A stretch of DNA of 50,654 nucleotides, from positions 1 to 50,654 of the IMG/VR virus record IMGVR_UViG_3300044655_000524; one strand, given 5' to 3'. This document shows, in pieces, positions 1 to 50,654 of this stretch (its first letter is position 1; the number at the start of each line of letters is the position of its first letter). This stretch comes from a virus. The position numbers and the translations under genes were made by a program. The notes beneath the pieces are model-generated. The model made no database searches. It worked only from the letters and a program-made list of their open reading frames with translations, and had not been told where the DNA came from.

Positions 1-253
1 GTTGCTCAATATCTTCTATTAAGCGGTGTGATGAGCCCCAATAATCTTTCCAGTCTGTTTCTATGACTTCGTGTCGTTTATTTTTCTTGCCTTTTAGAGG
101 TGGTCTCTTTTTGATGGTAGTAAAGTATTTGCGGCCGATGTAATCGTGCCCGTTGGTCGTATTTGTTATTCTATATATAAAGCCATAATAAGTTTGAATA
201 TCCTCGGAGTCAAATATTACACCATTGTACGTCCAAGGATATTCGTATGCCAT
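1..253 (-). CDS. GIY-YIG family endonuclease, partial (3' end outside window)
   Basis: Reading the minus strand from the ATG at 253 gives 84 codons open to the window edge. Residues 22-40 carry the family signature: YYGFIYRITN, then HDYIGRKYF, i.e. the paired GIY and YIG strands spaced as in GIY-YIG nucleases. A KKRPPLKGKKNKR basic stretch and a DYWGSS motif follow, as in the phage Seg/homing-type branch. Such enzymes nick or cut DNA at defined sites and often act as free-standing homing endonucleases in T4-like phages. It is last in the visible minus-strand operon, a few bases after the Hc1-like gene. No clear Shine-Dalgarno precedes the ATG; the upstream sequence reads GCGAAATAAATAGTATC. 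The catalytic Glu expected later in the domain lies outside the window, so activity cannot be judged. Confidence 0.8.
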   Translation of the reverse strand, partial: MAYEYPWTYNGVIFDSEDIQTYYGFIYRITNTTNGHDYIGRKYFTTIKKRPPLKGKKNKRHEVIETDWKDYWGSSHRLIEDIEQ

Positions 254-261
254 GATACTAT

Positions 262-447
262 TTATTTCGCAGCCATCGCATTTTTCTTCTCTTGGATTTC
301 TGCACGACGAGCTTTAGCTAATTTAGCCAAGTCACCTAAAGCGCCACGAGCACGTGCTGCCGCTGCTTTAACGCCCTTGTCTTCAAACTTTGCGCTTTCA
401 TCTGTGTATACTGCTACTGCTGCTAAAATATCTTCATGAATTGACAT
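262..447 (-). CDS. Histone H1-like (Hc1-type) small basic protein
   Basis: A 61-residue protein rich in Ala, Lys and Arg, predicted to be helical throughout. The segment FEDKGVKAAAARARGALGDL, then LAKARRAEIQEKKN, resembles the bacterial histone H1-like Hc1 family (typical pattern: GNK-AAGTRVRKAL-ELKK-AQEIR-EIQ--KN), which binds DNA and compacts nucleoids. The family match is from memory of its pattern, not a search. A good ribosome site (AGGAGA) lies about six bases before the ATG. It sits downstream of gp46 after a short gap holding a hairpin. A role in binding phage or host DNA is inferred. The alternative is a conserved T4-like small protein of unknown function that shares the Ala/Lys composition by chance. 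Confidence 0.6.
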   Translation of the reverse strand: MSIHEDILAAVAVYTDESAKFEDKGVKAAAARARGALGDLAKLAKARRAEIQEKKNAMAAK

Positions 448-472
448 AATTGTCTCCTGTTGTCTGTTATTT

Positions 473-492
473 AACCACCTGTAGTGGTGGTT
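473..492. terminator. Stem-loop between gp46 and the Hc1-like gene
   Basis: AACCACC (473-479) and GGTGGTT (486-492) form a perfect 7-bp stem with a 6-base loop. On the minus strand, the direction of these genes, it is followed by AAATAAC rather than a U-run, so it would be a weak terminator, an mRNA 3'-end stabiliser or a processing site. On the plus strand it is followed by a T-rich GAATTATTTTATTT, but no plus-strand gene ends here. Confidence 0.4.
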
Positions 493-495
493 GAA

Positions 496-2268
496 TTATT
501 TTATTTCTACATCGTTGTTATAGGTTGTAAACCCATTCTCTTTTACTACTGTTAAAATATTGTTTACACGACCTGCTAGTTCATCTTTGTGCGACACTAA
601 CCAAATAGATTTGTTATTTTCTCTAGTCATTTTCTTAAGGATAGCCAGGGCATTTTCAACACCCGACGTATCCATACCCGAATCAACAAGCTCATCGATA
701 AACAATAAGTTAATTGGTTGATATAGGCTTTCCCACACATCACGGAATGCCCATGACAAGCTAAGGATAAGTCTATTACGTTCACCACGGCTCAAGTTAT
801 CAAAATCTAACTCGCGCCCTAGCTCTTGAATTTCTACACTTAGATCGTTTAGGAACTTAACACTATGCGGTAAGCCAATCTTATCTAAGTAATAACTTAA
901 GCGTGCGTTTAAGTAGCTTAAGTTCTGGTCAATGATACGTTTACGTATAAACGAATCTTTGTTTGTTAATAGTTTTAATAAGAATTCTTGATGTTCTTTA
1001 ACACGCATCAGCTCATTCATTACAGTGTAATCAATTTCAGCTAAAGCTGTGGTCTTCATTTCTTCAATTTGTTCATTGTAGGGATCAGTTTCGGCAACCT
1101 TACCTGCTAGCTGTGTTTGTAAGCTAGCCACAGTACTACGATGATGGATAGCATCTTCTTCTTTATCGTAGAACACCTTAGGCTGTTGACCTAACTCACC
1201 TAGCTCTTTTCTAGTTGCTTGGAACAATTGTAACTGTCCGTATAATTCAATGTACTGTTTGTGTGCTTCTGCTAAAGTAGCACGTTTACCTGCTAAAACT
1301 TCTTCGTGCTTGTTATCATGGAATGTTTGCCCACAAGCATAACAAGTATGCGCTTCTAAGTCGGCAATTTCTTTTTCCGTTTTGTCTACTAATTTTTGTT
1401 CACGAACACAATCACTATCGGCACGCAAGATAGCCTTGTCTAAGTCACCTAAGTCCTTGCGCTTTTGATTATACGCAGTTAGATCTTTATGTGCTTGAAT
1501 TTCACTGTCAATATCAATTTTAAGCAACTCATCTAAGGCAGTTTGTAGTTTTGCTACATCATCTGCGTACTTAGTAGTCCACATAGTTTGTCGACGTTTT
1601 AGGCTGTCAATTTGTTCTTCTATACGCTTATTTGCGTCAGTTATAGCCTTAATATTGTATTCTTCTTGGGTAATTGCTTCCTTAGTAGCCTTACCCTGTT
1701 CTTTAAGTAAATCAGCCTTTTCACTTAGTAAAGTGATACCAAGTAACTGTTCAATAATAGTGCGTTGGTCGTTGGCCTTAAGACTTAGGAATGGTTCTGT
1801 ATAGGTGTTAAGTGCGACAATATGTTTGAACATATCGTGACTCATGCCTAGTAAGCGTTCAATCTCCTGCTGAGTCTCACGGCTATCACCTTGACTATTA
1901 TCGTCTTTGGCTTCTTGCTCTTGATCACCGATGTAAAATTTAAGTACGTTTGACTTGCGTCCACGCTCAATACGGTAGTCAATACCGTTAACTTCAAAAT
2001 CAATAGTAACTAACATACCCTTAGCATTAGTTTTATTAATTAAGTTATCTTTCTTAATGTTGGTAAGTGCTGTACCGTATAAGGCATACGACAGTGCGTT
2101 AATGATAGTAGTTTTACCAGTGCCGTTACGTGCGCCACTGTCGTCGCCACCTAGGTCAACGTTTTCGCCTAAGACTAAAGTTAAGTCTTGCCGGTCAAAG
2201 TTGACAGCCTGTGTAGCATTACCTACACTCATAAAGTTTTTAACTGTGAGATATTTTATTTTAAACAT
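496..2268 (-). CDS. 46: Recombination endonuclease large subunit gp46 (Rad50/SbcC-like)
   Basis: A 590-residue SMC-type ATPase that partners gp47 (Mre11-like) to process DNA ends during recombination-dependent replication and host DNA breakdown. Visible motifs are Walker A GARNGTGKT (residues 45-53), a central coiled coil interrupted by a zinc-hook CYACGQ (about residue 308), the ABC signature LSRGERNRL (about 494), Walker B INLLFIDEL (about 518) and the switch His in LVSHKDEL (about 559). Length is close to T4 gp46 (560). The start at 2268 gives the canonical FKIKYLTVKNFMSVGN opening. The upstream 32 bases lack an obvious Shine-Dalgarno. It lies downstream of gp47 in the same operon but is separated from it by three accessory genes. 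Confidence 0.97.
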   Translation of the reverse strand: MFKIKYLTVKNFMSVGNATQAVNFDRQDLTLVLGENVDLGGDDSGARNGTGKTTIINALSYALYGTALTNIKKDNLINKTNAKGMLVTIDFEVNGIDYRIERGRKSNVLKFYIGDQEQEAKDDNSQGDSRETQQEIERLLGMSHDMFKHIVALNTYTEPFLSLKANDQRTIIEQLLGITLLSEKADLLKEQGKATKEAITQEEYNIKAITDANKRIEEQIDSLKRRQTMWTTKYADDVAKLQTALDELLKIDIDSEIQAHKDLTAYNQKRKDLGDLDKAILRADSDCVREQKLVDKTEKEIADLEAHTCYACGQTFHDNKHEEVLAGKRATLAEAHKQYIELYGQLQLFQATRKELGELGQQPKVFYDKEEDAIHHRSTVASLQTQLAGKVAETDPYNEQIEEMKTTALAEIDYTVMNELMRVKEHQEFLLKLLTNKDSFIRKRIIDQNLSYLNARLSYYLDKIGLPHSVKFLNDLSVEIQELGRELDFDNLSRGERNRLILSLSWAFRDVWESLYQPINLLFIDELVDSGMDTSGVENALAILKKMTRENNKSIWLVSHKDELAGRVNNILTVVKENGFTTYNNDVEIK

Positions 2269-2300
2269 AATTTAAAGTTTACAGGATTAGTAATAATAGA

Positions 2301-2984
2301 TCAACGTTTATTTTGCCAATATTGCGCTTGTATTTTATCAATCTTATCACCGACTCCTAGTGCCAGTGCTTGCTCTATAAGTTTAGCTAATCGGAATTGA
2401 AATTCTAAACACGGTACAGAGTTTTGTTCAGTTGAATCGTGATAAACATAAAATTCATCGCTAACATATTGATCGTATAAACTCTGTTCGTTGTAGATTA
2501 ATTCTTTAAAACTATCAACAGGTATGTCGTACCCTTTTAGCACTAACAGTGGAATGTTTTTATGATCGCAATAGAACCTTAGCAACTTAAGTTTTATTTC
2601 TAAGTCTTGTAACTCTAGTCTGGGACTATACAAATAATCAAACCACATCTGCTTAGAGGGATGTTCTAGGCTATTACTGCTTGGCCAAATGCCATCTACA
2701 GTAAAATTTCTTAAAGAATCTGATTTAACCAAACTTAATTCTCTAACAGCATTAACCTCTACATCTAATTTGCCTAAAGAACTCAACTGAATAACAACAT
2801 AGTCAACAGGATTGTTCAACACATAACTAATTGCTCGATTTAAGATCCATTGGTTGCTAACAGCAGGCCCGCCTACATCGATAATCTTAAGGCCTGTTAA
2901 CTTTAGGACATTACCCCAAGTCTTACGCTTTTGATCACTCCACGTAATACCGCAACCACTAATTAATACTTTTTTGTCTGACAA
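2301..2984 (-). CDS. Degenerate SGNH/GDSL hydrolase-like protein
   Basis: A 227-residue protein from a TTG start at 2984, chosen because AAGGA lies 8 bases upstream; an in-frame TTG at 3011 has no such site. The opening (KKVLISGCGITWS, then GGPAVSNQWILNRAISYVL and DYVVIQLSS) follows the pattern of phage SGNH-hydrolase relatives, which normally begin VLISGCSITxG with the Ser as nucleophile. Here that position is Gly. The C-terminal block where the family usually has D-x-x-H reads HDSTEQNSVPCLEF, without the His in register. The fold assignment is therefore tentative and catalysis doubtful. It overlaps the upstream radical SAM gene by 26 bases, implying translational coupling. SGNH enzymes typically remove acyl or acetyl groups from sugars, which would fit the neighbourhood if active. 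Confidence 0.55.
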   Translation of the reverse strand: MSDKKVLISGCGITWSDQKRKTWGNVLKLTGLKIIDVGGPAVSNQWILNRAISYVLNNPVDYVVIQLSSLGKLDVEVNAVRELSLVKSDSLRNFTVDGIWPSSNSLEHPSKQMWFDYLYSPRLELQDLEIKLKLLRFYCDHKNIPLLVLKGYDIPVDSFKELIYNEQSLYDQYVSDEFYVYHDSTEQNSVPCLEFQFRLAKLIEQALALGVGDKIDKIQAQYWQNKR

Positions 2985-3783
2985 TGACGTTATCCTTAAG
3001 TAAATGATCAAAAATTACAGCTTGTGTTTGATCAGGACACTGCGCACACACTGACTCTGGTTTTCCTATCAGGCCGATAAATTGTGTTAGGTCGTCTGTG
3101 CTAGACAACGCCTGATAAGCAAACCAATTCTCACCTGTATAATCTATAGCATTGGCTACAGCTGGGCATTTGTATAGCTTATTTTTATATAACACAGGGG
3201 TATTGGGCGCACCACAGATGCGATGTGCGCCAGCCGGATCGCCGTTAGCAGCCTTAATACTACTGCCTTCAACAGCATACGGTGTTACAAATTCACCAAA
3301 TTTACTTTTGTAAATTTTAAATCCAGGGCGATGCCACTCAATTTGTTTGTGGTCACTACCGCCGTATTGCGCCATACGCCAATCTCTGTGATGTGATAAT
3401 ATTTGTTTAATATTGGCATTTATTAGGTGCTCGTGATCTTTACGATGTACGCTAACCTGCACTTCAAACGGTGTAAATTCGTACCAAGCATCACTGGCAA
3501 AGTTGTCTAATAGATACCCGTTGGTAATTAGTCGTAAAGTAGCATCAGGCCAATAGAATTTAATTGTTCTACAAACATCTATTAGTTTAGGATGGAGGGT
3601 TGGTTCACCGCCGAATAAAGTAATAATATTAGGATGTATAACCTTAGACCATTCTTGACTCCACGATTCTATTTCAGTCAGGCTAGCAACACCTTTACGG
3701 TCAAGGTCGCTAAGGCTTACGCAACCTCGGCAAGCAAGGTTACACGCATACGCAATCATAAAATCAAGACGATCTATTTTCAT
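2959..3783 (-). CDS. Radical SAM protein with C-terminal Cys-rich (twitch-like) region
   Basis: A 274-residue protein from the ATG at 3783; an upstream in-frame TTG at 3813 is possible, and neither start has a strong ribosome site. The [4Fe-4S] motif CNLACRGC is at residues 14-21, right at the N terminus, followed by FGGEPTLHP (the GGE motif that contacts the methionine of S-adenosylmethionine). The C-terminal third has further cysteines (CGAPNTPVL, KLYKCPA, CAQCPDQ), suggesting one auxiliary cluster of twitch or SPASM type. This is the only radical SAM protein here with the core first and the Cys-rich part last. It would cleave S-adenosylmethionine to a 5'-deoxyadenosyl radical; its substrate is unknown. 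It overlaps the sulfotransferase-like gene by 20 bases. Confidence 0.88.
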   Translation of the reverse strand: MKIDRLDFMIAYACNLACRGCVSLSDLDRKGVASLTEIESWSQEWSKVIHPNIITLFGGEPTLHPKLIDVCRTIKFYWPDATLRLITNGYLLDNFASDAWYEFTPFEVQVSVHRKDHEHLINANIKQILSHHRDWRMAQYGGSDHKQIEWHRPGFKIYKSKFGEFVTPYAVEGSSIKAANGDPAGAHRICGAPNTPVLYKNKLYKCPAVANAIDYTGENWFAYQALSSTDDLTQFIGLIGKPESVCAQCPDQTQAVIFDHLLKDNVIVRQKSIN

Positions 3784-4450
3784 AGTTAGTTTTGTACACA
3801 GACAGCTGGTCAATATCTACATCTATTCCAAATGTATTTAAGATCATTGCTCTAACCTGCGTGGGTTCCTGTATTAGCTGTTCGTATGCTATGGTTAAAT
3901 TATACTCAGTTGCGGGTTCAGGTTCTCTAATATACAGCATCTCAATGGCCTTTTGTCTGTTTTCCTCAGTAGGATCTATGTTTTCGGCTGTAAGGATCAA
4001 TGACAGATTGTCCATTTGATAATTGATCATTTTTAAAAAATTAGGATTCTTTGCGGTTCTAGCAAGAATCTTCACTTGGCCGACAAACATATCACCGATT
4101 GGCTCTTTTACTAGTAACACCTTAGTCAATTGTTGATTTTTAAGATATTTCCACAACTGTTCGTCGTGGGGATTTTGAATACGTAGACTTTTAACATCAT
4201 CTAACATAGATCTAGCAAGCTCTACGTGCCGATGTGTTGGTACAATTTCGTATAATGTATTATGCGCACGTCGTATCTGCGGATTAGGAATAGGTTTAAG
4301 GAACTCTTGCTCAAAACAATCGTTAACCTTATACCTACCTGTGCTTGTTTTAAATCCGTTAATGGGGGTACTTTGTGGTGCTTGACTTAAAATATAACTG
4401 AGGTATTCTCCGCCTGCCCCTTGATCGTAGTCAACAAATAAAAATGGCAT
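3764..4450 (-). CDS. Sulfotransferase-like P-loop protein (tentative)
   Basis: A 228-residue protein whose N terminus, FLFVDYDQGAGGEYLSYIL, resembles the Gly-rich 5'-phosphosulfate-binding loop at the start of sulfotransferases (often G-x-G-G-x-F/Y-L). The C terminus has LTIAYEQLIQEP, then ILNTFGIDVD, which resembles the YEDLI-x-DP and FLG elements near the end of that superfamily. No strong 3'-phosphate-binding Arg/Ser signature is evident, so this is a fold-level guess. It could equally be an unrelated phage hypothetical. Its ATG shares one base with the stop of gp47 (TAATG), so it is translationally coupled. Its placement next to a radical SAM gene and an SGNH-like gene would suit a modification role. 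Confidence 0.4.
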   Translation of the reverse strand: MPFLFVDYDQGAGGEYLSYILSQAPQSTPINGFKTSTGRYKVNDCFEQEFLKPIPNPQIRRAHNTLYEIVPTHRHVELARSMLDDVKSLRIQNPHDEQLWKYLKNQQLTKVLLVKEPIGDMFVGQVKILARTAKNPNFLKMINYQMDNLSLILTAENIDPTEENRQKAIEMLYIREPEPATEYNLTIAYEQLIQEPTQVRAMILNTFGIDVDIDQLSVYKTNYENRSS

Positions 4451-5466
4451 TATAAGTGGCGATAAATGTCTAAAAGTAAATTCGGATCATAGTGATCGCT
4501 ATTAATATTAGTCAATTGGTTAGTAACAATAGTATCAATACTTTCAAAAGCAATGTTACCTAATTGTATGTCTTGCCCGATGTCCATGTTTTTAACAGGA
4601 ATTAAGGTAAGCTCACGTAGATTGTATGTACCAACAAATGTTTCTTTAATAAACGTAGCTTCTTCGTAGGTAATATCAACATCAATATTAACGCGACAGT
4701 GCATGTCTGCTAATAATAATGTGTCTGGCGTGCGCAATACATCACTTAAACTGTATACACGATATTTGGGTTGACCCGGCCAAGCATGGAACTCTGGATC
4801 TTCACCCCAAGTAAGTATCATCATACCACGTTCATCATCGCCGGCGTCTGCGTAGTTGTGTGGAAACGCATTACCAATATAAGTAACATTCTTACTAGTT
4901 TGACGTTTGTGGAAGTGTCCGCTAAACATATGATCGATATGACCAAAGTGCTCTCTACGCAATTCACCATGCTCTGGCATCTGTACCATGGCATTCATAA
5001 AGAAGTGTGGTAATTCAAAATGGCCAAACATATACTTGGCATTCATTTTAGGAATCTTTTTATAGTCATCGCCTACTAACCACGGCACAATGGCAACATC
5101 ACCTTCACTATAGAAATCATTTACGATTTCAATGTTAGGAATGTGTCTAGCCCATTCAGCTGACTGTATATCACGCTTGTCACGATAATATAAATCATGA
5201 TTACCTGGAATAAAGATAACACGGTCAAAGGCTTTGCCCAACAACTCTAATGCTGTTAGGCTATAGTTTAAGGTAACAATGTTGATAGCCGCTCGATTAT
5301 TATGCCAATCACCTAGCATAAAGCAAACGTCGCACCCTTCTTCTTTTGCCTTGGTTATAAACCATTTAACAAAGTTTAAACAATCATCATTGTGTAGCTG
5401 ACTGTTAGACTTTAAGCCGAAATGGATATCAGTAAGCACTGCTGCTTTTTTAAATAAGTTTGCCAT
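4450..5466 (-). CDS. 47: Recombination endonuclease small subunit gp47 (Mre11/SbcD-like)
   Basis: A 338-residue calcineurin-like phosphoesterase, the nuclease partner of gp46. All metal-binding motifs are present in order: DIHFG (D13, H15), LGDWHNN (D53, H55), PGNHDLY (N89, H90, D91), GHFE (H149) and GHFHKR (H184, H186). Length matches T4 gp47 (339). It begins 33 bases after the stop of the upstream radical SAM gene. No good Shine-Dalgarno is seen before the ATG. Together with gp46 it generates 3' single strands for UvsX-type recombination and thereby supports late replication. Confidence 0.97.
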   Translation of the reverse strand: MANLFKKAAVLTDIHFGLKSNSQLHNDDCLNFVKWFITKAKEEGCDVCFMLGDWHNNRAAINIVTLNYSLTALELLGKAFDRVIFIPGNHDLYYRDKRDIQSAEWARHIPNIEIVNDFYSEGDVAIVPWLVGDDYKKIPKMNAKYMFGHFELPHFFMNAMVQMPEHGELRREHFGHIDHMFSGHFHKRQTSKNVTYIGNAFPHNYADAGDDERGMMILTWGEDPEFHAWPGQPKYRVYSLSDVLRTPDTLLLADMHCRVNIDVDITYEEATFIKETFVGTYNLRELTLIPVKNMDIGQDIQLGNIAFESIDTIVTNQLTNINSDHYDPNLLLDIYRHL

Positions 5467-5499
5467 AGTAATTAGTATAACACTCTATAAAAGTAAAGT

Positions 5500-7011
5500 C
5501 TACTCATAACCCATAGCTTTGGCTATCTCGGGGTGTGTCTTAGAGAAATCTTGATTTCTAATTTGGTCTAATCTCTTCATTTGGTTAACAAATTCTTGCC
5601 CGTCAGACCCTAATGAAACATTAATTATCTCAACTATATCATTGATGTGTGCCTGATGCTTGTGATTATGTATTGCTGTTAGTTTACCTAACACTAATTT
5701 TTTAGCATTAGGTGTTAACTTGCTGATAGATTGATATTTGGGATCGCTTATATAATAGAAGTAGGTGCTGTCGACATTAATCGAATTAATCCAATCTAAA
5801 AACTCGGGAATATAATATACATTTTGTATACTTACTACTGTAGAAATACCAATTTTAACTGTGGGCAAACTAATTAGTTGTTGTATATTATTAGCAACAT
5901 TATCCCACTTTGCCCCATACCGCTCTAGTTCAAATTTTTCATTGATATTATCAACACTAACTGTTATTTCTAATCTTTCAAATTTATCAGCAAACGGTAT
6001 AATACCAGATATATCAGTGCCATTGGTAGTAATGTACAAAATAGTTTGTTGACTTAATTTAGAAGTTACTAAAAAATTTAAGAATTCTATATTTTGTTTT
6101 AGTAGTAACGGCTCACCACCTAACAGTTCAAAATTTTTGATAGTAACGGAATGTTGCTTAAGTTGATCCCAAAATTTAGGATCCATTGCCCATTTACCGG
6201 ATTCTATTAGAGTATGATATGGCGACCCTTTTCTATCACTGAGTGGTAATTGCTGTAATTCTTCAGACGCAATAGAAGAACTAAATTCTCCGCTACAAAT
6301 TCTACATCTTAGATTACATATATTTCCGGTACCCCCACCAAAATATAATAGCTGACCTTCATTTTCCCAATCTATTAAATCATACACATTTTTTAACTTA
6401 TACTCTGATAGTGTTCGTCTACTTTCTAAGCCTGAATCTTCTCTGTTCCAACAAGTGTCACACGCTGTTGGCTTTTGCCCATCTCTAAATTGTTGTCTTA
6501 AGTTTGCCATCCAATCACTGCCTAGTAGTTCAGTTACCGAATGATCTTTGATATTGAGAAATTCCCCAGAGTCAGTTATTTTACTGCTAATATCGCAGCA
6601 TGGTCCTGCTGTACCATCGGGAAAAATATGTATGCCCACCCAAGCATGGGCACAAAATTGGTTATTTAAATTGAACAACGGTTTTTTATAAGGAATAACA
6701 GTTTCAGCATGCTCTACTAAAATAACATTTAATTTATTATTTAGATATTCAACAGTGGTTTGCTGATTTGAAACAATTATAATAAAAAAATCTGGGATAT
6801 CGATGCGTAGCAATGTTTGATACAGGTGCTCTAAAAGAGCTGTATCTGTTTTTGAGAACGTATAAAATACTAGTCTTTCTGCAGGCAAAAAAATATCTTT
6901 TTTGATTGGCTTTAAAAACCGATATAAAAAAGAGCTAGGTTGCGAGTACAGCTGGTCTAAGTCGTACTCGCATAATACTGTATATTGATTTAAAAAATCA
7001 AATTTATTCAT
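5500..7011 (-). CDS. Radical SAM protein with N-terminal twitch/SPASM-like region and an extra N-terminal domain
   Basis: A 503-residue protein. The ATG at 7011 is chosen because it makes an 8-base overlap (ATGAATAA) with the stop of gp55, the same coupling used at four other junctions in this window. Residues 1-115 form a domain not seen in the other radical SAM proteins here. Then comes a Cys-rich region (C120, GPCCD at 138-139, CDTCWNRE at 184-191 followed by SGLESRR) of the twitch/SPASM type, probably holding an auxiliary Fe-S cluster. The core has CNLRCRIC at residues 232-239 and LLGGEPLLL around 297-304. The family domain order is radical-SAM-last, the reverse of classical SPASM maturases. 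Substrate unknown. It is inserted between core genes gp55 and gp47, where T4 itself carries accessory genes. Confidence 0.88.
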   Translation of the reverse strand: MNKFDFLNQYTVLCEYDLDQLYSQPSSFLYRFLKPIKKDIFLPAERLVFYTFSKTDTALLEHLYQTLLRIDIPDFFIIIVSNQQTTVEYLNNKLNVILVEHAETVIPYKKPLFNLNNQFCAHAWVGIHIFPDGTAGPCCDISSKITDSGEFLNIKDHSVTELLGSDWMANLRQQFRDGQKPTACDTCWNREDSGLESRRTLSEYKLKNVYDLIDWENEGQLLYFGGGTGNICNLRCRICSGEFSSSIASEELQQLPLSDRKGSPYHTLIESGKWAMDPKFWDQLKQHSVTIKNFELLGGEPLLLKQNIEFLNFLVTSKLSQQTILYITTNGTDISGIIPFADKFERLEITVSVDNINEKFELERYGAKWDNVANNIQQLISLPTVKIGISTVVSIQNVYYIPEFLDWINSINVDSTYFYYISDPKYQSISKLTPNAKKLVLGKLTAIHNHKHQAHINDIVEIINVSLGSDGQEFVNQMKRLDQIRNQDFSKTHPEIAKAMGYE

Positions 7012-7885
7012 CAGCACCCCAACCACCGCCACCCCAATCACCCTGACGAGTGTATGACGGTGTGTAGTTGTTCATTTCTAAAATATCATCACGGATATTT
7101 TGATTACGCTTTTCAATGTTTAGGACACGTGTAAAGCTATTGGTAATTGCCGCTGTGTAATAGGCAAATGGATTTTGACTTTTAGCTTCGTCAAACTGTA
7201 GGCCAATTTGACTTAACTGTAACAATGCCTGACTGCGCATTTCATCATTGTAGGTATAGCCACGCCAGTTTGATCTAGTAGCATAGCGTTCACATAGTTT
7301 AACAAACATGTGTGCTAGCTTAGGAGTCATTTGTCCGTGATCTTTGCTGAACTCGCCCGGATTAAGTCCGTTAGTCCAATGACTTTTACCGACTACAACT
7401 GGTTCAAACTCCTCAGTGACTCGGTAGTGCAGGAATGGAGGGAAATTCACCTTAACATACTTAGCGGGTGCTTTGACTGCGACAGCCAGCTCGTCGTATT
7501 CGGTTTCGAACACGTCGTCATCTTCTAATTCTTCCGCTAGTTTAGCATCAGCTTTGCGTTGCTTTGCTTCGTCAATCGGAATATGCTCCCAGGTCATAAC
7601 ACGAAACACCACATCAGTAACAGGAATATTTTCTACAGGAATCGCAAACTCGTCTAGCTTGCGTTTGTTGCCTGCTAGCAACTCAGCTTCCTGAGCCTCT
7701 TTGGCTAGGCGCTCAGCACGCAATTTACGAGCTTCTGCGACATTTTTCTTAGTAATTGACGAAACATTAGTAACGATAGTGTCGTAACTGGTAACACTTG
7801 GATCTATAAAACTACAGTAATTTAATTTGCTTTTGTGTATTTCTTTTAGTATATCTTTATTGTTTAGATAATTGTGTTTTTTCAC
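7004..7885 (-). CDS. 55: Late-transcription sigma factor gp55, N-terminally extended
   Basis: A 293-residue protein from a GTG start at 7885, chosen because AAAAGGA lies 8 bases upstream; the frame is open further but would run into the divergent structural gene. The C-terminal part carries the phage sigma region 2 signature: SNWRGYTYNDEMRSQAL (205-221) and NPFAYYTAAITNSF (238-251). gp55 replaces host sigma70 on RNA polymerase and recognises a TATAAATA -10 element. The protein is much longer than T4 gp55 (185). About 180 residues precede the sigma motif, including a charged coiled-coil-like stretch (residues 47-80) and an acidic patch (EELEDDDVFETEYDE). The tail, GDWGGGGWGADE, is Trp- and acid-containing; in T4 the extreme C terminus contacts the sliding clamp, and a similar role here is inferred. 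Confidence 0.88.
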   Translation of the reverse strand: MKKHNYLNNKDILKEIHKSKLNYCSFIDPSVTSYDTIVTNVSSITKKNVAEARKLRAERLAKEAQEAELLAGNKRKLDEFAIPVENIPVTDVVFRVMTWEHIPIDEAKQRKADAKLAEELEDDDVFETEYDELAVAVKAPAKYVKVNFPPFLHYRVTEEFEPVVVGKSHWTNGLNPGEFSKDHGQMTPKLAHMFVKLCERYATRSNWRGYTYNDEMRSQALLQLSQIGLQFDEAKSQNPFAYYTAAITNSFTRVLNIEKRNQNIRDDILEMNNYTPSYTRQGDWGGGGWGADE

Positions 7886-7910
7886 CCTTGGATTCCTTTT
7901 AACTACTACT

Positions 7911-7940
7911 ATTATATAGTCTATAAATATACTATAGCAA
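7911..7940 (-). promoter_or_regulatory. Sigma70-like promoter for the gp55 operon
   Basis: On the minus strand a TTGCTA (7940-7935) and a perfect TATAAT (7916-7911) are separated by 18 bases. The expected start falls near 7904, just before the AAGGA and GTG of gp55. The -35 matches consensus at four of six positions. The plus-strand late promoter lies inside this spacer. Confidence 0.5.
7922..7929 (+). promoter_or_regulatory. T4-type late promoter (TATAAATA)
   Basis: An exact copy of the T4 late -10 element recognised by gp55, 29 bases before the first ATG of the structural cassette, with an AAAAAGGA ribosome site between. It is flanked by inverted repeats TATAGT (7915-7920) and ACTATA (7931-7936). 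The divergent neighbour gene encodes gp55 itself. Confidence 0.8.
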
Positions 7941-7958
7941 GAGAAAAAGGAAAAAAAC

Positions 7959-8780
7959 ATGGCAGTCATTCCAGCAATATCGAACATACTAAATCCAAAT
8001 GGTCCGGGATATAACTCGTCTGACATACGTAGATATTTTTCTGGATTGGGTCTTGGTGGCGGGGCGACTAATCTAAACAGAAATGCTGTAAGATTTATGT
8101 CAGACTCAACATCACCAACAGCACCCGAAGACGATTGGCGTGTTCGTATCAGCTTGTCGGACTCGAGCACATTATTTTATAAAAATACTATGGCACATGT
8201 TATGCAGCCGCTAGTTGAAACTAACGGTGTTATTTTTCCGTACACTCCAAGTATTAGTGTAACACACTCAGCAACATATAATAGCCAAACACTAACGCAC
8301 AGCAACTATGCTATGCAGTTTTATCAAAGCAGTGAAGTTAATGACATACAAATTACTGGCGACTTTACAGTCCAAGACGCAACAGAAGGTCAGTATTTAC
8401 TTGGTGCTATATATTTCTTTAGAGCATGTACTAAGATGTTTTTTGGAGTAGACGGCCAATCAGGACAAGCATCAGGAAACCCGCCGCCGATGGTATACTT
8501 AGATGGTTACGGTGAACATTATTTCCCTCATGTACCTTGCGTGTTAACAGCATTTTCACATAACTTACCTAGTGATACTGACTATGTTGATGTATCTGTA
8601 TCATCTACAGTAGATGGAAATGATTATGAAACTACCAGCACAAAAACAAGATTACCAACATCTAGTAGTATAAGTATTACGCTACGTCCAGTCTACAGCC
8701 GCAAAACACTACATGATAAATTTAATCTCGATGATTTTGCTGCAGGTAAGCTGCTTAAAGGGAATGGGAGTTTCTTATAA
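7959..8780 (+). CDS. Baseplate tail-tube junction protein (gp48/gp54-like, tentative)
   Basis: A 273-residue virion protein, first gene of the structural cassette, directly behind the late promoter with an AAAAAGGA ribosome site. Residues 90-200 (TPSISVTHSATYNSQ, then SNYAMQFYQSSEV and IQITGDFTVQD) have the beta-rich composition of tube-initiator/junction proteins of T4-like phages, where a tube-protein fold starts polymerisation of the tail tube on the baseplate. Position next to gp53 and the hub genes supports a baseplate-centre role. T4 has two such proteins (gp48, 364 residues; gp54, 320). Which of them this matches cannot be decided by eye. The C terminus, KLLKGNGSFL, runs into the next gene with a one-base TAATG overlap. 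Confidence 0.55.
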   Translation: MAVIPAISNILNPNGPGYNSSDIRRYFSGLGLGGGATNLNRNAVRFMSDSTSPTAPEDDWRVRISLSDSSTLFYKNTMAHVMQPLVETNGVIFPYTPSISVTHSATYNSQTLTHSNYAMQFYQSSEVNDIQITGDFTVQDATEGQYLLGAIYFFRACTKMFFGVDGQSGQASGNPPPMVYLDGYGEHYFPHVPCVLTAFSHNLPSDTDYVDVSVSSTVDGNDYETTSTKTRLPTSSSISITLRPVYSRKTLHDKFNLDDFAAGKLLKGNGSFL

Positions 8781-9088
8781 TGGCATCAAAAATTTCATAT
8801 AGTAAAAGTAGTCCGTATTATACTACGAAAACATTTGGTTCATTCTTAGATGTAATGGTAGATCGAGTTATTCCTAAGAATGATAGCGACACACATTACG
8901 AAATTGATGCTGTATACGAGCATCGCCCAGATCTATTAGCACATGACATATACGGTAGTGCTAGCCTATGGTGGGTATTTGCAGCTCGCAATCCTGATGA
9001 GCTACAAGATCCTATCTTTGATTTTGTGCCAGGCAATATAATTTATGTGCCTAAAAAAGCAACTATTGTATCAACATTAGGATTATAA
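8780..9088 (+). CDS. 53: Baseplate wedge protein gp53
   Basis: A 102-residue protein. The central DIYGSASLWWVFAARNP and the C-terminal DPIFDFVPGNIIYVPKK form the LysM-like ending typical of T4 gp53, which locks neighbouring wedges around the hub. It is shorter than T4 gp53 (196) but similar to the short versions seen in aquatic T4-like phages. It overlaps the preceding stop by one base (TAATG) with GGGAG upstream. The neighbours before gp25 and gp6 are those expected for baseplate assembly. Confidence 0.85.
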   Translation: MASKISYSKSSPYYTTKTFGSFLDVMVDRVIPKNDSDTHYEIDAVYEHRPDLLAHDIYGSASLWWVFAARNPDELQDPIFDFVPGNIIYVPKKATIVSTLGL

Positions 9089-9091
9089 TCG

Positions 9092-11062
9092 ATGGCAATA
9101 AATGCTGAAGAGGTCACTGCTCCTTATAATCGCCCTAACCCCTTACACGAGTATCCGAGTTATACGTATAGTCTTAGTTTACACTTATTAAGTGTTGACG
9201 ACTATAATGGTATAGTAGACGGCAACGAGTACACACCCACAAATGTTCTAATATCCAGTGCTGGCCGTTGGAACGAACAATCTGGCGCTAGTGCCTTTAA
9301 TCGTAATACATATTTTGGAGAAGACTTTTATTTTCAAAGTTTAGATATTAAATCTTTTATAGGATTGGGTGAAGCAAATCGAAGTACTAATACTGTTGAT
9401 ATTAAATTTAATCTAATAGAACCGTACGGTCTTACTTTGTTAAACCGATTGCTGGCCGCGTCAGATGATATAGGACAACCTTGGAATTACTTAGCTAACC
9501 CATACCTGTTACAGATTGACTTTTTTGGTTCCGACGATGATGGAAATTTAATAGCACCAATCCCTAACATTACTAAACGTATACCTATTAGAATATTACA
9601 GATTAATACAAAATTATCTAGTAGAGGGTCAGAATATCACGTAACAGCAATTCCATTTAATCATCAGGCGTTTGATGAAACATTAGTTAGTACTCCTGTG
9701 GCAATGGAGATTACTGCTGGTACTGTAGCAGGATTTTTCAAAGCATCAAGTGAAACTGTACAAATAACACAACCTCCGTCGGTCACCAGAGGTGACGGCA
9801 CTATTATACCAAGTATATTAATATCAAACTATAAAGAAGAGCTTTATAAAGCAAAGTCGTACGCAGATGCTTTAAATGCCTATATGATACAACTAGAAAG
9901 AACTAACAAAGTTAAATATGCCAATCGATACGACTTTGCCTTTGATCAAACCATTGGAGAAAGTGTTATTTTTGCTGCAGCAGACGATAACAGCCCAAAA
10001 ACTGTACCGATGGCAGATGTAGCGTCGGCTCCTATTCTGCGCCAAGGCGGCAAAACAAGTGTATTAAATTTTAATCAACGTATATTGCCTATCAGCTATG
10101 CTACTCCTATAGATAATGTTATAGCAATGATTATAAGAAATAGTGAGTATGTGCGTAGCCAATTAGCTATACCCGACGGTGAAGTTAACCAAGCAACATA
10201 TCAAGCCAAACTAGAAGCGAATAAAGATAAACCTCTTAATTGGTTTAAAATTATCCCACAGATTAAGTTATTGAACTACGATGAATCTACAAATACCTTT
10301 GCTAAATTAATTACCTATAGCATACTACCGTACGAAGTGAGTAATGTTCGCATGATAGAAGCACCTCAGGGCAAAGCAGATAGAAAGTATGCGGTAAAAT
10401 ATTATAATTATATCTACACTGGTGAAAATGATGATATCATCGAATTAGATTTAGAATTTAATGCTGCATATTACACTGCTAAAACAGCTTATAAAACAAC
10501 CGAAATGTCGTTATCGGGTGTAGACAGTTACTACGATACTGGATCGAGTTGTGAAGTAGTTGACCCTAATAATACTAGACAACGGACATTGACTCCAAAA
10601 ACATTTCATTACAGATTGCCAGACCAACGCCAGGTAGCTACGGGCGGAGCGAAATCCGCAGCAGATATTACTGCCGCTGATCTAGCTGCTAGCCTAGCTT
10701 CACAAAGTGTCGCTGACATGATTCGTGTTAGGATGAAAATCATAGGTGATCCTGAGTACATTAAACAAGATGATATTTTTTATAGCGTAGTTTCGGATAA
10801 CGCGGGCTGGGTCGCTAGAGAATCTAGAGTAGTTACTGAAAACGGGTCGCTTATAACTGATACTAAAGAAGTACTAGTTGACTTGACCTTTAGAACTCCG
10901 GCAGACATGGATGACGAAACGGGCGAGATTAAGTATGATGACAGATTTAACTCTGACGGATATACTGGATTATATCATGTAATAGCTGTTGATAGTACAT
11001 TTGAAGCCGGCAAATTTATACAAACGTTGGATATGGTTAGATATCCAGATCAAGGTGATTAA
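9092..11062 (+). CDS. Large baseplate structural protein, probable hub (gp27-position)
   Basis: A 656-residue beta-rich protein three bases after gp53 and two bases before gp5. In contractile tails the gene immediately before the spike (gp5/gpV/VgrG) usually encodes the hub (gp27/gpD), and an early segment (FYFQSLDIKSFIGLG, then IKFNLIEPYGLTLLNRLL) is compatible with the first tube domain of a hub. Homology to gp27 itself is not visible by eye and the protein is much longer than T4 gp27 (391). A middle Ala/Asp-rich linker (KSAADITAADLAASLASQS, about residues 523-541) and a C-terminal domain ending YHVIAVDSTFEAGKFIQ are visible. Assignment as hub rests on gene order; confident only that it is a virion baseplate protein. 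Confidence 0.6.
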   Translation: MAINAEEVTAPYNRPNPLHEYPSYTYSLSLHLLSVDDYNGIVDGNEYTPTNVLISSAGRWNEQSGASAFNRNTYFGEDFYFQSLDIKSFIGLGEANRSTNTVDIKFNLIEPYGLTLLNRLLAASDDIGQPWNYLANPYLLQIDFFGSDDDGNLIAPIPNITKRIPIRILQINTKLSSRGSEYHVTAIPFNHQAFDETLVSTPVAMEITAGTVAGFFKASSETVQITQPPSVTRGDGTIIPSILISNYKEELYKAKSYADALNAYMIQLERTNKVKYANRYDFAFDQTIGESVIFAAADDNSPKTVPMADVASAPILRQGGKTSVLNFNQRILPISYATPIDNVIAMIIRNSEYVRSQLAIPDGEVNQATYQAKLEANKDKPLNWFKIIPQIKLLNYDESTNTFAKLITYSILPYEVSNVRMIEAPQGKADRKYAVKYYNYIYTGENDDIIELDLEFNAAYYTAKTAYKTTEMSLSGVDSYYDTGSSCEVVDPNNTRQRTLTPKTFHYRLPDQRQVATGGAKSAADITAADLAASLASQSVADMIRVRMKIIGDPEYIKQDDIFYSVVSDNAGWVARESRVVTENGSLITDTKEVLVDLTFRTPADMDDETGEIKYDDRFNSDGYTGLYHVIAVDSTFEAGKFIQTLDMVRYPDQGD

Positions 11063-11064
11063 TT

Positions 11065-13224
11065 ATGGCAATCGATCGTAGAATAGGGACAAAAGTAGGC
11101 AAATCATATCGCAGAGAAGATGCGAGTGGTGTGCGTGTAGATCCATTTCCCTATATTGGTATAGTTAAAAATAATTTAGACCCCACCTACTGTGGCCGTC
11201 TACAGGTATGGATTCCAGAATTGGGCGGCGATCCTGATGAACCACAAAACTGGCGAACAGTAAGTTATGCTAGTCCATTTATGGGCCAGACTAACATTAA
11301 AAAATCAGCTACTACTAAAAATCAATATACCGAAGTTCCGCATACATACGGTATGTGGATGGTACCGCCCGACATTGGCGTAGAAGTTATTGTGTTGTTC
11401 ATCGGTGGCGACCCTATTAAAGGCTACTGGGTAGCCTGTGTTAACAGTAGCATCAGTCGCTATATGTTGCCGGCTATGGGCAGCACAACTGATACTGATA
11501 CTGAACTTGCTAATGATGAAGTTAAAAAATCGTTAACTACAGGCACACAATATCCAGTGACTGAATTTAACACCAATGATCTAACCAAAGTAACTAATTC
11601 TGGTTTTGTTACAAATCCCAAACCTATACACGAACCCCAATTTAATATATTAGTCACACAAGGGTTAGATAGAGACAGTGCCCGCGGCACAATTTCTAGT
11701 AGTAGCCAACGCGAAACTCCTAGTATGGTATTCGGTATTAGCACACCAGGTCGTCCAAAATTTGGCGAAGATCCTGCGGAAGAACCTAAAAAATCAATAA
11801 TTGCTCAAAAAGTAGCAGACGGCACCTTAACCGAAGATGACTACGCAATTACTACACGAGTCGGCGGCCACACATTCGTTATGGACGACGGTGATGCCAA
11901 CACCGGCAAAGATCAATTAATACGGATGCGTACAGCAAGTGGGCATCAGATTATGATGCACGATACTAAGAATACGTTTTATGTTAGTAACGCTGACGGT
12001 TTAGTCTGGATAGAATTGGGCTTTGGTGCTGATAAAGGTGGCCTGCTGAATATCTATGCCAAAAACGGAGTCAATATTCGCACAGAAGGCGCATTTAATC
12101 TACACAGCGACACTGACATTAATATAAATGCTAAAAATAATATTAACTTTAGCGCAGGTAGTAACTATCAAGTAGAAAGCGCCACTACTAATTTCATTAC
12201 AAAAAACGCATTTGCTGTACAGTCAGGCACTGACTCTACAATCAAATCGGGCGGCGCATTTAACGTAGACGCAGCAGGTACTATTTCTCTAAAAAGTAGT
12301 AGTAAGATGTCTTTGCGCGGTAGCACAATAACACAGAACACAGATCCTGGTGCCAGTTTAAAAGATATTAAAAAACTTACAGTAAATCAGCTATCGGAAA
12401 CTGAATTAAACACCGGCAATCGCTTATGGGAAATTAAACCAAAAAAATTATCAACAATTGTTACAATAGCACCCACCCATGAGCCGTATGATCGCTCAGC
12501 AATACCAACAGCTTCGGCAACTAAACCCGGAGTACAACCTAGTGCCTATACAGGAACACAAGATAAAACTAAAAACAATCAAGGCACGGCAGTAACTAAT
12601 CCAGGATCTACTAAAGATCTAAGCAAGCAACCAGTAGCCAAAGCTGCTATTGGAAATCTAACTGCTGATCAAACAACGGCCTATTATGCTCAGATGGGCA
12701 AGAGTGAAAGCGGTGGATTTGACCCTAAGAAATTTCCAGATCAATATCACGTGGTTAATGACTACGGTTACGTAGGCAAATACCAAATGGGTTATGAAGC
12801 ATTGATTGATGGCAAGTTAGTTAAGAGCTCGTGTAAGTCTAATGCCCAATTAAATAATCCAAATAACTGGATAGGCGGCGAGGGCAAACCTGCTAGCCTA
12901 CAAGAATTCCTTGACAATGAAGCAGCTCAAGAACAGCAGATGGCAAACTACACTAGTAGCAATTATAGTGCTATGTTAAAAACTGGCACAATTACTAAAG
13001 ACATGCCACCGGATCAAGTTGGCGGAGTGTTAGCTGTGGGTCATTTATTGGGTGCCGGTGGACCTCCTAGCAAAAAATATCCGGAAGGTTCTGGTGCTTG
13101 GTTATGGCGTCGAGGTGGTGGCGGCGCAGATGCTAATCAAACTACTGGTGATACGTACTTCCAAAATGGTAAGTATGCGGTGAGTGTGTTGGGCCCAAAA
13201 GTAGCCTCAGCAAACACACAGTAA
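11065..13224 (+). CDS. 5: Baseplate central spike gp5 with C-terminal lysozyme/transglycosylase-like domain
   Basis: A 719-residue protein. The N terminus is the gp5/VgrG OB-fold: PYIGIVKNNLDPTYCGRLQV at about 29-48 and PPDIGVEVIVLFIGGDP at about 102-118. A beta-helix needle region follows (VGGHTFVMDDGD, then repeating NLHSDTDININAKNNINFS at about 340-420). A Thr/Pro/Lys linker leads to a C-terminal catalytic-looking domain from about 535. E548 lies in GKSESGG, GKYQMG at 571-576 resembles the G-x-Q of lytic transglycosylases, and GGVLAVGHLLGAGG follows near 655. In T4 the lysozyme domain lies between the OB-fold and the needle; here it follows the needle. It would locally degrade peptidoglycan during DNA injection. 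AAGGTGA supports the ATG. Confidence 0.87.
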   Translation: MAIDRRIGTKVGKSYRREDASGVRVDPFPYIGIVKNNLDPTYCGRLQVWIPELGGDPDEPQNWRTVSYASPFMGQTNIKKSATTKNQYTEVPHTYGMWMVPPDIGVEVIVLFIGGDPIKGYWVACVNSSISRYMLPAMGSTTDTDTELANDEVKKSLTTGTQYPVTEFNTNDLTKVTNSGFVTNPKPIHEPQFNILVTQGLDRDSARGTISSSSQRETPSMVFGISTPGRPKFGEDPAEEPKKSIIAQKVADGTLTEDDYAITTRVGGHTFVMDDGDANTGKDQLIRMRTASGHQIMMHDTKNTFYVSNADGLVWIELGFGADKGGLLNIYAKNGVNIRTEGAFNLHSDTDININAKNNINFSAGSNYQVESATTNFITKNAFAVQSGTDSTIKSGGAFNVDAAGTISLKSSSKMSLRGSTITQNTDPGASLKDIKKLTVNQLSETELNTGNRLWEIKPKKLSTIVTIAPTHEPYDRSAIPTASATKPGVQPSAYTGTQDKTKNNQGTAVTNPGSTKDLSKQPVAKAAIGNLTADQTTAYYAQMGKSESGGFDPKKFPDQYHVVNDYGYVGKYQMGYEALIDGKLVKSSCKSNAQLNNPNNWIGGEGKPASLQEFLDNEAAQEQQMANYTSSNYSAMLKTGTITKDMPPDQVGGVLAVGHLLGAGGPPSKKYPEGSGAWLWRRGGGGADANQTTGDTYFQNGKYAVSVLGPKVASANTQ

Positions 13225-13230
13225 ACGCAG

Positions 13231-13238
13231 GATAAATA
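13231..13238 (+). promoter_or_regulatory. Possible late promoter motif before gp25
   Basis: GATAAATA fits the relaxed NATAAATA late motif but ends only five bases before the gp25 ATG. Transcription from it would start at or past the start codon, giving a leaderless or unusable message, so it may be fortuitous. Confidence 0.25.
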
Positions 13239-13243
13239 TTCAT

Positions 13244-13624
13244 ATGGCAAACATATATCGCGGATTTAGTACTGTAGGTAGAACTAACAAGTTCCGCATT
13301 ACAGACATGGAGTTGATTAAACAAGATCTACTAAACCACTTCAACATCCGCAAAGGTGAGAAGTTGATGAATCCGGAGTTTGGCACTATTATCTGGAATA
13401 CTCTATTCGATCCGTTAACTGAAGAGCTCAAAAGCGTTATTATCAATGATGTTAACAGCGTGATTAAGTATGACCCGCGTGTGGCTATAGAAAATGTAAT
13501 CATTACCCAGTACGAACAAGGCCTTCAACTTGAGATTGAACTAAAATCAGTACAGACGAATCAACTAGTCACTATGCTATTACAGTTCGATAAGACACTT
13601 CAAACAACCTCAGTCCTACAATAA
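13244..13624 (+). CDS. 25: Baseplate wedge protein gp25 (GPW/gp25 family)
   Basis: A 126-residue protein covering the full GPW/gp25 domain. The family landmarks are present: the basic RGFSTVGRTNKFR opening, then RKGEKLMNPEFGTIIW at about 43-58, LFDPLTEE, and YDPRV with IITQYEQG. Length agrees with T4 gp25 (132). gp25 joins the wedge to the sheath-initiating ring. The next gene, gp6, is its structural partner. The spacing to gp5 is 19 bases with CGCAGGATAAA upstream; AGGA serves as the ribosome site. Confidence 0.95.
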   Translation: MANIYRGFSTVGRTNKFRITDMELIKQDLLNHFNIRKGEKLMNPEFGTIIWNTLFDPLTEELKSVIINDVNSVIKYDPRVAIENVIITQYEQGLQLEIELKSVQTNQLVTMLLQFDKTLQTTSVLQ

Positions 13625-13644
13625 ACTACGTACTTTTTTCCTAA

Positions 13645-13652
13645 AATAAATA
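13645..13652 (+). promoter_or_regulatory. Probable late promoter (AATAAATA) before gp6
   Basis: AATAAATA followed by C lies 20 bases before the gp6 ATG in the 48-base gap after gp25. It matches the NATAAATA late-promoter form described for aquatic T4-like phages. Confidence 0.5.
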
Positions 13653-13672
13653 CATTATAATGGGAAATTAGT

Positions 13673-16600
13673 ATGGCTATCACCACAAGACAAACCAGTT
13701 TATTAGTTGCTGAAGATTGGACTAAGATATATCAAACCTTCCGTAATGCGGACTTTCAAAGCTACGACTACGAAACACTTCGTAAGTCAATGATTGATTA
13801 TTTGCGTACATATTATCCAGAAGACTTTAACGACTTTACTGAAAGCTCAGAATTTATTGCTCTAATTGATCTTATTGCGTTCTTGGGCCAAAGCCTAAGT
13901 TTTCGTACAGATTTAAATGCTCGCGAAAATTTCATTGATACAGCGCAACGTCGTGATAGTATCTTTAAACTGGCTAAACTTATTAGCTATACACCAAAGC
14001 GTAATTTGCCTGCTACTGGTTTCCTTAAAATTGAAAGCGTAAGTACGACAGAAACTATCTATGACAGTAACGGAGTTGATCTGGCTGGTATATTAATTAG
14101 TTGGGCCGACGCCGGAAACGACAACTGGCTAGAACAATTTACTGCGGTAGTTAATGCTAGCCTTAGTAACAATCAAGTAGTTGGCAAACCTAGTAATAGC
14201 CAGTTAATCAATGGTATTCAAAACGATGAATATCAAATTAATTTAATTCCTAATGTGGTAGCCACTTATACATTCCAAAGCGCCATCGAAGGATCAGCAA
14301 TGACCTTCGAAACAGTAAGCCCTACTAGCGCAGGTGAATCGTATGTATATGAAACTGCTCCTAAACCAAGCAATCCGTTTAATGTTCTATACAAAAACGA
14401 TAACCTAGGCAACAACAGTTCTAATACCGGATTCTTTGTGTATTTCAAACAAGGCGAAATGCAGAGTGCCGACTTTAACCTACAAGAAAGTATCCCGAAT
14501 CGTGTGTACAGTGTTAACACTAATAACATTAACAATACTGATGTTTGGTTGTATAGCTTAGACTCAAACGGCAATCCGGATGTATTATGGACTAAAGTAC
14601 CAGCAGTGGGTGTTACTAACGTAATTTACAATAAATCAGCTGACAAAAATGTCTATCAAATTAGCACTCGTGCCAACGATCAAATTGATCTAATATTTGG
14701 TGACGGATCATTCGCTAATATTCCGCAGGGTAATTTTAGAATCTACTATCGTGTAAGTAATGGCCTTAGCTATAAAATTACACCTAATGAGATGAATAAA
14801 GTAGTAGTGCCTATTAACTATGTAAGTCGTGGTGGTCGTATTGAAACTATAACACTTACTGCTAGATTGCGCTACACAGTCGCCAATGCCAGCGCACGCG
14901 AAACTATTGATGAGATACGTCAAAAAGCACCTCAGCAATACTATACACAGGATCGTATGGTAACAGGTGAAGACTATAATATCTTACCTTACACATTGTT
15001 TAGTAATGTACTAAAAGCCAAAGCTGTTAATCGTACTAGCTCTGGTGTAAGTCGTTACTTGGATGTTATTGATACCACAGGTAAGTATTCATCGACTAAT
15101 ATTTTCTGCCAAGATGGTATCTTATACCGCGACCCATATGAAAATTCGTTTAGTTTTGATTATTCAACTAAGAATGACATCTATCGCGTTATCTACAATC
15201 AAGTTAAACCTATTGCTAGTGCTAAAGAAACACTTCAATATTTTTATTCATTCTATCCAAAGATTTCTGTATTTGATGTTTATTGGAATAGAGCTAGTTC
15301 TGTAGCCAATGGTAGTACCGGCTACTTCACTAATAGTCTTGGCTCGATATTACAAATCGGCGATTATGTTAGCAACAACAACAGTTACATTCATCCGGGT
15401 AGTATTATTAAATTCTCGGCAGGCACGGGCAATTATTTTGATGCGCAGAACACTATTCAAACAGGTATAGTGAGCAATCCTGGTGATAAGCAGTATATCT
15501 ATGCCGCTGTGGTAAAAGTTGTAGGAGATGGCACCAATAGTGGGCTAGGCATATTTGATAATGGCTCAGGCGCTATTACTATTAACCAAATTGTTCCTAG
15601 TACTGCTATTATTGCTGAAATATACGCAGTATTTAACAATGATTTTAAAACAAGTCTTGTTGAAAGCATGGTCGGTTATATCCAAGCCTACGAAGAATTT
15701 GGCCTACGCTACGATGTAGATGCTAGTGAATGGAAATTAATTCTACCCGGTGATATTAACACCGGTGAATTTAGTCTTAATCAAACTGGCGATACTAGCG
15801 GACAAGGCGCAGACCGCAGTTGGTTAATTTATTTCCAAACTGTGGGTCAAACGTATACTGTGGTATACCGCGGATTGAACTATGTATTCGAAAGTGTAAA
15901 AGAAACTAATTTTTACTTTGATAATGATGTTAAGATCTTTGACCCAAAAACAGGATTAACCATTAACGACCAAATTAAAGTATTGAAAATTAATCATTTG
16001 CCGGACGATGTAAGCACAGGATTGGCACTCGATTATACCTGGTATGTTTATAAAAATATCGTCGACGTTGACGGCTACGAAAATCCTAATAAAATGTTAA
16101 TCACATTCCCGGATGCAGATAATGATGGCGCTCCGGACAATCCAGAATTGTTTGAATTGTTAGTGGCCCCTGGCGTCAATACAACTAAAAAATATGTATA
16201 CTTTGAACAAACTGCCGATTACGAGAATTATATCACAGAAACTCCAGTAAGTAATGCGTTAGTAGTGTCTGAATATACAAATCTTACTGAAATTAACACA
16301 AATAAAACAACATACGTTGATGGGCAATTGTTCTATGTGCCAGACACTAATACATTTTATCAATTGACAGTAACAGGCGCTAGCTATGTAGTTACTGAAG
16401 TAACTAATTATGTTGCTAAAACCGGACGTCAGGACATTTACTTTCAATATAGACATAATAGCCCAAACTATCGTCGTATTGACCCGAGTCCAAACAATAT
16501 TATTGACCTGTATATGTTAACTAAACAGTATGCTACGGACTATGTTGCGTGGGTTCAAGACAGCAGTAATAAAGTTGCTGAACCTGAAAAACCAACCGGT

Positions 16601-17050
16601 GAGGATTTAATTATTGAATTTGGCGGCTTAGAAAAATATAAAGCAATCAGTGATACATTAATTTATAATCCTGCTAAATTTAAACCAATCTTTGGATCTA
16701 AAGCGGAATTGTCTTTGCAGGCTATGTTTAAAGTAGTTAAGAATCCTAGTGTAATTGTCAGTGACAATGATATTAAGACCAGCGTAATCGCAGCAATTAA
16801 TGCTTATTTTGACATAGCTAATTGGGACTTCGGTGAAACTTTTTACTTTAGTGAATTGAGCGCATATTTACATCAAACTTTAACACCAAACATTGCTAGT
16901 ATAGTAATAGTGCCTGCTAATTCAGCAACACCGTTTGGCAGTTTAATGCAGATCAATGCTGAATACAATGAAATTATTATAAGTGCCGCAACAGTGGATA
17001 ACGTACAGGTTATCAGCGCCATTACTGCCGCACAATTGAACCAGATTTAA
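13673..17050 (+). CDS. 6: Baseplate wedge protein gp6, enlarged
   Basis: A 1125-residue protein with an N-terminal domain typical of gp6/gpJ: DFQSYDYETLRKSMIDYL, then EFIALIDLIAFLGQSLSF and NARENFIDTAQRRDSIF (residues 28-105). In T4, gp6 dimers form the ring that fixes the baseplate diameter and change shape on contraction. T4 gp6 is 660 residues; the extra roughly 450 residues here lie mainly in the second half, in beta-rich sequence with repeated YxF, YxxY and D-N-G-turn elements. The C-terminal domain (KTSVIAAINAYFDIANWDFG, about 1037-1056; then LSAYLHQT) is the other conserved gp6 segment. The ATG is preceded by ATGGGAAATTAGT; GGGA is an acceptable ribosome site. Confidence 0.93.
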   Translation: MAITTRQTSLLVAEDWTKIYQTFRNADFQSYDYETLRKSMIDYLRTYYPEDFNDFTESSEFIALIDLIAFLGQSLSFRTDLNARENFIDTAQRRDSIFKLAKLISYTPKRNLPATGFLKIESVSTTETIYDSNGVDLAGILISWADAGNDNWLEQFTAVVNASLSNNQVVGKPSNSQLINGIQNDEYQINLIPNVVATYTFQSAIEGSAMTFETVSPTSAGESYVYETAPKPSNPFNVLYKNDNLGNNSSNTGFFVYFKQGEMQSADFNLQESIPNRVYSVNTNNINNTDVWLYSLDSNGNPDVLWTKVPAVGVTNVIYNKSADKNVYQISTRANDQIDLIFGDGSFANIPQGNFRIYYRVSNGLSYKITPNEMNKVVVPINYVSRGGRIETITLTARLRYTVANASARETIDEIRQKAPQQYYTQDRMVTGEDYNILPYTLFSNVLKAKAVNRTSSGVSRYLDVIDTTGKYSSTNIFCQDGILYRDPYENSFSFDYSTKNDIYRVIYNQVKPIASAKETLQYFYSFYPKISVFDVYWNRASSVANGSTGYFTNSLGSILQIGDYVSNNNSYIHPGSIIKFSAGTGNYFDAQNTIQTGIVSNPGDKQYIYAAVVKVVGDGTNSGLGIFDNGSGAITINQIVPSTAIIAEIYAVFNNDFKTSLVESMVGYIQAYEEFGLRYDVDASEWKLILPGDINTGEFSLNQTGDTSGQGADRSWLIYFQTVGQTYTVVYRGLNYVFESVKETNFYFDNDVKIFDPKTGLTINDQIKVLKINHLPDDVSTGLALDYTWYVYKNIVDVDGYENPNKMLITFPDADNDGAPDNPELFELLVAPGVNTTKKYVYFEQTADYENYITETPVSNALVVSEYTNLTEINTNKTTYVDGQLFYVPDTNTFYQLTVTGASYVVTEVTNYVAKTGRQDIYFQYRHNSPNYRRIDPSPNNIIDLYMLTKQYATDYVAWVQDSSNKVAEPEKPTGEDLIIEFGGLEKYKAISDTLIYNPAKFKPIFGSKAELSLQAMFKVVKNPSVIVSDNDIKTSVIAAINAYFDIANWDFGETFYFSELSAYLHQTLTPNIASIVIVPANSATPFGSLMQINAEYNEIIISAATVDNVQVISAITAAQLNQI

Positions 17051-17054
17051 AACG

Positions 17055-17062
17055 CTTAAATA
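17055..17062 (+). promoter_or_regulatory. Possible late promoter (CTTAAATA) before the giant wedge gene
   Basis: CTTAAATA departs from TATAAATA at two positions but keeps the TAAATA core and lies 27 bases before the ATG, in the only gap between gp6 and the giant gene. An AGGA ribosome site follows. Confidence 0.35.
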
Positions 17063-17089
17063 CTATATACTGCTTAGGATCAAGTTATA

Positions 17090-20000
17090 ATGGCCGCAAG
17101 AAAAACTAATAAATTTTTACCAGGGATATTTCAATCAGACGTTAACGATAAGTTTTTGTCTGCTACCTTAGACCAACTAATTGCTGAACCCAATCTTAAA
17201 AATATCTATGGTTATATCGGCCGTAAATTTGCGCCAACGTACAAAGCCAAAGATAGTTACATTGTTGAAGACTCAGCCGACCGCCAACACTATCAACTCG
17301 AACCAGGTATAGTTGTTCGAGATGATCAGCAAGAGATTACATTTTTCTCAAGCTATGTAGATCTGTTAAACAAGATCGAATACTATGGTGGGATTGTTGA
17401 CAATCAAAGTCGATTATTTGACAATGAATATTATAGTTTTGATCCAAGACTTAGTTACGATAAGTTTGTTAATTTTACACAATACTATTGGTTACCTAAA
17501 GGGCCTGATGCTGTAGATGTTTACACTGGCTCTGTAGAATTAGCTAAAGATTTTGTAGTTAGCAGAGATCCGGCCACTAATCGATATGTTTTTACATCAG
17601 ATGGTGCCACAGTTAATACGCTAATATTGGCTAGAGGCGGGAAGTATACATTCCAAGTAACTCAGTCAGGTTATCCGTTCTGGCTACAAACAGAATTGGG
17701 GGTAGATGGTAAATTAAATGCTACTCCCACAGTATCTACTCGTAGTGTATACGGTGTAGAAAACAATGGCGCCGACAGTGGCACAGTTACTTTTTATGTA
17801 CCGCAAACTGATGCTCAGGATAGATTTAACGCTATGCAGACAGTCTACAATGTAGACTACGCTACCCCGTTGCCTTACACAGAATTACACAATCAATTGC
17901 TGAGTAGGTTCTTAGCAGATCATCCAGAGTACGGCGGAATAACAGGTAGCCTAGATGGAAAAACATTAATCTTTGTTGATGTCTCAAATTGGACTAGTCT
18001 TGGAGAAGGTGCTTGGTTAAGCCGCGGCATATTTGACGAGAATGGGCTACAAATCGACGGCTTTGACAACGGCGAAGTGGTACCAGATGCTCAACGTTAT
18101 GGTGTGTGGAAAGTAAAATTCATTGATACAAATGGCAGCGGTGATCCAATTATCAAATTGATATATGTACAAGATGTTGCCTATAATGAAAAAGTCTTTA
18201 TTAAGTACGGAATTCAAAATGCTAATAAAGAATTTTATAAAGAATATACAGGACTCTTTGAGCGTGTGCCTGTTATTTCAAGTATACAAAATAAAATTTA
18301 TTATCAGGATGGTATTGATGCTGATATCTATGGTGAACTTAACCTAGTAGACCCTGCTGGTTATACTATCGATGTAGACGCAGATATTTTGGGCAAAGCC
18401 AACTATACTAGTCCTAACGGTATAGATTTCACCAGTGGACTTAAGATTCGTTTTGCTACAGATGTAACCCCAACAAGTTACCAAAACAAAGAATTTTATG
18501 TTGAGGGGGTAGGCGATAGTATTAAACTAGTTGATGTGGAGTTGTTAGTTACTCCGGAATCATACAATGATGAGATAGCAACAAACTACCCACTACAAAA
18601 AATAGTAGTAAGCAAAGCCGCAACAGATGTAATTCTAGCTGGTGCTACTATTACTATAGGCACTAGTACTATTATAGTTGATACAGAAGTACCAGCCGGC
18701 AAAACATCCATTATTACACTATCATCTGTAGCGGACATTACTAAAGGTATGACTGTTAGCGGAACTAATATTGCTAGCGGCACTGTAGTCAACGATGTAT
18801 TGCCTAACGAAGTTTTTCCAGAATACATCACTATTGTTCGTTCTAGCCAAGATTTAAACGCATGGACTCGTAATAACCGTTGGTTTCACTCGGATGTAAT
18901 TACTAAAACAGCAGAATATAACAATACTGTTCCATTCTTTGATCAAGTACTGCGTGCGCAACGCCCTATTGTACAGTTTGAGTCTAACTACCAGTTGTTT
19001 AATTACGGTCGCATAGGCAAGCAGGCGATTGATATTCTTGACACCACTACTAATAATGCGTTTAATGAACTAGAAGGCAAATATTATACAACAGCATTTG
19101 GTGAAGATCTAACAGCATATCCTAATGGGTTGCGAGTTTTATTTGCTAACGACATTGACCCATTGGTGCGTGATAAAATTTATGTAGTGAGTTTAGTTTA
19201 TACTGAAGCTAGTCCTACTACAGGTCTGCCAACAGGTGACCCGCAGATCAAATTGACTGTAGCAGACGATGGTGACAGCAACGTATACGATACGTTGGTG
19301 GTTAAATTAGGACGATATAAAGGTAGCCAATGGTGGTATACAGGTAGTCAGTGGTTAGAATGCCAACAAAAAACAGAGCTTCAGCAAGATCCTTTGTACG
19401 ACATTGTTGATAGTAACGAAGTTAGTTTTGCTGACTATACTGCTAGTACATTTGCGGGTACACGGGTAATTGGTTATAAGAGAAGTTCTACTAGTACAGC
19501 AGATACTGTATTAGGTTTTGGGTTAAGCTATCGTAATTTTGGAACTCAAGGAGATATTGAATTTCAAAACTATTACGACACTGACACATTTACCTACGTC
19601 AATGGTGGTGTCACAGTCACAGGTAATGTTAATACTGGTTTTTTAGCTAAAATAGTTGACAGAGATAACATTACGTTTGCCAATGTATGGTCTACAGTAG
19701 CTGAATATAGTAAGCAATATCAAATCTTAACCTTTGAATATGATGGCAGTTCGCCGGCATTTAAGTTAGATGTGGCTCCTGTTGCTGAAACTACTATTCC
19801 TTATCTAAAAGTTTATGTGAATAATAGGATTTTAAAATCCAATAGCTGGGTATTTGATAGTTCTACCTTAAAGGTAACGGTCAATTCTACGTTAACTATC
19901 AATGATAAGATTGATATCTTAGTTTATAGTACTGAAGTTAGTCAGTTAGGCCATTACCAAATCCCAACAAACTTAGATTTAAACTCACAAAATATTGACC

Positions 20001-23000
20001 TAGACACAGTTACGTTAGGACAAATGCGTAACCACTTAATTGAATTAAGTCAAAATAGTAAAGAGCTAGATGGTAACATATTGGGCACTAGCAATTTACG
20101 AGACATTGAAATCAAAGCACAAGGCGGCAACATCTTACAACATAGTGCCCCTGTACCTTACGCAAGTATATTCCTCTTAGATGAGCAAGCAAATCTAATG
20201 GACAGTATTCGACTTGCCCAACAAGAATATACCAAATTTAAAAATAAATTCTTAGAATTAAGTACAACCCTACAGGGCATCGATCCTATTGATCCAATTT
20301 CAAGTGTTGACTTAATCTTAACCACAATCAACGCAATTAAAAATCGTACATTCCCGTGGTATTACAGTGATATGGTACCGTACGGTCCACTAAAAACTAT
20401 TATTAATGATCCCGGATACACTATTTTTGATCCGTTAGTTAAAACATACGAAATTACTAATGTGTTTAATGCGTATCAATTAAGCAACCAAGCGGTGCTA
20501 GTTTACCTAAACGGAACTCAGTTAATCTTAGGGCGTGACTATACATTTAATACTGATCGACCAGCTATTACTATAGCTGACACTGTTGCGTTGGAAGTAG
20601 ATGACGTATTGGGTATTTACGAATATTCAAATACTGACGGTAACTATATTCCAGAAACTCCAACTAAGTTAGGTTTATTTCCTAAATTTCCACCAGAAAT
20701 TTTTGAGGATGATACTTATAGAACACCAATAAATGTTCTTCGTGGACACGACGGTAGCTTAACACCTGCGTTCAACGATTATCGAGACCAATTCCTATTA
20801 GAATTAGAAAGTCGAATTTATAATAATATTAAACTTTTTGATATAGGTTCTTATAGTGATATCTATGCTGTACTACCCGGTAAATTTAGAAACAATGAAT
20901 ATTCGATAACAGAAGCTAATCAAATTTTAAGTAAGGGTTTCTTAAATTGGGTAGGCAACAATAAGTTAGACTACAGCACAAACAGCACATACGAAAATAG
21001 TGATTTGTTTTCGTGGAATTATAACAATTTTGTTGATCGCTTAGATGGTGAACCACTAGTAGGTGGTTGGAGAGGTATCTATCGTTATTTCTACGATACT
21101 GACGCACCGCATCAACGTCCGTGGGAAATGCTGGGCTTTACTGAAAAACCAACATGGTGGGGAGATTATTATGGTCCAGGCCCCTACACAGGCGGCAATC
21201 AATTATTGTGGGATGACTTAGAAGCAGGTCGTATTGTAGATGGCGCACGTGCGGGAATTGATTTAAACTTTGCCCGCCCAGGGTTAAGTCAAGTTATACC
21301 AGTCGACGAGTACGGTAATCTAAGAAATCCAGCCGAAGCAATAACTAAAGGATTCCAAGCAAATCGTACTAGCGGCAACTGGGTAGTGGGTGACTGCGGC
21401 CCTGTAGAAACATCATGGAGACGGAGTAGCGATTTTCCGTTTGCTGTTCAACAGGCTTTGGCTGTGGCTAAACCAGCAAGATATTTTGGTTTGTTAATTG
21501 ATACATATACCTACAGTACAAACTACAGTTTAGGCCAATACTTGACAGGTAGTAATCACCATATCGAACAAGATAAAATTAATTTTAACGGTGATATTAG
21601 TTCAGGTACTGTGGTTCGCAGCGCAGGTTACTTAAACTGGATCGCAGATTATTTAACTAATCTAGGTATAAATCCTAGCGTTAAAATTACACCGCTATTG
21701 AAAAATTATAATGTAAATCTTGCCTACAAGATGGCAGGTTTTAGTGATCAAAAATATCTACAAGTGCTAGCTGAACAAAGCTCACCTAGTAGTACCAATG
21801 ACAGTATTATAGTACCAAACGAAAACTATGAAGTTCATCTACACAAATCGACACCAGTTGATAAAATCACATATAGTGCTGTAATTGTTGAAAAAACAAG
21901 TAACGGGTATAGTGTACGTGGTTACAATTTAAGTAATCCTTATTTTACAATTATTCCTAGCGTGGCTAATAACAATTATACCACAGTAAACGTTCTATCT
22001 AGTCAAATCAAAGTTTATAATAACTATCAATCTACTAAACTTAGCATTCCTTATGGATATGAATTCCGCAGTCAACAACAGGTAGCAGATTTCTTAATTA
22101 GCTACGAGCGTAATCTACTAGCTCAAGGGTTCAAATTTGATCAACTTAACGGTACCTTAAGCGAAATTCAGAATTGGAGATTATCTGCCAAAGAATTCTT
22201 ATTCTGGGCACAGCAAGGGTGGAACACTGGCAGCATTATAGTATTAAGTCCGGCTATCGGCATAATTAGTGGAGTTACTAATGGTACAATCATTGACGAG
22301 ATCAATGACAAACAGCATGGCTCTAAAATATTAGATCAAAATTTTAAACTAGTTAAAAATACAGAATATACAGTCTACAGATCAGCTACTAATTTTAATG
22401 TAGTTATAACCAATGGCCAGATTATTGGTTACATCGAACTCGATTTAGTTCAGTATGAGCATGTTTTAATATTCGACAATACCACAGTGTTCAACGATAT
22501 TATTTACAAACCAGAGTTAGGTAATAGACAGTATCGCTTAAAACTAATCGGACAAAGAACAGACGCATGGGATGGTAGTTTAAGTGCCCCAGGTTTTATA
22601 TATAATTCGGGTAAAGTTGATAGTTGGGCCGCTGGCCGCGATTATCTTAAAGGCGAGTTGGTACAATATAAGAATCAATACTTTGTGGCCCTACAAAATA
22701 TTATTGCTACAGAAACATTTGATTTTACCTACTGGAAAACAGCAGATTATAGTCAAATTAAAAAAGGTCTATTACCTAACTGGGCAAGCAATGCAATTAA
22801 AGCACAGAGCTACTATGATCCGTACGGATACTTTAACGATTCTGAAACAATTAAGTATAGCCATGGTTTAATCGGTTACAAACCGCGTGCCTATTTAGAT
22901 GACCTTGGCCTAAATGAAACGACCCAGGTAGAATTCTATAAAGGTTATATTAAACAAAAAGGCACAGCCAATGCTGTCGATGCCCTAACACAAGCGCAGT

Positions 23001-26000
23001 TTAATAATTTAAACAGTGCTATTCGATACTACGAAGAGTGGGCAATTCGTGTTGGTGAATATGGAGCACTTGATCAAAATCCTTATTTAGAAATCTCAAT
23101 GAATGAGAGTGCGTTTGGCGTAAATCCGGCCCTAGCAGAATTTACTACGGACCCAAGCACTTCAAACGGCGTAACTATATTCTCTGCCAATGATTTATAT
23201 AAATCTACTGAAGGGTACACAGGTAACATAGCACTAGAACGCAACAGTTTCAGTGACTATGACAACGACATTCCAACTGCAGGGTATGTAAACATCGACG
23301 ATGTTGACGCTACTATATTTGATCTCGCTAACTATAAAAATTTAGAAGATAGATTATACCTAATAGGCAGCGGGTATACAATCTGGGTGGCAAAAGACTT
23401 TCAACAAGACTGGAATGTTTACCGTATTACAGAAACTGATCACCATGTTATTCGTGTTGAAAATAGTCTTGACGGATATATTATTTTAGAAACAGATTAC
23501 CCACATGAGTTTGTGGCTAACGATGTGTTTATGCTACGTAATTTTGATATAAACATCGATGGCTTCTATCAAGTATACAAGGTAATGTCATTGACACGTA
23601 TTATGGTATTGTATACTGGCGATACCACAGCCCTAACAACATTAGACGGTAGTGGTATATTGTTTAGATTAGACAGTCTGCGCTTCCAATTTATGGAAGA
23701 CACCCGTCAATATATGCCACCACATGGCTGGCAAGTAGGTGAAAAAGTTTGGATTGATGTTGATGCTGAAACTACAGCTACACAAGGCCAATCATATTCA
23801 GCAACTAATCTGTGGAAAGTTTACGAAAAACAACGTCCTTGGAATTTAGAGCAACGCATAGAAAAAACCAATGATTTATACATTACTTTTAGTAATGTAG
23901 CACTAGCAAATGCCACAAGTACATTAACTATCGGCGGCAATGTGGTTTCAAACATCACGCTAATCACCGGTAATGCTGTGGGTATTATCAGCAATTATGA
24001 TATTTACGATGCTAATGTTATTAGTATCGTTGATGGTGTTTATAATACGGCTATTATTAATGGTCAAGCTGTAACTAATAGTGCGTATTTTGCTGATAAT
24101 ACTACAGTTTCGACTGTAGCAACTAATACTGAATACGCATCTAATGATGGGTTTGGTCGTTCAATTAAAATGAGCGACGACACTAATACTATTGCTGTTG
24201 GTAGCACACTGTCAGCGGGCGGTGTGGGGGTTGTTACAGTATTTGACAAAACAGTAAACAATGCGTTTGTACAAACATCAACAATTAGTCCTGATGCTAC
24301 AAATACTCTACAATTTGGCCATCACATTGATATAGCACTTAATGCTGTAGACGGTGACAATGAGGTTATGGCAGTTAGTGCTCCATATAGTGGATCAGGT
24401 AATGTAGGTATGATCTATACCTATAATAAAACCGTTGGCACTACAGAGTGGACTAGGGGACAAGTTATTGCTGGCGTAGCAGGTGACCAGTTTGGCTACG
24501 GTTTTGCCTTTGATGAATACGGCCATTGGTTGTATGTAGGCGCCCCAGGCAACGACAAAACTTATGTTTACGGATTAAAACGTTTTATAACAGAAGTATC
24601 AGGAACTAATGTTGCTCCAGCAAGTACATCAACTATTACAGTACCGTTTACCCCCGAAGTTAACGGAGATGCTAATGCTTTAGTAGTTACTAGTAATGTA
24701 CGTACATATATACCCAATATTGATTATACAGTATCTGGTAGTTTATTAACATTCTTAACTGGTAGCATTGCTAGCGGAACTACACTAACTATTAGTCAAC
24801 GTCCTTATTATGCGTTGGTCGAAACTATCTCTGGTCCGGCCGGAAGTGAATTTGGTTATTGTATTGATTCTAGTCTAAATGGAGCACAATTGGGTATTGG
24901 TGCCCCTGGCACTACAGTAAATGTCGCTACATACTCAACTACTATATCAGGCAATGTTGTAGAAGTTCAAAAATCAGTAGAAGTAGGTACAGCTACACCA
25001 ACGTATGTAATTGACGGTGTAACATATAACTTGGCTTCATATACAGAAAACGTTGCTGCTGGTAGCGTATTTGCTTACGATCGTGTTATTGAAGCATTCA
25101 ATAGTACTGAAGACACTGTGTACACTACTGAAGAAACTATTGCAACAGTATATAAAGTAACAGTTGATGATGTAGAAGTGTATGAAGGTACAGACTACAC
25201 CAAGACTGGTGCCAACCAAATTACATTTAATATTCCGATTGGTATAGGCAAAATAGTTAATATTCATTCTAATAAATTTACTCTATTAGAAAAACTAATT
25301 GGTATTGACTCACTTGATGGCACCTTAGGCGCTATACAACAAGGAGCACGATTTGGCTCGTCTCTGACAATTTGCTCAAACAATTGTGCGTTCTATATTG
25401 GTGCCCCATATTATAACAAAGATACATCGTATAACACTGGTGCTGTTTGGAAATTCCACAACCGCGGTACACTTTATGGTACTAACACCGGCTATGCTAA
25501 GAACCCAACATTTACGCCGGGTGACAAAATTCGTTTAGACAACTTTGAGATTACGGTATCTGGAACAAGTCTAGACAGCCTAGTACAAGATATCAATGAT
25601 GCTAACCTATTAGGTATCACAGCAGTTAACGAAAACGGTTACTTAAGATTAAACAGTGATAAAACAGTAGCAAAAAATCGTTTGCGTATTTTGTCAGCAA
25701 GTGGTACAGTTTATGCTGATGCTGATATGGCTATTTTCGCATTCATGCAGATTATTACTAATCCACTCGGTGCGGCCAATGAGTATTTTGGTACTAAAGT
25801 TATTTTAGCTCGTAATGCTTATATGCTATTGATTGCTAGCGAACGAGGCACCACAAAACGTTATACTACATTTGATAATGAAGTTACCTATTTTGACAGT
25901 AACACTACGGGTGTGTACGATAAAATTAAAGGCAGTGGTAGTGTATACACCTATGAACTATATGATGATCCACGTGACGACGTTGAACATCCGGGACGTT

Positions 26001-29000
26001 ATCAATACAATCAACAAATTGATCCGGGTGATTTAAATCCTATTGACCAGTTTGGCGCAGCCATTGATATTATCGGCGACTACATTTTAGTTACTGCCCC
26101 TAAAGACGACACTACTGCTCGTGATGCGGGCAGTATTTACTTGTTTAGCAATCCAGCAAGAACACGTGGGTGGAAATTAATTCGCTGGCAACAACCAAAA
26201 GTCGATATTGAAAGCGTTACACGTTTATACATCTACAACAAAAAAACAAATAGTATTTTAACTAACTTAGAATTTATTGATCCTGCTAAGGGCAAGATTC
26301 TAGGTCAAGCTGAACAAGACATTACATATAAAACAGCATGGGATCCGGCACTTTATAATCAAGGATTTAATGCTGATCTTGATATAAATCCAGACATCTA
26401 CTGGGGACAAAACCAAGTCGGCCAAGTGTGGTGGAATTTAGGCAAAGTTAGACTAGTTGATTATGAGCAAGACACCCTAACATACCGTAGTATCAACTGG
26501 GGTAATTTCTTCCCAGGAAGCACTATTGAAGTGTTAGAGTGGGTTGAAAGTACAGTATTGCCAAGCCGGTATGTGACTGCAGGATATGATGGCACCCCGC
26601 TGTACGCAGATGATAGTGCGTATGTGAGCACAACCTTTGTTGATAGTTTAACTATCACACAAAAATATTATTTCTGGGTTAAAGACAAAGTAACAATGGA
26701 TGCTCCTAACAGCATCAGAACATTGCCAATTTCAACTATACAAAACTTAATCGAAAATCCTAAAAGTAATGGCACAGCCTACGCGGCAATTGTAGCCTCT
26801 AACGCAGTGATTGTTTATAACGTAGCTGACTATCTATCAGCGTCGGATACTATCCTACACATCGATTATGCCTTAAAGAAAAATACTAACATTATTCATA
26901 GTGAATATGAATTAGTACAGAAAGACAATCCTACAAATGAAATTCCAACTAAAATTATAAGGAAATTGGTAGACAGTTTGTCGGGCCAAGATGGCAGCGG
27001 CGCAGTAGTGCCAGATCCCAATTTAAGTGTAGCTGATCGTTACGGTATTGCTTTTAGACCCCGTCAAGCTATGTTTGTTGATAGAGTGACTGCCCTAACC
27101 TCTGCGCTTACTTGGGTTAATTCTTTGTTTGTTGATTACCCTATTGCTCGCCAATTTGATCTAACGTTATTAACCGCCCAGGAAGATATTCCTAATATCA
27201 AACTGAGCGCATATGATCAAAGTGTTGATACAGAAGAAGCATTGTTATATATTGATACACAACCACTAACTGTTGGGTATAAGGTGTTGGTATTAAACAA
27301 CACTAGTTTACAAAGTTTGTGGACATTACATACTTTAGCAGATAATAAAACATGGACATTGACACAAACACAAAGTTATAAAACTAGTTTGTTTTGGGAT
27401 TATGTTGATTGGTACTCTACTGGTTATAGTAGTTTAACTAAAGCCACGTATGTAGCAGATACGTTAGTTGATGCTAAAAAATTACCATATGCGGCTGACG
27501 ATATTATTAAAGTAAACAATGCTAGTGACGGCCAATGGCAATTGATTGCTGTTGACAGCGCAGGTGTGTTTAATGTTGTAGGTATACAGAACGGAACACT
27601 ACAATTTAATATTGATACGTTAACTGTTACTACAGATGTGCCTAGTATAGAAATACGAAATATTATTACAGCTCTTAAAGATAGCATATTTACTGGTCAA
27701 CTAAATGGCAAATTTAATGAGTTCTTTTTTACATTAGTAAACTATGTATTCACTGAACAAAAATATATTGATTGGATGTTTAAAACTAGTTTTGTGAGTG
27801 TGGTTCATCAATTGCGCGGACTAACACAATTTCCTAACTATATCAAAGATAACCAAACGTACTACGAAGATTATATCAACGAAGTTAAACCGTATGCTAC
27901 AAAAATACGTGAATATTTAATTAACTATAATAGTTCTGACGAGTTCTTAGGCAGCGTATCTGACTTTGATTTGCCCTCATACTACGACACAACTATGAAA
28001 ATGTTCCGTAGTCCTAGTGGTGAGCGTTCAGGCCAAGATCATCAATTATGGCAAACTCAAGAATATAACCAATGGTATACTAATAGAAACCATCAAATTG
28101 AATCTATTATCGTTGAAGATCCCGGAAGTGGCTATGTAAGTCAACCTAGTATAAGCATTATTAGTGGTCACGGAGTAAGTGTTGAGGCTACGGGCAAGAC
28201 AGGTGAGTATACTATTACTGTTGATAATACGGTGGGTATACGGACTGGATACACTGCTATAGGTACTGGTTTAGGTGTTAGCGCCAAAGTTACTAACATT
28301 GTTGGGTTAATTGTAACTCTTGATGTGGCAAATATCAATAGTGTAAACGGAATAGTAACATTCCAAGAATTCGCGTTTACAGCGGCCACAGCTGAAGCAA
28401 CGTTTGACGCTGATACTGGTACAGTTACTAGTATTACTGTTTTAACAAACGGCTACGGATATGACACAACACCACAAATAATTGTAAACGGTAGTTGTGA
28501 TGTACCGGCAAGAGCCTACGCTGTATTAAAAAATAATCAAGTGCGTAGTATCAGTACAACAATGAAATTTGATCGTGTGGGGTATGATACTGCGGTTCGT
28601 GAATGGACCGCTAATACATCATATTTGGCTGGTGAGATTGTAAGTTACGGCGGAGTAGGGTATAGTGTAAACGCCTCCCTTCCACAAGGTACGGCAGTGT
28701 TTAATAGCAATGACTTTACAGTTTATGCTCCGGCAGACTTTAGTAATGCTAATGATCGTATCATGGCTTATTATAGTCCTTCTAATAATATGCCGGCTAA
28801 AGATCTTAAACAATTATTATATGGTGTAGAATATCCTGGAGTACAGGTTACTGGGTTAGGATTTAATCAACAACCTGGTTTCACTGGCAAGGTGTTGGTT
28901 AAATTAACATTTGATACACCAATTAGTGCCGATAGCGGTAACATAATTACTCAACCTGGACCAGACAATCTATTAACATTAAGTAGTTCTCTTGCGCTTG

Positions 29001-31312
29001 CTGCTGGAGATGTAATCACACAAACATATAGTCCACAATCCAACGCAACAGTTACGGCTAGTGCTACAGTGTTTAGTAGCAATATACACCCATCAGGCAC
29101 ATCAAATCAAGTTTATATTGTTCGCAATAATCTAATAGACTTTGATTTAAACAGTAGCAACATTGCTGTTAATAGTAATCCTGTAGAAATATCAACCTGG
29201 GGTAACATAGCTAGCGCAGCTAATACAGCACCTTGGTCATGGTCAAATGTTGGAGTTGTTCCAACGTCAATTAGCAGTATTGAAGATGCTAACATTAAAG
29301 TAACCAGCGGTGGCGACTCAGTAATCAGCGTTATAGGTATACTTAACAGTACTGCTAAGTTTGACACTACCGCAGGTAATATTAATATTAATGGAGCAGT
29401 AGTAGGCGTGCTTATTACTGACGTAGAATTTGTTAATACCACAGATTCTGCGTATTCTAGTTATGCTGATGCTAATCCGTTTGACACAGGTGCGTTTGAT
29501 CAAGTTGATTATGACGAAGACGGTAACCCTATTGTAAGCACAGCGGGGATTGATACTCAAATAACTAGCTCATATTTAGATGCTAATATCGGCCTACGCC
29601 CAGAAGATATTAATGTAGATGGTGGTGCGTATGTTGACACATATTCAAGTCATGCTCCGGAAGAATTAATTCCTGGAGTATTGCTAGAAACCTTAGATAT
29701 ACAAGTGTATACTAAAATTAACGGCAATGTTGACATCTTAGGTTATAGAATTTTTAATCGTAGCTATCCATTGTTTAATAGTATTATCAACGAAACTAGC
29801 TTCTTGCGTATTGCTGACGCATATTCAACAGTGTTGGCTACGGAGTTGGCAATTACAGACACAGAGATTTTAGTAGTTGATGCTGCTAAATTAAGTACCC
29901 CCGATACATTAGCGGGGATACCTGGAGTGATCTTTATCGACGGCGAGCGTATAACGTATTGGACAATTGACTTGGTAACTAACACCTTAGGACAAATTCG
30001 TCGAGGTACGCAAGGTACTGGTATGCCGATTGTACACCCAGCAGGCACACTAGTAGTTGATGCCAGTGATAGGCAGTTGATTCCAAATGCTGCCCCTTCG
30101 ACTAGTATCGGAGTAGGGTCAGATGTTGCGCTAATTCTAAGTAATGTTGCTCTAGCAACAGAAACTACATCATTGACAATTGGCGGATATATTGTAGCTA
30201 ACGCAAGTATCATCGCTAATAGCAATGTAGTTAGTATCACTACTGCTACGTCGAGCAACGTTGCTAATATACTAATAGGACAAACTGTAGTTGGTGGTAA
30301 CATTACGGCTAGTACTAGTGTACTGGCTATAGAAAACGTTTATCATGTAACAGATACACCATCATATCAATTGAGACTCAGTGGTAACGTAACACCTAAA
30401 GTGGGAGATATTCTTACACAAGCAACATCAGGCGCTAATATTACAGTTTCAGCAGCTGATCCGGTGTTAGAGGAAACGATAGTATTAAATAAAGTGATTA
30501 CTGCTAATGTTGGTGATTATATCACACAGGCAACGACTGGTACTAATGTAATTGTAACAGCTGATGCTAATTCAGTAACATCTGTTAGTATAGAATACTT
30601 AACTGGATCTTTTGAAACTATTACTGGCAACCTAGCAATCAACGGTGTAGAATTAATAGATTCTACGTACTCTGGAAACGTATGGTCTAATGTAGGGATT
30701 GTTCCACATATTGCGACAGATAGAAATGTAACAATAGTATCGTATATCTATAATACCGCAAATACATTTGCCTACAGTAATGTTGTAGTACAAATGGACG
30801 GCGACATCACAGCTCCGGTGGGCAGCTATATAACACAAATTGGTAGCAATGCTAATGTTATTGTTCAAGCAAATGTTACCTCAGACCCAAATGTTGTTGT
30901 GGTACTCGGTAGTTTGTACAGTTTTGATTTAGCTGGCGGCAATATTTTAATCAACGGCGTTGACGCTAATGTTAAACCTATAATAGAAACTGCAAATCCT
31001 GTAGACTACTTGCTGTCTGGAATATATGTAAATGGTCAGCAATCAAATGTTTATCCGTTGTTTGCTAGCCTGTCAGGCGAAGTAAGTATTGCTGGTAATG
31101 TTAATGTTAGTTCTAATGTTGAATTGGTGATAGCAAATGTTTGGAGCTTAGTGGCCTCAAACGTTACAGCAGGGTCATTTGAAATTGATAGTAGCTCGGA
31201 ACAGGTATTGTTCTTAAAAGGAGCACCAGCAACCTACAATGTGGGTATAGTGACTGAAGATGCGGTAAATATAATAACCACTGAAGACGATAATATAATT
31301 ATTGAGGAATAG
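17090..31312 (+). CDS. Giant baseplate/tail structural protein, 4740 residues (gp7 position)
   Basis: An uninterrupted 14.2-kb gene taking 28% of the window. Position right after gp6 suggests the wedge role of T4 gp7 (1032 residues), but homology to gp7 is not visible by eye. The opening (KFLPGIFQSDVNDKFLSATL, then KFVNFTQYYWLPKGP near 125) resembles the very large structural proteins of aquatic T4-like phages. Residues about 2345-3020 hold seven FG-GAP-type blades. Residues about 3677 and 3787 carry paired GSGYVSQP and GYGYDTTP elements. From about 3940 onward, repeats with GD-ITQ and LTIGG cores recur. The C-terminal end is Val/Asn/Ser-rich and acidic. It probably extends from the baseplate as an arm or receptor-contacting appendage (inference). 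No frameshift or internal stop was seen. Confidence 0.8.
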   Translation: MAARKTNKFLPGIFQSDVNDKFLSATLDQLIAEPNLKNIYGYIGRKFAPTYKAKDSYIVEDSADRQHYQLEPGIVVRDDQQEITFFSSYVDLLNKIEYYGGIVDNQSRLFDNEYYSFDPRLSYDKFVNFTQYYWLPKGPDAVDVYTGSVELAKDFVVSRDPATNRYVFTSDGATVNTLILARGGKYTFQVTQSGYPFWLQTELGVDGKLNATPTVSTRSVYGVENNGADSGTVTFYVPQTDAQDRFNAMQTVYNVDYATPLPYTELHNQLLSRFLADHPEYGGITGSLDGKTLIFVDVSNWTSLGEGAWLSRGIFDENGLQIDGFDNGEVVPDAQRYGVWKVKFIDTNGSGDPIIKLIYVQDVAYNEKVFIKYGIQNANKEFYKEYTGLFERVPVISSIQNKIYYQDGIDADIYGELNLVDPAGYTIDVDADILGKANYTSPNGIDFTSGLKIRFATDVTPTSYQNKEFYVEGVGDSIKLVDVELLVTPESYNDEIATNYPLQKIVVSKAATDVILAGATITIGTSTIIVDTEVPAGKTSIITLSSVADITKGMTVSGTNIASGTVVNDVLPNEVFPEYITIVRSSQDLNAWTRNNRWFHSDVITKTAEYNNTVPFFDQVLRAQRPIVQFESNYQLFNYGRIGKQAIDILDTTTNNAFNELEGKYYTTAFGEDLTAYPNGLRVLFANDIDPLVRDKIYVVSLVYTEASPTTGLPTGDPQIKLTVADDGDSNVYDTLVVKLGRYKGSQWWYTGSQWLECQQKTELQQDPLYDIVDSNEVSFADYTASTFAGTRVIGYKRSSTSTADTVLGFGLSYRNFGTQGDIEFQNYYDTDTFTYVNGGVTVTGNVNTGFLAKIVDRDNITFANVWSTVAEYSKQYQILTFEYDGSSPAFKLDVAPVAETTIPYLKVYVNNRILKSNSWVFDSSTLKVTVNSTLTINDKIDILVYSTEVSQLGHYQIPTNLDLNSQNIDLDTVTLGQMRNHLIELSQNSKELDGNILGTSNLRDIEIKAQGGNILQHSAPVPYASIFLLDEQANLMDSIRLAQQEYTKFKNKFLELSTTLQGIDPIDPISSVDLILTTINAIKNRTFPWYYSDMVPYGPLKTIINDPGYTIFDPLVKTYEITNVFNAYQLSNQAVLVYLNGTQLILGRDYTFNTDRPAITIADTVALEVDDVLGIYEYSNTDGNYIPETPTKLGLFPKFPPEIFEDDTYRTPINVLRGHDGSLTPAFNDYRDQFLLELESRIYNNIKLFDIGSYSDIYAVLPGKFRNNEYSITEANQILSKGFLNWVGNNKLDYSTNSTYENSDLFSWNYNNFVDRLDGEPLVGGWRGIYRYFYDTDAPHQRPWEMLGFTEKPTWWGDYYGPGPYTGGNQLLWDDLEAGRIVDGARAGIDLNFARPGLSQVIPVDEYGNLRNPAEAITKGFQANRTSGNWVVGDCGPVETSWRRSSDFPFAVQQALAVAKPARYFGLLIDTYTYSTNYSLGQYLTGSNHHIEQDKINFNGDISSGTVVRSAGYLNWIADYLTNLGINPSVKITPLLKNYNVNLAYKMAGFSDQKYLQVLAEQSSPSSTNDSIIVPNENYEVHLHKSTPVDKITYSAVIVEKTSNGYSVRGYNLSNPYFTIIPSVANNNYTTVNVLSSQIKVYNNYQSTKLSIPYGYEFRSQQQVADFLISYERNLLAQGFKFDQLNGTLSEIQNWRLSAKEFLFWAQQGWNTGSIIVLSPAIGIISGVTNGTIIDEINDKQHGSKILDQNFKLVKNTEYTVYRSATNFNVVITNGQIIGYIELDLVQYEHVLIFDNTTVFNDIIYKPELGNRQYRLKLIGQRTDAWDGSLSAPGFIYNSGKVDSWAAGRDYLKGELVQYKNQYFVALQNIIATETFDFTYWKTADYSQIKKGLLPNWASNAIKAQSYYDPYGYFNDSETIKYSHGLIGYKPRAYLDDLGLNETTQVEFYKGYIKQKGTANAVDALTQAQFNNLNSAIRYYEEWAIRVGEYGALDQNPYLEISMNESAFGVNPALAEFTTDPSTSNGVTIFSANDLYKSTEGYTGNIALERNSFSDYDNDIPTAGYVNIDDVDATIFDLANYKNLEDRLYLIGSGYTIWVAKDFQQDWNVYRITETDHHVIRVENSLDGYIILETDYPHEFVANDVFMLRNFDINIDGFYQVYKVMSLTRIMVLYTGDTTALTTLDGSGILFRLDSLRFQFMEDTRQYMPPHGWQVGEKVWIDVDAETTATQGQSYSATNLWKVYEKQRPWNLEQRIEKTNDLYITFSNVALANATSTLTIGGNVVSNITLITGNAVGIISNYDIYDANVISIVDGVYNTAIINGQAVTNSAYFADNTTVSTVATNTEYASNDGFGRSIKMSDDTNTIAVGSTLSAGGVGVVTVFDKTVNNAFVQTSTISPDATNTLQFGHHIDIALNAVDGDNEVMAVSAPYSGSGNVGMIYTYNKTVGTTEWTRGQVIAGVAGDQFGYGFAFDEYGHWLYVGAPGNDKTYVYGLKRFITEVSGTNVAPASTSTITVPFTPEVNGDANALVVTSNVRTYIPNIDYTVSGSLLTFLTGSIASGTTLTISQRPYYALVETISGPAGSEFGYCIDSSLNGAQLGIGAPGTTVNVATYSTTISGNVVEVQKSVEVGTATPTYVIDGVTYNLASYTENVAAGSVFAYDRVIEAFNSTEDTVYTTEETIATVYKVTVDDVEVYEGTDYTKTGANQITFNIPIGIGKIVNIHSNKFTLLEKLIGIDSLDGTLGAIQQGARFGSSLTICSNNCAFYIGAPYYNKDTSYNTGAVWKFHNRGTLYGTNTGYAKNPTFTPGDKIRLDNFEITVSGTSLDSLVQDINDANLLGITAVNENGYLRLNSDKTVAKNRLRILSASGTVYADADMAIFAFMQIITNPLGAANEYFGTKVILARNAYMLLIASERGTTKRYTTFDNEVTYFDSNTTGVYDKIKGSGSVYTYELYDDPRDDVEHPGRYQYNQQIDPGDLNPIDQFGAAIDIIGDYILVTAPKDDTTARDAGSIYLFSNPARTRGWKLIRWQQPKVDIESVTRLYIYNKKTNSILTNLEFIDPAKGKILGQAEQDITYKTAWDPALYNQGFNADLDINPDIYWGQNQVGQVWWNLGKVRLVDYEQDTLTYRSINWGNFFPGSTIEVLEWVESTVLPSRYVTAGYDGTPLYADDSAYVSTTFVDSLTITQKYYFWVKDKVTMDAPNSIRTLPISTIQNLIENPKSNGTAYAAIVASNAVIVYNVADYLSASDTILHIDYALKKNTNIIHSEYELVQKDNPTNEIPTKIIRKLVDSLSGQDGSGAVVPDPNLSVADRYGIAFRPRQAMFVDRVTALTSALTWVNSLFVDYPIARQFDLTLLTAQEDIPNIKLSAYDQSVDTEEALLYIDTQPLTVGYKVLVLNNTSLQSLWTLHTLADNKTWTLTQTQSYKTSLFWDYVDWYSTGYSSLTKATYVADTLVDAKKLPYAADDIIKVNNASDGQWQLIAVDSAGVFNVVGIQNGTLQFNIDTLTVTTDVPSIEIRNIITALKDSIFTGQLNGKFNEFFFTLVNYVFTEQKYIDWMFKTSFVSVVHQLRGLTQFPNYIKDNQTYYEDYINEVKPYATKIREYLINYNSSDEFLGSVSDFDLPSYYDTTMKMFRSPSGERSGQDHQLWQTQEYNQWYTNRNHQIESIIVEDPGSGYVSQPSISIISGHGVSVEATGKTGEYTITVDNTVGIRTGYTAIGTGLGVSAKVTNIVGLIVTLDVANINSVNGIVTFQEFAFTAATAEATFDADTGTVTSITVLTNGYGYDTTPQIIVNGSCDVPARAYAVLKNNQVRSISTTMKFDRVGYDTAVREWTANTSYLAGEIVSYGGVGYSVNASLPQGTAVFNSNDFTVYAPADFSNANDRIMAYYSPSNNMPAKDLKQLLYGVEYPGVQVTGLGFNQQPGFTGKVLVKLTFDTPISADSGNIITQPGPDNLLTLSSSLALAAGDVITQTYSPQSNATVTASATVFSSNIHPSGTSNQVYIVRNNLIDFDLNSSNIAVNSNPVEISTWGNIASAANTAPWSWSNVGVVPTSISSIEDANIKVTSGGDSVISVIGILNSTAKFDTTAGNININGAVVGVLITDVEFVNTTDSAYSSYADANPFDTGAFDQVDYDEDGNPIVSTAGIDTQITSSYLDANIGLRPEDINVDGGAYVDTYSSHAPEELIPGVLLETLDIQVYTKINGNVDILGYRIFNRSYPLFNSIINETSFLRIADAYSTVLATELAITDTEILVVDAAKLSTPDTLAGIPGVIFIDGERITYWTIDLVTNTLGQIRRGTQGTGMPIVHPAGTLVVDASDRQLIPNAAPSTSIGVGSDVALILSNVALATETTSLTIGGYIVANASIIANSNVVSITTATSSNVANILIGQTVVGGNITASTSVLAIENVYHVTDTPSYQLRLSGNVTPKVGDILTQATSGANITVSAADPVLEETIVLNKVITANVGDYITQATTGTNVIVTADANSVTSVSIEYLTGSFETITGNLAINGVELIDSTYSGNVWSNVGIVPHIATDRNVTIVSYIYNTANTFAYSNVVVQMDGDITAPVGSYITQIGSNANVIVQANVTSDPNVVVVLGSLYSFDLAGGNILINGVDANVKPIIETANPVDYLLSGIYVNGQQSNVYPLFASLSGEVSIAGNVNVSSNVELVIANVWSLVASNVTAGSFEIDSSSEQVLFLKGAPATYNVGIVTEDAVNIITTEDDNIIIEE
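24100..26150 (+). other. Seven-bladed FG-GAP (integrin-alpha-like) beta-propeller encoded within the giant gene
   Basis: Seven segments each start with an F-G pair and continue through a hydrophobic strand to a GAP-like turn. The F residues are at 2355 (GFGRS), 2409 (QFGHH), 2468 (QFGYG), 2588 (EFGYC), 2755 (RFGSS), 2900 (YFGTK) and 2988 (QFGAA). The matching turns read AVGS, VSAPYSGSG, VGAPGNDK, IGAPGTT, IGAPYYNKD, IASERG and VTAPKDD, mostly followed by G-x-V/I-x-x-F/Y strands. Seven copies is the number that closes a ring in integrin alpha subunits. Inserts between blades 3-4, 4-5 and 5-6 are long. Confidence 0.75.
28950..30890 (+). repeat. Degenerate protein repeats at the C-terminal part of the giant protein
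   Basis: A motif of the form GD-ITQ followed by SGAN-TV recurs near residues 3970, 4430, 4470 and 4570 (AAGDVITQ, KVGDILTQ, NVGDYITQ, PVGSYITQ), usually followed by a NxxxNGV strand. A second module, STLTIGGNVVSN, occurs near 2280 and again as TSLTIGGYIVAN near 4360. The copies are diverged at DNA level, so they are old duplications. Confidence 0.6.
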
Positions 31313-31314
31313 AA

Positions 31315-33252
31315 ATGACAATTAAGATTAGCCAACTAACCAGCGCACCTACGATATTAGGTAATATACTAATACCTTTGGTTAGTAACGTAGCCGGAAC
31401 ATTAACCACAGTACGAGGTAATGTAACACAATTAACAAATTATATTATAGGTCCAGCTGGAGTTGACCTAGCAAATCTCACAGCCAATGCTGGGGCGCAA
31501 GCGGACAGTATTACTACACTAACTAGCAATGCCGCAGTACAAGCAGGTGCTATCGCTAACTTGACTAGCAACGCCGCAGTACAAGGTGGATTAATCGCTG
31601 ACTTAACTAGTAATGCCGCAGTACAAGCGGGCGCGATAGCAGACATTTACAGTAACCTAGCAGTTAAGTCGGGCGAAATAGCAGTCTTACAAGCTAATGC
31701 TGCTACACAATCTGGAATTTTGACAACACTCACAGCAAATGCTGCTTTACAAGCAGGTGAATTGGGAACACTAACAAGTAATGCTGGTGCTCAGTCTGGA
31801 GAACTTGCTACACTAACCAGCAATGCCGCAGTACAAGCAGGTACACTTGCTAGTTTAACAAGTAATGCTGCTGTACAAGCGGGCGAGCTCGCAACACTGA
31901 CAGCTAACGCTTCAGTACAAGCGGGAGAATTGAGTGTCTTAACCAGCAACGCAGCTATACAAGCAGGTGCGCTTACTACATTATTAGCTAATGCTGGTAG
32001 CCAGAGTGACTCAATAGCCATACTACAGAGCAATGTTGCTACACTAGCAAGTAACGCCGCAGTACAGGCAGGATTGATTGCTGGATTAGAAGCTAACGTA
32101 GCTATATTAGGTGATGCTAGTGGAATTGAAGCAAACGTTGAAGCTTTGTTCTCAGCAGTGGGCGTACATACAGGTCAAATAAGTGATCTAGAAAGTAACG
32201 CTGCAGTACAGGCCGGCTTAATTGCTACACTAACAAGTAACGCCGCAGTACAGGCAGGATTGATTAGTTCTTTAGGAGATATCAGCGGGCTCGAAGCCAA
32301 CGTAGCACAACTCCAATCAGACGTAAGTGTTGTGTCTCAAACAGGTTCTAATCTACAAGCAAATGACATCATCCACTCTAGCAATATTAGCAGTCTACAA
32401 TCTAACGTTACAATTTTACAAAGTAATGTAGTTATATTAACATCAAATGCTGCGGTACAAGCGGGCTTAATTGCTAACATAACTGCTAACGCCGGAGTAC
32501 AAAGCGGCCTAATAGCCAACGTCAGTTCAGACATTACAACCGCCAATACCGCAATGAAGGGTTACGTCGATAGTAAAATTACAGCCAACATTGCTGCGTT
32601 AGTTGGCGGCGCGCCTAGTACATTAGATACTCTAAACGAATTGGCTACTGCGTTGGGTAGTGATGCGAACTTAAGTGTAACATTGACTAACAGTATCGCC
32701 AATGTGTCTGCAAACGTTGCTACATTATCTAGTAATGCTGCAGTTCAATCTGGTAATATTGCGGTACTCCAGTCAGCAGTTGGTTCGTTAACAAGTAATG
32801 CGGCTGCTCAACAAACTACTATAAGTAGCTTAGTATCAAATGCTGCAGTACAAGCAGGCTCTATTACTAATATTACCAACGGTACGACAACATTTACAGC
32901 TATTAATTTTGTAAATGGTAGTCGTGTAGTAGATACCCCAACTTCTGCGTTATTGATTGCTCCAGCAAGTGGGTCAGCGTATGTAGCAGCTCCAAGTGCT
33001 AATGCTAACATCGTCCATGGATATACAATTCAAACTACATCAGCAAACATAAGTGTTCATAATTCTACCAATTCTGTTACACATCATTGGCAGTTTGCTG
33101 ATACTGGTAATTTAACCATACCAGTCACTGGTAGTATAGAGGGCAACGTAGCATTTACCATGGCTAATTCATTAAATTGGACTAGTAATGTTTATACAGT
33201 ATCAGACGCTCTAAACCAATTGGCGGAACGGATCAAATTACTAGGCGGCTAA
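31315..33252 (+). CDS. Tail fibre protein with tandem 14-residue repeats
   Basis: A 645-residue protein. Residues 55-236 are thirteen uninterrupted 14-residue units of the form LTSNAAVQAGxIAx, with further copies later (LESNAAVQAGLIAT, LTSNAAVQAGLIAN). Hydrophobic residues at alternating 3/4 spacing fit a trimeric coiled coil or stacked fibre shaft. A module common to phage fibres follows: TAMKGYVDSKI and then GAPSTLDTLNELATALG. The C terminus (ANIVHGYTIQTTSANISVH, then SLNWTSNVYTVSDALNQLAERI) looks like a small beta-structured head with a terminal helix. GAGGAA overlapping the end of the giant gene serves as ribosome site. The receptor is unknown. Confidence 0.8.
   Translation: MTIKISQLTSAPTILGNILIPLVSNVAGTLTTVRGNVTQLTNYIIGPAGVDLANLTANAGAQADSITTLTSNAAVQAGAIANLTSNAAVQGGLIADLTSNAAVQAGAIADIYSNLAVKSGEIAVLQANAATQSGILTTLTANAALQAGELGTLTSNAGAQSGELATLTSNAAVQAGTLASLTSNAAVQAGELATLTANASVQAGELSVLTSNAAIQAGALTTLLANAGSQSDSIAILQSNVATLASNAAVQAGLIAGLEANVAILGDASGIEANVEALFSAVGVHTGQISDLESNAAVQAGLIATLTSNAAVQAGLISSLGDISGLEANVAQLQSDVSVVSQTGSNLQANDIIHSSNISSLQSNVTILQSNVVILTSNAAVQAGLIANITANAGVQSGLIANVSSDITTANTAMKGYVDSKITANIAALVGGAPSTLDTLNELATALGSDANLSVTLTNSIANVSANVATLSSNAAVQSGNIAVLQSAVGSLTSNAAAQQTTISSLVSNAAVQAGSITNITNGTTTFTAINFVNGSRVVDTPTSALLIAPASGSAYVAAPSANANIVHGYTIQTTSANISVHNSTNSVTHHWQFADTGNLTIPVTGSIEGNVAFTMANSLNWTSNVYTVSDALNQLAERIKLLGG
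31477..32022 (+). repeat. Thirteen tandem 42-bp coding repeats
   Basis: Thirteen in-phase 42-base units encode the 14-residue LTSNAAVQAGxIAx repeat. The DNA copies share AGCAATGCCGCAGTACAAGC-like cores with synonymous and conservative changes. They are long enough for recombination to change copy number. Confidence 0.85.
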
Positions 33253-33256
33253 ACTA

Positions 33257-33943
33257 ATGAAAGACAACGAAATAAATAAGAGTATGGATACTAAAATGAA
33301 TTTTAATTCAACAAATTTTCAATCTAAAAAGCAACCAGATGAACGCGGCGGCATACATATTCAGGGTCATATTAAAATATTTGATCCCGAAACTAAAGAA
33401 GTATTTGTTGACAAACGTAACGCAATTCACTATGAAAACATGAGTGAAGCCATTGCCTATAGTCTAAGTAATAAAGGTACCAACTTTATTACAGAAATGC
33501 ACTTTGGTAATGGTGGTACTACAGTTGACCCCACTGGTGTTATTACATACTTGCCAACCAATACTAACGTACAAAATGCCGACTTGTATAGTCCACAATA
33601 CTATAAAATCGTAGATGATACTAACGCGGCCAACAGTGATCCGTTAAGAAATAAAATAGAAATTACACACGTACCTGGTCAGATATACAGTGACATTATA
33701 GTAAGTTGTCTATTAGACTACGGCGAGCCAAGTGGCCAGGCTGTATTCGATAATAGTCAAGATATTAACGGACAGTTCGTATTTGACGAACTAGGATTAA
33801 AAGGTTGGGGACCTAGCGGTGAAGGAACAGGCCCATTACTTACACATGTGATTTTTAGCCCAGTACAAAAATCACTGAACAGATTGATCCAAATCGATTA
33901 TACAGTGCGTATCCAAACATTAACGAATTTGAGCAGTATATAA
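33257..33943 (+). CDS. Virion structural protein, function unassigned
   Basis: A 228-residue protein lying between the repeat fibre and the two paralogous fibres, so probably a fibre-attachment or baseplate component (inference from position). Visible elements are a polar N terminus rich in Asn and Lys, then GGIHIQGHIKIFDPETKE (about 33-50), FGNGGTTVD and a C-terminal FSPVQKSLNRLIQIDYTVRI. I do not recognise a named family. The start at 33257 has AGGCGG ten bases upstream. Internal ATGs at 33284 and 33296 follow an AATAAATA sequence (33271-33278) and could be alternative late starts, but a shorter product would lose only 9-13 residues. Confidence 0.65.
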   Translation: MKDNEINKSMDTKMNFNSTNFQSKKQPDERGGIHIQGHIKIFDPETKEVFVDKRNAIHYENMSEAIAYSLSNKGTNFITEMHFGNGGTTVDPTGVITYLPTNTNVQNADLYSPQYYKIVDDTNAANSDPLRNKIEITHVPGQIYSDIIVSCLLDYGEPSGQAVFDNSQDINGQFVFDELGLKGWGPSGEGTGPLLTHVIFSPVQKSLNRLIQIDYTVRIQTLTNLSSI

Positions 33944-33957
33944 ATTAGGATAAAACC

Positions 33958-35313
33958 ATGTCGTACATTATAAGAAAAACAGACGGAACAACGTTAGGCA
34001 CTATATTAGACGGTACAGTAGATATAGCATCTACTAGTTTAACATTAGTTGGTCGTAACTATAGCAACTACGGTCAGATTATGACCGATAATCTAGTAGC
34101 ATTAGTAGAGAATTTTGCCTACGGTTCAAGTCCAAGTAACCCACTAGCAGGGCAAATTTGGTGGGACACCAGTTTAACTCGCTTAAAAGTTTACACTGGT
34201 AGCTTATGGAAGAACATTAGTTCGGCGACTGCTGATACCAGTGCCCCGGCCGGCGCAATCACAGGCGACCTATGGTGGGATACTATCAATGATCAACTAT
34301 CGGGTTACAATGGATCTAGTTGGATTTTAATTGGCCCAGCCTACAGTAAATTAAACGGCAAGAGTGGTGCTATCTGGGAAACAATCAGTGACGGTTCAAT
34401 AAATCATCAGGTTCTTAGTATCTATTTAAACAATGCTCGTACAAGTATTATCAGCAGAGACACAGTCTTTACACCTTCCCCGGCTATTCCAGGCTATGCT
34501 GTTGTACAGCAAGGATTAACAGCTAATACTAGTATTAACAGTGGAACATTCTACGTTACAGCAAATAACGCAAACTATTTAGGCGGAGTAGTTGCTGCTA
34601 ATTATCTTAGAACTGATATAGACAATACGTCGATCGGATCACTAACAATCAACAACGATAATGGTATTGTTGTGGGATCCGGGAGTGATTTGGCTATTAC
34701 TGTCGCTGGTACAGATGTTGCTATTACTAACCAATCATCAGACGGTGATATTAGTGTTTATGCTAACGTAGGCGGAGTTTTAACACGTTCTATATACGTT
34801 AACGGGTTAACTGGCGCTGTTGAGGTTAGTGATGACCCAACAACTGCTACAGGCATAGCAACTAAACAGTATGTAGACGATAGCTTTACAGATTCTAATT
34901 TATTAGGCACTCCTACAGCGCCTACAGCAACTACCGGAACAAACACTACACAACTAGCTACTACTGCTTTTGTGCAGAATTCAATAAGTTTATATAAAAT
35001 TTATGGTAATGATAGTTATATACAAGTAACTGACACCGGAGCAGGGCCGGGTAGTATTGAAGCAGTTATTGATGGTGTACAGGTGTTAACTGGTAGTGCC
35101 AGTGGCATTAGTTTAAAAAATGGCGCCACAGCAATTCAACAACCCCAAATATACAACGAAGCCGGTAATGCTAGCGTAGCAACAACGAGTTATGTAAAAT
35201 CAGCCACACAATGGTGGGGCGGCAGTGCTAAATTTGTAAGTACTAGTGCTCCACTAGCAGGTGTAAATGATAGTGGATCAAACGACGGCGATTTCTGGTT
35301 TCAATACTCCTAA
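33958..35313 (+). CDS. Tail fibre-like protein, first of a paralogous pair
   Basis: A 451-residue protein. The first 160 residues (MSYIIRKTDGTTLGTILDG, then STSLTLVGRNYSNYG and paired GQIWWDT and GDLWWDT with LKVYTGSLWK) match the next gene position by position and are a recurring N-terminal module in aquatic T4-like phages, probably for attachment to the tail. Middle and C-terminal parts differ from the paralogue: KQYVDDSF near 305 and GTPTAPTATTGTN near 315 are standard fibre shaft linkers, and the end (TQWWGGSAKFVSTSAP) is short. Probably trimeric (family knowledge). AGGA lies upstream of the ATG. Confidence 0.75.
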   Translation: MSYIIRKTDGTTLGTILDGTVDIASTSLTLVGRNYSNYGQIMTDNLVALVENFAYGSSPSNPLAGQIWWDTSLTRLKVYTGSLWKNISSATADTSAPAGAITGDLWWDTINDQLSGYNGSSWILIGPAYSKLNGKSGAIWETISDGSINHQVLSIYLNNARTSIISRDTVFTPSPAIPGYAVVQQGLTANTSINSGTFYVTANNANYLGGVVAANYLRTDIDNTSIGSLTINNDNGIVVGSGSDLAITVAGTDVAITNQSSDGDISVYANVGGVLTRSIYVNGLTGAVEVSDDPTTATGIATKQYVDDSFTDSNLLGTPTAPTATTGTNTTQLATTAFVQNSISLYKIYGNDSYIQVTDTGAGPGSIEAVIDGVQVLTGSASGISLKNGATAIQQPQIYNEAGNASVATTSYVKSATQWWGGSAKFVSTSAPLAGVNDSGSNDGDFWFQYS

Positions 35314-35322
35314 TATGCTTAA

Positions 35323-35330
35323 GATAAATA
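35323..35330 (+). promoter_or_regulatory. Probable late promoter (GATAAATA) before the second fibre gene
   Basis: GATAAATA lies 25 bases before the ATG at 35356 in the 42-base gap between the two fibre paralogues, with AGG further down as ribosome site. It fits NATAAATA. Confidence 0.5.
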
Positions 35331-35355
35331 ATATAATATTAAATAGGTTACAAAT

Positions 35356-36822
35356 ATGTCATATACAATAACTACAACATCTGGAACAACATTAGCTACA
35401 ATTGCAGATGGTACCGTTAACAACACCAGTACAAGTTTAACACTAATTGGTAAAAACTATGCCGGGTATGGTGTTTTCTTAAATGAAAACTATGTTAAGT
35501 TGCTAGAGAATTTCTCAAGCGGCAGTGCGCCAAGCTATGCTATTAAAGGTCAACTATGGTTTGACAGCGCAAACAGCGTACTAAAAGTGTATGACGGAAG
35601 TGTTTGGAAACCTATATCTAGCTCAGCCAGCGGCAGCACAAATCCAGCAAATCCTGTAACAGGTGACCTATGGTGGGACAGTGCGTCAGCACAGTTAAAA
35701 GTGTGGAGCGGCAGTACTTGGACAACTATTGGCCCAGCGTATACTAGCACAGCAGGTACTTCAGGTGCTATCGTTGAAACAGTTTCAGACAGTAGTTCTG
35801 GAAGTCATGTTATAGTTAAATTCTATATTAGTAATACTGTAGTTGGTATATTAAGCAAAGACAGCACATTTTCACCACAAACAACTATCAATGGATTTGC
35901 TAATGTAAAACCAGGTTTTAATCTGGTAAGTACATCAACAGTTACTGGCGCACAATTTACAGGTGACGCAAGTAACGCATTAACTCTACAAGGATTTACA
36001 GCTAGTAATTTCCTTAAGAAAGACACCAATGAAACAACTAATGCTACTTTTAAAGTACAAAATAACACTGGTTTTTATGTTGGTTCTAGCGATAACTTCA
36101 ATATCAACTATGCTAGTAGTGCTGTAAATCTAGTAGGCACAGTTAATGATGCCGATCTAAACATTTATATTAAACAAGGTAGTACAAGTCAGCCAGCAAT
36201 TCAAATTACTGGCACTACTAGAGCAGTTACTATCCCAGGCAGCTTAACTGTAAGTTCTAGTCAAACAGTGTCAGCTAATTTAACAGTTAGCGGCACAGCG
36301 ATTTTAGCCAAAGCAACAGTATCAACATCATTGCTGCCAACAAGTAATGCGACAATTAACATTGGTTCAGTGACTAGCAAGTTTGCTAACGTATATGCGG
36401 TTAGCTTTATCGGTACATCAGTACAAGCACAATACGCTGACTTGGCAGAACGCTTTGAAGCAGATCAACCATATCCAGCTGGTACAGTAGTTGAATTAGG
36501 CGGCATTAAAGAAGTTACAGCCGCAGTTCAAGAATTGTCGGAAGCAGTGTTTGGCGTTATAAGTACAAAAGCTGCATTCTTAATGAATGGTACAGCAGGT
36601 ACTGATCAAACACATCCACCGATTGCTGTAAATGGTCGTGTGCCAGTTCTTGTAGTTGGTAAGGTTAAGAAAGGTGATCGTTTGGTAAGTGCTGGCCAAG
36701 GCCGCGCACGTGCTGCGAACCGTAGTGAAATGACAGCATTTAACGTTATCGGTCGCGCACTAACAGACAAAACTACTGACGGCGAAGGCACAGTAGAAGC
36801 AATAGTTAAATTAAATAGTTAA
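35356..36822 (+). CDS. Tail fibre-like protein with C-terminal self-cleaving/chaperone-like domain (peptidase G2-like)
   Basis: A 488-residue paralogue of the preceding gene over its first 160 residues (GTTLATIADGTV, STSLTLIGKNYAGYG, GQLWFD, GDLWWDS). The C-terminal 130 residues are different: SVQAQYADLAERFEADQPY, then AGTVVELGG, VFGVISTKAAFLMNG and GRVPVLVVGKVKKGDRL. That arrangement resembles the C-terminal intramolecular-chaperone/peptidase G2-type domains of phage fibres, which help trimers fold and are sometimes cleaved off. Whether cleavage happens here cannot be seen. The receptor-contacting part is probably the middle beta-rich section, residues 170-350. Confidence 0.75.
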   Translation: MSYTITTTSGTTLATIADGTVNNTSTSLTLIGKNYAGYGVFLNENYVKLLENFSSGSAPSYAIKGQLWFDSANSVLKVYDGSVWKPISSSASGSTNPANPVTGDLWWDSASAQLKVWSGSTWTTIGPAYTSTAGTSGAIVETVSDSSSGSHVIVKFYISNTVVGILSKDSTFSPQTTINGFANVKPGFNLVSTSTVTGAQFTGDASNALTLQGFTASNFLKKDTNETTNATFKVQNNTGFYVGSSDNFNINYASSAVNLVGTVNDADLNIYIKQGSTSQPAIQITGTTRAVTIPGSLTVSSSQTVSANLTVSGTAILAKATVSTSLLPTSNATINIGSVTSKFANVYAVSFIGTSVQAQYADLAERFEADQPYPAGTVVELGGIKEVTAAVQELSEAVFGVISTKAAFLMNGTAGTDQTHPPIAVNGRVPVLVVGKVKKGDRLVSAGQGRARAANRSEMTAFNVIGRALTDKTTDGEGTVEAIVKLNS

Positions 36823-36835
36823 TAGGAAATAAACA

Positions 36836-37789
36836 ATGGCATACGCACAAGGCGACGTAATATTAAGAGACCACTATAATGTTTTTGCTACAGGCAATGC
36901 TGACGGCTCAGCTAATAATGCTGTGGCAAATATCAATACAGTATGGGGTGTTGGTAATGGTAACAAAGGATACGGCCAATCTACAGTGTTATCTGCGGTA
37001 ACAGCAGGTGGCACAGTAACAGCAACTCAATGGTCAACTATGATTGCTCGTTTAAACAGCATGTTAACACATCAAGCAGGTAGCGGTTCTGGTTTAACTA
37101 GTCCAGTTGCGGGCGATTTGATTGCTTACTTAAGTGCCCTGAGTGGTAAAGTTACAGATGCGTATAATAACCGTTTAAACTTTAACAGCACACGTGGAAC
37201 ACCGAGCACTACCAACTACGATGGTACATGGGCCCAAACAAGTCCAACGACATTCCAACAAGTACGTACAATTACTTTTGGTAGTGCAGACCAAGCACGT
37301 TATTTCTTTAATGCAGGTGGTCGTATCGGTATTAGTTTAAGTGTACCAGCAGGCGGCTCAGATAATAATAAAGAAACTGCTTGGACTAGTTTACTTGGTA
37401 CAAAATTTGGAACATTGCACTTTGATCAATCAACAAATACTCGCACCGGTGTTGGTGGTACACTAACTACTGACGGTAGTGGTATTGGTTTCTGGGATTT
37501 AACAACTTTAGATCAAACACTAATTAGATTAACAGATACTACTGCTGCATATACTAGCAATTATGTTGAGGTGTTGTGTAAAGTATCAGGAGCCGCAGGT
37601 GCAAACGGCGGATTAGGAACAACATTAACGTTTACAATTAACTACAATGATGGCGCTGCTGATTCAACAAACACAGCACAAGATCAAATTTCAATGACTG
37701 TGCGTGCGGCAGTAACCGTTACTCCACCAGAATCCACTAATATCTCAGCAACATGGGGCACAGTAACACCAGCGGCAACGGTTAACTAA
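36836..37789 (+). CDS. Virion structural protein at the end of the tail cassette
   Basis: A 317-residue protein. The N terminus is MAYAQGDVILRDHYNVFATG, then Gly/Asn-rich GVGNGNKGYGQS. Residues 60-110 are helical (TQWSTMIARLNSMLTHQ, then LIAYLSALSGKV), and residues 135-310 are beta-rich with FGSADQARYFFNAGGRI. The composition (Thr, Gly, Asn, Ser) is that of a surface-exposed tail protein. I recognise the type from other aquatic T4-like phages only as an unnamed structural protein. It is the last gene before an intrinsic terminator, and TAGGAAATAAACA supplies the ribosome site. Confidence 0.65.
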   Translation: MAYAQGDVILRDHYNVFATGNADGSANNAVANINTVWGVGNGNKGYGQSTVLSAVTAGGTVTATQWSTMIARLNSMLTHQAGSGSGLTSPVAGDLIAYLSALSGKVTDAYNNRLNFNSTRGTPSTTNYDGTWAQTSPTTFQQVRTITFGSADQARYFFNAGGRIGISLSVPAGGSDNNKETAWTSLLGTKFGTLHFDQSTNTRTGVGGTLTTDGSGIGFWDLTTLDQTLIRLTDTTAAYTSNYVEVLCKVSGAAGANGGLGTTLTFTINYNDGAADSTNTAQDQISMTVRAAVTVTPPESTNISATWGTVTPAATVN

Positions 37790-37792
37790 CAG

Positions 37793-37821
37793 TTGACACT
37801 TATCATATAATGTAATATAAT
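37793..37821 (+). promoter_or_regulatory. Consensus sigma70 promoter for the glycosyltransferase/radical SAM operon
   Basis: TTGACA (37793-37798) and TATAAT (37816-37821) are both perfect consensus hexamers with the optimal 17-base spacer. The expected transcription start is near 37828, 50 bases before the first gene. This is the type of host-polymerase promoter that T4-like phages use for early genes. Confidence 0.85.
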
Positions 37822-37822
37822 A

Positions 37823-37849
37823 AGAGCACTATCCAGTGCTTTTATTTTG
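37823..37849 (+). terminator. Intrinsic terminator after the structural cassette
   Basis: AGCACT (37825-37830), loop ATCC, AGTGCT (37835-37840), then TTTATTTT. The stem is a perfect 6 bp and extends with flanking A/T pairs. It would end transcripts from the late cassette. It begins right at the predicted start of the downstream promoter, so new transcripts probably lack the full 5' arm. Confidence 0.8.
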
Positions 37850-37877
37850 ACTATAATTTATTAAGATAATTACTTAT

Positions 37878-38195
37878 ATGACATCAACAGTTGAACAATT
37901 AGTGGAACAAATTCGTGTTGCTACCGACTATCAAAAAAATAAACATACCCTTAAAGAAAAGATTTTAACAGATCTACATTTAGTGCATGCCGGCGGACTA
38001 TTTTTAATAAGCCCAGCAATACTAGCATTTGTAACCACTTGGCCAGATAACACACTATTCTTAGAAGATGTCTATTCTAATCCTATTAAGATTAATCGTG
38101 ATGAATTTTTAACAGCGGCACGCGAGCATTATCAATCAATAATGAATTTGTGGCATATCGAGCATGACAAACTTAAACAAATCAGAAAAATCTAA
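37878..38195 (+). CDS. Small phage protein of unknown function, first gene of the early operon
   Basis: A 105-residue protein I do not recognise. Visible elements are a helical, charged N terminus (STVEQLVEQIRVATDYQKNK), a central HAGGLFLISPAILAFV hydrophobic stretch too short and too interrupted to call a membrane helix, and a C-terminal helical part (EHYQSIMNLWHIEHDKLKQI). It is first behind the consensus promoter and overlaps the next gene by 32 bases. No signal peptide is visible. Being first in an operon of glycosyltransferase-like and radical SAM genes, it could be a substrate, a scaffold or unrelated. Confidence 0.65.
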   Translation: MTSTVEQLVEQIRVATDYQKNKHTLKEKILTDLHLVHAGGLFLISPAILAFVTTWPDNTLFLEDVYSNPIKINRDEFLTAAREHYQSIMNLWHIEHDKLKQIRKI

Positions 38196-38943
38196 GGGTG
38201 TTGTCTTATTTGCAACAAACACGGATACAATAGATTATGAAGCTATTGCGCATCGTGCTAGTCGATTAATCTCGCATTATTTAAAGTTACCAGTTACTAT
38301 TATTACTAACAATATAAAAAGTAAAAATCAACGTTATTCGATTGATTCCGGTCAATTTGAACAATGGAATAATGCTGGTAGAGCGCAAGCATACGCACTC
38401 AGTCCGTATGATCAAACTATACTATTAGATAGTGATTATTTGATATTTGATGATAATTTATTAAAAATTGTAGACACAGTCAATGATTATACTATAGCCA
38501 GACACAATACATATATAGACGGAGCCGACGCTGGTGCCATGGGTACTTATAGTTTACCTACATTATGGGCTACAGTTGTTGTGTTTAATAAAACTCCGCG
38601 TACTAAATTATTGTTTGATTTAATTGGTAAAATTGAACGTAATTATAGTTATTATAAAAAACTGTATAATATACGCGAATCAAATTATCGCAATGATTAT
38701 GCGTTTACTATAGCAGATAATATTCTTAATGGGTATTGTCAAGACCCAATAAATTACTTGCCGTGGCCTATTGTTTCATTTTGCAATAAAGTGCAGTCAA
38801 TTAAATTAAAAGATGGAAAATTGCTAGTTAAATCAGATACACAGGCATGGGCAATGCCAAAGCAGTCATTGCATGTTATGAGTAAAGCGTACTTATTATC
38901 GGATGATTGTAACATATTGATTGAGGATGCAATCAATGCGTGA
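38164..38943 (+). CDS. Glycosyltransferase-like protein with DSD motif (GT8-like)
   Basis: A 259-residue protein with a Rossmann-like beginning (GVVLFATNTDTIDYEAIAH, then RLISHYLKLPVTIITNN) and ILLDSDYLIFDD at residues 86-97. The DxD (89-91) is the metal and nucleotide-sugar binding motif of GT-A glycosyltransferases. A catalytic-region-like stretch NYRNDYAFTIADNIL follows in the third quarter, resembling phage glycosyltransferase-like proteins that scan for N-D-x-x-F/A. The sugar and acceptor are unknown. It overlaps the previous gene by 32 bases; only a weak ribosome site is seen, so coupled translation is likely. Confidence 0.6.
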   Translation: MTNLNKSEKSKGVVLFATNTDTIDYEAIAHRASRLISHYLKLPVTIITNNIKSKNQRYSIDSGQFEQWNNAGRAQAYALSPYDQTILLDSDYLIFDDNLLKIVDTVNDYTIARHNTYIDGADAGAMGTYSLPTLWATVVVFNKTPRTKLLFDLIGKIERNYSYYKKLYNIRESNYRNDYAFTIADNILNGYCQDPINYLPWPIVSFCNKVQSIKLKDGKLLVKSDTQAWAMPKQSLHVMSKAYLLSDDCNILIEDAINA

Positions 38944-39754
38944 ATTTAAATCGCAAGTTGGGTTTTTAACCATTGCACAAAATAATCAGCAAACAGATTA
39001 TCTTAACCTTGCCTATATACAAGCGCAAAATATTAAAGCAACTCAACCCAATTCTCAATATGCAGTTATTGTCGATGCGCCTACACTAGCAGTAGTAACT
39101 GATGAGCATAAAGCAGTATTTGATTATATAATTGAATTACCAACAGATTATGCAACAGACGAACAGTGGAAAATGTCAAACGAATGGCAGGTATTTTACC
39201 TTACACCTTTTAAAGAAACAATTAAACTTGAAAGTGATTTATTGTTTACACGCGATATTAGTCATTGGCTATATGCACTAAGATTGCGCGATGTATGCTT
39301 TAGTTATAATTGCAAAAATTATCAACAACAAACAATAACTAACACACCATATAGAAAATTATTCGAACTTAATGACTTACCCAATGTCTATAGTGGCATG
39401 TATTATTTTAGATTTAGTCAGACTGCAGCAGAATTTTTTAAAATAGCTCGACTAATATATGCAAATTGGAGCACTGTAAAAGATCAACTAATACAATGCG
39501 ATGAATTGCCCTCGACCGATGTAGTATTTGCGTTAACTGCAAAATTAATAGGCATCGAACAATGTACTATACCTACGTTAGATTTCTTTAACTTTGTACA
39601 CATGAAACCACAGATACAAGGCTGGGCAGACACGCAACCGTGGACAGACCATGTTAATATCGAATACGACAAAGAAATTTTACGTATCAATAATGTGAAT
39701 CAATACAGCCCAGTGCATTATTATGAAAAGGAATTTAATGAATATAATAGGTGA
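38936..39754 (+). CDS. Glycosyltransferase-like protein with ESD motif, possible paralogue of the preceding gene
   Basis: A 272-residue protein from the ATG at 38936, supported by GAGG and by the 8-base start/stop overlap ATGCGTGA; upstream in-frame starts at 38921 and 38927 are less likely. Layout parallels the preceding gene: GFLTIAQNNQQTDYLNLAY at the N terminus, then KLESDLLFTRDI at 97-108 with ESD in place of DSD, and LPSTDVVFALTAKLI where the neighbour has NDYAF. Probably a GT-A-fold nucleotide-sugar enzyme or a degenerate partner of it. Loss of the first Asp of DxD may alter metal use. The substrate is unknown. Confidence 0.55.
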   Translation: MREFKSQVGFLTIAQNNQQTDYLNLAYIQAQNIKATQPNSQYAVIVDAPTLAVVTDEHKAVFDYIIELPTDYATDEQWKMSNEWQVFYLTPFKETIKLESDLLFTRDISHWLYALRLRDVCFSYNCKNYQQQTITNTPYRKLFELNDLPNVYSGMYYFRFSQTAAEFFKIARLIYANWSTVKDQLIQCDELPSTDVVFALTAKLIGIEQCTIPTLDFFNFVHMKPQIQGWADTQPWTDHVNIEYDKEILRINNVNQYSPVHYYEKEFNEYNR

Positions 39755-40100
39755 AGAAGAATTCCTTAGTGCAATGCAATCGTTTATACCATCGAATGTT
39801 AACGAGGAATATCGAGCATATTATGATGAGAACAACTGGATAACTGGGTTTGCCGGTAGTGGATTCCCTGATGGAGATAACTGGGTCGCTATAAGTAGAG
39901 AATTATATATTACACACAATTGGTCTAATTTAAGATTAGTAGATGGTAAAATAATTTATGTTGCTCCTGTATATATGCATTATTTTCAATTGACAAAAAG
40001 CACAAAAGGTATTAAAATAGTAAGAGGACATGCTGGAATTGTAGTCGAAGCAGACGAAGAATATACGGATATAGAATTTTATGACAATAGAAATAATTGA
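39738..40100 (+). CDS. Small protein of unknown function in the early operon
   Basis: A 120-residue protein from the ATG at 39738, chosen because AAAAGGA ends five bases upstream; an ATG at 39723 would add five residues without a good site. Features are GFAGSGFPDGDNWVAISRE, then KIIYVAPVYMHYFQL and an acidic C terminus (EADEEYTDIEF). It is Tyr-, Trp- and Asp-rich, without Cys, signal peptide or membrane segment. I do not recognise it. It is flanked by glycosyltransferase-like genes with overlaps of 17 and 20 bases, so it is part of the same unit. Confidence 0.6.
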   Translation: MNIIGEEEFLSAMQSFIPSNVNEEYRAYYDENNWITGFAGSGFPDGDNWVAISRELYITHNWSNLRLVDGKIIYVAPVYMHYFQLTKSTKGIKIVRGHAGIVVEADEEYTDIEFYDNRNN

Positions 40101-40977
40101 CGTAGCAGACTTGGATGTAATATACCTAACCTATGATGAACCTAATAAAGAAGCTAACTGGATCAAAATACAGAACATGGTGCCTTGGGCTGTTAGAGTA
40201 GATGGAGTCAAAGGTACTGATGCCGCACACAAAGCAGCCGCAGATGCTAGTAGTACTGATCGCTTTGTGCTTATTGATGGCGACAATCTTCCTGATCCTG
40301 CGTTCTTCAACCTTCAACTTAAACTTGATGACACTAATAGAGACTGTGTGTTCCGTTGGCGTGCCCGTAACTACATCAATGGTCTACAGTATGGTAATGG
40401 CGGGCTAAGTTGTTGGACAAAAGACTTTGTCTACGCAATGAAGACTCATGAAGCCAGTGATGGTAGTGCGGCCAATGACGTTGAGTTTTGTTTTTATCCA
40501 AACTATTGGGCTATGGCAGACTGCTACAGTACAACATATCCCAACCAAACTCCCTTTCAGGCCTGGCGTGCTGGATTCCGTGAGGGGGTTAAGATGTGTC
40601 TAGACCGCGGAGCAAAGCCTTCGCAACAAGAATTTAACAATCGTGTACATAGTCGCAACTATGATAATCTATGTATTTGGCAAAGTGTAGGTGCTGATGT
40701 AGAAAACGGCTTCTGGGCAATATACGGAGCCCGTGCTGGTACTATGTTGACTATGTGTACTGAATGGGATTATCGTCAAGTACAAGACTTTGACGTACTG
40801 GCCGAGTTGTGGGACAAGTATAAAGATCACGAACCTGATAATTGCCGCGAGATGGGTGAGGCCCTTAGGCGTGTTCTGGGCTTGCCTATCGTAGACATGG
40901 ATCCGGAAGAAAGTGCGTTCTTCAAACACCACTATAAGAGTAACTTTAAAAATCAAGGACTGATGATTCGTGAGTAG
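40081..40977 (+). CDS. Glycosyltransferase-like protein with DGD motif (GT2-like)
   Basis: A 298-residue protein. DVIYLTYDEPNKEANW at residues 12-27 and RFVLIDGDNLPDPAFF at 61-76 form the nucleotide-binding start and DxD (66-68) of a GT-A-type transferase. CVFRWRARNYINGLQYGNGG (about 89-108) follows as acceptor-side sequence, like other phage glycosyltransferases with an R-x-x-x-x-GL-YGNGG segment. The C-terminal half is helical and ends KNQGLMIRE. It precedes four consecutive radical SAM genes and overlaps the first by 8 bases. The donor sugar is not deducible. Confident of a glycosyltransferase-type fold, less so of activity. Confidence 0.65.
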   Translation: MTIEIIDVADLDVIYLTYDEPNKEANWIKIQNMVPWAVRVDGVKGTDAAHKAAADASSTDRFVLIDGDNLPDPAFFNLQLKLDDTNRDCVFRWRARNYINGLQYGNGGLSCWTKDFVYAMKTHEASDGSAANDVEFCFYPNYWAMADCYSTTYPNQTPFQAWRAGFREGVKMCLDRGAKPSQQEFNNRVHSRNYDNLCIWQSVGADVENGFWAIYGARAGTMLTMCTEWDYRQVQDFDVLAELWDKYKDHEPDNCREMGEALRRVLGLPIVDMDPEESAFFKHHYKSNFKNQGLMIRE

Positions 40978-42361
40978 TGATTTTATGTCAAGCGCAGAAC
41001 TAATGAAGGATCAATTAGGTCCTGCCCTCTGCTTGGCTAAATGGCAACAGGTAAGTCTACATCTAACAACTGGTATGACTAATAGTTGTTACCATCCACC
41101 CCTACACGAAATAGATCCTGCCCCATTAGCAACGAATCCTAGTGCCCTACATAACACAGCGTATAAGAAACAACAACGTGTTATCATGCTTAAACAAGAA
41201 CGTCCTGGCGAATGTAGTTACTGTTGGAGTGCTGAAGACAACGGACAATTAAGTGATCGCCACTATCGTAGTGGCGAACCTTGGGCCGCAGAACATTTTG
41301 ATGCAATAGTAAACAGCACAGGCCTAGAAGATGCTACTCCTAGTTATGTAGAAGTAAACTTCAGTCATGGTTGTAACCTAGCCTGTAGCTATTGTAGCCC
41401 ACAATATTCAACTGAATGGGGCAAAGATATAGCTAAATTTGGCGCATATCCTACCAATAATAAGCATAATGACCCTAGTTATTTTGAGGGTAGACGTAAG
41501 CCTATTCCTGTACGTGAAGCTAATCCTTATGTAGAAGCGTTCTGGCGTTGGTGGCCTGAACTATACGGTAGCTTAAAACACTTTCGTATGACTGGTGGCG
41601 AGCCACTTATGGATAAGAATACCTATCGCGTGTTTGATTATATCTTAGCCTTGCCTAAGAGTGATTTACATGTAGACGTAACTAGTAACTTTAGTGTTGA
41701 GCCTGAACTATTTGACAAATACCTAGACAAAGTTAAACAACTATGCGAGGGTGAACGTATAGAACACTTTATGCAATATGTTAGCATAGACAGCGGAGAT
41801 CCTGCGCAGGCCGCGTATATCCGTAGGGGCATGAGCTACCATCGTGTAAGTTCGTATGTACATCGTTACCTAACACATATACCTTATCGCAATAGTCTAA
41901 CCTACATCATTACAATGAGTAATTTAAACATCTTAGGATTAAAACAGTTATTGCAGACTATATTAGATCAACGTGAATTGTATAGTGAAACTTACCAACG
42001 TGTTTGGTTTGATACACCTTTACTACGCAGTCCATCTTGGCAAAGTCTACAGATACTTCCGGCAAGTTATCACACAGTATTAGAAGATGTTATAGCATTT
42101 ATGCGAGCTAATCAAATGCCCAACGATAGCTTTGTTGGCTTTAAGGACTACGAAATACAGCGCATGGAACGCAACTTGCTTTGGATGAAAGAGCCCAAAG
42201 AATCTAAGTATATTCAAGAACAGCGTGCTGACTTTTATCGTTTTTTTAATGAGTACGATAAACGTGATGAATATATGCAGACTGGGAATCTCGGCTTTTT
42301 AAATGTATTCCCTCAAATGCGAGAATTCTGGCAGGAGTGTAAATATCATGCTGAACAATAA
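40970..42361 (+). CDS. Radical SAM protein with N-terminal twitch/SPASM-like region (1 of 4 in tandem)
   Basis: A 463-residue protein from a GTG at 40970 (8-base overlap GTGAGTAG with the preceding stop); an ATG at 40985 is an alternative. The N-terminal Cys-rich region has C40 and CSYCWSAEDNG at 82-92. The radical SAM core has CNLACSYC at 135-142 and MTGGEPLMD at 207-215. The stretch between core Cys and GGE is long (about 65 residues). Four tandem genes of this architecture follow one another here; related twitch-domain proteins occur in aquatic phages and bacterial surface-polysaccharide clusters. They are expected to use an auxiliary Fe-S cluster. Substrate unknown. Confidence 0.87.
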   Translation: MSSDFMSSAELMKDQLGPALCLAKWQQVSLHLTTGMTNSCYHPPLHEIDPAPLATNPSALHNTAYKKQQRVIMLKQERPGECSYCWSAEDNGQLSDRHYRSGEPWAAEHFDAIVNSTGLEDATPSYVEVNFSHGCNLACSYCSPQYSTEWGKDIAKFGAYPTNNKHNDPSYFEGRRKPIPVREANPYVEAFWRWWPELYGSLKHFRMTGGEPLMDKNTYRVFDYILALPKSDLHVDVTSNFSVEPELFDKYLDKVKQLCEGERIEHFMQYVSIDSGDPAQAAYIRRGMSYHRVSSYVHRYLTHIPYRNSLTYIITMSNLNILGLKQLLQTILDQRELYSETYQRVWFDTPLLRSPSWQSLQILPASYHTVLEDVIAFMRANQMPNDSFVGFKDYEIQRMERNLLWMKEPKESKYIQEQRADFYRFFNEYDKRDEYMQTGNLGFLNVFPQMREFWQECKYHAEQ

Positions 42362-43511
42362 ATCTTTCTGTGCGGCTCCATTCTTTAGACTTACTATGAG
42401 AACGTCGGGTGCTTTGTTGCCTTGCTGTAATTACTCCTCGGATCAGAATTCAATTAATATTAGAGATGTTCGTTTAGAGGATTATTTTGACGGCGCCGTT
42501 ATGCAACAGGTTAAGGCTGATATGCTTGCTGGCGTACCTGTAAAACAGTGTGCTACATGTTATACTGCTGAAGCCACATGGAATTACAGTATGCGCACAG
42601 ACTTTAACCGTAAACATGAAAAAGAATTAGCGGATATAGTTAATACAAATCAACTTCGAACCATAGAACTTCATTTGGGGAACTATTGTAATTTAAAATG
42701 TTTAATGTGCTTCTCACAAGATAGTTCAGCTATGTTAACTGAAAATATAGAATTAAAGTTAGACACAACTCCCCAACAGTACTTTACATTTGATAACAAT
42801 ACATTTGATGCTATGTTTGAAAGTATTGAAAAACATATAGATCAAATTGAAGTATTAGACCTGCGTGGCGGCGAAACTATGATTATCCCACAGGTTAAAC
42901 AATGGCTAACAGCTATTGACCCTGAAGTGGCCAAAAGGTTAACTATTAAAATACAATCCAATGGTACAGTGTTTAACGAATCGTGGCGCAATATATTCTT
43001 AAAATTTAAAACAGTTGAACTTGCTCTAAGTGTTGATGCTTTTGGCGCACTCAACGAATATATAAGATTCCCTGGTAATTGGCAACAATTTAATGATAAT
43101 TTACAAAAGTTTAAATCAATCGACACAGTGCAGTTAGCAATTAATTCTACTATTAGTAATTTAAATTGGTTAAGAGTTGAGCAACTATTAGATTGGTATG
43201 CTAAAGATGATAATACGTTTCATCTTGCTGTATTACATAGTCCCAATTATCATTTATTCACAAATCTACCTAAGCCACTATTAGCTAGACACCTGCCAAT
43301 AATTAAACAGTACTCTCATAGGTTTAACAATGAAATTACTACTAATCAAATACACGAGTTAATTGCTACCGTAGAGAATTATTTAGATAATGCTGTAGAA
43401 GATACAGCTCTTTGGTTAGAATTCTGTCGTGTTATTACGTTACGTGATGCTTATAGAGGCAATAGTATATTTGATCAATTACCTGAGTTAAAGGATTACT
43501 GGGTTGAATAA
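42348..43511 (+). CDS. Radical SAM protein with N-terminal twitch/SPASM-like region (2 of 4)
   Basis: A 387-residue protein from the ATG at 42348, chosen for AGGAG ten bases upstream; upstream in-frame starts lie inside the previous gene without a ribosome site. The Cys-rich N terminus has C8, LLPCCNYS (26-27) and CATCYTAEATW (68-78). The core has CNLKCLMC at 114-121 and LRGGETMII at 172-180. The Trp of the usual C-x-x-C-W is Tyr here. AdoMet-binding elements such as KIQSNGT and ELALSVDAFG follow. It overlaps the previous gene by 14 bases. The protein resembles its three neighbours in layout but is clearly diverged, so the set is not a recent duplication. Confidence 0.87.
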   Translation: MLNNKSFCAAPFFRLTMRTSGALLPCCNYSSDQNSINIRDVRLEDYFDGAVMQQVKADMLAGVPVKQCATCYTAEATWNYSMRTDFNRKHEKELADIVNTNQLRTIELHLGNYCNLKCLMCFSQDSSAMLTENIELKLDTTPQQYFTFDNNTFDAMFESIEKHIDQIEVLDLRGGETMIIPQVKQWLTAIDPEVAKRLTIKIQSNGTVFNESWRNIFLKFKTVELALSVDAFGALNEYIRFPGNWQQFNDNLQKFKSIDTVQLAINSTISNLNWLRVEQLLDWYAKDDNTFHLAVLHSPNYHLFTNLPKPLLARHLPIIKQYSHRFNNEITTNQIHELIATVENYLDNAVEDTALWLEFCRVITLRDAYRGNSIFDQLPELKDYWVE

Positions 43512-44691
43512 GTATTGTGCTCTAGTAGACTTGGGTTTAGCCACACAAACTGACGGAACGGTTACGGTATGTAATCAGAGTCGCACATTGTTTACAGACC
43601 CCTTGGGAAAAACTATTCGATTAGATTCTCACTCGATTGAAGATGGGTGGAATAGTCCTACCCGCCAAGAAATAAAACAAGCATTGTTAAATGGTCAACA
43701 GCATGCTAATTGTCGCGATTGTTGGGACGAAGAAGCCGCTGGCCGCTCTAGCATTAGAACTAGGGCAAACCAGGACTATGCTGAAGTTCGGCCAATGGAT
43801 CAACCTAGGGTGTTTATGTTAAAGCCTGGCAACGCATGTAATCTAACTTGCCGCCACTGTAACCCGTATGTAAGTAGTAAGTGGTATAAAGATCATTACA
43901 CTGCTACTCAGCATACTAGTAACATAACTTTTAAAGAATATGCTAGCCGTTATGATTCTATTAGAGATAGTTTTGACGATGAAAATCATTTGTGGGACAC
44001 TCTTAAAAAGTGGAACGACGGTATAGTATTTTATGATTTATATGGCGCTGAACCATTATTAATTAATCCGCTATTGGAAGTATTAAGGCATAGTGTCAGC
44101 ACAGGATCTTCTAAGCATCAAGATATACATATTAATACCAATGGAACCATATGGCACGATGACTTCAATACCTTGTTTGCTAATTTTAATCATGTAGAAT
44201 TAGCTGTAAGTATAGATGGGATAGCTGATCAATTTGAATATATGCGTTATCCTGCTAATTGGTCTAAGGTATTAGAAAATTTAAAGCGTTATCAACAATT
44301 AGCACAATTTAATACTAGCATTAAATTTAGTGTATGTATTACTGTAAGTCTATTAAATGTTTACTACCTAATAGATTATCTAAACTTTTTTCATTCGATG
44401 GGTATTGAAACTACAGTAAATATTGTACATAGGCCAAATTATTTAAATGTAAGAATTGCCCCACAAGCAGTTAAACAGGCGATTATAGATAATTTAAATA
44501 TTAAAAGATTAACTGAATCATCGTGGGATTTTAAAGTAAAAGAAATTATAGATTATATCCGATTAGACTATGAAGATCCACAAGAACTATTAAAAGAGTT
44601 TTGGAGACATACAAATTTATACGATAAACTACGTGAGCAATCCTATGCTGAAATCTTTTCAGAATTTTATAAGGTGTTAACTAATGAGTAA
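43504..44691 (+). CDS. Radical SAM protein with N-terminal twitch-like region and GAE in place of GGE (3 of 4)
   Basis: A 395-residue protein from a TTG start at 43504, supported by AAGGA eight bases upstream and by the 8-base overlap TTGAATAA. The N-terminal Cys are C5, C23 and CRDCWDEEAAG at 70-80; the usual second Cys of the CC pair is missing (VCNQ). The core CNLTCRHC (112-119) is intact. The conserved Gly-Gly-Glu reads YGAEPLLI (180-187), a conservative change that keeps the Glu. A later AVSIDGIADQFEY is equivalent to the AdoMet/substrate-side strand in its neighbours. A C-terminal helical tail ends the protein. Confidence 0.86.
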   Translation: MNKYCALVDLGLATQTDGTVTVCNQSRTLFTDPLGKTIRLDSHSIEDGWNSPTRQEIKQALLNGQQHANCRDCWDEEAAGRSSIRTRANQDYAEVRPMDQPRVFMLKPGNACNLTCRHCNPYVSSKWYKDHYTATQHTSNITFKEYASRYDSIRDSFDDENHLWDTLKKWNDGIVFYDLYGAEPLLINPLLEVLRHSVSTGSSKHQDIHINTNGTIWHDDFNTLFANFNHVELAVSIDGIADQFEYMRYPANWSKVLENLKRYQQLAQFNTSIKFSVCITVSLLNVYYLIDYLNFFHSMGIETTVNIVHRPNYLNVRIAPQAVKQAIIDNLNIKRLTESSWDFKVKEIIDYIRLDYEDPQELLKEFWRHTNLYDKLREQSYAEIFSEFYKVLTNE

Positions 44692-45982
44692 TACTCTTTG
44701 CGCATTTGCATTTGTCCATACTGATATAGAACCTAACGGAGATATTAAGTTCTGTTGCGCCGCCGCAAATGGACAGCACTGTGACAGTCAGGGCAAGGTA
44801 TACAATGTACAAACCCATACGTTGACTGAAGCATGGAACAGCGAACAAATTAAAGAAACTAGATTAGCCATGATTCGTGGAGAGAAGCCTGAGTTATGTA
44901 GATATTGTTGGGACATGGAGAATGAAGATAATACACAAGGTAACAGTATACGCTTAGAAGCCGCTAACGAAAGAAATAAATTAGAAAATATAACAGATCG
45001 AATAGAGTATGCCCGCACCCATGGGGGTGAACTATCTGACGATTATCTAGCATACGATTTTCAATTGAGTATCGGTAATCTATGTAATCTAGCCTGTAAA
45101 ATGTGTAATCCTGGTTTTAGCACACAATTTCAAAAATTCTATGCCAGATATCACGACTCGCCAAAAGAGATTAGTTTCGTGTTGGGTCGCCCCGAAGATC
45201 ATAGTGTTGAAGCACAGTTACCATTCAATACAACATTTGACTGGCCAATAAAACAAGACCTTAAGGATATTTTTAAGGACCATATATCAAAAATACAGTT
45301 GATGTTCTTTACAGGCGGTGAACCTACATTGATTCCTCAAGTAGTTGATTTTATTGATCATCTGGCAGAAGTAGATCATCACCCGAATCTTAAGGTTTGG
45401 CCTAGTACTAATTGTACAAACATTAATAAACGTCTATTGGATAGTTTGAGCAAACACAATCATCTATGGATAAATCTAAGTTTAGATGGCAAAGATGAAA
45501 TTGCTGCGATACAGCGTACACCGAGCCATTGGCCTAGTATAGAAAAGAATGTCGATATGTTAATGGACTGGGTTAATATTCAACGCGACAGTAAACTAAA
45601 ACATATTAAAATAAACATGCTTAGTACTATAACAGCGTTAAATTTCCATCATATATTAGATTTTTGGAAGTATTTCGATGATAGGTACAGTTCTAAAACA
45701 CAAGATTACGGATCAGCTGTTAATCTGGTACTAAATCGGCAAACTAATTTTGGTATTGAGATTATACCTAAAGCAGTAATACCAGAACTTAAAGAAAAGT
45801 TAGAACAGTATCGTAAATTGGGATCAAAGCACATACAAAGAGCATATGATCGATATGATCAACTATTAGAATCAACAACGTTTGCTGACAACCACGATGA
45901 AATACATTTCTGTTTAGACCGAGTACAAACATATCATTTGGATTTAAATATTAAAGAAATCTATAGCATTTATTACAAATAG
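44684..45982 (+). CDS. Radical SAM protein with N-terminal twitch/SPASM-like region (4 of 4)
   Basis: A 432-residue protein; AAGGTG precedes the ATG, which overlaps the previous stop by 8 bases (ATGAGTAA). It is the most canonical of the set: C6, IKFCCAAANG (24-25), ELCRYCWDMEN (72-75), core CNLACKMC at 134-141, FFTGGEPTLIP at 208-218 and INLSLDGKDE in the later AdoMet-side strand. The core-to-GGE region is longer than in the two preceding genes. It is last in the operon, followed by a short leader and gp43. Expected to bind two Fe-S clusters. Substrate unknown. Confidence 0.88.
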   Translation: MSNTLCAFAFVHTDIEPNGDIKFCCAAANGQHCDSQGKVYNVQTHTLTEAWNSEQIKETRLAMIRGEKPELCRYCWDMENEDNTQGNSIRLEAANERNKLENITDRIEYARTHGGELSDDYLAYDFQLSIGNLCNLACKMCNPGFSTQFQKFYARYHDSPKEISFVLGRPEDHSVEAQLPFNTTFDWPIKQDLKDIFKDHISKIQLMFFTGGEPTLIPQVVDFIDHLAEVDHHPNLKVWPSTNCTNINKRLLDSLSKHNHLWINLSLDGKDEIAAIQRTPSHWPSIEKNVDMLMDWVNIQRDSKLKHIKINMLSTITALNFHHILDFWKYFDDRYSSKTQDYGSAVNLVLNRQTNFGIEIIPKAVIPELKEKLEQYRKLGSKHIQRAYDRYDQLLESTTFADNHDEIHFCLDRVQTYHLDLNIKEIYSIYYK

Positions 45983-46002
45983 AATATATACTATAAAGAG
46001 TC

Positions 46003-46017
46003 GCACACTTAATGTGC
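46003..46017 (+). other. Small stem-loop in the gp43 leader
   Basis: GCACA, loop CTTAA, TGTGC form a 5-bp stem. No U-run follows, so it is not a standard terminator. It may be an mRNA processing or stability element between the radical SAM operon and gp43. Confidence 0.35.
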
Positions 46018-46032
46018 ATGTAGAAAAGTATT

Positions 46033-46050
46033 TGCCAGCTATAAGTGGCA
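46033..46050 (+). promoter_or_regulatory. Candidate gp43 translational operator hairpin
   Basis: TGCCA (46033-46037), 8-base loop GCTATAAG and TGGCA (46046-46050) form a 5-bp hairpin ending three bases before the GGAG (46054-46057) of gene 43. T4 gp43 represses its own translation by binding an 18-base hairpin with a 5-bp stem and 8-base loop at the same place. The loop sequence here differs from that of T4. Confidence 0.55.
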
Positions 46051-46062
46051 TATGGAGAGTAA

Positions 46063-48726
46063 ATGAGTTATGTAGACGCACTCTACGATCGTGCTAAAGA
46101 TCGTATCCATATCGTTGAACGCAACAACGGTCTTCGCGAATATCGAGAATTTCCAGCAACTTATGTGTTTTATTATGATGATCCTAAGGGCAAACATCGT
46201 ACTATCTATGACACACCTGTAAGCCGCTTTAGTACACGTATCGGTAAAGAGTTCCATAAAGAACTACGTATACAGAATGGTAAAAAGATATGGGAAAGTG
46301 ATATCAATCCTGTATTCCGTTGTTTAGAAGAAAACTATCTTGGTATTACTAGTCCTAAACTACAAACTGCCTTTTTCGATATTGAGGTCGACTTTGACCC
46401 AAAACGCGGCTATGCTCCAACAAACGATCCATTCAATCCTATTACAGCCATATCAGTTTACTTAGATTGGCTAGACAAGTTAGTTACCTTAGTAATTCCG
46501 CCTAAGAGCTATAGTTGGGAAACTGCTGAAGAAATATGTAAGCAATACGACAACTGCTTCTTGTTTGATCGTGAAGAGGATATGTTAGATACATTCCTTA
46601 ACCTAATTGATGATGCGGACATATTGAGTGGGTGGAACAGTGAGGGTTATGATATACCCTATACCATTGGGCGTATTACCCGTGTTCTAAGCAAAGACGA
46701 CACACGCCGTATGTGCCTGTGGGGGCAGTATCCCAAACAACGTGACTTTGAACGCTTTGGTGCTACTAACTTAACCTTTGACCTAATTGGTCGTGTACAT
46801 CTAGACTATATGCAGTTATATCGCAAGTACACCTATGAAGAGCGTCATAGTTATAGTTTGGATGCCATTGGTGAATATGAACTAGATGAACGTAAAACAC
46901 AATACGAAGGTACGTTAGATCAGCTGTATAATAAAGATTTTCCTAAGTTTATCGAATACAACCGTCAAGATACTATGTTGTTAGGTAAACTAGATAAGAA
47001 ACTACGCTTCTTAGACCTTGCTAACGAACTAGCACATGATAACACAGTGTTACTACAGACTACAATGGGCGCGGTAGCAGTAACAGAGCAGGCCATCATT
47101 AACCAAGCACACCAGCAGGGTATGGTAGTAATGAACCGCAAAGGTCGTGATGATCAAGGTGATACGCAAGCGGCTGGTGCTTATGTAGCACATCCTAAAA
47201 AAGGCATGCATGATTACATTGGCGCCATTGACATTAACTCACTGTATCCTAGTGCGATTCGTGCGCTGAACATGGGTCCTGAAACCATTGTGGGACAACT
47301 TCGTCCTATAATGACCGATCATTACATCAAAGAAAAGATTGATGCTAATAGTAGTTTTGCCGACGCATGGGAAAATATGTTTGGTACCTTAGAGTATGAA
47401 GCTGTTATGGAAAATAAACCGGGTGTTGAAATTACTATTGACTGGGAAGCATCTGGCGAAAGTACAGTACACAGCGCCACAGAAGTTTGGAAATTAATAT
47501 TTGACAGCAACCAACCGTGGATTCTTAGTGCTAACGGTACTATCTTTAGCTTTGCTACAGAAGCCATTGTACCTAGCTTGTTAAAGCGTTGGTATGCTGA
47601 ACGTAAAGAACTACAGGCTAAGAAGAAAGAGTGTACAGACCCAGAAGAGATTGCGTTCTGGGATAAACGACAGTTGGTTAAGAAGATTAACTTGAACAGT
47701 TTGTACGGTGCCTTATTGAATCCGGGCTGTCGTTTCTTTGATAAACGTATTGGACAAAGTACTACGCTAACGGGCAGAACTATTGCTAAACACATGGATG
47801 CGTTTGTTAATGAATGTATTACGGGAGTATATGATCATACCGGTGAAGCTATTATCTACGGTGATACTGACTCATGTTATTTTAGTGCGTGGCCTGCAGT
47901 TAAAGATGAAGTAGCCGCAGGTAAGATGGAATGGTCAAAAGACATTGCTATTCAACTATACGATAATATTGCTGATCAAGTTAATGATAGTTTCCCGGCC
48001 ATGATGGAACGTAGCTTCCACGTACCGCGTGATATGGGCGAAGTTATTAAAGGTGGGCGTGAACTAGTAGCCGAAAAAGGTTTGTTTATTAAAAAGAAAC
48101 GCTATGCTGTATTGATTGTTGACCTTGAAGGTAAACGGTTGGATCAACACGGTAAACCGGGCAAAGTAAAAGCCATGGGCTTAGACTTAAAACGTTCAGA
48201 TACTCCTAAGGTTGTACAGGACTTCTTAAGTGATATCTTGTTAGATGTCTTAACAGGTAGTAAAAAAGAACACATCTATGATAAGGTTAGAGAGTTTAAA
48301 TTGCTATTCCAAGAACGTCCAGCTTGGGAAAAAGGCACACCTAAACGTGTAAACAACTTGACCAAGTATGGCAAGGAAGAAGAACGATTAGGCCGAGCCA
48401 ACATGCCCGGACATGTGCGTGCCGCGCTTAATTGGAATAACCTAAAACGTATGCATGGTGATAACTATTCAACTAGCATTGTTGATGGTATGAAAACTAT
48501 TGTGTGTAAACTCAAAGACAACCCGCTGGGTTATACTAGTGTTGGCTATCCAACGGATGAAGCACACATTCCACAGTGGTTTAAAGACCTACCGTTTGAT
48601 GATGGGCTGATGGAAACTACTATTGTAGATCAGAAGGTAGAAAATCTATTAGGGGTGTTGGATTGGGATATTCCTAACAATACTGATATTAAGACAACCT
48701 TTGATAATTTGTTTAGTTTTGAATAA
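46063..48726 (+). CDS. 43: DNA polymerase gp43 (family B)
   Basis: An 887-residue replicative polymerase with 3'-5' proofreading; T4 gp43 is 898. The exonuclease motif I is FFDIEVDFD (D106, E108), followed by LSGWNSEGYDIPY and the Exo III YNRQDTMLL. Polymerase motif A is DINSLYPS (D390), motif B is KINLNSLYGALLNPGC and motif C is YGDTDSCYF (D601, D603). The C terminus ends LDWDIPNNTDIKTTFDNLFSFE, resembling the clamp-binding tail of T4 polymerase, with DNLFSF as likely hydrophobic contact. No intein or intron interrupts it. A GGAG ribosome site is five bases upstream, behind a hairpin that may be an autoregulatory operator. Confidence 0.98.
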   Translation: MSYVDALYDRAKDRIHIVERNNGLREYREFPATYVFYYDDPKGKHRTIYDTPVSRFSTRIGKEFHKELRIQNGKKIWESDINPVFRCLEENYLGITSPKLQTAFFDIEVDFDPKRGYAPTNDPFNPITAISVYLDWLDKLVTLVIPPKSYSWETAEEICKQYDNCFLFDREEDMLDTFLNLIDDADILSGWNSEGYDIPYTIGRITRVLSKDDTRRMCLWGQYPKQRDFERFGATNLTFDLIGRVHLDYMQLYRKYTYEERHSYSLDAIGEYELDERKTQYEGTLDQLYNKDFPKFIEYNRQDTMLLGKLDKKLRFLDLANELAHDNTVLLQTTMGAVAVTEQAIINQAHQQGMVVMNRKGRDDQGDTQAAGAYVAHPKKGMHDYIGAIDINSLYPSAIRALNMGPETIVGQLRPIMTDHYIKEKIDANSSFADAWENMFGTLEYEAVMENKPGVEITIDWEASGESTVHSATEVWKLIFDSNQPWILSANGTIFSFATEAIVPSLLKRWYAERKELQAKKKECTDPEEIAFWDKRQLVKKINLNSLYGALLNPGCRFFDKRIGQSTTLTGRTIAKHMDAFVNECITGVYDHTGEAIIYGDTDSCYFSAWPAVKDEVAAGKMEWSKDIAIQLYDNIADQVNDSFPAMMERSFHVPRDMGEVIKGGRELVAEKGLFIKKKRYAVLIVDLEGKRLDQHGKPGKVKAMGLDLKRSDTPKVVQDFLSDILLDVLTGSKKEHIYDKVREFKLLFQERPAWEKGTPKRVNNLTKYGKEEERLGRANMPGHVRAALNWNNLKRMHGDNYSTSIVDGMKTIVCKLKDNPLGYTSVGYPTDEAHIPQWFKDLPFDDGLMETTIVDQKVENLLGVLDWDIPNNTDIKTTFDNLFSFE

Positions 48727-48727
48727 T

Positions 48728-50654
48728 ATGGCAGAAATTAAATTAGTAAACATAGAAGCATTGCGTCAGCTACCTAGAACTCAACTCACAGTAGCTGACG
48801 TGGACACCAAGAGTCAAGATTCTTATCATCGTTACGGTATGGATTTTACTAAAAATCTACAACTAACTGGCAAGTATTGTTACCACCCGTTCAATAGCGT
48901 AACTATTGATAGTAACGGTGAATGCTTTGTATGTGTATGTCAAGCATGGTTGCCTATTAGTGTAGGTAATATCTTAGATTTTAACAGCTTAACTGAAATT
49001 GTACAGAGTCCTAAGGCTCGCGAAATACAAGCCAGTATCATTGATGGTACTTATAAGTATTGTGATCAAAATACCTGTCATGTAATCAAATCTGATCGTT
49101 TAGAGAATAGAATCGAGCACCGCCCCGATACAGTTAATTGGATTGTATTTGCTATAGATGATAGCTGTAACTTAAGCTGTCCTAGTTGTCGTAATGAAAT
49201 GATATTCGTTAATAAAGGTGAAGAATTTGAGAAGCGTATGACTATTAGTCGTCATATTACTAAATTAATTCAAAATCATCACCATTTCTTAAAATTTACC
49301 TTAAGTGGTGACGGTGATCCGTTTGCTAGTCATGTATATCGTAACATCTTAGAAAATCTACAGCTTACTGATGATGATCCAATTGAGATTGAGATTGTTA
49401 CTAACGGTATCTTAGTGGCTAGCCATTGGGATCGTATGAAGGGAATCCATAAACACGTAAAACGTTTTAAGATTAGTTTTGATGCCGGAACTCCTGAGAC
49501 CTATGCTATTACCAGACGCCAAGGTGATTGGGATAAATTAATCGAAAGTAGTGAATATATAGTTAAATGGAAACAAAAATACTACAGCGATATGGAAATT
49601 GTAGCCAATTTTGTAGTACAAAATACCAATTATCAGGATATTCACGAGTATGTTCGGTTAACAAAGCGTATAGGATTTGATGAGATAGCATTTCAAAAAG
49701 TAACTGATTGGGGCAAGTGGTGGGATGGCAATAAGAATCGCTTTGTTGAACACGCCGTGTGGATGGAAGATCATCCTAACTATGGCGATTTAGTTGGCAT
49801 TTTAAGTGATCCGATTATGGGAGATAAACAAATCCAATTAACTAACCTAGCACCTTTACAACAAAAGGAAAAGTTATCTCTTGAAGAATTAACTCGATTA
49901 AAAGTTAATCTACAGAGTGTTGACCGTATTGACGGAATGTTTCAGTCTTTGACAAAATTAAAAGAATATTACTGGCATCTGACTTCTCCGTTTACGTATG
50001 CAAGTGATTTGTCAGATTTAATAAATCAATGTCTTCAAATTGAAGATCAGATAACCAAGTTAACTGCGGTTAATGTTTCAATCTTAGAAAAAATTAGTGA
50101 TAATATATCGGATATCACTAAAGATTATTATAACCGAGGTTATTCTGTTTACGGTAACTATAAGGCCATAGATCGCTGTAATCCACAAGACGAGAGAACT
50201 AGGGTAATGCCAATTACTGATGATACAACTACCGAGGCAATCTTAGCACAAATTGGGAAATATGTCAATTGGCAATATCCTGGTTTAGAAATAGGGCCCG
50301 GTGCTGGTGTATGGACTGAACACTTAGTAGCCAGTGAACCCCTCTATTTGGTTGATATACATGATGAATTTTTAATAGAAACAAAGACCAAATTCAATGA
50401 TGTTTATCAAAATAAATTAAGAAGCTATATTACCAGTGAAACAGATCTAAGTATGTTACCACAAAATCAATTTGGTTTTGTGTTTGCTTGGAATGTGTTT
50501 AATTATCTACCATTTGATCTATTAGAACAATATTTAGAATCTATATATAAAGTTCTGCGTCCGGGTGGAGTAGCTATGTTTAGTTATAATAACGCAGAGC
50601 GTCCTGGGTGTGCTCGTTATGTGGACATGGGATACATGAGTTACATGCCCAAAC
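48728..50654 (+). CDS. Radical SAM-methyltransferase fusion protein, partial (3' end outside window)
   Basis: The frame opens with an ATG one base after the gp43 stop and stays open for 642 codons to the window edge. The N-terminal Cys-rich region has C51, C66, C69, C71, C112 and C117. The radical SAM core CNLSCPSC is at 147-154, followed by SGDGDPFAS (193-201) where relatives have GGE. A helical linker (about 395-490) leads to a class I S-adenosylmethionine methyltransferase: LEIGPGAGVWTEHL at 520-533 (motif I), LYLVDIHD (motif II), FVFAWNVFNYLP (motif IV) and VLRPGGVAMFSY (motif VI-like). Such a pairing would let one chain do radical and ordinary methyl-transfer chemistry on one substrate (inference). 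No Shine-Dalgarno; expression probably depends on gp43 translation. Confidence 0.85.
   Translation, partial: MAEIKLVNIEALRQLPRTQLTVADVDTKSQDSYHRYGMDFTKNLQLTGKYCYHPFNSVTIDSNGECFVCVCQAWLPISVGNILDFNSLTEIVQSPKAREIQASIIDGTYKYCDQNTCHVIKSDRLENRIEHRPDTVNWIVFAIDDSCNLSCPSCRNEMIFVNKGEEFEKRMTISRHITKLIQNHHHFLKFTLSGDGDPFASHVYRNILENLQLTDDDPIEIEIVTNGILVASHWDRMKGIHKHVKRFKISFDAGTPETYAITRRQGDWDKLIESSEYIVKWKQKYYSDMEIVANFVVQNTNYQDIHEYVRLTKRIGFDEIAFQKVTDWGKWWDGNKNRFVEHAVWMEDHPNYGDLVGILSDPIMGDKQIQLTNLAPLQQKEKLSLEELTRLKVNLQSVDRIDGMFQSLTKLKEYYWHLTSPFTYASDLSDLINQCLQIEDQITKLTAVNVSILEKISDNISDITKDYYNRGYSVYGNYKAIDRCNPQDERTRVMPITDDTTTEAILAQIGKYVNWQYPGLEIGPGAGVWTEHLVASEPLYLVDIHDEFLIETKTKFNDVYQNKLRSYITSETDLSMLPQNQFGFVFAWNVFNYLPFDLLEQYLESIYKVLRPGGVAMFSYNNAERPGCARYVDMGYMSYMPK

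Follow-up and report, generated by a model that had tools for sequence, protein, structure and literature searches.

Introduction

The closest described counterpart of the locus reported here is the host-recognition cluster of pelagimyophages, a variable region that has radical SAM cassettes besides tail fibres and glycosyltransferases and for which modification of the host O-chain was proposed (PMC7029224). As in the present case, the phages are aquatic and T4-like and tail fibre, glycosyltransferase and radical SAM genes occur together. That region was, however, called non-syntenic and freshwater genomes were said to lack radical SAM proteins (PMC7029224), whereas the cluster described below belongs to jumbo phages and has a fixed gene order, five ortholog positions for N_Twi_rSAM enzymes, a carbamoyltransferase and a dedicated promoter. 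Many radical SAM genes in one T4-like genome are also on record, since the marine virus TARA_ERS488813_N000010 has 12, reported under Fe-S metabolism; the passage concerned describes neither a gene cluster nor a glycan link (PMC5332604). In the Lake Baikal virus VP_139, likewise from freshwater, radical SAM proteins were linked to PQQ synthesis (PMC7678222), but the proteins analysed here score at most 25 bits as PqqE against a cut-off of 381. Polysaccharide modification clusters of jumbo phages and cyanophages resemble the present one in their paralogous glycosyltransferases, which are presumed to change outer polysaccharides (PMC7824862), and Moraphages are another aquatic jumbo lineage with core glycosyltransferases (PMC12619734); the word 'radical' is absent from both papers. 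No description of an ordered radical SAM array or of a promoter-in-terminator element was found in the literature. The candidate new pathway proposed in a first-pass annotation of this DNA is fair as a candidate, but phage radical SAM/glycosyltransferase cassettes (PMC7029224) and a T4-like virus with 12 radical SAM genes (PMC5332604) had already been reported.

Results

The window, i.e. the whole stretch of DNA analysed, is a virus record of 50.7 kb (IMG/VR IMGVR_UViG_3300044655_000524) and probably a fragment. Its relevant features are collected in Table 1.

Table 1. Features of the window and the evidence for them.
Feature	Position	Strand	Evidence or remark
SGNH-like protein	2301..3011	-	SGNHb profile of related clusters, weak (E 3e-8)
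rSAM_A	2959..3813	-	PF04055 2.6e-7; extra Cys after core
Sulfotransferase-like protein	3764..4450	-	without profile support
rSAM_B (displaced P4), N_Twi_rSAM	5500..7041	-	NF033640 286 bits; P4 profile 358 bits
Late-promoter motif TATAAATA (context)	7922..7929	+	only copy in window; upstream of virion operon
u317, unknown function	36836..37789	+	behind fibre genes, first conserved-cluster member; 74/75 relatives
Sigma-70-type promoter TTGACA-N17-TATAAT	37793..37821	+	only 12/12 match in window
Terminator-like hairpin AGCACT-ATCC-AGTGCT, then TTTATTTT	37825..37840	+	read directly
u105, unknown function	37878..38195	+	first operon gene; 74/75 relatives
GT_1, GT-A-like	38164..38943	+	75/75 relatives
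GT_2, GT-A-like	38921..39754	+	75/75 relatives
u125, unknown function	39723..40100	+	74/75 relatives
GT_3	40081..40977	+	most conserved GT-like protein of cluster; DGDN invariant
rSAM_C (P1), N_Twi_rSAM	40970..42361	+	NF033640 289 bits
rSAM_D, N_Twi_rSAM	42303..43511	+	NF033640 277 bits
rSAM_E, N_Twi_rSAM, polymerase-side locus	43504..44691	+	NF033640 286 bits
rSAM_F, N_Twi_rSAM, polymerase-side locus	44684..45982	+	NF033640 231 bits
Family B DNA polymerase (context)	46063..48726	+	PF00136 E 1.8e-35
rSAM_G, twitch-rSAM + class I methyltransferase fusion	48701..50654	+	runs off contig

The first-pass annotation had inferred seven radical SAM proteins from cysteine motifs. Searches with PF04055 and NF033640 together with motif reading confirm that these motifs are radical SAM and lie in the genes it named. 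PF04055 finds exactly seven proteins, six of which pass its cut-off; the exception, rSAM_D, scores 27.4 against 29.5 yet reaches 276.8 bits with NF033640. All seven contain CX3CX2C (CNLACRGC, CNLRCRIC, CNLACSYC, CNLKCLMC, CNLTCRHC, CNLACKMC and CNLSCPSC in rSAM_A to rSAM_G) and thereby meet the criteria of the superfamily, rSAM_D by way of NF033640. Membership of N_Twi_rSAM, for which NCBIfam NF033640 sets a cut-off of 170 bits over the whole protein, holds for the five proteins rSAM_B to rSAM_F. With 49.4 bits rSAM_G is related to this family but not a member, and rSAM_A has no match listed in the NF033640 genome search (18 bits with its own profile).

The Cys-rich part noted earlier ahead of the core in six proteins is an N-terminal twitch (auxiliary Fe-S) part. 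It is lacking in rSAM_A, which has additional cysteines after the core (200, 216, 256, 259). In 67 N_Twi_rSAM sequences the four twitch cysteines precede the core and end in CxxC, with C21, C82 and C85 invariant and C40 nearly so. By profile this part matches the twitch of BtrN, known as an aminocyclitol dehydrogenase. In BtrN (PDB 4m7s/4m7t), however, it follows the radical SAM core instead of preceding it. The AlphaFold model of rSAM_C (pLDDT 93.9) has the radical SAM fold. Its nearest structures include BlsE and DesII, known as sugar-acting enzymes, but the peptide maturases SkfB (Z 13.9) and SuiB are as near, and anSME is also among them. As PqqE, the window proteins score no more than 24.6 bits with TIGR02109. 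To our knowledge no function is known for any NF033640 enzyme, and no substrate or activity of an N_Twi_rSAM was found.

Relatives of GT_3 are encoded on 297 IMG/VR stretches. The best 80 were examined; GT_3 identity in this set is 66-87%. They provide 75 loci with a usable upstream and 57 with a usable downstream flank, with 55 GT_3 groups at 90% identity. In adequately flanked loci the common order behind the tail fibres is u317-u105-GT_1-GT_2-u125-GT_3-(inserts)-P1-P2-P3-P4-P5, in which u317 directly precedes u105 in 74 of 75 relatives. P1 to P5 are five N_Twi_rSAM ortholog groups that form separate supported clades in a quick tree, and they are present in 57, 56, 57, 50 and 45 of the 57 loci, respectively. 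Co-occurrence in other phages, on which the earlier proposal had been made to depend, is therefore found, with P1 and P3 in every adequately flanked relative. The clusters, from uncultured aquatic giant phages, usually carry 3 to 8 radical SAM enzymes, and contigs of 329-374 kb have 7-16 N_Twi_rSAM matches each. SGNH-type genes and an O-carbamoyltransferase follow P5; among the cluster neighbours the carbamoyltransferase match is 3e-48 and there is a GDSL/DUF6071 match. The G001 cluster has a DegT-type aminotransferase (6e-84), and marine relatives have proteins of the NAD-dependent sugar epimerase/dehydratase and UDP-glucose dehydrogenase types as neighbours. Adjoining tail fibres and bearing GT-type genes, the locus agrees in position and gene content with the host recognition clusters of T4-like phages. 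Single-protein scans of IMG/VR with rSAM_G and rSAM_F gave no matches, but alignment-based searches did find relatives. The large polymerase-bearing contigs G005 and G007 have no N_Twi_rSAM; both are fragments and hence uninformative.

Comparison with this order indicates that the window retains the segment from u317 to P1, has its P4 in a displaced position and carries another radical SAM locus, distinct from the first, beside DNA polymerase B. The dedicated pathway suggested earlier is supported, more strongly than first put, but the seven radical SAM proteins are not one pathway set. Those of the conserved cluster are rSAM_C and rSAM_B, the latter grouping with P4 in the tree despite some 120 additional N-terminal residues. 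The second locus, around the polymerase, comprises rSAM_E, rSAM_F and rSAM_G. Orthologs of rSAM_E (about 60%) adjoin the DNA polymerase in L008-L010, which also have orthologs of rSAM_F (58-66%). The methyltransferase fusion reported for rSAM_G is borne out (PF04055 1e-10, SPASM 1e-7, PF08242 4e-10), and a relative of its radical SAM part alone (54%) occurs in the G014 array. We consider rSAM_A, which matches a gene present in 10 of 57 clusters, a side gene. For rSAM_D, a long unplaced branch in the tree, no close ortholog was found, and it is left unassigned.

Nine genes, u105 through rSAM_F, overlap head to tail. The three proteins described earlier as DxD-type glycosyltransferases meet the GT-A criterion of a DxD-type acidic metal site, because each has an invariant acidic motif: DxD in GT_1 (D89, D91; DSD in the window), ESD in its homolog GT_2 (E104 S105 D106) and DGDN in GT_3. 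However, none matches a glycosyltransferase family above the Pfam cut-off (GT_2 against PF03407 remains below it at E 0.016), and their profiles revealed no convincing solved relatives. The N-terminal half of a low-confidence AlphaFold model of GT_3 (pLDDT 61) aligns with GT-A/nucleotidyltransferase folds (Z 6-7), and the fold search gave no hits at E 0.001. No PHROG match was found for u317, and u105 has no match of any kind among 50,697 phage records. The protein called SGNH-like does match the SGNH family of related clusters, which itself matches DUF6071/GDSL, but only weakly. The sulfotransferase assignment is without profile support: that gene matched nothing in Pfam or PADLOC and nothing significant among the PHROGs.

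As read from the sequence, a sigma-70-type promoter that is interleaved with a terminator serves the operon alone, and the T4 late-promoter motif is lacking. Counting the window, 60 non-redundant relatives were compared, and 40 of them have a promoter with at least 10/12 matches at the same place (3.9 expected). The 5' arm of the hairpin coincides with the predicted transcription start (about 37828), and a strict promoter-overlapping hairpin is present in 20 of the 40 good-promoter relatives against 0.7 in controls. The window is not one of these 20 because its pairing extends into the T-run. The late motif was found once in the window (10.5 expected) and not at all in 140 kb of clusters (9.5-14.9 expected).

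Among isolated phages GT_3, u105 and GT_2 have no matches and P1 reaches only 22%, in Vibrio K566/K567. The nearest isolate by polymerase is Sinorhizobium phage Phosso (52.5%); it and Atu_ph07, the nearest isolates by this measure, have radical SAM genes but no N_Twi_rSAM above the cut-off. In Bdellovibrionota genomes related gene pairs sit among glycosyltransferases, and one contig has u317 with u105-GT_1-GT_2-GT_3, adjoining a pheT-like gene. On a 2.04-Mb contig of a G017-family genome, relatives of P1 (416 bits) and GT_3 (208 bits) occur with an N_Twi_rSAM and GT2-reading proteins, near genes reading as grpE/dnaK; in G017 GT_3 and P1 are accompanied by four Pfam GT2 proteins. That all matches in genome collections are cellular was rejected, as a 335-kb contig in a Neomarinimicrobiota bin has a phage polymerase and fibre-like genes.

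Discussion

Fixed gene order, radical SAM identity, orthologous array positions and a conserved own promoter are observed; substrate and reactions are not. The evidence leans towards a glycan as the substrate class without proving it. We give an even chance to the explanation that the window contains, in rearranged form, a glycan-modification cluster conserved among aquatic T4-like jumbo phages, the enzymes of which act on a host envelope glycan. The three GT-A-like transferases would build or extend the glycan, each N_Twi_rSAM would perform one radical step on a sugar or glycan intermediate, for example epimerisation, dehydrogenation or deoxygenation, and SGNH-type enzymes and the carbamoyltransferase could add or remove O-substituents. 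This reading is supported by the synteny, the separate P1-P5 clades, the glycan-type neighbours, the GT2 company in G017 and its family, the twitch match to BtrN and the fold neighbours BlsE and DesII. The operon would be transcribed from a host-type sigma-70 promoter and insulated from the late fibre operon; it is therefore probable that its products work in the infected cell, on the host envelope, where a changed glycan may alter the receptor and block competing phages. The location behind the tail fibres, which matches the pelagimyophage host-recognition cluster (PMC7029224), also agrees with this reading. However, the promoter type is no proof of timing, none of GT_1 to GT_3 reaches a Pfam cut-off and confidence in the GT_3 model is low.

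A more specific proposal, which we put forward only tentatively, is that P1 to P5 form a sequential multi-step radical pathway to a sugar or glycan unknown in cells, and that a promoter lying in the loop or arm of the preceding operon's terminator turns this pathway on early.

The main alternative target is the virion: the glycan would be made for it and attached to u317 or the tail fibres, so that receptor binding is altered or the particle shielded. The cluster lies directly behind the fibre genes, u317 travels with it in 74 of 75 loci and on the Bdellovibrionota contig, and a second u317 copy in G001 bears the same promoter and hairpin. Nevertheless we find virion decoration rather doubtful and the host envelope the likelier target, in view of the sigma-70-type promoter, the absent late motif and the terminator-like hairpin between fibres and operon. 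Moreover, the P1 and GT_3 relatives in G017 and G045 are found among GT2-type genes with no virion genes in view.

The radical SAM enzymes could instead modify peptides or proteins by SPASM-type maturation, with the transferases glycosylating the same protein and no surface glycan involved. Nearest folds such as SkfB, SuiB and anSME and the SPASM-type Cys parts agree with this, but it is unlikely: no maturase model passes its own cut-off with the window proteins, no small conserved precursor gene was seen in the cluster (with a floor of 85 aa) and the array is accompanied by sugar-type and carbamoyl enzymes. Nucleotide or DNA chemistry, such as viperin-like chain terminators, 7-deazaguanine or another DNA hypermodification, is very improbable. 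It is suggested by weak similarity to viperin and QueE, by the radical SAM genes adjoining the DNA polymerase and by the QueE-like and FolE-like genes near the polymerase of Phosso. Scores are, however, far below cut-offs both for viperin (16-40 bits, best 39.7, against 180 for NF038283; PADLOC pVip at most 46) and for QueE (at most 31 against 260), and in the relatives the array adjoins tail fibre genes instead of replication genes. We also know of no twitch part in the viperin or QueE families. That unrelated auxiliary genes came together by chance, as the mixed radical SAM lineages of the window might suggest, is hardly credible given that gene order is fixed, that all 57 relatives have P1 and P3 and that GT_3 identity is 66-87%; this refutes it for u105 to P1, though not for rSAM_A and rSAM_D.

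A sequential P1-P5 pathway, if true, would amount to a glycan chemistry specific to phages and controlled by an insulated switch of its own, and the promoter-in-terminator is a compact element of interest. The fixed five-position array beside GT-like genes, present in dozens of examined jumbo-phage loci, provides a testable setting for NF033640. The cluster suggests a use of oxygen-sensitive radical chemistry on glycans by lake and sea phages and offers a concrete case of how large phages may alter either the surface of the host or the fibres that they carry themselves.

Results

A search with Pfam PF04055 found exactly seven radical SAM (rSAM) places in the window, the number that the first-pass annotation had proposed from sequence motifs. 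Five of these, rSAM_B to rSAM_F, also pass the NCBIfam model NF033640 for rSAM proteins with an N-terminal twitch part (N_Twi_rSAM), scoring 231-289 bits at a cut-off of 170 bits. rSAM_G shares their domain order and carries a fused class I methyltransferase, but reaches only 49 bits; rSAM_A has additional Cys residues following the core. Over 67 sequences the conserved cysteines are C21, C82 and C85 (C40 nearly so) in the twitch part and C135, C139 and C142 in the rSAM part. The AlphaFold model of rSAM_C (mean pLDDT 93.9) adopts the rSAM fold.

Radical SAM genes and other features of the window
Feature	Position	Strand	Matches and remarks
Edge frame	2-253		truncated by contig edge; homing-endonuclease-like PHROG matches
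rSAM_A	2959-3813	minus	PF04055
rSAM_B	5500-7041	minus	PF04055; N_Twi_rSAM; ~120 additional N-terminal residues, fold unknown
Structural-region frame	17090-31312		one open frame of 4740 residues
Fibre-like protein	31315-33252		mostly repeats of 'LTSNAAVQAG' type unit
Promoter interleaved with terminator hairpin	37793-37840		also upstream of u105 in further loci, for example L166, L179, L180, L204
rSAM_C	start 40970	plus	PF04055; N_Twi_rSAM
rSAM_D	start 42303	plus	PF04055 (below the family cut-off); N_Twi_rSAM
rSAM_E	start 43504	plus	PF04055; N_Twi_rSAM
rSAM_F	start 44684	plus	PF04055; N_Twi_rSAM
rSAM_G	48701-50654	plus	PF04055; methyltransferase fusion

In seven large contigs the surroundings of the N_Twi_rSAM arrays repeat, over the extent of the stretches retrieved, the gene content and order that the window has from u317 to rSAM_C; one of them, G002, has inserts at the glycosyltransferase (GT) end. 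A scan with GT_3 gave 297 relatives, the best 80 of which were retained (66-87% identity; 55 groups at 90% identity). Where the flank sufficed, GT_1 and GT_2 are present in 75/75 loci and the unknown proteins u317, u105 and u125 each in 74/75. On average 5.1 N_Twi_rSAMs (range 3-8) lie 3' of GT_3, and a quick tree method resolves P1 to P5 as distinct, supported groups with one member per array position save a few duplicates. The 57 loci with sufficient downstream flank contain P1 (57), P2 (56), P3 (57), P4 (50) and P5 (45); some P4 and P5 genes were missed because 8 kb was not always long enough to reach them. GT_3 and P1 are the best conserved of the aligned members, with mean column identities of 81% and 76% as compared to 57% for GT_1 and 66% for GT_2. 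Past P5 follow an unknown protein of ~361 residues, SGNH-type proteins and a carbamoyltransferase (PF16861, 3e-48). Inserts vary by phage and include extra SGNH genes, GT-like genes sharing a C-terminal motif (33/57) and an rSAM_A-like gene (10/57).

The window keeps this order up to P1 (rSAM_C, 64-82% identical) and thereafter reads D-E-F-polymerase-G. The last three rSAM genes have counterparts (E ~60%, F 58-66%, G ~60%) in a second, polymerase-centred locus common to L008-L010, and the P4 of the window, rSAM_B, is encoded at 5.5 kb on the opposite strand. The window fragment lacks P2, P3, P5 and the carbamoyltransferase, which may be located elsewhere in the genome of this phage. The array of contig G014 contains an rSAM-only relative of rSAM_G, which ties rSAM_G to the same theme as the array. 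In most relatives among the polymerase loci L035-L111 the polymerase is followed by a gene that matches G but has no rSAM score, apparently the methyltransferase alone.

The 50.7-kb record is probably a fragment. It belongs to a T4-like phage and encodes baseplate proteins along with a late sigma factor, SbcCD and a family B DNA polymerase; among the best-ranked polymerase matches the closest isolates are the jumbo phages Phosso (52.5%) and Atu_ph07 (47%). Metagenomic relatives reach 329-374 kb, each with 7-16 N_Twi_rSAM matches, a few of which are weak.

Between u317 and u105 lies TTGACA-N17-TATAAT, the only perfect sigma-70 promoter in the window (~0.1 expected). Matches of at least 10/12 occur in 40 of 60 non-redundant upstream stretches, against 3.9 in shuffles, with a spacing of mostly 17 bases. 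In 20 of these 40 the promoter overlaps a hairpin with a T-run whose 5' arm precedes the predicted start (0.7 in controls), in two recurrent designs: the -10 box lies within the loop, or the arm starts directly after it. The element also precedes one second u317 copy; of the 99 promoter-like sites between genes in the polymerase loci, none shows such overlap. Inferred from sequence, the terminator would form on transcripts coming in from the fibre genes, and transcripts started at the promoter would be without the 5' arm. The T4 late motif TATAAATA has one copy in the window, upstream of the virion operon (10.5 expected), and was not found in 140 kb of clusters. We conclude that the cluster operon is unlikely to be a late one.

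N_Twi_rSAMs above the cut-off occur in 94/291 genomes of the phylum of G017 (Bdellovibrionota, as taken from the loci) versus 3/398 in that of G015 (Pseudomonadota; Fisher p ~1e-35). These phages might infect predatory bacteria or have acquired genes from them. In the genome G017 relatives of GT_3 and P1 lie within 8 kb; of four GT2 proteins identified there by Pfam, two separate the pair and the others are nearby. The 2.04-Mb contig G045 has P1, P3 and GT_3 relatives together with GT2-reading proteins and an FAD protein, near genes that read as grpE and dnaK, all as judged by eye. These neighbourhoods place the GT_3/P1 pair in glycan-type settings in cells.

In locus L237 (G069:C21:124001-139884), from a G017-family genome, a pheT-like gene is followed after a few kb by u317-u105-GT_1-GT_2-(163 aa)-GT_3-N_Twi_rSAMs; we read this set as a phage-like module within a bacterial contig, integrated or exchanged. 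Phage-like contigs are also found in bins of Neomarinimicrobiota (L135, L226-L230; PBPT01000016.1, 335 kb), Pelagibacter and Pacearchaeota (L133; L124). PBPT01000016.1 carries a phage DNA polymerase and fibre-like genes as well as the conserved cluster.

Discussion

Host recognition clusters of pelagimyophages contain fibres, GTs and rSAM cassettes (PMC7029224), 12 rSAM genes have been recorded in a marine T4-like virus (PMC5332604), and rSAMs of a Lake Baikal virus have been connected to PQQ (PMC7678222). In the literature searched, which was limited to open-licence papers, no description of either the fixed N_Twi_rSAM array or the promoter element was found.

The rSAM motifs and fold, the orthology of the array, the gene order and the conserved promoter are observed; the chemistry is inferred. 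The GT-A-like proteins would assemble a glycan, the rSAMs would modify sugar carbons, and the SGNH proteins and carbamoyltransferase would act on oxygens. The glycan modification could be directed at the virion, as suggested by the position of the cluster behind the fibres and the constancy of u317, and this possibility remains open. The promoter and the gene neighbourhoods seen in cells, however, moderately favour the host envelope over the virion as target.
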